A DNA stretch of 64,000 nucleotides from Ceratodon purpureus (taxonomy: Eukaryota; Streptophyta; Bryopsida; Pseudoditrichales; Ditrichaceae), in NCBI GenBank assembly GCA_014871385.1, contig CM026433.1, positions 5,901,585-5,965,584 of the forward strand, given 5' to 3'. Below the pieces are notes generated by a model. That model was not told the DNA's origin, searched no databases, and saw nothing but the letters and a program-made list of their open reading frames with translations. Below, piece after piece: positions 1-64,000 of this stretch; positions within the stretch are counted from its first letter, which is position 1, and every line of letters begins with the position of its first letter. Position numbers and translations under genes: made by a program.

Positions 1-1727
1 ACATGTATGAGACTGTGAACAAGTGATATCCACTTAAACACATATAATATACTTCCTATTTCAAATGAAAGTGGCGCAACAGTCATAAGAAAAAGTCTAG
101 TTCAGCTGACTCGTTCAAGTCTTTACTTTTAAAGAAAATGTAAAAGGAACCCTATATGGATAACGCAAAAAAGAGCTAGGTCATACTACACACGTGTAGT
201 AACAAAGCGATGTAAAGCAAAAATTTACCACCCACTAAAAATTAGATTACTATAGACTCACAGTTAAAATACATAGTAAAAACGGGAAAACCGACCGAGT
301 ACTGCTAGCGCACTCATGTCGGAGTAAGTTATTTACCATCAGGCGATGCACCGGCTCCTAGGAGCACTTCAACAACATTAACCATAGTCCGATAGCTCTC
401 ATTGACTGAGCCTTTTCACCAAAATATACAACAAAGCTTCCATTTACAATGCATTATGCAAGCCACATGAATGAGTAAAAATAATTAACAAGATTGTTGT
501 AGTAGACAGCTTAAATATTTGCGTCATAGTTGTCCTTAGATTATAGAAAATTAATGTTGTTGAAATTTAGAAACAATCTCCTCTGGAAAGTTTCTAGACA
601 AAAACGACACACTTCACTGTTTTTTATTTTATTTTTACTGTTTTTGCATTATGGATCTTGAGGGTATTGAGGCATTGTGTCAAAAAAGATAGTGGTTAAA
701 GAAGACAAGAGTCGAAATCCATGTGTCAAAGTAAAGATTGATGTCCATCTTGTAGGTGAAAAGTATAAAAATCTATGATATTTCTTGTTCCAAACTTTTT
801 ACAAAACACATAATATTAATTTTTGGGACAATGCTTGAAATGGCGAGAGAACTATGTTGTTTTGTGTAGTGAACATTCTGTACTAAAACAAGTTTTTTTT
901 TTGAAAAACCTCAACAACAAACACAAGAGGTATTTATTAAAAAAATCTCAATAGCAACACATTTATTTAGCATGGCTGCTCGAGTTGCCAACAGAACACA
1001 AAATTCCTCATTAGGTACCATACCTATTCCTTAACAAATTGTATGGGGAAAAAATTATAAAAAATAGGAAAAAAAAATAGTATTTTATCCTTTCAAAATC
1101 ATTCTTGGAAATGGTTCACAAAAAGTTTTAGAATATATTGATGTAAATTGAAAAGACAGATACATGTCCAAACTATATAAAAGCCCGACCTTACCAGTCT
1201 TTCCTTTATCAGTTAATCTATTTTTTCTTGTCATCATACGAGTAAATGAAAAAAAATGGTCTAATAAATTTTAATTGTTTGGAATGTTTTCTAAATATTT
1301 AGATCCAATTAAGTTTTCATTTTCCAACAATTAGACAGACAAAAATGAAACGAGAATAGCATTTCCCCTACAAAAGAAAACTTATAAAGTTTGCCAGAAG
1401 ACTGATTTGCAATTTGAAGAACTAACAATATTTTTAGTACATTCAGGAAATTGGAATCAGGCAACAAAGAAAATTACAGAAATCCTATATGTGAAATTGT
1501 GAAGGGGTAAGGTCTGGACACATTGAGTGTGAATTCAAAATTTGAGTTAAATGCTTAACCACTGCTGTTCTGAATGGGTATATCACTGAATGGGTATAAC
1601 CACTGAATGTTCTGAATGTTCTGAACTCGGTAACATAATGCTTTGCACACGGACATCAATACCGTAGTGGGAGAGGGAACGGTACTGTACAACATATTGA
1701 GTTCGTCGGAAACCCTGTAAGAACGAC
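1..1727. other. AT-rich gene-free stretch
   Basis: No coding sequence, RNA gene or clear repeat is recognisable. The stretch is AT-rich with many homopolymer runs, and the open frames near 1555-1831 are short and without family resemblance. It is probably intergenic DNA or decayed transposon sequence. Confidence 0.5.
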
Positions 1728-2045
1728 ATAAGGTAGTGGCCCCGAAAACCAATCAGTACCAAAAACCAATCAGTAGGGGTAATCACCTGAAAGTTAGATT
1801 CTAGCTTCCAACTCCAAAATTTAATGTACAAGGGAGCTAGATATTAGGGGTGATTGGTTTTGGGAACGCCTATGATTTTACATTCAAAATTTCATAACTA
1901 ATTCAAAAAGAGTTCAAAAATTATGATTCCATCATCACCAGCCTCCCACAAACTTTGCAGATGCCTTGAAAAATATACACTTCACCACTCCACAATATAC
2001 TTGCCAAATCTGAAATTTGATTGGTTTTCAGTACCACTACCTTAG
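1728..2045. mobile_element. MITE-like element, CTAAGGT-end family, copy 1
   Basis: The left end (from 1728) reads TAAGGTAGTGG followed by GAAAACCAATCA. The right end (to 2045) is its reverse complement with a few mismatches, giving inverted repeats of about 27 bp around some 260 bp. There is no coding capacity. No convincing target-site duplication is visible. Related ends occur at 3001-4383 and 33522-34179, so this looks like a short non-autonomous DNA transposon of unassigned superfamily. Confidence 0.6.
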
Positions 2046-2084
2046 AGCTGAGAACCGCCGATGGGGAACAAGATCCTCTCCTCA

Positions 2085-2212
2085 AAACGTTGCTTTGGGC
2101 TTAAAAACGTTGCTTCTGTTCATAGTTCCTGGTGCTGGAACCCTGAGAACCGAATGCAAGGGATAGCGTTGCTTCCCCGGGTAAACATTGCTTTTAAACG
2201 TTGCTTCGCGGG
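2085..2212. repeat. Scattered AACGTTGCTT-like repeats
   Basis: The motif AACGTTGCTT, or a close variant, recurs about five times within 130 bp, separated by unrelated sequence. The 60-codon open frame across it resembles nothing known and is probably chance. Function unknown. Confidence 0.4.
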
Positions 2213-2244
2213 GGAGTTTCTAGTAGTGATAAGTGATATGTAGG

Positions 2245-2447
2245 CCTACTTAAAACCGATTACCATGACTCCAAAACTTGATCATTGTACTATTACTAGA
2301 ATATTCCCATATGATTTCCTTTCCACCAATCATGCTTCATATTTTCTTCTAGATTTTCCAAGATTTTAAATTTGAAAACCAGTCGGAAATGTAGAAGTCT
2401 ATTGATTAATTATGGGTACCCGGTCGGCTATGGGTACCTCGGCCTTA
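2245..2447 (-). mobile_element. Truncated second copy of the 33.5-kb element
   Basis: About 200 bp here match the reverse complement of 33522-33715. Shared blocks include the region around CCAAAACTTGATCA, the block CATATGATT followed by ACCAATCATGCTT, and the end block TTATGGGT, CCCGGTCGG and CCTTAA/CCTTAG. Only one end of the element is present. The divergence suggests an old insertion. Confidence 0.6.
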
Positions 2448-2999
2448 AGTGTATGGTACTAATGGAAAACATGATTGTTGCAACCAATCACTTGTGAACT
2501 ACCTTTTTCTTATGCAGTTGTGCTTCATACTACTTGCATTACCGAAGTTGGAGAAGCAGAGAAAATATGAAATATTTCTTCAATAAATCATTGAGCTTTA
2601 AAATCATGAATAAGATTATCAATTAAGTACAGGTAATCAATCATTAAAATAATATACTGCAATTTGACATTTTTAGTAATCCCAATTGTCTTAACTTGAA
2701 CAAATCTGATTTCAATGACAGCAACGCCGACCACAAACAGTCATGATATATTTTATTGCTGAAATGTACATTGAACTGTATTTAGTAGGAACGGTTAACA
2801 GACAACGAGTACATGATGAAGCCACTGATTCAGAGGCTGTGAAACATTTTACAGATAAGTTATACATCTCTCACAGGTAGATCATAACTGGGAAATGATC
2901 CATGCTTTGCCGAGTCTTTAATATACTCCTAATACTTTACACATGAAAAGGGGCATGAAATGAATATGCTGAACTAGCGATGTAAAGCAATCGCATGAC
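2448..2999. other. Gene-free AT-rich stretch
   Basis: Nothing recognisable: no long open frame, no inverted repeat and no tRNA-like promoter boxes. Confidence 0.4.
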
Positions 3000-3000
3000 A

Positions 3001-4383
3001 TAAGGTTGAAGTACCCATAACCACCAACTTAAGGGTTTTCGCCTATTTTGGAAAGGGATATTTTTAGGGGGCAATTTTCGTGCATTGGAAGATAGTTTTT
3101 CCATAGAATGTGCAACTTTGCACAATTTAAGTCCTTATTGATTAATAGATACAAATTTTCAAAGTGAAAAGTAGTTGAAATCTCATTAGCAACTTGGAAG
3201 CCATAGAGTTTACAAAAACCAAAACTTTTCATTCTGAAGTCCATTTTGTATTGATATGTTAAACCACCAGAACATGGCCTCCAAAGCAGTAATGAGTCAT
3301 CGAATAATTGCACAAGGTCAATAACAACAAGCATAACACTGTGCATTGAAAGCCATCAGCTGCAGTTTGTGTAAAAATGACCCCTTATTTAGTTGAAATT
3401 GTCCCATAAGGGTGTGAGCACGGTAAAGTGGACCAGTAAGTGCAATGTGTGATCACTAGAAAGTGAATATGAAGTGTGCTGTTTTTCAAAGCTCAAATCT
3501 GATTATGAGCATTTTGGTGTAGATTTTGAGCATTTTAGTCACTTTCTAAGGTGTCATAAGGTATCTTACATGCATCTTTGTTAAAAGAACATGTTCAATC
3601 GAAACTTGATTTGACCACTAGTTCTAAATCATGAAAATAAAATTTTCCAAAGTTTTGATTTCTTCATCTGGTGGCCTCTATTGTCTTTAGAGGATGTTTT
3701 TTTCAATTTGAAAAACAATGTTCGGTGAAGAAAAACTCACTAAAAGTACCGCGGAAGTGACCCTCTTGAAAACCATCCTTGCGACACTTTTGGAACCCTA
3801 AACCAATTAATGAGTATATGAATTGACTATTTTAGAACACCTCTTAAACATACAGAGGGCCCCCCTTCATCAAAAGTGATTTTAAGATAGTTTTTGATTC
3901 TTTTCTAGCCACTTTTTCAAATGGTCACATTCACTTTGCTTGGATTTAAAGCCCTCATACAATAACTTAAAAGTGTCTAATTTGCATGAAACTTTTCCAA
4001 GTTGTACAAAAACAAGTTGAGAATCTATATTAGCAAAACAAATTGAATTCAATAACATTTTTCCATCACTTTTGCACACTTTTAGCAAAAGGGCTGAAAC
4101 TCACAAATAGTTAAGCACTTTTTTGGTACACTTTACCATGCTTACACTCATAGCCTGTAATCAATGTGAGGGTGCTACATCAACAACCACCCGCAGCCTT
4201 CCACAATCCACTTTTGCACGACCTTAAACTGCTCTAGAATGAAGGTTATTTTCAGAATTACAAACAAAATTAGCGCTGCCAAGTACTACTTTGTGGTGGT
4301 GTCAGGTCCAACTAGTATTGGTTACAGGTCGACTCTACTGGGCGCTTATCTGGTCTGTGGTGGTAATGGGTACTTCAACCTTA
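3001..4383. mobile_element. Non-autonomous DNA transposon, CTAAGGT-end family (outer element)
   Basis: The left terminus TAAGGTTGAAGTACCCAT (3001) continues into ACCACCA. The right terminus at 4383 is the reverse complement with one mismatch in about 25 bp. The element spans about 1.38 kb. The short open frames inside (3029-3346 and 3882-4088, minus) resemble no transposase. Its middle holds a second inverted-repeat element, so much of the length is insertion. The flanking bases show no clear target-site duplication, which leaves the superfamily open. Confidence 0.65.
3411..4150. mobile_element. Nested inverted-repeat element inside 3001-4383
   Basis: The left end near 3411 reads GTGAGCACGGTAAAGTGGACC-like. 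The right end near 4150 gives GTAAGCATGGTAAAGTGTACC when reverse-complemented, so imperfect inverted repeats of about 23 bp flank some 690 bp. It has no protein-coding capacity that I recognise. It lies wholly within the outer element and so is probably the later insertion. Confidence 0.5.
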
Positions 4384-4384
4384 G

Positions 4385-4935
4385 TACCAGTGAACAGGAA
4401 GCATTTGGTTAGATCAGTATTCATCCTTGCTCTTGAGAAATTATTCTGAGATGAAGCTTGTTTGGTCAGGGTCGAAGCCTGGCCATTTTCTCCAGTTCAT
4501 TTCCTAGCTTTTCTATCCCTTTTGGTAGTTTTCAAACCAAGTCAATCACCTCAATTTAACAAAGAAGTATTAAGTTTTTCTTTTGGCATCCAAACAACAG
4601 AAGGGCACATATGGTTCACATCAAATCAAAAAACCATAATAAACAAAGTGCCACAAACAATATATGTCAATAGCAGATTTGTTCATCCTCGAATGAATTT
4701 TTCTTTTTGGGAAAAATAAGGTTCGTCTCCCAAAATTTTGATTTTTTAGTTTTAGCTTTTTTAATAAAAAAAACAAAAAATAGAATTAGATGGATTAAAA
4801 ATAGACAAATATACATACAATATATGTTCATATTTTTGTCTTTCCATCTTAAAAATTTCCAATTTTTTTATTTTATTTTTTAGAATTATTTATGAACAAA
4901 CCTGCTATTGAAAATTTGAATGTATGGTAACAAAA
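4385..4935. other. Gene-free stretch
   Basis: One open frame of 85 codons (4462-4719, plus) lacks family resemblance, begins without a conventional ATG and ends in AT-rich sequence. I see no gene here. Confidence 0.4.
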
Positions 4936-4938
4936 TAT

Positions 4939-5069
4939 CACTAGTAGAAATATGATCCTTAATGACTTGTCCTCAATGACTTTTATGGTCCAAAATGACT
5001 CAAATTGAGACATTGTGGACCATTTAAGTCATTATGGACGAGTCATTAAGGACCATATTTCTACTAGTA
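4939..5069. mobile_element. CACTA-type MITE with TAT target-site duplication
   Basis: The element starts CACTAGTAGAAATATG and ends with its reverse complement CATATTTCTACTAGT, the last base having changed from G to A. The arms pair over about 40 bp, so the 131-bp element is almost a full palindrome. The 3-bp direct repeat TAT flanks it at 4936-4938 and 5070-5072. CACTA ends plus a 3-bp duplication are diagnostic of the CACTA/EnSpm superfamily. It is non-coding and non-autonomous. Confidence 0.85.
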
Positions 5070-5072
5070 TAT

Positions 5073-6100
5073 AGACAAAATTCACCGAACTAGGACCTTC
5101 AACATTGAAGTTTATTGAGGTCTGTTAGGAAGATGGATTGAATTGGTTGATATAGATGTTAGCAAGAAAGAAGTTGTGAGCAAATGAATAATAGAAAGGC
5201 GGCTTACATTGAGAGAGAAGGATAGGAAACTCTTTGGAAAATTAGGAATAAGACCTCATCCATGTCCAAACAAAAACTATTCATACCTTTGAGATAGCCT
5301 ATAAAGTCTGAAGACACGAATCCATGATCATAGGACCATCTTAGAAGTTAGGACCACTTCACACTATAACCAACTTAAATAACAAAGTTAAGAGGTTGTC
5401 TATTGGGTTACTAGCCGTGCATGAAAGCTAAAGTCTAAAGTTTTTGGCTGGAAAAGTAAATTAAAATATTTAAAGGTCTTTTCATGAATTGAATATTTGA
5501 AAATTCATGAAAAATTGAAGAGAAATTAAAAAATATTAAAAAGTAAAAGGTACACACTAATAGAGAACATATGGATATCATTTTAACCTAGTGCCGATAA
5601 GTGTCAACAGTTAATCAATAAAATATGGTGCAAGGATTGTGGAGCATGACCAATCCTTCTAAGTTCATTGTAACATACTTCAATAAAATCTCTAAAACAA
5701 ACACTGAAGTTTACTGCTCCTCAGAGTCCATTAATTAATGATCGTCTTCTATAGAAGATGTACATCAAATTGAATGTAAGAAACGGCATTTAGAAATTAC
5801 TGGAACATAATGTGCCAGAACCCAACTAGCGAACTAATTAGTCTAAATCCGCAGGAGCCTTTATTTGATCAGCTAATCCATACACCAAGGCACTAATCCA
5901 TACACTTAAGCCCACTGTACTACACTAGTCCAACTACTATACCATGTACGTGACGAATTAGAAGCCTTGAACATCTAAATTCAAAATGCTGACTTATATA
6001 TCATGATTTAGTAAGCATGCGTCTGTAATTCTAGTGACATATCCAGGCATGCTCCGAGACCATGTAGCTGTATTTCAAATTGATCTACAAGTTTCGATTG
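5073..6100. other. Gene-free stretch
   Basis: AT-rich sequence without recognisable genes or terminal repeats. Confidence 0.4.
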
Positions 6101-6141
6101 CATCTGAATGCAAAAAATGTGATCAACCAGATTGGAAAGTA

Positions 6142-6705
6142 CTAGAACCACTTCCGTCCGCAGAAGGCACAGGGTATCTCTTTGCAGACATGAGGTGGAT
6201 CAGGATGCGAGATGGGAGCAGCGTCCACAATTGCTGCGAGAATTGCCGACTCCAGTAAGTAGACGACGCACTGAATCTGAAGAGCCGAGTTGCAGGACTT
6301 CTCATGAAAATATGTAACTGCAGATACATAAGCTGCAAGTGAAGACTCACTTGGAGGCTGTGGAGGGGAAGGAGGCTGTGGAGGAGAATCAGGCTGTGGA
6401 GGGGAATCGGGCTTCTTGGGATTGCACCTGGGGCAGTCTTTCCCAATGCAATGATGATCACCCGGTGTTGGCGGCGTTGGATCTGGATGAGAGATTGGTG
6501 CACCCAGCTTCCAACTCAGAGTCGAACATCCAAGGTGGCAAGTATGAGGTGCAGCTGGGGCAACGTCTGGGTTGCCGAAAACATGCGGGAGATGCAACAG
6601 TTGCAACATCGTGATATGTGGATCCTTGATGATCGCTACAGAGATACTCGACGGCCCTTGCCAAGGGAAGCGAACGTTAAGGCTGAGAATACTCGAACAG
6701 ATCAC
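6142..6705 (-). CDS. Possible proline-rich, cysteine-containing protein (partial or decayed)
   Basis: A minus-strand open frame of 187 codons carries a Pro-rich tract built on repeats of SPPQP, flanked by Cys-containing stretches (HCIGKDCPRC and, near the end, CKEIPCAFCG). The phrase APISHPDP occurs twice, suggesting internal duplication of an exon. The Pro tract reflects an imperfect GGAGGCTGTGGAGG-type DNA repeat at about 6350-6420. No signal peptide, conserved domain or clear splice structure fixes the gene model, and the opposite strand is open too. It could be part of a secreted protein or only a low-complexity open frame. Confidence 0.25.
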   Translation of the reverse strand: MICSSILSLNVRFPWQGPSSISVAIIKDPHITMLQLLHLPHVFGNPDVAPAAPHTCHLGCSTLSWKLGAPISHPDPTPPTPGDHHCIGKDCPRCNPKKPDSPPQPDSPPQPPSPPQPPSESSLAAYVSAVTYFHEKSCNSALQIQCVVYLLESAILAAIVDAAPISHPDPPHVCKEIPCAFCGRKWF

Positions 6706-6849
6706 GCTTTAGAGCTGAATTATGACTCAGAGTCCCAGCTACATGAGACCAGTCGAAACAGTGGAGATGAAGCTCTGAGTTTAAGATTGCTGCAGTCCAA
6801 GTTATATACGGGACTTGGCTCTTATATTAATTAATAGTTCAAGGTTACC

Positions 6850-9200
6850 AGTACTTGAAAATCAGCTCACCCTGCAAGAACACAATTCCGAATTGTTTTC
6901 CCACATTGCCAGACCTTCACACAGAGGTCGAGACATCTTTTGGAATACCTTACGTTCTTTTTTCAACAATAAAGTTGGATTAATCATAATGTTGTCAAAT
7001 GTGAAGCTAAATTCACAAAAGAGAGCACAACATGGGCTATACCAGTCTACAGATGGGCTATACTTGTCGCAGACTAATAGCCGTAGTCCTGAAAGAAGTA
7101 TCAAATATGCAGTGAAAGTCAAGGCCAGATACTGCCAAATGGTCATCACCATATATATATGAATCAGGTATTATGGGTCAAGCGGCGTTGATCCTAATGT
7201 GAACGTTCCAGCTACAAGGTTTTAAGACTTCGAAAATCCTTTAAAAGTGATTTTAGTTCATATATAATTTTGTCATTAGTCTTTCTTCAAACCAGACCTA
7301 CAACCACACTTTTCCACCTCTTCAAAAACCAGTGTTTCCCCTCCTGTCACCTTCAGACACCAGACCAAAAAAAGTTACAATCACAATTCATCAAAACGTC
7401 TGGTTCAGATGGTGGTTGTCAAAAAGTTGACCGTAAATATATATATTCAACACCAATTATAGGATTCAATCCGCATAGTGACCAAACAATTTCATCCAGA
7501 CTATGCTTGTTGACCTGGAGGATATGTATCACCTATCCTTATGTTTTTAATGTACCACAGGCCACTTCAGTTAATCTTAAGTAAAAAATACTAAGGTGCG
7601 TGCTTCCACTTTGAGAAACACCTGAATCTTTGGAGCGATAATTATCATCATTGTCGAGGAATTTTTCCAGCTCCTTTCCAATAGGTTTGAAAAACACGTC
7701 TGACCTTTGCAATTGGCGTCTCGACCCCACTTGTTACAAAAAATCCCCAGACGATGTAAGGGGAAGATTGTAGTAAAGGACCAGCATACAGACTCACGTG
7801 TTCATATCGTTGAGTCAATGACCGCCGGTAACCTCTACCGACACACTGCTCAAATTTCCTCGGCAACCCATCTTCCGTGGCATCTGGCACCGGAAGATTT
7901 ATAGATCAGGGGACTAGAACAGCAAGATGATCTGCAACACCACTCTCTAGAGATTGCTGCAACACCACTCTCTCGAGATTGCTGCAACACCAACGTGACC
8001 CTTAATCAAAGAAAGCATGAAAGAACTCCAACACCGTGTCGACATCATACATAGCAAAGTTTAACCGGGCCCCCAGCAAACCATGTAACCATGCAATCGT
8101 GAAGAAAATTAGTGCCATGGCAGTGGAGAACTGGATATTTTGCGTGTCTCATTTGTCTTCGATTCGTCGCAATTGCAACAGCTCAGTTCCCTACACCCTC
8201 TTGCCTGGCAAAGTGCACCTTTCCCTTCGACAGTACAGTGAAACCACTTCGAAGAGCGTGTTAGTTTTATTTTTTTCTAATTTTTATCCAAATAGTCGGT
8301 AACTAAGTCAAGGTTGAATCTCGGAGGCAGGTAAAGTCACTGGTTGTATTTTAAAAAAGGTTTTTGGTGGTATGTCGAAGCAAACTTGGTAATTGTTGTT
8401 AAAAATGTGAATCCTCACTACTTGTCCGATCATTTGAGTTTTAACAACCCTTTTTTTCCATGACTAAGATCAAGCTAGAATTGGGTAATTTACTTCTAGA
8501 AGAATACTATCTCTTCTGGTGATTATTACTTCATTTTCATTCAAGGGTTGCGCTTGAATGTTTTCATCTGAATATAATGGTTGCATTTTTTGTGGCGTCA
8601 TTTAATTAATTCGAAGGAATAATGTATTCTATACTTATTAACAATATCAGTATTTGACCCGTGTTATTGAACAGTTAAATCTCATTGCATTGGTAGATTT
8701 TTTTGTCAAGGGAACTACCAGATCCGTGTTCACACCCGAATCTTAGCTAATAGAATCTTGCAACTAGAAGTCAGGAGGGAGTTTCTCACTAGCATCTGTG
8801 GCCTCACCAGACTTCTTCTGCGGCTAAGAACCTCCTTTACTTGAGAGAATAATATGTTTGTTAATCGGATTGATTCGAGAATCCGAGGTTTTGTCCGCAA
8901 GGACCTAGTCTTTCAAGTAAAGAATTTCGTCACACCATCAGAACTCCACGTTAGAGACTCAGTTCAATATTAAGTAATAAACGATGGACACAAAATATGA
9001 GTATGGGTCCACCTGAGCAACAGATTTAAGTGTCACTTGTCACGAAGGTTTGCATGGCTTATGCTCGGTATGAAGGGAATGCAAACCTACGGAATTTGCT
9101 CATTCCTGAGCAAGTTTGGTTTGGACTCTTACCCGAGCTTGACGACATAATTTACGGACTTCAACTTGTCTAATTTGGAAAATCAAAGCTATAGCTACAA
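6850..9200. other. Stretch without an identifiable gene
   Basis: Several open frames of 60-115 codons lie here on both strands (for example 6815-7162 plus and 7648-7890 minus). None resembles a known family, and no chain of exons with matching splice phases could be built. The tandem repeat at 7931-7998 is listed separately. Confidence 0.35.
7931..7998. repeat. Short tandem repeat, about 26-bp unit
   Basis: A unit containing CTGCAACACCACTCTCT then GAGATTG is repeated two and a half times. Function unknown. Confidence 0.7.
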
Positions 9201-9212
9201 TCTCATATCACG

Positions 9213-9220
9213 TATAAAAA
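9213..9220 (+). promoter_or_regulatory. Probable TATA box of the metallothionein-like gene
   Basis: TATAAAAA lies about 130 bp before the ATG at 9351. A transcription start some 30 bp downstream would give a leader of about 100 nt. The spacing fits plant class II promoters. Confidence 0.5.
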
Positions 9221-9350
9221 GAAGCAAGACGAGCATCATTTCCACACAATTGTAGTTTCTCTCTTGCTTTCACAAATATCGGTTACATTCAGCTAGCTTC
9301 TTTAATTCTTCATTGCAAGTAATTTCCTTGCTAAGAGCAGGCTTGGTCCG

Positions 9351-9617
9351 ATGGAAGGCCCTGCATTCTTTTCTGGCCTTGTGCAACACAGAAGCGGGCG
9401 TGAGCGTTGCCAAGACCATGACCAATGCTCCTGCTCAAATTGCAACATTGACACTCTCTTTGGTTCCCTGATGACGACAGAGGATTCTTCATTGAAGATG
9501 GTTGAGCCTGAAAAGTTTTCTCACTCTGAAGGGCCGAGTTTTGCATACTTTCCAGATCCTTCAAACGGATGTGGATGCGATAAATGGCATTGCGATAAAT
9601 GCCGCCCCCGATATTGA
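9351..9617 (+). CDS. Metallothionein-like small cysteine-rich protein
   Basis: This is a single-exon frame of 88 residues. Its eight cysteines fall in two clusters: Cys20, 26, 28 and 31 (core CSCSNC) and Cys74, 76, 81 and 84 (CGCDKWHCDKC). A spacer of about 42 residues without cysteine separates them. Two Cys-rich ends joined by a Cys-free linker is the layout of plant metallothioneins, which bind Zn, Cu or Cd through thiolates in the cytosol. Histidines near both clusters could add ligands. The leader has a TATA box and the gene stands alone. Against the call: the N-terminal 19 residues carry no cysteine, and eight cysteines is few for a plant metallothionein. A small zinc-binding protein is the alternative. 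Confidence 0.5.
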   Translation: MEGPAFFSGLVQHRSGRERCQDHDQCSCSNCNIDTLFGSLMTTEDSSLKMVEPEKFSHSEGPSFAYFPDPSNGCGCDKWHCDKCRPRY

Positions 9618-9649
9618 ATGATTCGCAGAAGTAAAAATCCAAGCTCAAC

Positions 9650-12000
9650 CGTTACGATCGACCCGAGAATTTGCATTTATTTGGGATGGGGTGTACCCCA
9701 TTCATTTGATGGACCAGAGATTTACACACGGCTCATTTTGTAATCAGCTACTTCTTTGACATATTTTAATTTTGATTAGAGAAGTGTAATTTGATATAGA
9801 TAAAAAGTGTTAGAATGTGGGGTCGCTTGTGTAGATCCTGCGTATAGAAATATGAGTGTGATTATACTTGTGAGTGTATTTATACAAATATAACTATATC
9901 TTGAACGCTAGTACTAGAAGCGATTCGACCTATTGATGCTGTAAGACTGGGCTTCTACTTAAATATTATGTCATCTAAATAAAGGAGTAAAGACCTCTTA
10001 GGACTAGGTGAGCTCCTAAGAGTCTAAAGATTGATGAGTTCAATGTATCTTGTGATACAGAACAATTTGATCTTCGGTTTGTATACTCCAATTTGAGATG
10101 AAAAAAAATTCCAGAAACATCGGGACTGAATTGATGCTCACTATTTTGTTTGATTAGTTTTTGCGCTCCCTCAGATCGATTTCATCCTAGACCGTCAAAG
10201 TCTCACTCGACCCGGGACCTTATTAATAGTCATTAGCTCGAAGAGGGAAGCCTTACCATTTGTTCAGTTTCTTCTACAGATGGACGTTTTGGGTCCAGCG
10301 TTTCCCTTCCAGAAGTTGATGCAGCTAGTGTTAAGAATATTCCAAAATAATCTGGACTGTGCTTCTAGCTTTAGGAACATCTTATGATATGAACAATCTT
10401 CCAAATTACATTCCGTAGTAGCGGCTATAGCTTCAAGATCGTTATTGAAACCGTCATGGTTGAGAAATTCAACCACAAGTGAAACGCCGCATTTTAGTAT
10501 ACCATATATTTTGGAACAGACTGCACGGCATACTATGTGTGTCGTTGGATCATTATCACAGGAAATACTGGCACTAGACTACACATGTCACCAAAGACGT
10601 TTAAACTAGAACTCATTTCAAACCAGCTCTTGGGAAGTGATGCTCATTGAAACCGTCACGACTCAATCATCCAGTGCTGTGGATGACGTATCCAATCCAA
10701 AATTTCTTTTGCGTGAGTGAATGAATAATTTTTTCGGCTACACACATTAACCTCTGAATCCAAAATTCTCTTACCGACAGTTATGGTCGAGCCCACATTG
10801 CCCGTCGGTGGATTGTCTGCAACCGCTCCTGCATCTCCTCTGGCGGTGCAAGCTTCTTTGGAAAATTCCTGGAGACTGAAAGTTAGTAGAACTGAAACTT
10901 CTGCTACAGTGACCGATCTTGATATCCTTTAGGGCTCTGTCGCTAACCGTAGCACAGACAAGGGCAAAGATTGATGAACGTACGAAAACGTCAATCGAGT
11001 TATACGGGGCTACCAGCCGGTTCTCCCCGTGCATTGACACCAAGTTAAGTCAGAACTGGCATTAAGTCATGATAGTAGTTGACTCATGTGAAGCCTGTGT
11101 CATTTCCAGCCAACTTGACCCCGAACTCTGCCAATGCCTTCAATCTAGAAGAAGGGCTTGCTTATGATTTAACAGACTTCACTCACAACTACAGGAATGC
11201 TGTCACCTGATCTACACTGCAACCTGACAATTCCTGCCAAACCTCAGGCAAATATTGTTCCTGATCATGGAATGCAACTTATGCGGCCTGCATTTCCACA
11301 CTAATGTGCCTGCCCATCATTTATGAAGCCCAGATGTACTCAAAATCACAGCCAAACCCGGAGTAATTCGGAGTAACTCGGAGTATTTCGGAGTACTTCA
11401 TCAGCTAATTATAACACCACTATGTTATCACATGCCAGCGGGATTTGAGTAATTCTCATGTCGACTCCCTGATTGCAGCCAGAAGATTATGCTGGTTCTT
11501 CTAAATAGCATAAATTTAATAGCAAATTTGCTACCATCTTAGGGCTGGAGGATATCTCTGAAATTTGAAGTAACTTACATATGTGCAGCAATTGAATGAT
11601 GAAGAGCTGAGTGCACCAGTTCAAGTCATGTATAATTATGCAACAGTTGATTGAAAGATGATCATAAACGTCGAAGCATGCACATGAATGGAAGGTCGAG
11701 AGATAAAATCATGGTGCTTCAATTTGTGGGAACTCACAGAAAGCTGGAATAACGGTGTAGAAGTTTAGAATCATGTGTATTCATGTCCATTGAAGATCAC
11801 ATAAAAAGGTCTACAAGGTCCATATATTCTCAGCTCACTGGATAATGGGAATCTCAACAGTCCAGTCTCTATGAATTTTGATAGCTCATCCGATGAATAA
11901 CGTAAGGATCAATATTTGAAGCACAGTAATCAGGTGATGACACCCAAGAATTAGAATATTGGGGATGAGCACAACTTGATCATACTCTCCAGGAAGCAAA
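9650..12000. other. Stretch without an identifiable gene
   Basis: Minus-strand frames at 10660-11040 show exon-like open stretches with possible GT-AG borders (one contains ARGDAGAVADNPPTG), but no family was recognised. A minus-strand frame at 10264-10476 is also unassigned. These could be further captured gene pieces or chance frames. Confidence 0.35.
11359..11399. repeat. Tandem 10-bp repeat (CGGAGTAATT type)
   Basis: Four consecutive copies of CGGAGTAATT or near variants. Simple tandem repeat with no known role. Confidence 0.75.
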
Positions 12001-12062
12001 TTATTGTGAAGGGTTACTAGAATTCAAAGTCCTAGACTAGTTTCGTTAACGATGAATCAGCA

Positions 12063-13268
12063 TTACATGGCCAACAACTGCTTCACATTCATGGGGCTGA
12101 TAACGTCAGGGCCACCGTTGAGGAAAACTTGGAAGCTCATCCTGTTCACTGTCTCGGTGGGGTGGAATGCATCCCAGAAAACAGACTTTGTTCTACCAGC
12201 GCACAGATTGCCGATTGTGCGACAAGCACCGTTAATGCCGTTGAACTTCCCCACACCACAGCACGCCGTAGCTACAGGTTCAGTGAATCCTGCAAGGAGG
12301 AACCAAAAAAATTATTCAAACAAAAAACAGAATACTGATAAATAGAATGATCAGTTTTCATGTTGAAGGAGCATTAAAATGAAGATAAAAAAACATCTGA
12401 GAGAATTTGGGTTGTTGGGGATTTGAATCAGGGCTATGGATGCAGGACTTTACCATATTTCAAGGGGTTGTCAATGATCGACTTGACGACACCGAAAGCG
12501 TTAGCGTAGAGAATCACAGAGCCTGGAAGCTCAGTTGAACGCTCTCCAACATGGGCTTCAAGGCATTGTTGAAGTTGATGGCGTAGTCGTTCACCTCTTG
12601 GACGCACTCCCCATTCTTGCTTCTTGTGGAGAGCACAGAAGGTGCGCAACCGATGGGACCCATGTTGGAAATAATGAATTTTCTCATCCCCAAACCATAT
12701 GCTGTCTGCAAGCAGATTGTCATTTCTACAGCTTAGATTCATTGTCTCATAAGCGACGATCGAATTCTCGACATGGTACTTAAAAACAGTGAGCAGGTGA
12801 TTGAATGTGATTGAATATTGTACCTTAAGCTGCCCTCTGAAGAGAGTGATTAGTCGGTCTAGGTATTGAGGCAGTGTGTACATGTTTTTGGTGTTGGTTG
12901 TGAGAGCCATGTAGTTGTTGATGTAATCGTTACCTCCAACTGTGAAAGAGTAGATGCCGTTGTGAATCAGTTTTTCCATCCCTTGTTGTCCAATCATCAG
13001 AGCAATCTGCTGCTTCGTTTTCGTAAAGTGATCGAATTGCTGTGACATTGTAACACGGCCGATCTGAACACGAATCCACAGCGTTAGCCATCACAGCCAG
13101 GAAATATAACTCACATTGTCATATTCTTCTACGGTCGTCTTTTGGAGCATATATAGTAATCAGGAAAAAAGAATTTCACAGGTTGATCCTTACGAAGACT
13201 TGGCCGGATTCTTCCTGAATGCCTGCTCCAGCAGAAGCATAGTTCACCCCATGTAGAAGGTTACCTTC
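12063..13268 (-). pseudogene. GDSL esterase/lipase, 5'-truncated and frameshifted
   Basis: Plant GDSL (SGNH) esterase/lipases are secreted serine hydrolases. Four exon-like blocks are seen: about 13268-13195 (HGVNYASAGAG), 13063-12824 (FTVGGNDYINNY, block III), 12705-12454 (GMRKFIISNMGPIGC and the later SVILYANAFG) and 12289-12063. The last carries DAFHPTE, with the catalytic Asp and His, then a stop. Splice borders match intron positions that keep frame, except that the third exon is one base short. A 1-nt loss near 12535 shifts the frame between MLESVQ and ELPGSVILYANAFG. Block I, with the GDS nucleophile serine and the signal peptide, is absent: sequence before 13268 belongs to an ARF fragment. 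With no nucleophile and a shifted frame it cannot encode an active enzyme. Confidence 0.85.
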
Positions 13269-14090
13269 TGTAGCTGGTTACCTCCATGTTTAGGCTCTCC
13301 TGGCTCATTTGAGCCACTTCCGCGGTTGACAGGATTTTGATGGAGCGGACGCAATTTAGAAACTCACTGCATGATTCGGATTAAATATGCGCAGGTTAGT
13401 CAACAGAGGTAAAGTTGCACTTGCATCGAAATTTGTCAAAGGAAAAAGACATGGATATGATGAATGACCACTCAAGTAATACTCATGTGATTTAAACGAA
13501 GCCTAAATGAAGGTCATTAAATCCAGTTTCTGGATGTGAGGACTCACTCCCAGGGATGGTCACCGAGAAGAAGTGCGTCGTTCTCGTTGTCAACAAACAC
13601 AATTTGCCAGCCCGAGTGATCCTCCATCAGACAATCCAGTTGGAACATGTGTGCAAGCTCCTTTCGGAGATCTGAGAAGTTGCGTACATCCAGTGATCTT
13701 CCCACTGATCCAAGTTTGTGAACCTGTTCATCATCGTCCAAGTAGTACGAGTTAAATTTTGTCGAAGGGTCAAAAAGGCCCCCAAGGAATTTCAGAGCTA
13801 AAGCAAACAGATTATGAGAAGAGGTCGACACAAGATTATGGGTGTTGGCACATCGACTGCAAGAAGAAAGTCGATAACATATAAGGACCCAATACCCAAG
13901 TGGGTAATAAAAAGCAGATCATTGGATTCATGTATACAATAGTGACCAAGACATTCAAGTAAGTTGAAGAAGATGCAGGCAATGTACTAACCTTGGTGAA
14001 GGTTCGCACCGCAGGCGCAGTTTGCACGGATTGAATTTTTGTTGAATTTTTTTCAAGCTTAGATTTTGAGCAGAGAGTAACCGTTTGAGC
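13262..14090 (-). pseudogene. Auxin response factor C-terminal fragment (PB1 domain)
   Basis: ARFs are nuclear transcription factors; their C-terminal PB1 domain mediates oligomerisation with ARF and Aux/IAA proteins. Three exons are visible. One ends at about 13992 with APAVRTFTK and a GTTAGT donor. The second, 13723-13548, carries [13 protein letters not shown] (basic face) and [22 protein letters not shown] (acidic face). The third, 13366 to about 13262, carries EFLNCVRSIKILSTAEV. Phases join correctly to give HPW-DEF. The DNA-binding and middle domains are absent from the window. After MSQESLNME the sequence runs into the GDSL fragment within a few codons and meets a TAA. Upstream, homology stops where the duplicated F-box region begins. 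It is therefore a detached gene piece. Confidence 0.85.
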
Positions 14091-14165
14091 AGGACAGAAA
14101 CGGGAGCGCCTCTGTCTATGAGATACTCTGCATATGAGGTACTCTCATGAAATCATGGTATTTAT

Positions 14166-14832
14166 GAAGCCCTGCAGCGCCAAGCTTTCCCGCCCCTTTC
14201 TGCCGCTCGGATCTCGCATCTGATGATCAGGTTGTGATTTTTAGTTCATGCTGTAGATCATGTGCAAGCAGCCGACGAAAATGATGTTACGTTTTGTTGA
14301 TATATAACTCAACTGGCCATCTTCATGTAGTTGCACAATTTTATTTGTAAGGTTGAATCTGCTTCATGTTTGCTATGACATCTGCGACCGACTAGCTCAT
14401 AAGGTGAACGCTTGAGTTTTTAAGTGACGCTTGGGTTTGCTGAGTAGAATCCTGTAGTGTGCTGCAGATGCGCCCTCGATGGTCTGTGAATTCTCTTGTT
14501 GAAAAACTGCTGTATAATCAAGATTATAACCGGCATTCAGTTGATTGGCATTCCCTTGCACACACACTCCAATCTCGAATTCTAAAAGGAAGGTGAAGGT
14601 GATTGATCAAGGAGGCGAAGAGGTGGAGACGGCAGGGAGGCGAGGGGTCGGAGGACTCGAGGCGGCAGTCAAGTTAGTACTCCACCCCATACTTCCGCTT
14701 TAAATTGAGTTCCGCTTGGGTCTACGGTTTATTAGTTTCAGTTGGCATGTACAGACGATGGATTTGAGGCCTGCCTTGTGGAGTCAGCTCCCGTTTGAGA
14801 TCTTGGAGCAAGTTCTATCTCTGAGTACTTGA
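14166..14832 (+). pseudogene. Truncated copy of the F-box gene 5' region
   Basis: The sequence from GCAGCGCCAAGCTTTCCCG (about 14170) to about 14821 matches 21310-21957 closely, covering the promoter, leader and start of the F-box gene. The copied reading frame starts at 14758 with MDLRPALWSQLPFEILEQV, nearly identical to the intact gene, then meets a TGA a few codons after homology ends. Only the first half of the F-box motif is present, so a Skp1-binding product is unlikely. The duplication breakpoint lies beside the ARF fragment. Confidence 0.85.
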
Positions 14833-15800
14833 AGTGCAGATATCAAAGCAATATTTGGAGCCACGGTCGCAGTCTTTGCAGTCTAATCGCTTGGCATGGT
14901 TCGAGACGTTGTTGTTGAGGTTGTTCCGCAGTCTAACCTGGAGACTAAGAGGTTAGAACTAAATGACTGTTTCGGCAAATTGAATATTTCTTCTTCTTTA
15001 GCATACAATTCCCGATATGAGTGCTTGATGAATACAATGCTTGTTAATAAAATCTAACTTATAAATATTGAGGTGGTCCTCGGTTGATACTCCTCTGCAA
15101 ATTCAGTTGAATGCCATTGTCCAAAGTATTGACGATTCTTATGACGTAAGCGAGAACATGAAGCTTTTCTTGCAGTTGTTGACGTTCAGGGCAGGGAATC
15201 ATTCAGTAAGCTGTTGCCAAAGTGTCCTGTCATGGACTGGATGTGGGATTGAGAACGTTGTTGCTGCTTCGATATCATCATGATGTTTTAATTTTTTAAA
15301 TTTTTTTTTAAATTTTTTTTTTTTTTTTTTTTTGGGGCAAATGAACGAATTCCATTGAAAGAATTTTAAGTACAACCCTCATAAGACATGATGATATGGT
15401 TCCTGAGTCTAAGGTTCACAACTGAGAATCAACCAAGATTTTCTTGTTTTAATTGAATCAATCGTCGTGCGATAGCCTAGACAGAAAATATCTTCAGTCT
15501 GAGACTAGGCGGTTTTCTGACGATAATATTCTTAATGTATTCTAACTAGTGGGACCCGTGCCGTTGAGCACGTTGTCATTAGATTAATATGAAGGACTTT
15601 TAGAAACTTTAAATAATTTTATTAAAAAAAAATTAAAATTAAATATGAAGTATATTATATCCATTCCCTTGTGATGGATTTTGAATTCACGTCAATAGTA
15701 CTGGTTTATTTTACACGGGTGTCTTTGTTGAATCCTACGAACATATACTGCATGGTGTATATACCCTAGTCATCAACATGAATATTGATTTATTTAATGA
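14833..15800. other. No recognisable gene; poly-T tract
   Basis: A 71-codon plus-strand frame (15068-15283) is unassigned. A T-rich run with a 20+ T tract lies at about 15290-15335 and could mark an old retroposition or simple slippage. Nothing else is supported. Confidence 0.4.
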
Positions 15801-15834
15801 AATAAAATATACATTGCAAGCCTCAAAGTTGGCT

Positions 15835-17439
15835 TTATCTTATTATTCGATAACATTCTGACGGATCAATCCTCAATTTGTCTATTGACTTTTGAAATGT
15901 CTCTATTCTTTTTAGAAATCTATCGTAGCGGTCATCTGCAGTACTACCTATTAGTTGTAGGCCGTTATAGTACGTATCATAATCTCTATGTAAAATTTCA
16001 AGTTTTGCCGTAAAAGAAGCTAGAATCCAAAGAGCTAACTTTGATGTAGCATACACATCAGTGGCTAAACTGAATTTAGCCACTTCTGATCCAGTAAGGC
16101 TCATTAAAGAAGGATCCACCCAAGGCCGTCTAATCTTATCATCGTCCAAATCTTTTTGTGTTTGATATAGATAATTAGATTGGTGAGGAAAGTCTATCCT
16201 ACAAGCAAGTCCCCAATCACAAACACCTATGTACATATTGTTCCCTTCTCTATGAAACAAAATGTTATCAGGAGACAAATCACAATGTATGCTACCATTT
16301 TTATACAAAAAGAGCATACCATGTAAAAAGTGCCAAGACAATCAAACACCTATGTACATATTGTTCCCTTCTCTATGAAACAAAATGTTATCAGGAGACA
16401 AATCACAATGTATGCTACCATTTTTATACAAAAAGAGCATACCATGTAAAAAGTGCCAAGACAATCTGAGTCGTAGTCCTTGAAACAGCTCCACATTCTC
16501 CTTGTCCACTCCTGGCAGTATAGATAATTTTTTATTACACTTTTGCACCATAGTTCTCAAAGTTCCGGCATTCCACCATCGCATATATCCATGCGCTTTA
16601 GTAGGATGGATAGCAAACAACTTAATAAATAAAGGATGAAGATGGGGGCAACTCATTGCTTCCATATTCATTGTTGTAATAGCGTTTCTTTCAACCGAAG
16701 TTGTAATAAATGCTTTACAAGCATATTCTTCATGCCTTGGTATAAAATCAACACCCACAATGTCACATTTATAAATGATACCAGAGCTACCTTTAGCAAA
16801 CGGCTTCTTTCCATCCCTAAAGATAACTTCAGCTTTGGGTGGAAGAAAATGCAACAAAGATCCATTTAACATATCTTTGTTTATACCATGTACTAATTTT
16901 CGAGGTTCAACTACTAATTTACCTAACTCACTATCAAACCAAGTTACTTTATCCAGTAAATCATTATAACCGTCATCAACGGGACTTAGAACTTGAGTAA
17001 CCCAATTTTTTAAATGCCCAGTTGCACTTCTAACCAGCTCGGTAAGCAGACTCTGAAATCTCAATTCAGACAACTTGTCTTTTTCCTGTTTGAATTTATC
17101 ATCAAAAATTTCCGATAGCAATATTTTTTCTAGATAGGTTTTATAATCTTCAACCCCTTGGACATTACTACTCAAAAACAGACGATGTAAACGTCCCTCA
17201 GGACACCCTTTAAACCAATTTACTATACTCTTACGAATTTGTGCAAGACACTCCTTAGACAAAAACTTATCATCTTTTTCTCTATGCCTAGCACCACGGC
17301 TTCCAGTACGTCTTTTTCTTTTTTTAGACTTCTGCACATCGACATTGCTAGGTCCAACATCAATTTGAATGCTATCAATAAACCCACTCGTACCGCACGA
17401 CTCTATTGTTGTCATTGTCAATAAAAACAAACCTCCCAC
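15835..17439 (-). pseudogene. Intronless protein kinase-like gene, interrupted by a tandem duplication
   Basis: Two same-frame pieces, 17439-16342 and 16341-15835, form one kinase-like protein. The N-terminal part is basic (KKRKRR) and unassigned. A kinase domain follows: glycine-rich loop GSSGIIYKC, lysine strand YACKAF, catalytic loop HCDLSPDN (usual form HRDLKPEN) and CDWGLA in place of DFG. A 123-bp segment (41 codons, SWHFLHG to MYIGV, including the catalytic loop) occurs twice in tandem at 16221-16343 and 16344-16466. The junction creates a single in-frame TGA. Removing one copy would leave about 490 residues, consistent with an ancestral intact kinase. The atypical HCD and DWG motifs are compatible with either an active divergent kinase or a pseudokinase. 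Confidence 0.75.
16221..16466. repeat. Tandem direct duplication, 2 x 123 bp
   Basis: Two almost identical adjacent copies beginning AAACACCTATGTACATATTG. The length is an exact multiple of three, so the frame is kept, but the join produces a stop. The near-identity implies a recent event. Confidence 0.95.
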
Positions 17440-17676
17440 AATTTACCACTAACTTACAAAATAATAATCAAAATATAATAATAAACAAAATATAATAATC
17501 AAAACAAAATATAAAAAAACGATCTAAGGCTCACCACCCAACAGTAGATAATAAACCACACAATAAGTGATTTTACTTTCTAACTATAGTTCCTTTTCCA
17601 AAAGATGTACAATCTACTTTTAATATTTGTACTTTTTATTTCAATTTACTTTTAATTTTTATGGGACCTTAAGGAA

Positions 17677-17710
17677 GCGCCTACGCTCCCAACATTGGGA
17701 ACGTAGACGC
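17677..17710. other. Perfectly placed short hairpin
   Basis: GCGCCTACGCTCCCAA and TTGGGAACGTAGACGC pair as 16-bp arms with two mismatches around a 2-nt loop. It could be a transposon end structure. No Helitron-type CTRR end follows within about 15 nt. Confidence 0.5.
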
Positions 17711-17759
17711 TCAATAAGATTGCAATGACGATATCACGTTCTCACGAAAGACCTCTAGT

Positions 17760-17850
17760 ACTGCTTCCTGGATGAAATCAGCGTAGAGCCTCATGTCGCG
17801 GACCCAGAGGTCGCGGGTTCAAACCCTAGTGTGATGGGCTCTCCTGTTAC
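17760..17850 (+). repeat. tRNA-like segment, possible SINE head
   Basis: GGTTCAAACCC (17816-17826) is a good RNA polymerase III B box. About 40 nt before it, GATGAAATCAGCGTAGAGC resembles a decayed A box. The acceptor stem does not close, so it is not a functional tRNA gene. A tRNA-derived SINE or tRNA relic is likely. Confidence 0.4.
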
Positions 17851-18599
17851 CGTGTTTGAAATATCACCTCCCCTAGTGCCTGGCAGCTTCATCTATCACT
17901 TTTGTTTTAAAGTAGTTAGGAAAACGCATTTCAGGTTCTTCAGGTCTCTTCATGTTTTCTCAAATTGGACATTATTGTGATTGACCAGCTCATTTATTAA
18001 TTGACTTGGTTTTTTGTTAGGAAAACTGAGGTTGTGTGTTTGGTATGAAATAACAGACAAGGCAGGGGTATAGCACGATGTCATTAGATTCTTGTTGGAT
18101 CTGTTATTGCTTATTTGAATTCTTCTTACAGTTAATCATCTAGGGGGCCTACCGCCAGGGTTTGGTTGGAATCTCACTGTCAAGTACTGGGCCATCTGTA
18201 GTGATTTTAGATCTGTGTGGGTTGGGAGTCTGCCCTGGTAGTGTGATACGTATTTACTTTCTTTGTTTTCAGGAATATTAGTTAACAGTTTCGAATTCTA
18301 TGTTTTTTGCTGTTATGTAAGGTTATTAAAGTACTTTACAAACCCTTACTTTCAGTAACAATCAAATCTAAAAAAACCAACACTTCCAATAGCATACACA
18401 CGTATCTCCCTGCCAACTGAAAATGCAGGTTGAGAAAAAAATGATTCCTGCTTGCAAAAGCTGCACGGCCGTAATCACACTAACGCTAACACATAACCAC
18501 TCTGATGATCATTAGGGTGCAAATCACATGAGCTCACATGCAACAACCATCTGAGTAGACACAAAAACGAGCATGCAGTAAAACTACCATCGGCAGCAC

Positions 18600-19030
18600 A
18601 CCTAAAAGAAAGTTAACATGCACTTTAGAACATTCTGCCCCGCATAATTTGCAGACAGGCTTCACATTCAAGCAGACGCGGTCATGTGGTCGCGGCAAGC
18701 ACCAACTCAGGGTGCACGTTGGGCTTCTAGTTCCCGTCCATCTCGTTCGGCAAACCAAGATGATATACAAAAACGCTGCAAGTCCACGCTAAACCTTCCA
18801 CACAAGCTTCTTAATAAATCTAGAGTTTCCTTCCTTGTACAGGCACCAACTCCCTCAGCACATTGCAGATTAACACAACTAACCTTCTCATTCCACCAAT
18901 CCGTCGAGACGATGTCACGGCAGGCACCGTCAACGCCCCGAAGCCTAATCTGGCAAGCCAAATCGTAAGTCACTTTCACCAACGCAATGACGCTCCCAAC
19001 TTGCAGTACAGCGGACTTTAACGAGCACAT
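18600..19030 (-). other. Unidentified exon-like segments
   Basis: Minus-strand open frames with plausible splice borders are present, including a segment ending in an AAG|GTTAGT donor whose frame reads ACRDIVSTDWWNEK. I do not recognise the family, and two frames are open. The position just 3' of the SF3a60 exons suggests another piece of the fragment mosaic. Confidence 0.3.
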
Positions 19031-19110
19031 TGAATCCGTATGACCATGTCAATGCTGCAATAAAAGTGTGGCACAAAACAAAGAATAGCCAGACTTAAGT
19101 CTTCGTTAAC

Positions 19111-19923
19111 CTGACCCCACGTGAGATTTTATGCAACTGTGAAAACTCCTCTAAAAATGCTGAGTACTTTATTGGCTGTCCAAAGTTGGAGTTCGGGAAC
19201 TGATTGTACAGCTCATGCAAATCCAAGTATCTTCCATACGCTTCCTGAACCTGCAGTAAATACCCTTAGATATCTATAAGTCACAAAATCTAGCAGTTAC
19301 AGTGGGGGATTGAATCAATGCCCGTGTAAACTGCATCTTATCTGCCACAGCAAAGGCTCAAGCCTCTGTCTGCAAACAAGAAACATTGATGGTAATGTAA
19401 TGTGCTCATCCAAAACAGATGGCTTCAAAATGAACACACCGATCTTGAAGCCACGACGACTCTCTTATATTGAATTGAACAAGCTTCTTAATAAATGTAA
19501 TACGTAAAACTACTCAATCACACGGCTTCGTTCAGAGAATCACTGCAACCCGACTTCTGGCATCTTATTCAATAATAAAAAAAATCGAAGATGGGATAAG
19601 ACGTGCAGCAGGGAGTGGCCAGGAAAAAACCTCTCCACTGAAGTCGATGTAAGGCTCTTTCTTGAAATATTCTTCAGGGTCGTCTGCTGTGACTCCCTCC
19701 CGAGCATTAGGATGGCGTCTATGGTACTCCCTAACCTGCGAAAGATGACCAGTCACATTTCTGAATAAACATGAACAGAGGAGGTTCTGCAGACAGTCGC
19801 TACACCAGAAAGCCCCAGATTCTCAAGCACTCGCCTCGAAACAACAATGGAAACCAAGCCCGCAATCATGAACAGAACTTCACATACTTCTTTGAATCGC
19901 TCGTAAAATGACGTGAAGTAATT
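19111..19923 (-). pseudogene. SF3a60 (SF3A3) splicing factor, internal exons only
   Basis: SF3a60 is a subunit of the U2 snRNP SF3a complex, needed for branch-site recognition. Three exons match its middle region in order: 19923-19888 (SFYERFKE), 19735-19631 (VREYHRRHPNAREG to EPYIDFSGE) and 19244-19111 (EAYGRYLDLHELYNQF to LHKISRGVR). Splice borders keep frame and the family order is right. The N-terminus and the C-terminal part with the C2H2 matrin-type zinc finger are not found nearby. The donor after FSGE (GTTTTT) is weak. Phosphoglycerate mutase exons lie immediately upstream on the same strand. This is a detached gene piece rather than a working gene. Confidence 0.85.
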
Positions 19924-20173
19924 CTAGTGACGAAAACACCAAAGGAAAAACCTCACGCTCTCAACGACAACAACAACATCCCAAACCCGCACGCATCCTA
20001 AACCGACTGTAACCAGCCCTACATTAACCCCTAAATCAAAACAAAAACAACAACACAACCTAAACCCCAACCTAAATCAAATTATGTCCTGTTGAATCAA
20101 CACGAATTAGAGAAGACGAAGAGATTCCGATATTGCATGTCAGTGAGAACGCTCGAACAAACAAAGTAATACC

Positions 20174-20250
20174 TGCGGCGGAGTGTGCCCAAGGAATTCT
20201 TTCAGAAGCCTTAAATCTGGAAGCGGGTGCTCGGAGGGAGATCAAACACA
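20174..20250 (-). other. Unidentified exon-like piece between dPGM and SF3a60 fragments
   Basis: A short open stretch ends DLRLLKEFLGHTPPQ before a GTATTA donor. It matches neither neighbouring family. It may be a further captured exon; function unknown. Confidence 0.3.
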
Positions 20251-20284
20251 ATTTGATTCAATCCCTGCAATAAGAGCCGTTTGC

Positions 20285-20971
20285 TTGGCGCGAACGAGCC
20301 GGCTCGTAAAAACGATATCAAAGTCAATCTCACTCACAGCTCTCCCGCCTGCCAACGCCTCATTCACACCCTTCTCCGTCAGCGGAATGTCGACATCCCT
20401 GCAAACGAATCCACCACTTCAGAAACTCCAAAATCCAATTCACTCTACCTCGAACATCATGATCCCTTCAAAAAAACTTCAGGGTTTAATGTACAATATC
20501 CAAGTTAGGGTTTCACTGATCTCAAATAGTAACACACTTCTACACCACGAAATCTCAACACAGACCTCCCATAAACCGCACCTTGATGCGTACTCATCGC
20601 TTAACCTAACGCACACAAATGGCAGTTGCACAAAAAAAAAAACAGAAACCATCACATCACATCAATAACAGCACATACCCTGTGAACAGCTTCAAATCAT
20701 TCCACATGCTTTCACCTGGCTCCATCACCAATCCACCCCAAAACCAGGTCAAACTCCCCAATTACACAACTTCCAACATCCGCCCTTCCAAATTCCAAAA
20801 TATCAGTCCTCACTCAGCAAAACTGCAATTCAGTAACCAAAAAAGCAAATCACTCCTTTCAAGATGACAACTCAATTCAGGTCACCATTTGAGAATTCGA
20901 AACCTACCATGGCGCATCAGAACGAGCTGAGATTGCACGCTGGAGGGAATGGACGTCGAGACGGCCGGCAT
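20285..20971 (-). pseudogene. Cofactor-dependent phosphoglycerate mutase, first three exons only
   Basis: dPGM interconverts 3- and 2-phosphoglycerate through a phosphohistidine. The exons are 20971-20908 (MPAVSTSIPSSVQSQLVLMRH), 20715-20679 (GESMWNDLKLFTG) and 20398 to about 20285 (DVDIPLTEKGVNEALAGG to VRAKQTALIA). Phases are compatible across both introns, and the RHGE motif with the catalytic histidine is intact. Homology ends after TALIA, and the frame then meets a stop. The rest of the enzyme, including the second catalytic histidine, is missing and unrelated exon-like sequence follows. No transit peptide is evident before LVLMRHG. A truncated product could be made from this ATG but would not be a mutase. 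Confidence 0.85.
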
Positions 20972-21309
20972 GGCGACGCGTGAACCATTTGGCCCTCGCC
21001 TAGGAGGCATGTCTGCATGTCTGAGATGGGGAACCGCAGTTTGCATGGGGTACCTGGTCCTGCATGTCGACGTGTCTTAGCATGGTTGTCTCCTCGACGG
21101 ATTCCGGCGTGGAACTGTCGAGTGAGACAAACCATGCTCAATTGTATAATAGATGGTACTATTCTTAATGTATGTCTTCACGTAAATTGTACTGAACGGG
21201 CGTGGTGTAAAGTTTAGGTTTGGGGTCACCTTCCTTCACGTAAACCCTAATCCTTTTTGTTTAGTGGTCACAGAGGAAGGTGATTTTACGAGGGTATACC
21301 TTGTGGCAG

Positions 21310-21880
21310 AAGCCTTGCAGCGCCAAGCTTTCCCGAGCTCTGCCGCCCCCTTCTGCCGCTCGGATCTCGCATCTGACGATCAGGTTGTGATTCTCACTTC
21401 ATTCTGTAGATCATGTGCAAGCAGCCGGCGAGAATGATGTTAAGTTTTGTTGATATCTCAACTGTCCATCTTCATGTAGTTACACAATTTTATTTGTAAG
21501 GTCCTGCTTTATGTTTGCAATACTGACATCTGCGACCGACTAGCTCTTAAGGTGAAACGCTTGAGTTTTATCAGTGACGCTTGGGTTTGCTGAGTAGAAT
21601 CCTGTAATGTGCTCAGAGGCGCCCTCGATAGTCTGTGAATTCTCTTGTTGAAAAACTGCTGTATAATCAAGATTATAACCGGCATTCAGTTCATTGGCAT
21701 TCACTTGCACACACACTCCAATCTCGAATTCTAAAAGGAAGGTGAAGGTGGTTCCAGAAGGCCAAGAGGTGGAGACGGCTGGGATGCGAGGGTACAGAAG
21801 ATTGGAGGTGGCACTCCGCCCCAAACTTCCGCTTCAAATTGAGTTCCGTTTGAGTCAAGGGCTTATTAGTTTCACTTGGC
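21310..21880 (+). promoter_or_regulatory. Promoter and leader region of the F-box gene
   Basis: This is the non-coding part of the segment duplicated at 14166-14757. Conservation of both copies, including the region before the ATG, indicates recent duplication rather than proven function. No clear TATA box was assigned. Confidence 0.45.
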
Positions 21881-23245
21881 ATGGACAGGATGATGGATTT
21901 GAGGCCTACCTTGTGGAGTCAGCTCCCGTTCGAGATTTTGGAGCAAGTTCTATCCTTCGTGCCCGTGCCAAATTTGTGTAGGTTTCGGAGTGTAAGTAAG
22001 AGATGGAACCAGCTCATCGGCAGCCGTGAATTTGGTGGCCAATGTGCTCGGAAGGTGAAGCAACATGCGTCAAGGCAGGCGTCGGACTTCATCGTTCTCC
22101 AGTATACTCAATATGCTTCCAAAAACGGACGGTATCTAAAGTGGAAGGAATTTTGCTTTCTCAACCTCAGATCAAGGCGATGGTCCAGACACTCAAATTA
22201 TGCAGCTGACGGAATATGCAGCTCAATTGATTCTCCACATGTGGATATGGATGGAGGCCTGGTGGTAGGACCCAACTATGAACAAAGCTGGCGTACCTGG
22301 CCTGCCTCTACTCTCGTTGTGCGTAACCTGACTGCGCCAAACACTCGGAAAGAACTGCCATCTGCACCAAACCATTGGACCTTTTCTTCATTATGTTGCC
22401 ATTTTTGTCTGCTCAATCTCGGTGTAAAGGATAATACCCAGACCTTCAAGGTTTTTCTCATCAACGGAGAATTTGAGAAGTTGGAAGATCCTGATATTAC
22501 ATTAGTAGAACGCAGGAGGATTTTAGATGATCCAATGCTCCGTGTTTACAATTCGGCTACCAGTGAGTGGAAGGGCCTGACCAACCCCTCTTGCATATTC
22601 GAGAATGTACGCGGCCAAAGTAATTTTCAACTTATACCTACCAGTATGGTCATGCTTCAAGATTGCCCTCACATTTTGTTCACATCAGGCTTTGATGGCT
22701 ATGATGTGTTCAATGCGCCGCGGTTTGAGCCTCAGCTTTGGAGGTACAACCTTCATGAAGATTTGTGGGAGAACATGCATTGTAGACCTAGCCATTATGG
22801 CAAGCTCATCGTGAGTGTCAATCGCTTGTTTCTGGTGGGTTGGTCATTGGTTGGAGCGAGAAAACAATTTAATGTGACCGAAATCGAAGTCCCTGACAAG
22901 ACTTGCGTCTCATTGTTTACATGGACGGAGGCACAAGTTGCGGACGTTTTTGATATACAAGGGGACTTATCAAATTTGTGGAGATACAATCGTGCGCATG
23001 CCTTTGATAATTGCCTCATTAACATTCATGTCACTGGCTTTGACAACTCCCTCATGTTCACGTCTTTTGTTACTCCAGGGAAACTAATATCTTTCGACTT
23101 CGTGAACAATAAATTTGATCGCAAGTGGCCGCCTCTGAATCCTTTGAAAGACCTTCCGGACGAGATTGAAGATATAAGGTTTGCATATGGTGATTTTTGT
23201 GCATGGAAGCAAATGAATCTCCTTCTGCCTGGAACACCGTTCTGA
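21881..23245 (+). CDS. F-box protein, intact
   Basis: This is a single-exon gene of 454 residues. An N-terminal F-box (about residues 9-50; LPFEILEQVLSFVPVPNLCR, then FRSVSKRWNQLI) is expected to bind Skp1 in an SCF ubiquitin ligase. The remaining 400 residues form a probable beta-propeller-like substrate-binding region with recurrent aromatic-Gly strands, but canonical kelch repeats are not obvious. The substrate is unknown. Methionines at residues 1, 4 and 5 are close together; the second reading MDLRP is the start shared with the truncated copy at 14758, so translation may begin there. Downstream lie a 19-20-bp direct duplication spanning the stop and five copies of a 22-bp repeat in the likely 3' UTR. 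Confidence 0.85.
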   Translation: MDRMMDLRPTLWSQLPFEILEQVLSFVPVPNLCRFRSVSKRWNQLIGSREFGGQCARKVKQHASRQASDFIVLQYTQYASKNGRYLKWKEFCFLNLRSRRWSRHSNYAADGICSSIDSPHVDMDGGLVVGPNYEQSWRTWPASTLVVRNLTAPNTRKELPSAPNHWTFSSLCCHFCLLNLGVKDNTQTFKVFLINGEFEKLEDPDITLVERRRILDDPMLRVYNSATSEWKGLTNPSCIFENVRGQSNFQLIPTSMVMLQDCPHILFTSGFDGYDVFNAPRFEPQLWRYNLHEDLWENMHCRPSHYGKLIVSVNRLFLVGWSLVGARKQFNVTEIEVPDKTCVSLFTWTEAQVADVFDIQGDLSNLWRYNRAHAFDNCLINIHVTGFDNSLMFTSFVTPGKLISFDFVNNKFDRKWPPLNPLKDLPDEIEDIRFAYGDFCAWKQMNLLLPGTPF

Positions 23246-23330
23246 TAGCCAAGTCACCGTTCTGATAGCCAAGTCACAGCATTGATGTACACATTGATTG
23301 AGTGACTATGGTGCACCGATCAAGTATAGG

Positions 23331-23437
23331 CTGCTCCGTTAAGTATTTAAGACTGCTCCGTTAAGTATTTAAGACTGCTCCGTTAAGTATTTAAGACTGC
23401 TCCGTTAAGTATTTAAGACTGCTCCGTTAAGTATTCA
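23331..23437. repeat. 22-bp tandem repeat, five copies
   Basis: The unit starts CTGCTCCGTTAAGTATTTAA and is repeated four times exactly plus a fifth partial or variant copy. It lies about 85 bp after the F-box stop codon, probably in the 3' UTR. Near-identity of the copies suggests recent expansion. Confidence 0.95.
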
Positions 23438-25600
23438 AGTCAATATCTTGAAACTCATGAAGGCTAAATCAGACTTCGTGGCTCTCTCCGTTCTCATTCT
23501 ATTCTGATGTTCTAAAACTATGTTTGCATTCAATATTGTCATTGTGAAATTGGCTTGGCATTTTATTTTGTTGTTGAATTGCATTGTTTTTTTTTTCACA
23601 ACAACACTCAGCTTGAATGATACATTGCTGTTCGTACATGATCACACAAATGTTTATATTGCCGGAAATGTATTACAGAGCTCTAATCTCGCAACTTGAT
23701 ACCGTTTTTTGGAGGATCATGCTTATCAAGTACACATGATTTTTCCAACTATTGCTTGCAGTCGTTGACTGAACTTGTGAATATTTATTTGTTGTTGGAA
23801 ATTTCAGTGAGCAGATTATGAATACAAGATTTTTATTCCATGAATACAAGATTTTTATTCCATAGTCTACTAGGAAGGATGTCAAATTCATTTCGCTGTG
23901 ATATTTTGCATTTTGTACAGGCCTACATCCACACTTGCGTCACTGTCTAAGACCACATTGTAAACAATTTCTTGGATGCTTCAAACCTTGTATAACAAAT
24001 CACTTTCAGCAATTCGCTGCATTCCTTTTTCTTTTTTTCTTTTTTCAAATGAGAACGAGAGAGTTTTGAGTTTGTTTTGATTGATTGACTCAAAGATATT
24101 GCTTGTATTGAAACATGTGTTTTTATGGAGTGGTGAAACATTGTGGCATTTGAGTTTGTAAATTAATCATAAACATGAGTGAGGTAATGAGTACAATGAG
24201 ATTTTGTGTGACAGAAGGGATGCTTAATGGGTGGGTGATGGGATGACTTCATGACGAATTGTTGTATTATATCAAAGTTGATTTTAGAATTATTGTCCTA
24301 TTTGGTGTAAAAAGAGTAATATTTATTATTCATAGAAATGGTTATGACATTGAAAGTAGATTATTGATTATATTAGTTAGTCTTGGCTTTTGGAAATACT
24401 TTGACTATGTCTTTTTTATAAAAGATATTTGATTTAAACCATTCATATAGTGTTTATGTTTTTTCATCGAATTTAAACAAACTCATAAATCCAAAATTAT
24501 AATATTTTAAATCAAATGGTATAGAATTTCATTTCACACATATTGATGTGTCATACATAGTGTTTCAATATTACATTTTAATTCTAAATATTATTTGTTG
24601 ACATTTTGGATGTGAAATGTTTTCACTAAAAGAAATTTAACACAAACAACTTTCAACTATAAAATTCTTCAATGTTAACCTTGGCATACATCATTATTCA
24701 AAGCAATCCATGATTTTATTGATATTGTCAAACTTTGACTAGCATTATCACATGTCTTCGCAATTTGAAAGAAAACCAAAACTTGACCCATGTAGTTAAA
24801 TGCTTACCAAACATTCATAACATATTGAACTGAATTGAGATTATTACTTCAAAATTTAAGTCTAAACTCGACTCCAACTCTATATATTTTGTTGATATCT
24901 TATAGTAGACAAATGAGAAATTTTATCTACATAATCTATTTTTAGTTTTTAAAAACCAAACAAAATGAATATTAGTTCTGTTTAATTCTTAGGATAAAAA
25001 TACTATTACAATGTTATATTTTTTATAGTTTTATAGCATAGTATGAAAATTTACACACATACAACATAAAACACTACAATGCAAGAAAAGATATATAATT
25101 GATAAAACTATTAAGGCAAAAATTTCAAAAGAATGTTGAATCATCAAATATAGCATGCAATGGCAACCGCATCTTGAGTTGAAAGAACAGACAAAAAGTG
25201 CGTATTTCCGACATATCATGTACTCATTGTCATCAAAACATCTCTAAACTATTAAGGCTACCATTGTCAGAAATACATAAATTTGGATTTTATTTTATTT
25301 TTTTAAATTTTGGAATGAATGATACCTTTATTACCACTGCAAGCGCAACAGAGACAAAAACACATAATCTTGGGTTCAAAAGCTAAAAATTGATTGATAT
25401 CATATACTTACTAAACCGGTTATCAGATATTGTACACATATTGTGTATGCAACAAGGCAATACCCATACACGTTGGTTTCACAATCAAGTTGGAAATAGG
25501 TGTGTTCACCTTATTCTTGTATAAAACGAGAAGGGACAAAGTTTGGTGGCTCTTTTTGATCCAAACAGATAGCAAAGACAAAAAGGAGAAAGAAAAAGTC
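23438..25600. other. AT-rich intergenic stretch
   Basis: No gene is supported. A 22-bp direct duplication (TGAATACAAGATTTTTATTC type) sits at about 23819-23864. Otherwise it is AT-rich with short chance frames. Confidence 0.5.
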
Positions 25601-25699
25601 TATTAAAATACACAAACTGCAAATGACCGTCCTTTCAAGTTGATCCAGTACGATTCGTCCTCAAGCAGAGCTACAATCCCCCTTTTGCCCCGGTCTACG

Positions 25700-27529
25700 A
25701 TTCGCCTTCCACACAGAGCTATTCTGTTCTCCCGTGGACGAGGCTCACTGTGGCCCCCCCCCCTCCCCCTCCCTCGCCGGGCCCGGAACCCCGGAAGCGC
25801 AGGGCCCTGAACCCCGAGCGCACTATAAAGCCCCGCCTCTACCACACCATCGCATTGCCCATCGACCTCCCCACAACTACGCCCGGTATGTCTCCCCCTT
25901 CCCTGAACCCCTCTCTCACACAATCACAAATAGATACACATACAGACACCAATCATACACATCTCGCGATCGATTCCCCGCTCCACCGCCAATTATCCGC
26001 GCCAGGTACGTCGATCGCGGTAGTCGCGGAGCTCCCGAACCAGGTTTTGAGTAGTTTACGAACTTTTGAAAGCGATGAGGTTTTGTGCGAGAGGTTGATG
26101 ATCAGGCTTCGGAGGCGATGGAGGCGACGAGCTGAAGCGATTGGCGTGCTTGAGGTCGGGGATGGACACGGGAGAGTGCAGGCGAGGGAGAGGTGAGAGG
26201 TGAGGGAGTGGATGTTGTGGTTGTGGCGTGATGCGGGAGGTGGAGTGAGAGGAGGTTTTGGTTTTGCGGAGACGCAACCTAGGGTGGTCGATCGTGAGAA
26301 TTTCGGTGTGCGGGGGGAGGACTTTGTGCTTGTTAGGTTAAATTTTGAGTGCGGAGAGGGAGTGAGGGTTTGCGGGAGTTTGGGAGGAAGTTGTGGTGTT
26401 CAATTGGTGGAAGGAACCGCGTGGCGGGGTTGCGAGGTTGCCGTGTGGTTTGCGTTTCGGCCGGGATTGTGATTAGTTGGCGTGTGCATGCCGGCACGGT
26501 AGTGTGCGGTTTGGATGTTGTGGTTTCGGTTTTGAATTTTGTGTTGCGGAGTGGAGTTTTGGTTCTGCGTGCTGTTTTGTTGCGAGGCTTGTTTTGGAAG
26601 CTGAGGTGTGTCGGATGGATGTGCGCTGGACGGTGTTTGGTTGATGGTTTTGTTGCTTCTGGTGTACTGTGCGTTGACGCGTTTTGGAGCCTTTTAGTTC
26701 GATTGCGGCATCGGTGGATTGAATTTTGGGGTTTGCGGTTTGGAATTCGGAGCGTGGGAGAGTGCGCGATGGCTTTTGTTGGTTGAGTGTTGCATGGTTG
26801 TTTACTCGGTGTGTTGTTTGAATCGGATTTTTCGGTGTTGAGAGTGTCATGGTTAAGGGAGGTGTTTTCTGGTGTGAATTTGCTTTGTCGGTGTTCGGAT
26901 TTTGGTTTTTGAGTTTTTGTGTTTTTGTGTGTATTGGATGTGCATGTGCAGGATAAAGAGGATCCTTTCTCGATCGGTGGATTGAGTTGGAAGTAATTTG
27001 GTTCAAGGTCTGGTTGTCAATCTGTCAGCATAGTGCGGCTGGACACTGTATTTAAGTTGCAAATATGGCTATCGCATTTTAAGGAGGCAATGGGCTGACA
27101 AAAGTCGTCAGTCTTTGCCAGGTATTTCCTTGCCAACAGACTTCAGTTTAAGTAGCCATATGATGGTGATCGAGTGTTGCTACTTTGGTTTCTTTTGTCT
27201 GTACAACCGTGAAATTAGGTTGGAGGCGTTTGGGCTCCCATGTTTTGCAACGATGATAGGAAAATGAAGATAGTGACGAATACATGGATTACCATTAATT
27301 TTAAGCTCTTTATTTAAAGTGATTAAGGCATCGATCTTTAAAATGGTTTTGGTTTTAGCAGAAGTGGCCTAGATGTTTTCAAATTTGGCCTATGCATGTG
27401 CTCTACTCTCTTTAAACTGAGAAGTGAGTGCTGACGCCACTTCTGTCAGGACTGTGGGTGCACAGGCACGCAGCGTGGGCATGCGCTTAGACCCGCGAAC
27501 AACCTTTGTAAAGCAAGGCATAGAGTGGG
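25700..27529 (+). promoter_or_regulatory. GC-rich 5' leader and first intron(s) of the ATG18/BCAS3 gene
   Basis: Base composition changes sharply to GC-rich and CpG-rich from about 25740 to 26700, starting with a C-rich tract, as at many plant gene starts. Donor-like sites GGTATGT (about 25886) and AGGTACGT (about 26003) suggest a leader with one or more introns before the coding ATG at 27530. The long open frames across it on both strands are a by-product of high GC. The exact transcription start cannot be read. Confidence 0.5.
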
Positions 27530-30500
27530 ATGAGGAACGATGCCGACTATCAAGTGCGTAGTCCCCGTGGGGGAAAGTTCAGCTCACTTCCTTCCTCATT
27601 ACGCACTATATCCAACTATCTGCGCAGTGTCTCTGCAAATGCAAGTAGCATTGCTGCATCTACTGTTCGTCAGGCTGCAGTCTCAGCAGCTTCTAGTGGA
27701 GTATTCAATCACGAAGACGATCGTCAGCGGGAACAGGTATTGACAATGCTGTACCTTAAGGGTATGGAAGTTTTGGGACGGCAACACCAACTATGGTGAA
27801 TTGTCTATGTATGTCATCCCGTTTAATCTCTTATTTTAGGGTTCTGCTGTCGACATGCTGTGATTTCAGGAAAAAATTAAGCTGTAGTGTGAGGGCAAGC
27901 TGGCACTTAATAATGACGATTTTGTTTTGTCTTGTTTAGATTTAGGTTCTGATCTGAAATTGTTGTATCTTATGTGCAGGTCCAGTGGTCAAATTTTGAC
28001 AATCTAGAGCTCGACTCTGGCGAGATTCGACAAGTGCTCCTCCTGACGTATTTGAATGGATTCCAACTTTGGGATGTACAAGACGCGAGCAATGTGCATG
28101 AATTGGTATCACGTCGTGATGGACCAGTCGCTTTCTTACGCCTTCAACCCAGACCGATTCTTCAAGAATCAACCAATGGAGGAGCCAATTTTAAGGGAGC
28201 TCGACCTCTGTTGTTAGTTATTACTTCGGATACAACAGGCTCCGGAACTCCAGGTGCTGGAGGTTTCCCAGGTGGCTATGGTGCCGGTAGCGGGGGCGCC
28301 AGTTTGGGTCTAGGAGCCTCTCACGTTGTGCCAAATCTCGTCCGATTTTATTCACTTCGTAATCATTCTTATGTGCATACCTTAAGATTTCCCAGGGAAA
28401 TTCACGCGGTGCGCTGTAGCTCTCGTGTCGTTGCAGTTGCTGTAGCCAGTCAGGTAATCAAGTTTCTTACTCTCTGATCTTCAAAATTTACTGAAATCCT
28501 GCTATTCACGCCATGTGGCTCCATCCTGCTTTGTTCCCTTCGAACATTCGTATTGTTCATAGGCGTCGAGTTCGAATGGTCCCATGAGTTTCTTTAGAGA
28601 CTCTGCAATTCAAACTAGGATACTAATTACGTTGTCCAAGTCAATTAGTGGTATGTTTTTATGAATATAGAAGAATCTTTCTTGTTGTTTTGCAGATATA
28701 TTGCTACGATGCAGGAACACTTCAGAATATTTTTAGCGTGGTCACTTATCCATCCCCAGCACCAACCCCAGGGTCCAATCACTATGGATTTGGTGCAATG
28801 GCTGTTGGACCCCGGTGGTTAGCATATGCAACCAACCAGCCTCTCGTGGCAACTACCGGCCGTGTTTCTCCACAGCACTTGACTCCGTCTCCAGGGGTAA
28901 GTCCATCAACTTCGCCAGCCAATGGCGGCGTAGTGCTTCGTTGTGCGAAGGAATCAAGCAAACAGATCGTAGCAGGAGTGGTCTCATTCGGTGAGATGAG
29001 TTACAAGAAATTTCAAATGGCTCTCCAGGATGGTGGCAGTGCGTCTCCAGGATTGGGTAGTCCCAATTGGAAAAATGGAACTAATGGCCACAACCCTTGG
29101 CAAGGAGGCTCTGCTCTCGAACCAGAATTTGCTGGCACTGTAAGTTTCTTGTTTTCTTTGAACCTTTATCAGAATCGCTTACCTCGGTTCTACCTGTTTT
29201 AATGCTTCTAATATTTTAGGGACATGAGCAGTAAACCTCTTTTCCCCAATTACGGTAGAACATGTGCTATTTCTACTCATAATTGCATTGCATATTTTTT
29301 GTCAATCTTTAATTTAAAAGATATTTCCTCTTTCTTGTTGATAGATCAGGAGCAACAACTGTAGGACAGAAAGTGGTTCTATTTTTAATCTTTGGATCAA
29401 AATTTTAAAAGTTGTGACTTCGGATTCCAGGTGAGTATTCGCGATATAGTGAGCAAGTGTGTGGTGGCCCAATTTAGGGCACACTCAAGCCCGTTGTCAG
29501 CTCTGGCTTTTGATCCAAGTGGCACTCTTCTGGTCACTGCTTCTGTATATGGTCACAATCTCAACGTGTTTCGCCTCACGCCTCCATCCTCAGTCGCTGG
29601 TGGTAACGTGACTGGTGGGGATACCAACACAACTTACGTGCATCTTTACAAACTCTCTCGTGGGGTTACTAAGACGGTAAGTGGTGTACACTTTCTTTTC
29701 TCTTTGTTTTTCAGAACAAGAAACATTCGCACAGAGCCTGATGTCTATCCATTCCTATTTCTGTCACTGTGACAGGTAATCCAGGATATCAGTTTTAGTC
29801 CCGACAGCCATTGGATTGCTGTCAGCTCTTCAAGGGGTACCAACCACTTGTTTGCCATATCTCCTTTTGGAGGAATAGTGGGTCCGCAGACCCACGGAAC
29901 AGTACCTGTTGATGGGCTAATTGGGCCCACTTTAACACCGTCCCCGGTATTTCCCTGGTGGTCTCGTACAGGACCCGTGAGTCTGAATCAGCAAGCACTT
30001 AACCCCCCTCCTCCTGCCATAACTCTGAATGTAGTGAGTAGAATAAAGAATGGGAATGGCGGATGGCTTGGCACTGTGACCAATGCTGCAGTGACAGCGA
30101 CTGGTCGATCCAATGTCCTTGCAGGTGCTGTGGCTGCTGTTTTTCATGACGGTGGTGGTGCAGGCGTGGAGTCAGACATAGGTGTTGGGACATTAAAGGA
30201 CCAACTCTGGGTTATGTGCCCGACGGGGCATCTTCTTCGGTACTTGCTGCGTCCTTCTGTTGGAGGTGACGGTGGTTACACCAATGGGTTGCCACAAATG
30301 GCCGGGATAGGTGCACCGGGAAGCCCTGGCCTATCCCAAGAGTTGAAGGTAGTTGTTGAACCTGTAGAGAGGTGGGACGTTGCCCGTCGACCTAACTGGG
30401 TGGAACGGGAAGAGAGAGTTGAGGCCCAGAGTCCACATCATGAGGAAGCTGGAATAGGATTGGTGGGAAATTCAAGAGGCACTGGTGTTTCTTTAGGTAA

Positions 30501-32624
30501 TGTAGTTAAGGAAGGTATGACAACGGAAGAGATGCAACGCTGGTTTATGTCCAACGCAGAAGTGCAGATGCTTCAGGACAAGCCTGTGCCTATTTGGGCA
30601 AAGTCTAAGGTATTTGCTATATCATTTGTTAGTTATAGCATTTCTTTCTTTCTACAACCTTTTAAGTAGTTTCCTTTCTCGATTTGGGCCTTGGTTCAGT
30701 GTACAACTTATACAACTCATATACTTCAACGTTTTGTGTTTGATTCTGTCATGAAGGTTACGTTTGTCCTCAGTTCCCTCTGCATTTAACCTCTGATACA
30801 AGAGTTTTACCATGTTGTTATTCCTTTCAGATACAATTTCATGTGATGCTGTCGGGAACCATAAAGGAACTTGAGTCTGAGGACTACCTCTGCGGGGACG
30901 AAGTTGGAGAGATTGAGATTGAAAGAATTCCTACTCGCGTTGTTGAAGTACGGAGGAAAGATCTTGTTCCTGTCATTGAAAGGCTCCAAAAATTCACGAA
31001 AGTACCGGGCGCTCGGTGAGATATCATTCCTTCCATTATCTTCTCAATGTCGCAATTAGTAGGCATTGATTTCTCATTCACCCTGAATGTCTGTTTGTTA
31101 AGTGAATGGCACTGGACCGGTGAATTAACTTGGTGTTACGTTCTGTGCAGGGATATCGTGGTATCAGATACTTTGCCTGGAGTTTCCAATGGTCATGATC
31201 AGCTTCTTGGAGATGAGGGTCTGCAAGATAGGTTCATGGCTGGAGGGCTGGGAGGCATGGCTATTAAACGCACCAGTAGTTGCAGCAGCTTTGGTTCAGA
31301 AGGTGCTCCATTTGCTGCGAGTGGAGGTGGTATGAATGGTTATCATCGTGGTTACCAAGGTATATTTGCCATGTTTTTGAGTGTCATGTTCTCGATCCAT
31401 TAGTTTTTGTCGATGCCATGTATTTGTAGCGGGCTCAGTTTTAAAATGCTTGACCTCTTTTCTCGAGTATTGAAAAGTTATTGGGTGGATGCAGATTTTC
31501 CCGACGTGGTAACAGCAGACACCCCTCCATCGTCATTTGGATCACCTCCGTATTTCCATCAAATCCAGCAAGGTTTAGAACCACCGATGACAGGCAGAAC
31601 TGCTATGTCTCATGGGCATTTGTTGCGGTCCAAAGCTGGTGGTTCTGAGTTGTACCAGGCGAATTTTAATCCTATTGAAACCACTGCCGAACAAGGTGGA
31701 GTTGTGATTGGGCCTCCCATCAATATTCATAGGGCAGAACAAAGGGAGGTAGGCATGTTTGGAGGCTATAACAAGCCTGGCGTGTCTGCTGGATTCCCTC
31801 CTTCTGTTAAAAGTGTGAACGCCAGTCATGACGAGCTTCATGGTGCAAGTGTTGATCGAGGACTGTCAGACCCTCTCGATGGTCAGGTAGGTCAGTCTAT
31901 CGCTCAGCTTGGCACCACGCCAGCGAATGATGATTCTGTGTCTATTACGAACAGACAATTTGAAAATTTGGCTTTGCCAGAAAATGGTGGCATCCAGCAG
32001 ATGCGATCTGGGGTTTCAATGAATGGGCAAAGCCGGTGGGAAATGACACCAACTGGTCAGGTGGTAGCGAATGGGTCTCTCCCACATGGAATGCAATCTG
32101 CAGACAGCCCAACCATGACGTCTGTTTTGAACCCAGAATTTGAAGCTGCGTTCCTCATCGACCACAGTAGGAACCCTGTCCACCGTGGTGTTCCAAGTGA
32201 TAGTCCTCTGGATGGAAGCCCTGCCCATGGAGACATTAGTGGGACGGCTGATGATGCCGAGAGTGAAGATACAGAAGGAGCCCGCAGTAAGAGTGAGAAT
32301 GAGAATGCAGAGCAAGGAGATGACGTGTGGGAAGGCTCGATGTTTCCTTTCTGTGAAGAAGGTAAGTTTTAGCAGCTCTTCGTATGACCTGTATATGCAA
32401 TTATGTTGAGGTTAGAATCTTTTAAAAAATCACCGGGTACGTCTATTGATTGTTTCGGCATACGTCCCTCAATTCCTTATGAAGATGTCCTGAATTTGAA
32501 ATCTTTGCTGACGTTTTATGATATTGATTATTTACTCGGATGCCGAAGTTTTCAATTAAAATCGTACCTCCGTTACAGAGTAATTTACTAATATCTATGG
32601 GTTGGTTTTTGAACAGATTGCTAG
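27530..32624 (+). CDS. ATG18: ATG18-type autophagy protein with BCAS3 domain
   Basis: Coding exons: 27530-27736, 27980-28453, 28696-29139, 29431-29676, 29776-30609, 30831-31015, 31151-31359, 31495-32361 and 32617-32624. All phases agree and give 1157 residues. The N-terminus (SLRTISNYLRSVSANASS), the WD40 propeller (FWDLEL-like opening, QVLLLTYLNGFQLWDV, AQFRAHSSPLSALAFDPSGT, VIQDISFSPDSHWIAVSS) and the C-terminal BCAS3 domain (VEPVERWDVARRPNW; IKELESEDYLCGDEVGEIEI) match the plant ATG18f/g/h group. PROPPIN proteins bind PI3P on forming autophagosomes. The usual basic lipid motif FRRG reads LSRG here (YKLSRGVTK), so lipid binding may be altered. The last coding exon adds only three codons' worth of sequence before TAG. 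Which ATG18 letter it corresponds to cannot be decided. Confidence 0.93.
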
Positions 32625-33330
32625 GCTTGTGGATTGCCCCTGTTCTGGCGTGGTTATTGATGTGCAAGGTACCAATAGCTAAGTAAGCTGGCACATCCAT
32701 GTCCTTGGTGAAGGTTTACGCCCTTCATTATTGCGTCCCTTGCAGGCTGTACGTCTTTTTTGAGGCCAAGAATGCTGGTTGGGACATGCACAAGTGGTGC
32801 TTGGCTTTGCATTATCTGACCAAACTAGGCACCTCTATTTCAAGGTTGCCATAAATGGCTGTGTGGAGAATTATTCCAGCGAAGTCTTGGGCCTGACCAA
32901 TGGAAGGTCATTTGTTACTGGGTGTAAAATAAAGCCAGCCAGCCCCTTATCTCATAATTGTGTAGAGGAAATCTGGGAAGAAAAGAGAGTCCCATAGGGA
33001 GGTATGTGAGGTAAATCGATGTTGAATAAGCTGGAAGGGAGGCTAATGTTCCTGATCATGAAATTGTAGGCGGTACTTGAAGACAAGCAAAGAAACATCT
33101 GGAAATGTAAAACTAAAAAAAGAGAGTAGTGTAGCCATGAGGTTTGTAGCAAGTGATGCTTCAAGTCTCTTGATTGCGATTTGTACATATTCTGTTTATA
33201 AAAATTACTTCATTTCTACGCCAGTGATGTGTAATGATTTTAGGTTTGTTTCAGGACGCTTTTTTTTACTAACTCTTGTGTGCATCGTCTACGTTTGCTG
33301 TAACGTCGCTCTCTTTTTGTTGTTTTGAAC
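32625..33330 (+). other. Probable 3' UTR of the ATG18/BCAS3 gene
   Basis: Sequence after the TAG has no further coding signal and contains several T-rich stretches suited to polyadenylation. The end point is approximate. Confidence 0.4.
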
Positions 33331-33521
33331 CAGATCATCTCCATGTGTGTTCACCACTGCCAATGCTTTGTGCGAAGCAGTAACTTGATTCCAGATGCCA
33401 AGCAAATCGGCATGCTGATTAGGCAGCACCACCCATTCAGTTAGTGTTCAGAATGTGCAACCTGAGATTTCACCTTAATCCAGCAACCCTTAACCGTGGA
33501 CATAATGTTCCAGAATTAATG

Positions 33522-34179
33522 CTAAGGTAGAACCACCCATCTCCGACCGGGGACCCATAACCGATCACGAGTCTTCTCCAATTCCAACCTTCTGTCAGAT
33601 CTAAAATCTTGAGAGATCTAGAAGAAAGTATCAAGCATGATTGGTAGAAAGGGAATCATATGGAAATATTCTGGTGATCAAGTTTTGGTGTTATGGTGGT
33701 CGGTTTTAGGTGGGCCTACTAATTACTTATGGGTGGTTTTCCGCTTTTCACTTTAAAAATCTGTAAGTATTTCAAATTTGGGAATAAAATTCCAAAAAAA
33801 TTTGCATTCAAGAATAAGCTTATGTCTCCACAGGGGAAAAATCCTCATCAAATTCGTCGCCTCAAAAACACATGCTCAAACCTTAACCCCTAACTATCCT
33901 TAAAACCCGAAATGGGTTTTAGTGGTTCCCGCAGGAGAAAAAATCAGTCAACTTTGACCATTATAATCTCACAAATACAAAAGAATCGACGGTTCAAATT
34001 TGGTATGTACGTAGAACTTCAAGTTAACTTTGAGATCCTACGGTTGGATTTTCTAAATAATGCTTAGATTGAGGTTTTTTGGGCCAGAAGTAGAAGAAGG
34101 TCAAATTTTGTGATTTAGGCACTTTTGCATCAAGGAAATTTAGGGGTTAACAGGTCGGAGATAGATGGTTCTACCTTAG
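33522..34179. mobile_element. Non-autonomous DNA transposon, CTAAGGT-end family
   Basis: The left end CTAAGGTAGAACCACCCATC (33522) is repeated in inverted orientation at 34153-34179 with two mismatches over 27 bp. The element is 658 bp with no coding capacity. Part of it (33522-33715) recurs inverted at 2245-2447. The terminal CTAAGGTNGAA and ACCCAT elements are shared with 3001-4383. No target-site duplication was found. Confidence 0.75.
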
Positions 34180-36060
34180 GTCCCCGGCATAAACCTCTTC
34201 CAAAGCCCCCGATAAATTGCTTGTTGATGAAAAAAAAAACCTTAAAAAATTAAACTATCTCAAATTAATTTAGTGGGTCGTCTTAGACTAATTTGGAGTT
34301 CGAGGTTCAATTAAAAATATAAAAATCACTAAAAAAGGACCGCATGCCACCTAAACATAGAATCAGGGATGAGAGGAGAAAGGGGAGGAGTGGAGGGCCT
34401 GCCTTGTCATTAAGACGAGGGTGAGGTTTATTGTCTGGGGGTGCTAGGTTGGCCTTTTGTTTAGGAATCTTTGGCATGAATTATTTCTAAATAGGCTTGC
34501 TACTTGTTGAACCAAAATTTGAACCCTTGTGAGACTTCATTCTCCATCCGATGTAGTGTACAGTGTAATCTTGATAATGTCACATCATCCATTTCACCAA
34601 AAAGAGTGATATGAACAAGGTGTGGCATATTTGATAATGTCACATAGTGAAGATTTGTGCATAATGTGATATTATCAAAAAAATAGGTAGAAAATCAAAA
34701 TAGAATTACAATTTAAAAAGAAAAATAATAAATACAAGATTTCAATGTTTTTGAATGTAATATCATAAATGTTAAATGTGCAAAATCAATTCTAATGAGT
34801 TTGGAAACCTTACCACCAAAACCTATCCTCACTTGCATCTGGCACATCGAAACCTAGTAATGGATATGAGTAGCAAAGCAGTATGGTACTGATCAAGAAA
34901 ATCTTCAAAGAGCAACAACCATTTGCGGGAAAGGAGAAGCCTCATCAGCATCTCCCAACATCATGAGAAGCATCATCTTGATGATCAATTCTGGATAACA
35001 CATTAAACACAACATGCTGGTGATGGCATTAGTGTCGTCCACATGCAAGACCTATATGCTCACTCTCAATTTTTGTGTTTCCATTTATGAGAGAAAGCAA
35101 AAAATAGAGCGGAGACGCGCGTATGACCCTTTTTGCTACTACAATCTGTCCGTCCAACCATCACATACAAATCATCCATACTATTATCACATTTACACTA
35201 TGGATTTTGGAAAAAAATAGTGACATTAACAAAAATGATAAGGATAATAACAAGGAAGTTTTACACTATGAAAATCAGTTTCAAACTTTTAGGTGACAAT
35301 ATCAAGGTGTTCTTTTAACAAGGGTGACATTATCAAGGTTAACTGTATATATGAATAACAAATTAAACACAAAGCTTGGAATAATTTCAGTAGTACATCC
35401 CAAGTCCAATTTCATAATTTGGTACAATTATTTCAGACTTGAAACATAGTTTCATGAAAGTTATTTTCTTATAACACAATTTAAACTTGTATTTATATGA
35501 ATTGCTCTTCAATCTTTACAGTACAATCTTACACAATCTAAAGTACAATCTTCAAAATGAAAGTAGGATTTAAGATACAACTACAACAAAGCTTCGAGAA
35601 ATACATATCGCTCGAAGAACTAGTCATAAACTTCTTATCCAATAGAGAGCACCATGATCATGGGAAATATCAAGATCAAGACTAATGAAAAATTGAAGTG
35701 TATCATCTTAGGTTTGGAGGATTCTACAAGAAATGATGACAAAAACAAAGTATGAGATCAGAACGTAGGCCATGCTACTAAGATCTAGAATATTTTTTTG
35801 TTGCCCGTCTGAAAGTCTAAAACTCTCTTCATGTAGCATGAAGCCTTGCAACTCAGAAAACGTCGGACTCTTTTCCCTGCTTTTCTAAATTGCCTTAAAA
35901 GTGGCCCAACTTCTAGGTAAACTTCCTAGCATTCAGTCAACTAAGTCCTCATCTTGAAAAATTATGCCTAGCCAAGAGTGATAATGGAATTAGATAGCTA
36001 GACTAACTAGTTAAGTGACAATGGAATTAGTTTTCTACAAGTGAAAGTCTCATTAGGGGA
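34180..36060. other. Gene-free AT-rich stretch
   Basis: Nothing recognisable beyond short chance frames. Confidence 0.45.
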
Positions 36061-36063
36061 AAA

Positions 36064-38080
36064 ATGGGGTCTACAATGGACCTTGTAAGACAACCTGGAT
36101 TAGGTGAGCTTCCTGCCCAAAAACCCCTTTGTCACTGTCAGCACGGGGAGGAAACACTGCCCGCAGCGGCCTTTTGGAGACGGACGGGAGCTGCGTGGCT
36201 GGGTTTTGCCTCATTGGCGAGAGGGCGTGGACGGTGGTTGTTGAGCGCCAAGGGGTGGAATTTATTGCTCTGCAATTAATAAACTCCCTCGATCCAAGGA
36301 TTGTTCGACTTGTTGCTACAACGGTTTGGGCGTGATGGCGCCACCGGCTCTACGTCGTTCAGCACCAAGAAAACGAAGCGCCCTGTTCTGCTTCAAACAA
36401 ATCGTTTATGGCACTGTGGGACGCAGAATTGTATGTGATTTGCTCCACAGATTCCGAGTGACGATGGCGCCCCAGATCGGTGGAGCAAAATTGAGATTCC
36501 GATTAATTTCTTGGCAGCGTCCGCTGGTAGTGACGGCGGCGAGGGGTCGTTCTCAGTCAGCGACATTGGCTTCATCGAAGAGATGAAAATTGATGAACTT
36601 GAAGGGAAGGTGAGTTGCCACGATAAACCTTTGTGGGGTGTTTAGGGGCTAGTGGGTTTTAGAGCAATTTGAATTTCGGTTTCATTAGGCCTTGCTTCCA
36701 CAACGACACAAGGCAAGGTAGGTTTCGTGGTCGACAGCACTTGTAGATGCCGAGGTCTATCGAATTAGGTTAGGAGTATTTGTGATTGTGAATTTAGTCG
36801 TCCAGCAATAATTATCACGCTTGAGATAATTTGCTAATACTTTCATTGAGTGTAGGAGGTGTTCCAAAATCATAAGATGTTTTGTCGATTACCTGCAAAT
36901 CACCAAGCGTGACCAGGGGAGATTCCATCAAGACTACCGATTATTGGGTCCACGATGGCACGAAGCACTCAGTACATTCCCCAAGTTTCACTCGACGCAC
37001 GATATGCCCCGGTCATGAGACGAGGTTCTAAGCAAGTGGAGCCGTGCATGAGGAGCTCGTTTTCAACACGGAGGTTGCGTGGAGACACGAACATTGACTT
37101 GTAGATCAATGGAGACATTTACCCTGTTGATCCAGTGATAAGGAAGCCACCTCCAATCAAATCGCTAAAAGAGTTCCTTGAATTCATATGTCATGGAGAG
37201 CATGTCTCTACAGATATACATACAGGCTGTTGTATCATTGTGTACATGGTCCTACACAGGAGGAGACGCGGATCCTAATGATACGGATGAGCGAAGAAGT
37301 GCTTCAGCTTAGAGGCGAAGCTCTGGCCAGCAACTCAAGGGCAGCCGAAGATGTCCAAGTGGAGAGAATGCGTTGCCTTGAATTAGAGAAGACATGTACG
37401 GATTTGCGGGCTGAATTACAGGCTGACTGTGATTGCCATGCCCAAAGGGTGGAGCAATTGGAGCGCCATGTGCGGGGTCTCGAAGAAGACGTTGACCGCC
37501 GCCAGCGGAGGGCCAGCTTCCAGAAGAAGACCCCTATGGGCATGCGAAGTAGGGCTCGTGCTCTTAGAGGGATTCACGAGTTAAAACCTGGATCAGGTGG
37601 AACAAAAGCAAGAGTAAAGCTTGTGCAGACAGTGCTGCAACCAGATATGGTCCAGTTTGTTGTCCACAGGAACCGAGAGGACCGTGGGTGCTCTCGACTT
37701 CGGGGGATAAAGAGTCCCAAAATAGGACTGCAGTAGCACTAGCTCGAATTCTGTCAAGGCATGAAGGGTAGCCCTCGCTTCTCAGCTTGCAATGGCACAT
37801 GTTCAGTTAGAGATTGCGAACAATGTGCTTAAATCGATTGGTAAGAGTATTGGACCGGACAAAATTCTTGCTGCTTGCAACCAAGCAGGGGTTTCCCATC
37901 GGGGATATGATGCTATCTACAAAGCTGTGAAGGCTCCCATTGCTGATCTGAACAAAGGAGTCTCCGGGATCAAAAACTTACAAATGTTGTCGTTGCTGAC
38001 ATCAACCGCCAGAACTACATGCTATCAACACACCCTCCGCTATCACGAACGGCTAATTCTGACGTCCACGGCGTCATAAG
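36064..38080 (+). pseudogene. Unidentified broken ORF cluster, probably from a repeated element
   Basis: Several consecutive plus-strand frames read like one decayed protein-coding unit that is broken in several places. An N-terminal part includes DRWSKIEIPINFLAAS. A coiled-coil part at 37260-37570 is rich in Glu, Arg and Leu heptads (for example VEQLERHVRGLEEDVDRR). A third part near 37790-38000 includes ILAACNQAGVSHRGYDAIYK. GC content is higher than in the flanks. I do not recognise the family; it may be the remains of an unclassified mobile element or of a lineage-specific host gene. Confidence 0.35.
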
Positions 38081-38699
38081 CAAGGTACGAGCTACCCTAA
38101 ACCTCATCCCAAAACCCCAATTCCCAACTCAGGTACTCTCTCCAACCTATGTGGATGCCTGACCGCTGGCAGCGTTTGGGAGACCACTACAGCTAAACCC
38201 TAAATCTCTATTGCACAATGCGTGACCACCCACGACCCAAATCGTAAAACCTGATGAAGCCTTTGGAGGCCTCCACCGCTCCATCCTGGTTGACAACGCA
38301 ACCGCGACAATTCTCTCACAGGAACGCATGAAGTTCGGAATGACCGTTGGCAGCATTTCGACATCAACACCTTTTGCACGTTGCATCTCAAAGGAGGAGC
38401 AGCAACTAGATTCTAGTAGGTGGCCAAACTGAGTCAGTTTTGCAGGAATTCATAAAGCCACCACCGCTGACACCCTTCTCCTTGCTCGGATTCGGAGATT
38501 ACGTGCACTTAGAGGCTTTGCTCTCGACCTGCGGGAATACACGCGCAAGGGGACACAAGCCTTTCTGCGCGACTACTGGCTGGACCCCCCAAACGCCGAT
38601 TTGGCGACCTGCTGGCACTATTGGTGCTAGCGGAGAAAGTGCACGGGCATGGCCAAATTTTGAGGCACGTGGGAAACCCAAAGGCCCGTTGCAGACCCC

Positions 38700-39646
38700 A
38701 TATTTCCCCTAATGAGAGTTTTTCCTTTGGCCATTCTCAATGAATACAATTTTTCTTTTAAGGCCAAATGTCTAGAAGGACTCTGAATGTCATACATCTT
38801 CTTAAGCTTATCCCAAATTTGAAGAGGATCTGTCAGATGAAGAACATGGAGAATGATGTGGTCTTTTACCGTAGAAATGATGGTTATGTAGGCGCATATC
38901 TTGCGCTCTGACTGGTCATTCGCTGTAGGTGTTGTTAGTACTGTGCTTGCGGTGCTTGCAGTAGTAGCTGCGACTGTGGATGTAGCCATCCCGAGACTGG
39001 AGCGCTGCTGGAGCTGCTTCCATCAGGAGCTCAGTTAGCCGCAGGTGAGATAAATCTCCAGCCTGATTCTTCTGCTTCAGTATCATTTTGCCCCTATAGT
39101 TCCATAACTAATAGTTTGCTTGACCCTCAAGTTTTAAATCAGACATATCACGGATTAGAGAGTCCATTCTACCAACTTAAGAGTCCTAATCTGTAATCTA
39201 CAGACATGGTTGTTCATAGGACCTCCCCGTCCGAAAGACCGTCCGGTCCGCTTGTCTGTCCGTTAAGGGTCATGTCCGGTCCATAAGAGAATATTCAAGC
39301 ATATTTGAAAAAAAATTAGGAATATTCATAGAATATTCATAGAATATGTCCGATTTTCACCCGGACCAACCCGTCCGTCCGTCCGTCCGTGTCCGGAAAT
39401 TTTGCCCATGTCCATCCGTTATGACAACCTTGTCTACAGATGGAGCTCTAGTACCATGTTGGTAAAGAATGAAATAAGCTCTTTAAAGAGCGATTTAATT
39501 GTACACACAGATTATATACACTTGGTAAGTTGGTAGCCGCATTGGGCGAGGTTGCTTAACCTAAATCTAAGTTTAACAGAGAAACCCTAGATGGATGAAA
39601 AAGGCAAACAAGCTGATTTGGGATTTTATGAGAACATATTCCAACC
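38700..39646 (-). mobile_element. LTR retrotransposon fossil, copia-like: one LTR, primer site, leader and gag part
   Basis: On the minus strand, a short LTR of about 190 bp (39646-39457, ends TGTTGG and CCAAC) is followed directly by TGGTACTAGAGC (39456-39445), a likely primer-binding site for initiator-Met tRNA. A leader follows, and then a gag-type region (38989 to about 38710; DPLQIWDKLKKMYDI) typical of Ty1/copia gag polyproteins. The protease, integrase, reverse transcriptase and second LTR are absent, so it is a truncated remnant. A hAT MITE sits inside the leader, so the remnant predates that insertion. Age cannot be estimated without an LTR pair. Confidence 0.75.
39205..39432. mobile_element. 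hAT-type MITE with 8-bp target-site duplication
   Basis: A 228-bp element starts CATGGTTGTTCATA and ends in TATGACAACCTTG, the reverse of CAAGGTTGTCATA. It is flanked by direct 8-bp repeats TCTACAGA at 39197-39204 and 39433-39440. The end sequence and 8-bp duplication are typical of the hAT superfamily. The interior is rich in GTCC/GGAC inverted motifs, including a CCGT tandem run near 39370. It is non-coding and inserted into the leader of the copia-like fossil. Confidence 0.85.
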
Positions 39647-39707
39647 AAAAAAAAAAAAAAAAACCACTGGCTGCATTCCATAATAACCCGAACTTACATC
39701 TGTGGAA

Positions 39708-42700
39708 TTATTCCCATTTTCTCACAAACTTACAATTATCGACCAACAGCTTCCCAAACCCTCTTCTGTTCCACTCAATTTTAATCCATAATCCATTGTC
39801 CAGAGATGAATCATCCACCCAGATGACTGAGCGCAGATGTCTCAGCAACTCCCCAACCATCAAAGCCCCATCCCAACATTCCAGGCCCACAACCGCATCG
39901 ATCACACCACGCACGTCAACGTCGTACCCTGTAGTCGAAAGAAAAAAATATTGCAATGAGGGTAGTGACTCGACAGTCGGTATGCTCGCCCATTGCTGCC
40001 CACCCAGCGTAATCAGCTCCACTTCTTTCAAATAAGGGCACTCACTGATCTGCTCCAAATTCGTCCATTTGGGGCACCTGCCTAGCTTCAACCTATGCAA
40101 GGACCTACACGACCTCAGGTCGGGACCATGCGTCAGAGAATCCAGATCATTCAGTATCACACTTTGCAGTGACTCGTAAATGCCCAGGTCCTCGTCTGCG
40201 CCTGAACTCCCACTCAACGTGACGGTCACCAATTTCGTGAGCTTGACGAGCTCCAAATGCCGGAGGCTGTCGAGCCCCTGGAGGTTCAGCTCTCTCAAGT
40301 TGGGGCACGAATGGAGTTGCAGCTCCACGAGGTTGTGCAGCTCTTCCATCGTCTTGCTTGGAACTAGTCTTGCACTTGCACGTGATAGGTCAAACACTCG
40401 CAGCCTCACTAGGTCTGAGAGATGAGAACGACGGTTCTGGGCGGCTCCTGATGATAGACACACACCCCATGAGTTCTTCTTCAACCCTTGCAGTCCATGT
40501 TCTGTCGCATACCACTCTGCGAATTCCTTGTACAGAGTTGGTACATGGACATTAAAAATTTCATATTCACCATCATCGTAAGGTGCGTCGTCATAATAGA
40601 TCATTCCAGACCTTGTCAGATCCTGCAACTGCATCACAAAGAAGAGTTCGTCAATCGGATGTTCTGCACCTAAACAACCTGCAGGTCTTAAATATAAAGA
40701 TAAGATAGCTAGTACCACTTCCTTCCCTACTGATGAAAGAATTTTGCGACAGGATTCGAAATTGAACTTACTCTTCTTTCTACAACTGCTGCCGTCACGT
40801 CATGCAGTTCAGATACCCAATCTATCCACCTGGATCGGTCAACGTTAGTGAAAAACTGCATCGAGTAAAGCGCAACATCCAAAAACAGAAGCTGCTCGCT
40901 TGGATGTAAGCTACTAAATTGCAGACCAATCATCCTTCCGATACCGTTGGGACAACTCCAGACATCCTTAAACAGGTCCTTGCTCGATTGAAGCTGATCC
41001 TTCCAACGCAACATGGGAGTATTGCTGCTGTATCGGCGAAAGAAATCTCCTAACGCCGACAGTGCTACCGGGTGATAGCTTCTCGTACGCAACTCCCACA
41101 AATCACTCTTGGATATAAGCTTTTTCTCCTCCACGTCCAGTTCACACGATACTTCGTCGCCCTCCAACTCAAACAAGCACTGCTGAATACAGAGCCCTAC
41201 AATTCTTCGCTCTTCGTCAGTAAGTCCAGAAATGGATTTCATAGGCGCGGCTTTCTTCAGAAATATCTCTCCTGCCTCCTTCACCCTCAATGTTGGCATG
41301 GCCATGCAGAAATCGGAGTCTGGCAAGAGGTCCTGAACATTAACTACGCTCCTCGATGTGATCAAGATTCTGCTCATGGGGTGGAACCCAACCTCCAAGT
41401 ACTCCCGAGCTTCTCTTATCGAACTCTCATCACCGGTTACATTATCAAGGGCTAGAAACACGGGTTCCCGATGCACGTGAACTCGCAGTAGCTCCAACCC
41501 CTGCCATGGTACACGCAAACCAATAAAACAGGTGAACAAGCATCTCAGCCTTCTTTATTTGGCACTTATTGAAACAAGGCTTGCAGCATTGCAAGGGAAT
41601 AAATCCTGAGGTACTAATTATTGCAGTTCGATGATTTATAACGAAATCTGACGAATCAGTATAAACTCACTGAATTATTTATATGCACAACATACTTCTT
41701 CAAAAAAAAATCAAAAGTGCTCAAGATACACAAAAATTTGCAATACCTGACTATAATCCGTCAGTCTATCCAGCACATCCCTTTCAAAACCACACAGATT
41801 CTTCAGCACCAACTTTACTCTCTTCAGCTTCAGCTCTGTTCTCTCCGGCATCATCTCCTCCTTCTCCATCGTGGCCATTCCACCCAAATCCACATGACAA
41901 ACCCTGCCCAAAAACTCTGCAGAGGAGTGATCGCACAAGGCTTTGCACAACATCGTTTTCCCACGCCCAGTAGTTCCATAAAGCCCCAACACTGATGGCC
42001 CCGCATTCACAAAGCGACGTGATGCTATCTGCGGGCAACCAGCCAAGTTGTTGTACGAACACACTGCAAATGCTGCCAAACTATTTTCAAAATTCGCTCA
42101 CATTATAAGTGCAACGATTCAAGACTTCATGACTTCTGGAAAGCAGAAATTACTGTTGTTCTAGTAAATGCGATATAACTCAAAACCCCTGTGAAAACTT
42201 GGAAAGAACGCTCGGAAGTAGAACGAAATATGCACACGAACATATTGCTTGTATATGTCGACTAGACTCCTAGAATTGCCCTATCTCTCAAAATGTTCAA
42301 TGTCATGTATTATATGATCTGTTATAAATCATCTCATATGAAACCTCGAAGATTTGTTTCAACAACATATGAAATAGCCAAAGCGGAAGTTCTCTATCCG
42401 ATGATGCCTGGCAAGAAGACTTGGGTCAAAGCAGAACAAACATTTCACCACGTACCTCACACATTCGGTCATAGCCCACCATCTCCCTCGAACTGCCATA
42501 CGGTAGGTCCGGTGGCGATAGTCGGAAAATGCTTTGTACAATCTCCTTTCTGTAACCCACCTCTGTCGTCGAATGCTTGCCGAAAACGAGGCCGTTTGCC
42601 CTCCGGAGCGCTCTCACAGCCGCGCCCCACTTCTCCACGTCGATTCTTGTGTCGTCTTTAGCAAGTTGTCTCCATCTGAGCATCCATCTATTCTCGATAG

Positions 42701-43483
42701 CACGATCGTCAAGTTCGTCCACTGCTAACTTGTAGAAAAGTGGGAGCATGCTAAGCTGTTTGTTCCCGGCTTGCTGAGCAGCGTGGAACTCTGCAAGCTC
42801 TATCATGGGCCACTTGGAACATAAGAACTTCTCCGACAAAACGATCACGGCAACATGACACCGTCGGGCTGCCTCCTTGATGAAGGGCACGAAATCCTTG
42901 CCTTTCGGCAGACTGTGGTGCCTCTGGTCGAAGAATGGGAACATATAAGCTCTTGCTTCAAGATCCACACATAGTTGTTCAACAAATTCCTTCTGTGCTC
43001 CCGAGTGACTCAGAAATACCTTGTGCTTTGCGCCATCAATCTTGAACGAGCTGCAAAGTCGTGACCGAGCTTGAGAAACACGTGATATGGATGCAAAGCG
43101 CAATAATGGCCCATTTCTATGGTTGAAAGTTAAGAGTTAAATCAACGTAGGTCATGTTCTTCAATTTGGTGCATAATTACCTGATTTGCTGCACATTCTC
43201 TGTGTGTGCTGGATTGTCCCCTGAGTTGCCTCCTGCTGCTCCTCCAGAGTGACACAAGAATAAAAGGGACTCGGTTTCCTGTTCATGTGTTGTTCAAAAA
43301 ATCCGATTTCATAACTTCCAACAGATAACGACTGAATCAAGTACAATGTTCCACTAGAGATGTCCTCGCCGTTGTTTTTGATTACCAAATAGCTGCTCGA
43401 TTGAAAAGGTGGCCCGACCAACTCACCTGCTCATCGTCCCCAGCAGCCAAGTCCGCAGCAACCGTACTTGAAGCTCCGACCAT
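39708..43483 (-). CDS. TIR-NB-LRR immune receptor-type protein
   Basis: Exons: 43483-43427, 43278-43181, 43116-42456, about 42072-41747, 41500-40772 and 40622-39708, giving roughly 920 residues. The TIR domain (HKVFLSHSGAQKEFVEQL to SKWPMIELAEF) retains the glutamate that is catalytic in NADase TIRs. The NB-ARC region shows the P-loop GTTGRGKT, kinase-2 PVFLALDNV (canonical LLVLDDV), RNBS-B SRILITSRS and a weak GLPL (YHPVALSAL). The last exon has leucine-rich repeats (ELHNLVELQLHSCPNLREL and following). Such proteins detect pathogen effectors and trigger immune signalling, in cytosol or nucleus. All exon phases agree except at exon 3/exon 4, where the strongest donor (GAG|GTACGT) and the available acceptors leave a one-base mismatch. 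An alternative donor or a small mutation is needed. Confidence 0.88.
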
Positions 43484-43499
43484 CCATGATGACTCAAAA

Positions 43500-46400
43500 G
43501 TAACAGCAACAGATAGGACTTCCAGCAGATAGGGCCTCCAATTCCTTGGCTCAAACACCCGTTTTTAAATTATATTAGACAAATAAAATCTTCAACAGCA
43601 AGAGTCATTCATCGCAGCATGAGCTTAAACATGGAGAAATAGTACGAGATTTGCCATGAACAATTTATGCAATTCACAACCCCAAATGAAAAGTAGGATC
43701 CGCAATCCGAGGGCTTAAACTCAAAACAGTGGATTCACATGACAGTACATATATACTATCTAAACAGCGGCCTCACAGCACAACTACGGTGCTAAAAGGA
43801 AAAAAGGAAACAGCAGACTATCAAAGAGTGTCTTGAGATTGTATCTCAATTCCTACACCGAAAGTGAAGAGCAAGTCCTCAGTCACTACACCGATCCGAT
43901 GTTATAAGCACCTGCTCCACCAACTAGTCCATAACAGAGGTAAGATCTACCCCAAACGCCGGGTTTCAGGCAATTTAGAAAATGCCCCATATAAAATTCA
44001 TTGACGGCCCACACCACAGTGTCGCCACGGATGGTTCGGTTAGGGACAATAATCCAGGAACATTCCATCCGCAAAACTGAAACTTTTCTGAAACGTAGAG
44101 AGCATACATACCAGCAATAAAGCCAATGTCGTCCAAGGTACAAACCCGGGCGGACGTAACCTGCAAGTTTCTGTACGCAATTCACCATACCTTCACCAAG
44201 AGAGTAGACAACCTAGAGTATCAAATTCGACATTTAACTTTCACAACATAATTCCTGCCTCACCAAGCCTCACTAATCTGAAATACAAGTGCATATCCTC
44301 GAGTGACCATAAACTTAGTTTAGGAAAAAACTTCGAGGTCACAAGAGTTCTAGTGGGGTGTACATCGTGAAAATGTCGGCAGAAAGCTTTGTACATAGCG
44401 CCCAGCGCTTGACCAATTCAGGCTCTGAATGTCGGTCACAAGGATTGTATCGGAGAGATGATGAAACAGTAAGTTAGTGGAAGTTGATGATACAGTAAGT
44501 TCCCACACCTTCTCACTGCCAAAAGGGCCATGAAGAGGAACCTGCCCAAGGCAGATTATTGTCAACAGGTAGTACAAGGTCTATACACCTCCATTGCAAT
44601 GCCTCAAGCGTGCGGCAGTGTGACATTATGCGTGAAGCAAAGCTGGACAATTCGAACTTGCAGAGCTATCTATAAAATACTATCCATCTCCCACTGTCTA
44701 GGGAATTACAACAGGGACGTGCAATTGTGGAAGCATACACGGCCCTAAACTGCTCCTTTCAATCCTTGAAGCCTGCTTATTCATATAAATAGTAAATACA
44801 ACTCAAATTAGAAGCCGTTAGCTTGTGTCTTCGAGCAGGCATTCGCGTGTGCCCAAGATCTGCTCCAGTTAACCTCTAATAAAAGGTAATTCTAATCTCA
44901 CAAGTGCCTTGAAGTGGGGTAAGATCCCCAATGCTGTTATTTGGCTATATGTAGAATTTGTTTTGAATAAAAAGGTGATTTTCATGACCTTCTCACTGTC
45001 TCCATTGTATCGAAGATGCTTTCCGGTTTCGAGATAGCTTAGAAGAGCTTCACTAGAAGCGCTTTCAAACATCCTCTACCCTAATCAACCTGTTTCGCTT
45101 CATGACAATTTCTTAGCAAGCACATGGTAGTCATTAATGCTGATGATATAAGGAGCGCAATTGCACAAAGTGCGTGTCCAAGACCGGCTGGTCTTCCACC
45201 CTCCAGCTCAAGCACTTAAATTTAAGAACATATGCACGGATAACACATGGCCAAAATATACCTCAGCTGTTGTGGACGGTCGACTCGTCCAAAGCGAAAG
45301 ACAATGGAGTGCTATAGAAATTTTTACAAGCAAAAAATAGAAAAATTTGACACTGCCAAGGTCGATTAGGGATTAAAGTATTAAGAAAGACTATGGGTGA
45401 GAGTGTACTATACAATCATCTCAATACAATTCAAATTTTGTGGCATAACAATTGTGTCATTGTTGTAGTGATGTGATAAATAGTCCAGCTTGCAACTTCT
45501 AAAGAGAAGGAGGCGTGTTGTTGCACTCCAAATGGATCGTCATTGCCATTATGTGGTTATCACTCTGCTCGCATTCTAAACTTATTCAATACAAAAGACA
45601 AAGTTCAAGAGTGTGACAGAGAACTGGACTGTATTGGATCTCAAGAATGAAGTACAAGCAGAGTAGATGTTGGTAAGTACTTCTATGAGGTCCTAGTTAA
45701 GAATCCACAATGGGGAGATCATTTATCAAAAGCCTAATATCATTGGAATATCAATGATATTAATGGGGATATGAACTTTTGAAAATAGATGTTATGTTCA
45801 AAATTTACTCAAATCTTAAAGTGATATATACATCTTGTAGTGCACAACAAGATCTATTCAATGAGCGCAAGACTTTAAATATTGATGTTCAGATGTGCCC
45901 TAGGGTTAGCATTAGATGTATCTCTTCAAAAACTTACAACTTATTCACACAATGTCTAGCTAATCCTGTCCAATAAATTTCAAAAAATCTATAAATAGAG
46001 CACATGCTCAAAACCCTTAAAGTCACGCTTATGGGTGCTGCTACCTTAGGCCCTTCAAGCTGTATTACATACTTAAACTCTGGATTTAACTTAGCTCGGG
46101 ATTCACAGCTTTTTTCAACATACCGTATTGAGAAAAGTAAGGATCTGTTTACAGGAGAAAAGAGAAAAGAACCACACTGTATGTAATGAAAAATGCGATT
46201 CCTGATTCCGAACCCAACACATTCCTTGTAGGAAACAGAACTTCGAAAGCTACCTTTCTACACTTCCACACTAATGACGTGTGCCTGTGACAAAACTTTC
46301 AGCAGCTCCCAAATTAACGTGGTAAACAAGATCAACGCCCTCATGATCAATGCAAAGGAACAATGCTTCGAGAACAGGCAGAATGCAGAGACACAGTTAC

Positions 46401-46640
46401 AACCACCTTAGTAGCAGGCCCCAACTTCAAAAGGCCACCACTTCAGCCAAATGCCCACAAGCACTTGCCAACTCGGAACTGAGATCTCACATCTTGTTGC
46501 TACAGCTGACCCTGGCGTCCAGGTGGATATTGATCAAGTATATACAGCTACTCGCTTCCTGCGTAGAACATTGGAAAACCCAAGAGCTAGGTCCTTCTAT
46601 AAACTACATTTGCCCAAAGTGCATAATTTCATGTACCCCA
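43500..46640. other. Stretch without an identifiable gene
   Basis: Between the immune receptor gene and SAS-6. Minus-strand frames at 43886-44188 and 44350-44577 are unassigned, and the plus-strand frames at 45779-45976 and 46350-46847 do not resemble known proteins; the last overlaps the 3' end of SAS-6 in antisense. Confidence 0.4.
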
Positions 46641-46644
46641 TCTG

Positions 46645-49600
46645 TTACCTACGCGAGAAATGACCCTTTTGTGGAGAGTGGTTCAGGGCAGACTTCAGTA
46701 CTGTGGTACGAGCAGGAGAAGGATTCTCCCTGTCACCATGTCCTTTGTGAATTGAATGCCGAGGTGGTGAAGCCTGTGCACGACTGTTGGCTTTTGGTGA
46801 CGGCACTCGGCGATCGTCAGCTTCGTTGCCGGGAGTTCGACCCGTAGGATCGCCACTCCCATTCTGAACACGACCACTGGGACCGACGAGCGTGGCAACT
46901 TCACTTCGATCCCCAGCGGGCATCATAGAAGGTGACTGCCGTCCAGATGGGGATTGTTGATTTGGAGATGGCGGTCGCGAACAGTTACTCTGGCATCCAT
47001 CTGCTGCTGTGAGATTGTTGTTGAGTCCACCAATAGTAATAGAACTTTTCGTAGTATTCAGATAACCAGACCTGTTTAGTTAGAAACAAGTACAAGAGAA
47101 GCGTCAGAAATTTGTATGGATATATTGCTCTTAAATTGCACTTGGCTTCCCTCTGAGCAAAATAACCATGGTCCAAATATGGTAAGACTACGTCGTCTTT
47201 GTACTCGAACGTGTGATTAATAAATCATGTGAAAATTTTGATACTGGCTTCCCGAATTTCGTGAAGAGGTTGGGAGTTTAAGACCCTTGCCAGGCATCGA
47301 GTTTGCAGCAAGTTACTAAAAGATGTACCTTGCAAGATGGTCTAGAGAATAGATGTTGACCTGTCCGCGAATGAAAGTTGAGGACGGGGGAGTAAATTGT
47401 GCTTCGATCCCCAAGAAGTTGGATCCTCCCATGTGTTTAGCAGCGGGGTTCCATCCATTGGTGTCTGACTTCCCGTGTAAGAACCTGCCATGGCCGTAGT
47501 GGCTGGCATCCCTTTAGACTTGTACTGGATTTTTTGAGCTGCTTGTACGGCAATCTTTGTAACTGGTACGTACATGGATCGCTGGTTTCCAGCCAAGCTC
47601 GGAGTCGTGTAGCCACTTTGCAGACCACCTGGCTGAGACTTGATCTGAAGAGAAGGAATGCCTGCAATTGGTGTACCTGTGGATGAAAAGTAAGAAGACG
47701 ACATAGGAAACTGGTTCTTGAATGCTGCAGATCCAGAATTTGTACTGTTGGATGATAGGGGAGTCGCTGCTTCCCCAGGTCTGTTGGTGGACGTGAGGCA
47801 GGAATATGCAAGGCCACTCGAATTGGGTCGGGTGAATGCGTTGAAACGGGAGGAAGCTGATCCCACCGGTAGCTTCCCTAACTGAGCTTCAGTCAATTGC
47901 TGATTCAACCACCTGCGTTCAAAACAGCATGAAAACCACCCATCTATTACTTGGGTTCACAATTGAATTTCGCCTGCTCTAACTTCACGAGGAAGAAGAC
48001 TAGAAGCATCAGAAACTGATGCGGGCTGCCTCGAAAAATGAATAAGTGCAGACTCGTAAACAATGTTCTCATTCTTGGCACTGGCTCTTCTACACAAGAG
48101 GTTGCAGAAAAATAATAACACTGACAAGACTGGTGTCATCCTTCGAAGTTGAAGCCATCTGCTCCATCATTCTAGGAGTAAAATTGTTCAAATCTAAACA
48201 ATTTGAATATGACCCGTAATGTTCAGAGATAGGTAAATTAAGATAAAAAATAAGGTCGAAGGATGAGCCTCATACTGAATCATTTGCTGGTTGGATTGCA
48301 GTAGATTCTGTGCTTCATCTAGTTTGGTGGTGAGCTCCTCCGACTGAACACACAATAGAATGTCTTGGTTATGAGATATAATGGGACTTACAGACTCTTC
48401 GTCAAATAAATCATAAAAACGTTATTGAATCTACAGCGAAGACGCTTAATGGTTTATGGCAAACAATGCAAGGGAATTTGAATTGCTAAGCATGTACCTT
48501 CTTTTTTTTGTCCTCCATTTCGGATTTTACAGTTGCCAGTTCATTTCGCAAAGTAGCATTTTCTGCTTGAGCCTTGTCAATAGCAGACTGCCGTTCGTTG
48601 AGCAAATTGTCCTGTTGACTTGTAACCTGGCCTTTGAGCTTCACTTTTTGCTTTGAAGCGCGCAATTCAGCCTGTATGACAAAGGAAAGACAACGAAATA
48701 GGCAAACGTTAATCAGTACAGGTATGTCACTTCGTATGCTATCTTGCAAGTCTGAATGTTGATTTGTAAAAACATTTAACAGAAGACCTCAATGCATTCT
48801 ACTTTAGTACCTGGAGTTTCTCAATAAGTTGATAGCACTTGGTAAGTTCGACGGCACTAGCACTAGCTCGCTCCTCAGCACGGTCAGCTGCCGCCTGCGC
48901 CTCTTTCCGCGATGTTTCCAATGCTGACCTGCATTTACATTATTTGCCATAGTCCATTTGAATGTTCTATCATTCTCGTTCGTATAACAAATAAAGTGGA
49001 TAGCAAGCAATATAATGGAAAATTATTATGGCATCCATAATTTAGAAGACTCTATCCAAATTCACAAATTTAAGCAAAGTATGACTGCCTCTCCCTGTAC
49101 CTTTGGGAAGCCTGTCCTTCGAGTTGCATCGTCATTTTAGAGAGCGTCTCATTTTTGTCCAATACCTGAATACATACAAGAATACGATTTGTTAATGATC
49201 AAGGTCATCGCTTAGCGATCAACCATCCAATGAGCAACAACAGGATTTTAAGATGGGAAGAAATACCTCCTGTTCTAAGGCACTAAGACGAATGAGATGA
49301 CGGTTAGTTTCTTTTTCTCCTTCAGCCTTATCTGTCTCCAGGTTCCGCTTCTCTTTTCTTAAACGGTCACCTTCCTGGACTCAAAAACCAAACCACAATG
49401 CAGAGAGATTCGTATAAGTTCAAGAAGAGATGACTTACATGAAGCCCACGGGATAAAGATAAAGGACATGATTTAAGGAGGAGCTCACTCCACTTTCTGG
49501 AAGTGAATCTAGAACAACAGTAGGAAATATTACGGAAACGGTCGAGCTAAACAGGAATTGATACGATAAGCTCCGATCCTACTACCGCATATGGCGAGTG

Positions 49601-52104
49601 ATCAACAAGAGAGAAAGTGTTTGTTGGAGTAAGACAAAACAGTTCATGAAGGGAAATCCCACTCTAAAGCAACCAGACGTACCTGCGTCTTTTCCTCCAA
49701 ATCTCTCTCAAGAGAGTTGCACTTATTTTTTAGCTCTGTAATGTTGTTATCCGTTTTGTACTTCGCATCCAATAATGAACGCACCTGTACTTCCAAACAA
49801 AACCGAGAATTTAGCCTCTACAATTATTATCTATCAAGTAGAAATTGGACTTCGCACAAAGTTTCATTAGATCGAAACTCCAAAAATGAATTAAAAAAAG
49901 GGCTATGCTGTAGACCTGTTTATCTAAATCAGAAGCTCGTTGTTGCTGATGATCAATTTGCTGTCGGAGACGACTCTCCAACTCTACTCGATCCTTTCCA
50001 ATCCTTTCCTTGAGCTCTGCAGTTTCTTGCATGACCTGTTGTAGAGTACCAAACCCCATATTAGCTCTCAAGGATCAAATGTGCGTCAGCTTCTTAACGG
50101 ACAGGAGCAGTTTTCACATCGAAGTTATGTATTACTCCCATCTTTACCCCAGGTGCACGGTTACCGTCGTCATGCTCGTCGCGCCGTAGAGAACGTGCTA
50201 GGCATTCGAAGTCTTTGTGAGCCAAGGATAAGAAAATTTCGCATACCACGTTTCTCAAAATGGAATTTCGGCAGATGACACTAACTATCACATTCCACTT
50301 TTCTTAACAATTAGTCACTCGTGGATTTTTACACTTGTTATACTTCTCTTTATGGCGGACCTTTTCTTTTTCATGAGCAAGCTCCAGGGTGAATTCTGCT
50401 TTCAGCTCACTGATGTTTCTGCACTGGTTCTCCTTCAGCTCACCAAGTTCGCTGCATTTAAGGATGAACAGCATGAAATGAATAACTTAGCATTACCGTC
50501 TTCGACAGACTGCGGGTGGCACTTATTTGCTTTTCAGAAGGATATTTAATTTTTCGCTTAGACCACTAGTTCAATGACCAAGATGTTCTCAAGAGAATAA
50601 GCGCTGTCTCAGTTGTATTCAGCCTTCTGATATCGTAGAGATGACCAGTAACATAGGCAATTTTTTAAAAGGGATCTTTGAAGCCTCGATAATTGTCACG
50701 GCATGTTTGTGAAACTCAATGAACACCGGAGACAAGTAATAATGCCCCTACGCAGTGACTTGAGCCGCATTCGTCTCAAACTTGACACAACTTGACCATC
50801 TTCGCAAGATACACGGTTCATCTCTGAAGTGTTTGATTGCCAGATGCTGGTTCATTCGGTGCAGCGGTAGTTGTAAAGTCTGGGTCACTCTTTACAAACA
50901 CAGAACGGTTTTCTCAGGAAAGCGGTGGAAGGTATATCTTACCTGCTCAAATTGTTGACATCACGGAGAGCTTTCTCTAACGAGTGAAGCGTTCGCCGCA
51001 ATTTCTCATGCATGTCTCCATTGATAGCCTGCCCCGCCAAAGTAGACTTGCACATCGTTAGGAAATATTGCGAAAGACTTCCGCAAAAGAGGTTCAACGT
51101 TCTAGTTCAAGCACAGTCCTATGTATTAACGTTCGTACAGGTTGCACAAGAGTTTCAAGCATTCTGTTAGCATACCTTGTACTCAGCCAGCCTGCCTGCA
51201 AGAAATTGTTTGATAACAGTGTCATTTCCCTGACGAAACACAAGTGATAGATGGCTAAGATGCTTGAACTGATTTGTCTCCACAACTGTTAAAGTAGAGT
51301 CCCCAGTTCGTAGGTGTAATACCGCCAAAAACCTGCCAGTACCCCTGCTCTTGAAATTACAAAACAGATTCATTATCTTGAACATAGGGGTATTTGCTAA
51401 GGTTGCGATCACAGAATATACAAATAGAGGAAATCATGAAGTCATAAACGTGCACACGCGGGATGTTCTACGAAGTTAAATAAGAATATGTTACAAACCT
51501 CGGATTATCAGTACACGAGGAAACAATACACTGCTCCAGCAACTCAATGAACTTGTAAGGAAACGTTGCAAAATCCACCAATATGCATTGTTCCACTTTG
51601 AGGCTTTGAAAGTCGTCTTCATTGACTTCCAAAGAGTAGAAGAAGAAAGGATCCAATTCGTTGGTAATTTGGACTTGAAGAACCTGATGCAAAAAGACAA
51701 ATACTCAGCAAACCTGTAGAATTATTAGTCTTTACGTACTCAATTAGTCTAGTTGAAGACTGAATTTGCATAAGTTTGTTCATCTGGCCGAGTCTCCAGT
51801 CTCAAGTGTCCAAGCTGCACATGTAAATTATATTTGGATATGTCTTCCACGATCACCTCATATTAGTGATCATCCAACCAAAAATCCAACTGTGTAACAC
51901 ATGATAAATTAAACCATTCACAAAAGCCGGTACCTTAGTGGATCGATGTACTTTACTCAGTCCCATTATGAACCTTGCAGTAAGATCCATTTGCCGATCT
52001 TCCGCATTCGCCTTCGTTACTCGAACAGGAACAACTTTCTCAAATAGAGTAGAGGTGCTCTCCATCCCACCCAGTTTGCCATAGTCCTCGGTCTCAAAAC
52101 CCAT
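46645..52104 (-). CDS. SAS6: SAS-6, centriole/basal-body cartwheel protein
   Basis: Fourteen coding exons: 52104-51934, 51683-51499, 51332-51176, 51046-50943, 50451-50361, 50035-49916, 49784-49683, 49374-49267, 49165-49101, 48928-48811, 48671-48498, 48343-48276, 47912-47361 and 47071-46645. All phases agree; the product is 813 residues. The N-terminal head (residues about 20-170) has [48 protein letters not shown] and [15 protein letters not shown], all conserved in SAS-6. A long coiled coil (about 170-490) ends at MIQWLNQQL, then a Ser/Pro-rich tail follows. SAS-6 dimers form the nine-fold cartwheel hub of centrioles and basal bodies. In land plants the gene survives only in lineages with flagellated sperm. 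Donors after exon 5 (GTCCGC) and exon 13 (GTCAAC) are unusual; if exon 13 read through, the protein would end 14 codons later without the 141-residue tail. Confidence 0.95.
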
Positions 52105-54865
52105 CCGACTCCCTCCCTAATCAATTAAAAAAGAGTACTTAATCGCAGTTTGTAGTGAGCACTGAAACATCGTTACCAACAGAAAAAACCACATCAAGCA
52201 ATCGTATATGTGTCAGAAAGTTGAACCGTAAGCCATGTAAGTAAGAGCCATGCCGTTACAATTTACCACCAAGTTTACTAAGGGGCTGGTTATGAGAACC
52301 TCAAAGGACGCGGGGAATTATCACAGCCCAAGTTTAGATCTTCTTCTTCATCCTTGCATTTTTTCTTCCTCGCTTATGGAACATCCGAGCATGCTGAAAC
52401 GTGTGTTCTGGGTCCTACTGGACCTGGTCAAAAAAATGGTTAATTTGATAATAGAGCTAATTGCGCATTCACTATGTACTTAATCGCCGGTCTCTAAATT
52501 TCACCAAATCACTTCACACAAAGCCGGATAGACCTGCTTCAAAGGTCTCTCATTAGCACAGCCTTGTTAGCTCGATTAACACCTAGGTATAGCATTTAAA
52601 CACGCAACAACTGAAGCTCTAGCTCTTCCACGTCGCCAGAGGCTATGAGAAACGACGGAAGATGCCTGAAATGTGAAAATAAATCTATCGGCGAACGAGA
52701 CATGAAAAGTGCGTTGCGAACGACTGAGGCAAATTCCAAGACGAGGTTGCCGAGATAGTGTAGTTCGATACAGATGCAAACCTTTCTCTGTCGACGCATT
52801 AAATAATGGTGGTGAGTGATTACCTGGAAAACTAAATCATCAGGTAGCACATGTAGTGGAAAAGTGCGTTGCGAACGACAGAAGTCTGGATCTGAACCTA
52901 AGTAATACAGTGTAATTATCAGAAAGGCCTCGCAAAAGGGAACAAATTTGTGCATCAATTTGCAATCAACCCAGTAACCGTAAAACCTGAAAATCTTAGC
53001 ATCAACAAGAACGCAGCTGCGGAGAAAACATAAACCCTGTCAAAGTCAATTTCCGAGACATCGGTAACAAATGCAAATCCAATCCAGTTAAGCAACAGAG
53101 ATATTCACGCATCTACAAATCTCAAGAATTTCAAAGGCTATTCCATGTGCAAGCAAAAAACTCAGAAATACTAGTAAAAACAAATCAGCACGGAATATAT
53201 AAGCCACTCCGAACCAACGGCTTGGCAGATTTGTGCCCCTGACATCAAATAGCTATGAATAAGCAAAACATCGGTGGGATACAGTGACGAAAATTGCTGG
53301 GTCGACGGAATTCTTAAAATTCGCAAACAAAGCCACGAAACTCGAGCTATTGCGAGTACCAAAATGGTAAGCAATCCCAAATGCAAATTAAGAGAATCAG
53401 GCTCAGAAGTGTACCAGTATAAAGCTGCAGTGGAGAAATTTGCAGCCCTGCCGAGGCGCTCAAAGACTCAAGGAAAATGGAAGGGGCAATACAACCCCTG
53501 GAACAAAATTACACTGAAGAGCAGCGCCAGAATGCATCTGCAAGGACGGTCGATCGATTGGCAAGGGTAGGAGAGGGGTTCCAGAGAAAGAGGATAATGA
53601 CGGCGGGAAACTAGGGAAGAAGCGGCAGTTAAGGCACGCTTAGCATGTTCTGCCCAGAAATGTTTCTCTCGATACTGGAAGCGAGCTTGGGACCCTCTTC
53701 CTCCTCGCCACAAGGCCCTGTAACTGTTCTCTGTCCCGGTCGTGGCAACATAGAACTCCTGTCTTGGCGCATGTTTCGGACGCAAAGGTTGTCTTCAGCT
53801 AACACTGCGCTATTCTGAGAACATCTTCTTGCCAACAAATCCCTAAATCTCAATTGCGAGTTCGATTTCTCTACCTTTTTCTGGCTGTATCGATCGGCTG
53901 ATCCAATGAACGATATGAACGACTTGCAAACGATACTGCAGCGCTGAAATGCTCAAAGAGATGTTATGAATGTGAAGAATTCGGAACAACACGCATGAAA
54001 TGCCTTCGTGTCCCTTCACAAATCCATTAGGTTCAATGTTACAGTCCCAGCTATGTGACCCGTCAAGTAAAACCTAGCTTACCAAGCTTGAAACTCCTGT
54101 CGCCAATATGGGTGACCGAGGTGAGCTTACTGTGATATCGGTGCAGAGTTTTGTCCTTAGGCACTCCCAATCTTCTGCACCGTCGATGACTGAGCAAATT
54201 AGAAGTCATTGTGGATGCGTGGACAACGGCAGTTGGTTGGCAAGATTAACTAGCGCAGGAGCAGAATATACATCAGCCGAACTACAACTGTATTTGCAAC
54301 AAGATCTTCTTACGAATCCAGAACCTATTTTTAAAGCGCCATGAGTTGTTCCAAAGTTCGAGGCTTACATAGACGCCGGAGTACGAAATCGTATCGACGT
54401 AGTGTAACCAATCCGAAAGCTATCCCAATAACACCGAGAATTCACCTCTCAAGACGGACTATTAGGTAATGCCTGCAATTCAATAGGTGTACAGGTTGTA
54501 GTGGACAGACTCAGTCCCACACTGAGATTTGCAATCGTAGCTGGACTAATGGACTAATCGGGGCATGTTGCAAAAGAATGAAAAACACACTTAGACAGCA
54601 ATTTCGATGCCAAATAAAAAAAGCGGGTTACAATGACAGATGTATGGCCTCAGTTTCTAATACACACGCCGCAAAATCGATTCAAACGTAGATCTCAGTG
54701 GAAAATATGGAGAGTTCTTCATTTCTGATGTGTTAGCAGATACAGTCTCAGCACAAGGATGGTCTCTGCAGTCCATGCTGCGAAACACCTACACCACCAT
54801 GACGAGCACATTTCTGAACCATTCTACAGCAAAAATGAATACAGGTCTGTGAACGGCGAATTAAC
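52105..54865. other. Upstream region of SAS-6 and spacer to RPL27a
   Basis: It presumably contains the SAS-6 promoter and leader, possibly with leader introns, but no TATA box or start could be fixed. A 20-bp motif (AAAAGTGCGTTGCGAACGAC) occurs twice, at about 52705 and 52860. A 78-codon plus frame at 54108-54344 starts with ATG but matches no known family. Confidence 0.4.
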
Positions 54866-56063
54866 TTAAGCAGTAAGAATAACTGCTCCTCCAGCCTCCT
54901 TAATCTTCTTCTCCGCGAGCTTCGAGAAGAATTTAGCCTTGACTACCATGGGTTGAGTTGGAAGGTCACCCTTTCCAAGAACCTGAACACAAAAGCAACA
55001 ATGCCAAAACATTAGAACTAGAACACCTGAGCATAAAACCCTAAACTGTCACTCGACAGACATCAGACACTCAAGCCCTAAATTTCAGTCAACTGCATCA
55101 TACAAAATAAAGAGTCCCCTATATCAGACAGAAGAACTAACTAATTATAAACGGCTAACAATTATAAAGGTCAAATACTCAAGCCCGTAGAAACAGTTTT
55201 TTTATAAATCCGTTTATTCAAGCTTGCGCAAAACTGGGGATCTATTCAGTAACTACACATCTCAGAACACAGCATCGATAAAAACTGAAGGTGCAAAACC
55301 CTAAAACAAGATGCAGCCGCTTCACACGGTGAGGAATAAAAACACGGCTACGCAAACAGACCAAGAGACACAGCATGCAATGTGAGGAATGCACCGCAAT
55401 GCACAGACTAAATGGAAACATCAACAACCGATCGATAGCCGACATTCAAAGCTACCAAAATGGCAAAACACTCAATTCCATGGAACTGACATTAAGGTCA
55501 AAAACCTCGCTCTTCTAGCATGGACTAGATATATGAGTCACTTAACATTTACAAATTCCATAAACCGACATAACTAGAGTTCAACACCACCAAACCCTAA
55601 AATCCTAAACAAACATGCAACCCATACCAAGTAAATCCACAAAGAAATAAAATCTCGCAAACGCTTACAATATCACAGAAATCAACCTAAAACAAAACCT
55701 CAATCCCATTCCAACCAAAGAGAAGGAAAAACAAATCACCTTGAAGTAACCGTGCTGGGTGACATCCAAGAGCGGGGCGGACTTGGCGCCGTCAGTCTGC
55801 TCCTTCACGGCCTCGGGAACCAAGGACCACAGCTTGTCGATGTTGACGATGGGGCAGTGGAACTTGTTCATGGTCTTGTGGAAGTAACGCATACCGACCT
55901 TGCCGAAGTACCCAGGATGGTACTTGTCGAAGAGGATCCGGTGGTGGTGCATACCTCCGGCGTTACCACGACCTCCGGGATGCTTGCGGTGCTTGCCCAC
56001 ACGCCCGTGCCCGGCGCTCACATGGCCTCTTTTCTTCCGGTTCTTCTTCAGGCGGGTCGTCAT
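54866..56063 (-). CDS. RPL27A: 60S ribosomal protein L27a (uL15)
   Basis: Two exons, 56063-55740 and 54982-54866, encode 146 residues, the standard length for plant L27a. The start [20 protein letters not shown], the basic Gly/His-rich segment [34 protein letters not shown] and the C-terminus [13 protein letters not shown] are strongly conserved. The product is a cytosolic large-subunit protein near the peptidyl-transferase region. The intron has an AAG|GTGATT donor and a CAG acceptor, phase 0. The frame is open upstream of the ATG, but family alignment places the start at MTTRLKK. A minisatellite begins about 190 bp upstream, in the promoter or leader. Nearby genes are functionally unrelated. 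Confidence 0.96.
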
Positions 56064-56239
56064 GGCTGCTGGGGATGGTCCGCTGCTGCTGCTGCGGGGG
56101 TGGCGATGGCGATGGCGTTGGGCGCGCCTGGCAAAGAGAGCGAGAACGAGGGCTTCTCTGGGGTTTAGGCACAACCCTAACGCCTGGATGAATGCGGGCT
56201 GCGGTTTTCTTTGATGAATTCCTTACTTGGAGGAGGAGA

Positions 56240-56570
56240 GGTTCATCCTGGTATTGAGTGGTTCTCGCCGGGTATTTCATAGTCCTTCGAGGGTATTGAG
56301 CGGTTCCACTTGGGTATTGAGTAGTTCTGGTCAGTCGAGGGTGCAGTTCATCCTGGTAGTGCCAGTGGTTCCGATCAAAGGAGGAGAAGTCCGCCTTGGT
56401 ATTGAGGGGTTCTTCTCAAGTATTGAGAGGTTTTGTTCGGGTATTGAATGGTTCTTGTCGGGTATTGGATGGTTCTCGTCGGGTATTGGATGGTTCTTGT
56501 CGGGTATTGAATGGTTCTTCTCAAAAAGTTCTTCTCAGATACTGAATGGTCTTCTCGGGTATTGAATGAT
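56240..56570. repeat. Minisatellite upstream of RPL27a
   Basis: About 12-15 imperfect copies of a roughly 20-bp unit of the type CGGGTATTGAATGGTTCT occupy some 330 bp. The copies at 56430-56520 are the most alike. The array lies 190-500 bp upstream of the ribosomal protein start codon. Confidence 0.9.
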
Positions 56571-56793
56571 TGCAATGTTTTTGAAAACCAATCTATAACC
56601 AATTTCCACCATCGACGCCAACGGTAAATTTGGTAAGGGAAGGAGGAGGGGGGGGGCACAATGGATATTAAGGTCTCGCCCATCCTAATTTTATTTCTGG
56701 TCACTTCAAATATAATTTCTTGGACAATGGTTTAAGTGAATCATTTTAGACGGTGAATTTTGACTTTATACAACATTGATATAATTTTTTGGA

Positions 56794-57200
56794 TTGTCAA
56801 AGATGGTTGGTGGAAGGAAGCTTGTGGAACCAAGGGAATTGAATCCAGCACTAACCTCCTCCGAAGTTTTTCTTCCTCAACAAAGTCGCGGCATCTGGAT
56901 TCAAAGAAGATTAATGGAAGCAGGATGTACATGTAAGAATTTTATGAAAGTAGATGAGGAGCACTTGTGCAAAAGCGTCATATATGTTTCACAAGATCGG
57001 ATTATAGGCTATCAACAAAAGGCAAGTTTGTTTTGGCAAAGAATTTGTAAGCATTTGAATGACAATCAATAAGATGCAAAGCAATCGTTAAAAAGCTTAA
57101 AGACAAAGTGAGAGGCAGTTAGATATGATGTATTCATGTTCTATGAGATTTATACATAAGTCCAGCATTTAAACAATATGGCAGAGTTTAGAGGTCACTT
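56794..57200 (+). pseudogene. Myb/SANT-like protein of a PIF/Harbinger-type transposon, decayed
   Basis: The frame 56794-57072 contains DEEHLCKSVIYVSQDRIIGY followed by QQKASLFWQRICKHLND. This matches the trihelix-like Myb domain of the second protein of plant PIF/Harbinger elements, which acts with the transposase. Homology continues past a TAA at 57070 (SLKTK, stop, EAVRYDVFMFYEIY), so at least two stops interrupt it. No DDE transposase or terminal repeat was found close by. Confidence 0.6.
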
Positions 57201-58350
57201 TAAATAGATCATGAAAATTGTACCAGCACAAAAATTATAAAAAGACCGGATTAGCTTTTGAACATTATTGATTGTTCCTTAAAGAATGTTAGGAGCGGGC
57301 TAACAGATGAATTAAGCCGTTTATGGACAAGATGAAATCAACGAGATTGAAAACGGAGGCTCACAACCTTCAAGAGTTTATTTTAATGTTATACGCCTTG
57401 ATTTTTTCACTTAAAATTATTTTAGCCTCCGGACTCTACTATTTGTTTTTAATACAAAAGAAGAATAAAACATCAAAATTTTAGCATTGTCATATTAAAG
57501 TAAGCTCATTTATGTCTTTAAACCACTTCACTAAATCAAAAGCTCACTAAACATTGTCTTTATAAAACTAAGCTCATTAAACTAAAAGTAAATGGTATCT
57601 TTAAACCACATATGAGGGAGGATTTAAAAACTTTGAGTCTTAGGCTGCCTTTTGAGAAGGGCAAACAGTAAGGCCTCAAAGCTGGCTGGATGCAACCTTC
57701 AAAGTCTTTTACTAAGTGGCCAATTTCTGAAATCGATGTTTCTTAAATGGATTTGTTTTCCTAACCTTTGATTTTCTGGTTCGATGGAATTTGAAGAAAC
57801 TTCATCAACATCACTTCATATTCGAAAATCAAATATACGTAAAGGCTAAAAGCTTTGACATTTAAAACCACAATTTAAATACAGTAGTATAATATAAATA
57901 GGCATTATCTTCGGCATGATTTCAACTTGGCAATGCCCTTCACTATTTGAAGACCAAAGATTGAGCCTATTTAAAATTCTTAGACCAAAACTTTTGAAGT
58001 TAAGAGCTTTGCATTTTAAAATGGCTACTTAATCAAAGCATACAAAGACAAAGCAGTAAATCAGAGAAGCAAATTTTGAAAAAATAAAATAAATAATAAA
58101 TAATCAAATAATAAAAAATAAAAATACATATAAAATTAAAGAAATAAAAAATATATATAAAGTTAAAAAAATAAAAAATAAAAATCAGACTTCTTTAACT
58201 ATTGCAATTCCTCTGTGACAAATTTTTTTACTTAAATATATTTGAGGATTTAAAAAAAATATATCTAAAAATTGTTGAATTTTTCAACAAAGTCATTGCT
58301 TCAATTAAAATGGCTTCAAAACCTTTGTGTGTAATTTGAAGTAAACTATC
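57200..58350. other. AT-rich stretch without genes
   Basis: No gene is supported. At 58080-58190 the sequence is almost purely A and T with AATAA-like runs. It is probably decayed transposon sequence. Confidence 0.45.
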
Positions 58351-58356
58351 AAGATT

Positions 58357-59080
58357 TTAAGTCTCTACTTTATTTCTAAGCATACTTTTGATGATGTTTT
58401 GAATTGAAAACGATCTTTCATATGTAACCGTACTAATGCATTGAACTCTTGCAATTTCAGACAAAACTAGTAAATTTTCGTATTTAAACTGCAAAGTGGG
58501 ATTCCAAGTGATCATGTTCCATAAGTTTTTAAAATTTTTATCATTCCATTTTGTTGTGGACTGCATTTTAAAAGAATATAAATTCTCTCTTACCTTTTGT
58601 GTTTTAACCAAAGGAGACAAATCCTTATCTCTAATTCAACTTTCAACACCATATTGTGCACATGGGGTTTCAACTTCTGCACGACCCATTGACCCAAAAC
58701 AATTTGCCTTGAAGGCATGTAAGTAGGATTTAAAATTTTAAAACAACTAACAAGATCATTATCTTCAAATTTGGATTCTAGCGCATATGTGACAACTTCA
58801 CTAAATTGCTTTTGAAAAAGAAGAGCCTCCTTTAAATCCTTATTTTGCTGATCTTTACTCATATCAATACTTGAAAATTTAGATTCCCTAATCTGAGTAG
58901 CAATACGTCTCGTGTACCCTCCAAAGGGTTCAAAATCAGCTAAAATATGAAAATTAATCTCTTCAATGAATGTAACAGCATTCAAATTATGTTCTCATCC
59001 AAAAACAACATCATGATTTGAGTCATATCTCTCATAATTACTTAGCCAATCTAAATAATATCTGCAAACTTGGTCTGAAA
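58357..59080 (-). pseudogene. hAT-family transposase, C-terminal remnant
   Basis: Frames 58985-58590 and 58620-58357 (minus) together resemble the C-terminal half of ZNF862-like hAT transposases. The end carries a hATC dimerisation domain: LLVLSEIARVQCISTVTYER, then SFSIQNIIKSMLRNK, equivalent to the family pattern in which Ser-Thr-x-x-x-E-R-x-F-S precedes I-K-x-x-x-R. The upstream piece (FHILADFEPFGGYTRR) fits the preceding region. The two pieces are in different frames and stops lie upstream, so it is a dead copy. The catalytic N-terminal half and terminal repeats were not identified. Confidence 0.7.
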
Positions 59081-61150
59081 GAATTTAAACAACATTGAAA
59101 GATAATGAATAATATTAGCAAGAATGTGCAAGAGATATAACATTTTGAAGTCTCCTAATTTCTCATACAATTTAGCAAACTTTCTTTCATAATTTTTTAC
59201 CTATGAGTATCTCAAAAATATGTCAAAACACTTTATTAACTGTTACAAAGGGTGATTTTAGCTTGCCACTTATTCAACCACCTGATTTTAACGAAACGTT
59301 TTAATACTATCTTTGAATCAAACAACTTATGACACAATATACATTATAATAGTCATTTTACGTTAAAATAGCCGCTGGTTATATTAGGTAGAAAGTTCTT
59401 TTGTTGCAACATCTTACATATTATATGAACAATTAGAAACAACGCATTTTTTTTAATTCAAACGAATATTTTTTTTTTTGAAATTATTTAAATCATATAA
59501 GGGGACAATATGGCATTAAGCAAAATTATTAAAAATTAGAAGAAATAGAAGCGCTCGCAGTCTTTAAAGAATGATAATATCTTAAAGTATCTCTTGTAGC
59601 AATTTTTTGAACCTTGCGTTCCCAGAGTAGGACATACCAATGATGTCATATCCATTAGCGATATGCGTGCAATATAAGATTGTGCTAGTGGAAAAGCCAT
59701 TGTAGTATTATAGTTGAAGAAGGAAGAGATGTCATATTTAGGTAACAAAAATTGCTCTCTTCTCCGAACAAGCTCACTCTTTTACGGTCAGTAAAATAAA
59801 AATAAAAAATATAATCACAAATCAAATTTTACTAAGATGAATAAAATATGACTCTTAAAAGAATGCAAGCTCATAAACCTCAAAAATCTCATATTTTTTT
59901 ATATACCAAACACAAAATCAAATCATGTATGAGGATTTCACAAATTAAAATAGAAAAGCAAACGTAATGTCTTGCGCATTACAATGTGGTTATTATTTTT
60001 GTTGATGGGCCTACTAAGAATCTCGTAGATGCTTTTGAGCATTCTTGCTATTCTTGGAGGGCTTCCTTACATATTACAAATCGGTCCTCATTTATATAAT
60101 TGCGTTTGTTTTATGTGAAGGAACATAATATGCTAAGAAAACTACGTTGCCTTTTTAATTATACATTATAATGATTATAATTTTTATTTATATTTACTGT
60201 TGTTCTAACTGGATATTAGTAAAAGCAAAAATGGAGATGTATTGGAAATAAAGAATGACACAAGCTTAAGGATCAAGGATGTCAAAATTCTATAGGCTTT
60301 GTGATAAAAAAATCTAAAGTTTTGCGGTGTCAGAAAGATAAAGGGAGTGTGCTCACCATATCAATATGTTGAAGAAATTCAACATTCATTCAGGCACAGA
60401 ATTGGATGAATTCGTATTATTCTACTTTTCTAAGCCAAAAGGTGAAATTCCTCTTCATGAATTACACCATTTTTTGAAAGATTCAAGGTTTTGATGTACA
60501 ATTTGTTGTACACCTACACATATAATAAAAGACTTTCATTTTCACAATAATGGAAAGAAACATAATGAACGTTTAACGATTCTAGAGCATTCTACCATTC
60601 ATAGAATATATGAAGAATATATGAGGATTTTTTTATGTTCTTTTGATATTGGGAGTAATTCAAATCCTGTGAAGTATGAGGATCCTTTTGTAGGTTCTTA
60701 CACAATTGCCTCTTTTAGGGCTTAAGGGATTTTAATTCCTCTTTGTGTTCGGATAGTCCTTAAAGTTAAGTTGCAATATAAATTGAGTGTAGAAAAAAAA
60801 TTTAACTATGATGTAAATGTTGTTGTAATATGCGTACGCCAAACTTACTATTGTACCATTTTGATTGAAGATGATGCTATGATATGCATTATTGCTTTTG
60901 ATGATATTTCATCACATGAATATACCTTTGTAGAAGAGATTAGTAAGGATATTTATTTTTGTGGTGGAAAAGTATAAAGGAGTAAAAAAAAAAAGGCAGA
61001 ATGGACTATTATTTGCGGATGTAGGAGGGATATAGGAAAGCACTCAAGAGATGTCGATGAGTTTGGAAGGTTTTGTCCTCATCACATAATCTTGTTTTTA
61101 GTTTTGTTTTTTAATTTTACATCTAAGGAGCTACTACATAATCGCAAGAC
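59081..61150. other. AT-rich stretch with unassigned short frames
   Basis: Short plus-strand frames at 60360-61130 (one ends in WTIICGCRRDIGKHSRDVDE) look like a decayed coding region but match no family I know. Nothing else is supported. Confidence 0.35.
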
Positions 61151-61440
61151 CTACCTTTTTAATTTTTTGTAAATATTTCCAAAACAATCTCGGATTTGTT
61201 TTAAAAAAACATTTTCAAAATCTAAGTGTTTTCGTTTTTTAAGAGATTCTAAGATCAGTTTCCAGGGGAACCGTTTTTGCTCACTATACTTCATTGTTTC
61301 CAAGCTAATAACGATTTTCATAACACAAATTAATGAATGATTTACTTGGCGCTCTTGAGACCTGTCCAAAGAAAAATGTAAAGACACTGAATCAGCATGA
61401 GTAAAATTGACTCCTCGTGTCGTCTCCACATCCTAATTTC
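61151..61440 (-). pseudogene. Possible second kinesin motor fragment (out of order)
   Basis: An exon-like stretch reads TTRGVNFTHADSVSLHFSLD, then SQERQVNHSLICVMKIVISLE and KRFPWKLILESL. This weakly resembles the kinesin motor region around DLAGSERQ, INxSL and HIPYRDSKLTRLL, but with the key glycines and Asp lost. It lies 3' of the motor-end fragment at 61953, which is the wrong order for one gene. It may be a second decayed copy. The match is tentative. Confidence 0.3.
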
Positions 61441-61559
61441 CGAATGCTGCTCATATTCTTCGAACTTTTAAAATCAACTCATGCGATTCAGTCAACCGAC
61501 TCTAAAACCGAAAATATTGTATAATCAATACAAAAAAATGCACCACAATCATCGCTTAC

Positions 61560-61953
61560 CTGTCTAAAGAGAGACTCAACTTTCTCCGCTTTGCATTTAC
61601 CTCAGATGAATGCTTATTAATGTCCGCCCAAAAATTTTGTAACCATAACCTCTCCATTTCCAAATCTTTTAGTTGGAGTTGCTCTCGCAATGCCTCCTCG
61701 CCTAACCGCAACCTCTCTAGTTCAAAATCCTTCTGTTGGAGTTGCTCTCGCAATGCTTCTTCACCCAACGAGGATGTATAATTCCTAACAGCCTATATAA
61801 TCAAATCACACGCTTAATAACCAACATCTTCAAACAATTCATTACAATTTTTTGATTTAAAAGTGAAAAAACCTTACCTTATTATACATACATTTTGCAC
61901 GCTCTGCGAATTTCAATGTACTTAATGTCTCCACGGCATTGCTGCCACACTCA
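61560..61953 (-). pseudogene. Kinesin fragment: end of motor domain and start of coiled coil
   Basis: Exon 61953-61878 reads AVETLSTLKFAERAKCMYNK, the conserved end of kinesin motor domains (ETLSTLKFAQRAK, plant kinesin-12-like). Exon 61792-61560 continues in frame with AVRNYTSSLGEEALREQLQ and a heptad-rich segment. That segment contains a tandem 21-residue duplication (GEEALREQLQQKDFELERL, then GEEALREQLQLKDLEMERL). Splice sites (TAG acceptors; GTAAGG and GTAAGC donors) are good. The ATP-binding P-loop, switch regions and tail are not present in order nearby, so this is a partial gene piece. Confidence 0.7.
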
Positions 61954-61999
61954 CTAAAACATTAAAAATCCACAAACATCACTCCCTTACCACAGACTA

Positions 62000-63070
62000 A
62001 ACAGTCCCTTCCAAAACCACTGCCACATTTAATTGCTACAACCAAAAGTAAATGTAGAATTTACTCATTTTAATTTTTTATCATATTGATTTAATTTTAC
62101 AAACTTGTATGTATGTAGGCACCCGCATAGTGTACAAGCAAAATTACAGAAGAAGAAGGTTGGGGAAGAAGAATTGGAATATATGTCAGAACTTTTGACA
62201 TGCACATTGCTTGCACCAATCGTAGAGCGTCAATTTGGAAGTTATTTAAAAAAATTGGAAGATTTGGATTCAAGGAAGACTCTGTACTGAACTTTGCGAA
62301 AATGGCAAACCGGTGCTAAACTACACTTGCGCATTTAAATGTGGTTGAGCATTATAATTTGAGGTAATGCCAAAGGTTGTCAAACACATTGATAAAACTT
62401 CACCATTGAGTATATTCTCTACTTCCTGCACTACATTTGTCAAATGATTCTTTTATTACATATATTGTAATGAGGCTTAAAATGTCTCAAGACAAAGTCT
62501 TATGAGTGACGTTTACATTCTTTGAAAAATCTTATATTACAAAATTATCAAATATTTACTATAAATGTATATAACAACCAAAAACTTTTCACTAATTATC
62601 GCGTTCAAAATTTATGTTTGAATAAAAAAATATGATTAAAAAACCTAAAACTGTGGAAAATCAAATAGTAACCACGGTTATACTCCTTTATCTTTTATCA
62701 ACTATAAAATCAATCAATTTACAGGATTTTTCAAAAAAATTAAATAGACCATATAATAGATTTGTCAAGTTAAATTTCATCAATTTACTTTATTTCATTT
62801 GTTTACCTCAAATGTAAAAAAGATCATCCTGCTAGTCAAAATTGTATTTCAGGTGTCTTTAGTTAGAAATTATTGAATATACACACGGTATTGATTTTTT
62901 GGACTTTTGAAGAAGCACCAAAATTCATGAAATTATTATTTTGAAAATTCATCAATGAAATTAGATAGATTTATCACGACTTTACAGTAAAAAAACAAAT
63001 GGTTGAAAATTTATCATTTGAATGATATTTATGGAACTTGAATGAATGAGATCAACCAATTTTTGGTCGT
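62000..63070. other. AT-rich stretch
   Basis: A 61-codon plus frame at 62105-62290 (KKVGEEELEYMSELL, then ERQFGSYLKKLEDLD) looks protein-like but is unassigned. The rest is AT-rich without recognisable features. Confidence 0.35.
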
Positions 63071-63074
63071 TTAG

Positions 63075-63239
63075 GCATATCTCATCCTCCATGGAAAAAT
63101 CAACTTGGTTAAAAATAGAAAATTAAAACCCTATCATCAAAATTTTGGTCTACATATTAAACCAAATTTCTGAATGATTTAGCAAAAAATCCAAAATTCT
63201 ATTTTTAACCAGTCTGGTTTTCCATGGAGGGTGAGATAT
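63075..63239. mobile_element. Palindromic MITE-like element
   Basis: ATATCTCATCCTCCATGGAA at the left (from 63077) and TTCCATGGAGGGTGAGATAT at the right (to 63238) are inverted repeats. Pairing extends inward to TTAAAAATAGAA, about 43 bp per arm with some five mismatches, around a loop of about 77 bp. No target-site duplication was identified. Confidence 0.7.
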
Positions 63240-64000
63240 AAGGGTTAACATCCTAAGGAACCTCCCTAAAATTCCAATTGTGTAAGGAAAGAATACCAAG
63301 TCCCTTTCGGGTTAAAATTGAAAAATATGTAAGTCAATTTTTCAACATTTGCATTGGAACAAATATTCATTGGTAATTAAAAAAGAAATAAGAACTTGGG
63401 TAGAAGGTACTAGTTATTGTTGATTGCACCCGTGCATTTCTGACTAAAGTAGGAAGCCACAATATCTGATGATCTAAAAAAAAAGATTCCAAGAGATAAG
63501 ATGCATACTTAAATTGTGCTGACATGTGATGTCAACCATGTAATAACCGAGAAGAAGAGAGAGGGAATAACTCCGTTTTTAGTTTAATTGGCGTGAATTA
63601 AGTGTCTTTTTATCCAATATTTTGGATCTCTGTCCACACAGTATGAGACCAAAAGTAGAAGACTATTGCCATTAAGAGGTAAACACTTTGAACACGTTAT
63701 GGACATTCTTTGATTCTTGGTTTTGTTGTTATAAGTGATTAGGTTGGTGTGTATTGATTGCCAAGTCACAAGCTCAAATGTGTTGGTTGGAGTGAGCTAA
63801 TATCGTAGAATACATCTAGGTTTCTATAAACAAGAACATATAAGATGTCTAAGTAGGAGCCGCATCATCAAAATAATTCTGCAAATATTAAATTTTTTAA
63901 TGAATAAAAACCATTACATGAATCATATGCCTTAATACCTCAAAAAGAGATTGTAAAAATATTAAAATGAAATTTTCTTTAGCTTATGCAAACCATCATG
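63240..64000. other. AT-rich stretch to the window end
   Basis: No gene or repeat structure recognised. Confidence 0.4.

Follow-up and report, generated by a model that had tools for sequence, protein, structure and literature searches.

An ARF–GDSL chimera adjoins a gene-capturing Helitron of a kinase-carrying family in a moss genome

Two unrelated mosaics of gene sequence very probably adjoin in the stretch of moss (Ceratodon purpureus) DNA analysed here, a window of 64,000 nucleotides: a complete Helitron at 15546-21153 and a chimera of auxin response factor (ARF) and GDSL lipase sequence at 10963-14033 (Table 1). The preliminary description, drawn from the sequence alone, had recorded minus-strand pieces of unrelated genes with their introns, and Pfam matches together with longer genes elsewhere in the genome bear this out. 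Longer parent or parent-like genes exist for the GDSL lipase, the ARF PB1 domain, SF3a60 and phosphoglycerate mutase (PGM), and comparison with these matched the fragments to C2, C10, C5 and C11 respectively. The proposal that one element made the mosaic stands for SF3a60, PGM, the kinase and the segments without a Pfam match, but not for GDSL and ARF, which lie outside the element's ends. An Rfam search of 10500-22400 at gathering thresholds returned no match.

Table 1. Positions of the features in the window, with their closest counterparts.
Feature	Position	Strand	Remarks
53-bp filler	10963..11015		piece of abundant repeat >750 bp
GDSL lipase fragment, exon 1 lost	11010..13275	-	94.1% to C2 gene L011; PF00657
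ARF PB1-domain fragment, joined to GDSL	13276..14033	-	86% to L033 (C10) from 13288
Partial duplicate of gene start at 21309-21954	14166..14820	+	80-97% per block
Complete non-autonomous Helitron	15546..21153	-	5608 bp; same two ends paired on C1, C7, C8, C6, others
Helitron 3' end: CGTGC-loop-GCACG hairpin, then GGTCCCACTAG, host T	15546..15572	-	CTAG followed by T in 7/7 loci
Protein kinase gene	15838..17442	-	one stop, at 123-bp duplication junction
Perfect 123-bp tandem duplication inside kinase	16220..16465		also in C55; single copy in other aligned kinase loci
Segment	17912..18327	-	89% to C5:10105068-10105468
Segment without Pfam match (two frames tested)	18325..19021	-	parts common to relatives on C8, C6, C1, C2
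SF3a60 fragment with introns	19021..19925	-	95.4% to longer gene L020 (C5)
Segment without Pfam match (one frame tested)	19926..20270	-	common to relatives on C4, C2
Phosphoglycerate mutase-like gene, 5' part	20266..20980	-	97.5% to L034 (C11); PF00300
Helitron 5' terminal segment	20980..21153	-	98.3% C8, 99.3% C1 (152 bp), 94.3% C2
Helitron 5' end TCTATTATACAATTGAGCATGG, host A before	21132..21153	-	identical in C8 (L009), C1 (L029)

The Helitron is delimited by two termini, at 21153 (5') and 15546 (3'), where the preliminary description had found none; the search it had proposed, for a 5' TC and a 3' hairpin plus CTRR around the mosaic, gives this pair. At the 5' end a host A is followed directly by TCTATTATAC, exact in 3/3 loci; 29 of 38 other scored genome matches start precisely at this A–TC boundary and the other nine begin 1-8 bases before the predicted start. 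The 3' hairpin (-6.6 kcal/mol, z = -2.87; 4/200 shuffles equally good) is followed by CTAG and then T in all seven distinct loci, the C55 twin excluded. Non-self 3' matches stop exactly at the predicted end in 22/38 cases and run 1-20 bases beyond it in 16/38; overrun of the predicted ends is perhaps due to AT-rich flanks. At least 18 ordered 5'-3' end pairs lie within 15 kb of each other (the window element, its C55 twin and 16 others with spacings of 0.8-14 kb, two of these being near-identical C6 copies), whereas 1000 trials of random placement gave 0.06 on average and at most 1; the tally omits two short secondary matches of one terminus search and one of the other. The best 40 of 355 and the best 40 of 160 candidates were scored in these searches, and copy numbers are thus lower bounds. 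A search of the window gave no further copy of these ends, and none of the listed Rep or helicase matches falls within its coordinates, so the window copy is not autonomous. Pack-TYPE and Pack-MULE transposons are bounded by terminal inverted repeats. Neither these nor the Mutator termini suggested earlier were borne out: there is no inverted pair of ≥20 bases at the element's ends in 9000-24000, and a Pack-MULE or Pack-TYPE origin was rejected on this ground.

Splice sites had been described as in phase, and this holds for SF3a60 and PGM within the Helitron: in the exon stretches read, signals and frames look intact by eye and no indel against the parents breaks the frame. It holds less fully for the GDSL fragment outside, where one exon has lost 1 bp at 12537 relative to C2. 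By eye the SF3a60 fragment covers two exons and a portion of a third; it matches PF16837 (E=1.1e-13), with PF12108 under its cut-off, and a PF12108 search for the parent gave no match, the parent being recognised by eye in L020. At the inner junction of the PGM piece there is a 5-bp microhomology, TGCAA. Relatives on C8, C4 and C2, only the first of which has both ends paired, have SF3a60 sequence but lack PGM, the pattern expected of stepwise capture.

Related copies at loci on C4, C3 and C2 encode Rep and a PIF1-like helicase (RepHel; PF14214, PF05970, PF21530) in interrupted frames and share the same 3' end. The C4 locus unites the parts: its 5' end is diverged (TG for TC, 2 mismatches), PF14214, a helicase and an intact kinase frame of 494 aa are all present, and its 3' end is the same but for 2 mismatches. 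In related RepHel elements, diverged old loci included, the kinase sits between the helicase and the 3' end. Rep or helicase lies within 10 kb of 15 of the 49 kinase loci, whereas 500 random trials gave a mean of 0.32 and a maximum of 3; the kinase is downstream in 15/15 of these and on the same strand in 13/15. The count of 49 omits second fragments of one locus and kinase matches of 26-36% identity, and fragments of one Rep are merged; the best 86 of 1105 candidates in the kinase search were scored, which makes copy numbers lower bounds. The kinase has long belonged to this Helitron family and is no piece of a host kinase picked up here; recent capture at the locus was rejected, given the kinase in related RepHel elements and old diverged loci alike. 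Gene capture by Helitrons is well known. Our literature search found no earlier description of a kinase behind a Helitron replication gene, and as far as that search shows the kinase as a long-term Helitron passenger is new.

The window copy of the gene is broken, as first described, by the perfect 123-bp duplication with a stop at its junction. An intact copy on C1 matches PF00069 (E=1.6e-9), and by eye motifs of the catalytic type are kept (K, HCDLSPDN, DWG). Searched against the PDB, the kinase matched kinase domains only distantly (best E=5e-6), and no relative was confirmed in viral contigs, where close relatives only were sought. Another dispersed repeat of the same genome contains a further kinase, distantly related to that of the Helitron (33% identity over 209 residues).

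Could the kinase be a working accessory protein that aids replication or evasion of silencing, rather than a passenger? We consider this doubtful. Its linkage to RepHel in both old and young copies and its catalytic motifs speak for such a role, as does the depletion of stop gains on internal branches (6/381 changes vs 41/687, p=5e-4), although parsimony may miss internal stops. Against it, dN/dS does not differ between internal and terminal branches (0.76 vs 0.82, p=0.70), in an alignment anchored on the C1 copy from which insertions relative to C1, the window's 123-bp duplication among them, were dropped. Amino-acid constraint on the kinase is weak, and the strong purifying selection that we expected was not found. 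By the same method constraint is stronger on RepHel, with p<0.05 in 5/6 pairs compared with 2/15 kinase pairs plus one at 0.05, though the shorter kinase gives less power. One young RepHel clade, including a C8 copy with a 1247-aa open frame, has no kinase, meaning no listed kinase match within 10 kb, with downstream DNA read in two such loci (L052, L053); supports in the tree are low and L092 is poorly aligned. All four kinase-bearing RepHel copies read (C3, C4, C2, C6) are interrupted by stops or a deletion, which further lowers the odds of an accessory role.

The second mosaic joins GDSL to the PB1/AUX_IAA end of an auxin response factor gene, where the PF02309 match is weak (E=0.032); an ADP-ribosylation factor (PF00025) was rejected as the meaning of ARF here. 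At only 86% identity the C10 gene may be a paralogue of the ARF parent. To judge by its junctions, where the 53-bp filler, 7-bp repeats and pieces resembling C12, C2 and C10 meet, the block is apparently a patchwork repair product. Five copies of a dispersed repeat carry the chimera piece 12447-13657, and the ARF–GDSL junction is also present in copies of that repeat. The window copy's 330-bp deletion is found in four of the five and not in L028, which fits more than one order of chimera formation, capture and deletion. By eye, the Helitron and the chimera, two kinds of mosaic, resemble a single one.

The five repeat copies, one of which (L013) has a DDE_1 transposase frame with a similar frame in L016, raise the alternative that another, now unrecognisable transposon captured the ARF–GDSL block. 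We regard this as unlikely: on either side the window copy runs on past the repeat junction, with sequence that continues the parent genes, and hence does not derive from those repeats, and around the block there are neither inverted repeats of ≥20 bases nor ends of this Helitron family. Far less probable is a larger Helitron that took everything from GDSL to PGM (12063-20971). All pieces do lie on one strand, and Helitron captures are often collinear, but GDSL and ARF are left of the 3' terminus at 15546, the family's 3' matches stop at that terminus (22/38 exactly, the rest within 20 bases), and in other copies GDSL and ARF are flanked by a different repeat. Equally hard to credit is mis-assembly or a set of separate local duplications, for which one can cite the locally duplicated start of the neighbouring gene at 21309-21954, which we take to be F-box-like, and the existence of C55. 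The parents lie on other chromosomes, and the joins of the mosaic are seen again in other elements and in C55. That contig has the locus a second time, element included (99.0% across 6020 aligned columns; 100% in stretches outside the element), and so makes assembly error unlikely; it may be a redundant contig and thus not a fully independent witness. The proposed look for the same mosaic at other loci brought up C55 and joins in other elements; a piece of the ARF–GDSL part recurs in a different repeat.

For the Helitron and the separate chimera we propose the following history. The window element descends from a RepHel family with the kinase between helicase and 3' end, RepHel having been replaced stepwise by pieces from elsewhere in the genome, among them presumably 18325-19021 and 19926-20270. 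Segments without a Pfam match would have come first, then SF3a60 from C5 and last PGM from C11, beside the 5' end. Judging from the family, RepHel supplied by relatives would move the element in trans, by rolling-circle replication into a site between A and T. The chimera would have arisen from C10-like and C2-like genes with the 53-bp filler, break repair by template switching being the likeliest mechanism, and another dispersed repeat also has a piece of it.

Published accounts offer several parallels. Gene-capturing maize Helitrons (Dong et al., 2011; PMC3288121) are described with TC/CTAG ends, a hairpin, insertion between A and T, and fragments of several genes gathered step by step in one element, all as in the window; host and sequences differ, and here non-autonomous copies keep a kinase beside the 3' end. 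HELPO1 Helitrons of Pleurotus (PMC4289320) retain capA and capB downstream of RepHel, ahead of the 3' end, from copy to copy, as with the kinase here, but those genes have no known domain, whereas ours encodes a protein kinase and occurs in a plant, in copies both old and young. Plant Helitrons with RPA-like genes (Mothra; PMC4683698) likewise have an accessory gene beside the transposition genes; the RPA-like proteins bind single-stranded DNA, which fits replication, while the kinase has no obvious replication role. Pack-TYPE and Pack-MULE elements reportedly mobilise gene fragments (PMC8903248), as here, but our element has no inverted repeats of ≥20 bases at its ends.

Gene capture by a moss Helitron is thus documented with ends, parents and donor junctions. 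More speculatively, and improbably on present evidence, the lineage may keep the kinase as a true accessory gene, with frames open in source copies, perhaps acting on the replication or silencing machinery; the second kinase in another dispersed repeat suggests that kinases of the subfamily may be of repeated benefit to this plant's mobile DNA. Through the linkage of kinase and RepHel it becomes possible to test whether an enzyme from outside replication can become a rolling-circle transposon's lasting partner or is mere cargo.

A DNA search of the genome (362 Mb, including one 110.5-Mb contig) with positions 11800-21900 of the window (itself at 5.90-5.97 Mb of contig C13) as query found close relatives elsewhere for most pieces of the apparent mosaic, with sharp breakpoints, and the mosaic could therefore be dissected. 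The preliminary description had proposed that a single element took up same-strand pieces of unrelated genes. Parental or parent-like genes were located, and Helitron termini were found enclosing the SF3a60, phosphoglycerate mutase (PGM) and kinase pieces, but the GDSL lipase and auxin response factor (ARF) pieces sit to the left of the element.

Features of the locus in window coordinates, with their matches on other contigs (C) of the genome
Feature	Position	Strand	Match or remark
GDSL fragment	11010-13275	minus	GDSL gene on C2
ARF fragment	13288-14033	minus	PB1 end of auxin response factor on C10
Helitron 3' boundary	15546	minus	...CGTGCTCAACGGCACGGGTCCCACTAG, then T; hairpin then CTAG; common to aligned relatives
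Helitron 5' boundary	21153	minus	A, then TCTATTATACAATTGAGCATGG; common to aligned relatives
5' terminal segment	21153-20980	minus	
PGM-like gene start	20980-20266	minus	C11 gene, 97.5%
Segment	20270-19926	minus	also in C4, C2
SF3a60 fragment	19925-19021	minus	C5 gene, 95.4%
Segment	19021-18325	minus	parts also in C8, C6, C1, C2
Segment	18327-17912	minus	C5:10105068, 89%
Segment	17911-17662	minus	no source traced
Kinase and 3' end	from 17661	minus	

Both boundaries were obtained by aligning relatives to the window, and their features are Helitron hallmarks according to PMC4683698 and PMC3288121. With at most two mismatches, the 3' end occurs at seven distinct loci (the window's twin on contig C55 left out), T following in every one; the exact 5' end occurs at three (window, C8, C1), each time with A in front. 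Duplication of a single event probably accounts for both C6 loci. Further genome searches took each end together with some 30 flanking bases as query, and the best 40 of 355 5' matches and the best 40 of 160 3' matches were used. Leaving out the window and its twin, 29 of 38 5' matches start exactly at the TC after A and the remaining nine 1-8 bases earlier. Of the 38 3' matches, 22 stop at CTAG or at the T after it, and 16 continue 1-20 bases beyond. At least 18 ordered 5'-3' pairs lie on one strand at most 15 kb apart (random placement: mean 0.06, maximum 1, 1000 trials); the Helitron is thus complete and one among many. At L052 (C8:6854600-6858000, about 2710-2790) a Helitron 3' CTAG directly abuts a diverged Helitron 5' end (TCTATATTAC...), the kind of head-to-tail junction expected from a rolling-circle concatemer. 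Contig C55 (45 kb), a redundant or alternative contig, duplicates window 7000-21413. Beyond the Helitron it has stretches of 100% identity, inside the Helitron there are small indels, and a 1.7-kb insertion lies at window position 8062.

The fragments had been described as having splice sites still in phase, and the cargo exon stretches that were read hold no frame-breaking indel relative to their parents. SF3a60-like exons of the C5 gene, read by eye, flank the captured piece on either side. Since relatives on C8, C4 and C2 have SF3a60 sequence but lack PGM, and 5 bp of microhomology mark the join of PGM, PGM looks like the most recent addition. Gene capture by Helitrons is textbook knowledge; experimental support for a read-through mechanism is presented in PMC4778049.

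Outside the Helitron, the ARF-GDSL junction recurs at other loci: five copies of another dispersed repeat (L013, L016, L017, L018, L028) carry 12447-13657. Derivation of the window copy from these repeats is ruled out because it extends further into both parents. A 330-bp stretch between 7-bp repeats is retained in L028 and deleted in the window and the other four copies; in L013 a DDE_1/HTH_psq transposase frame (Pfam) follows the ARF-GDSL piece, with a similar frame in L016. The C2 GDSL gene retains GDSL exon 1, and at the block's left edge 53 bp from an abundant repeat form the bridge to a C12-like segment. Judged from sequence, this patchwork and its microhomology are consistent with assembly by template-switching break repair. 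A duplicated gene start, which we take to be F-box-like, is present either side of the Helitron (14166-14820 and 21309-21954, 80-97% identical per block), with related pieces elsewhere on C13.

The window kinase is disrupted by a 123-bp tandem duplication, also present in C55. The C1 copy has a 496-aa frame (PF00069, E=1.6e-9). On C4, Rep (PF14214) and helicase are followed by an intact 494-aa kinase frame that extends to the same Helitron 3' terminus. This Rep-helicase-kinase order recurs on C3, C2 and others. Among 49 kinase loci, drawn from the best 86 of 1105 genomic matches, Rep or helicase is no more than 10 kb away at 15 (random placement: mean 0.32, maximum 3, 500 trials). At every one of these 15 the kinase is downstream, and at 13 its strand is the same. 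L021 and L024 (C6:105.34 and 105.53 Mb) are near-identical Helitron copies on opposite strands, in which a deletion has created an in-frame fusion of Rep with part of the kinase. A second kinase family occurs in a dispersed repeat (L036, C5:3479700-3484200; ORF 1690-3174, minus), 33% identical to the Helitron kinase over 209 aa; there are at least 32 further long matches (91-97% identity), of which many lie on C6.

Whether the Helitron needs its kinase can be weighed from these copies. All four kinase-bearing Rep-helicase (RepHel) copies read (C3, C4, C2, C6) are interrupted, and a kinase-less RepHel on C8 has a 1247-aa open frame, both of which count against a requirement. In two kinase-less RepHel elements, on C8 and C6, helicase leads directly to the 3' end; their identity to the C3 carrier is about 96% over the compared helicase end. 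Among 14 kinase copies, internal branches hold 93 synonymous and 282 nonsynonymous changes (dN/dS 0.76) and terminal branches 153 and 493 (0.82), with no difference between them (p=0.70), while stop gains are rarer on internal branches (6/381 versus 41/687, p=5e-4). The kinase frame thus seems to have been kept open, yet under weak constraint at the protein level. In the RepHel control (four copies), five of six pairs depart from neutrality.

Among the matches listed for open-licence PMC literature (titles and abstract openings), we found no description of a Helitron-borne kinase gene; kinase fragments as ordinary Helitron cargo may well already be published. In Pleurotus, additional genes following RepHel have been described (PMC4289320). 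A midpoint-rooted tree was built from 27 Rep domains, of which 11 have a kinase match within 10 kb and 16 do not. In it the three most divergent copies all lack the kinase, a group of nine decayed copies comprises six carriers and three without, and ten young kinase-less copies group together in a single clade (split support 0.76) that sits among the carriers. This distribution weakly suggests that the kinase was resident early in the RepHel lineage and lost later.
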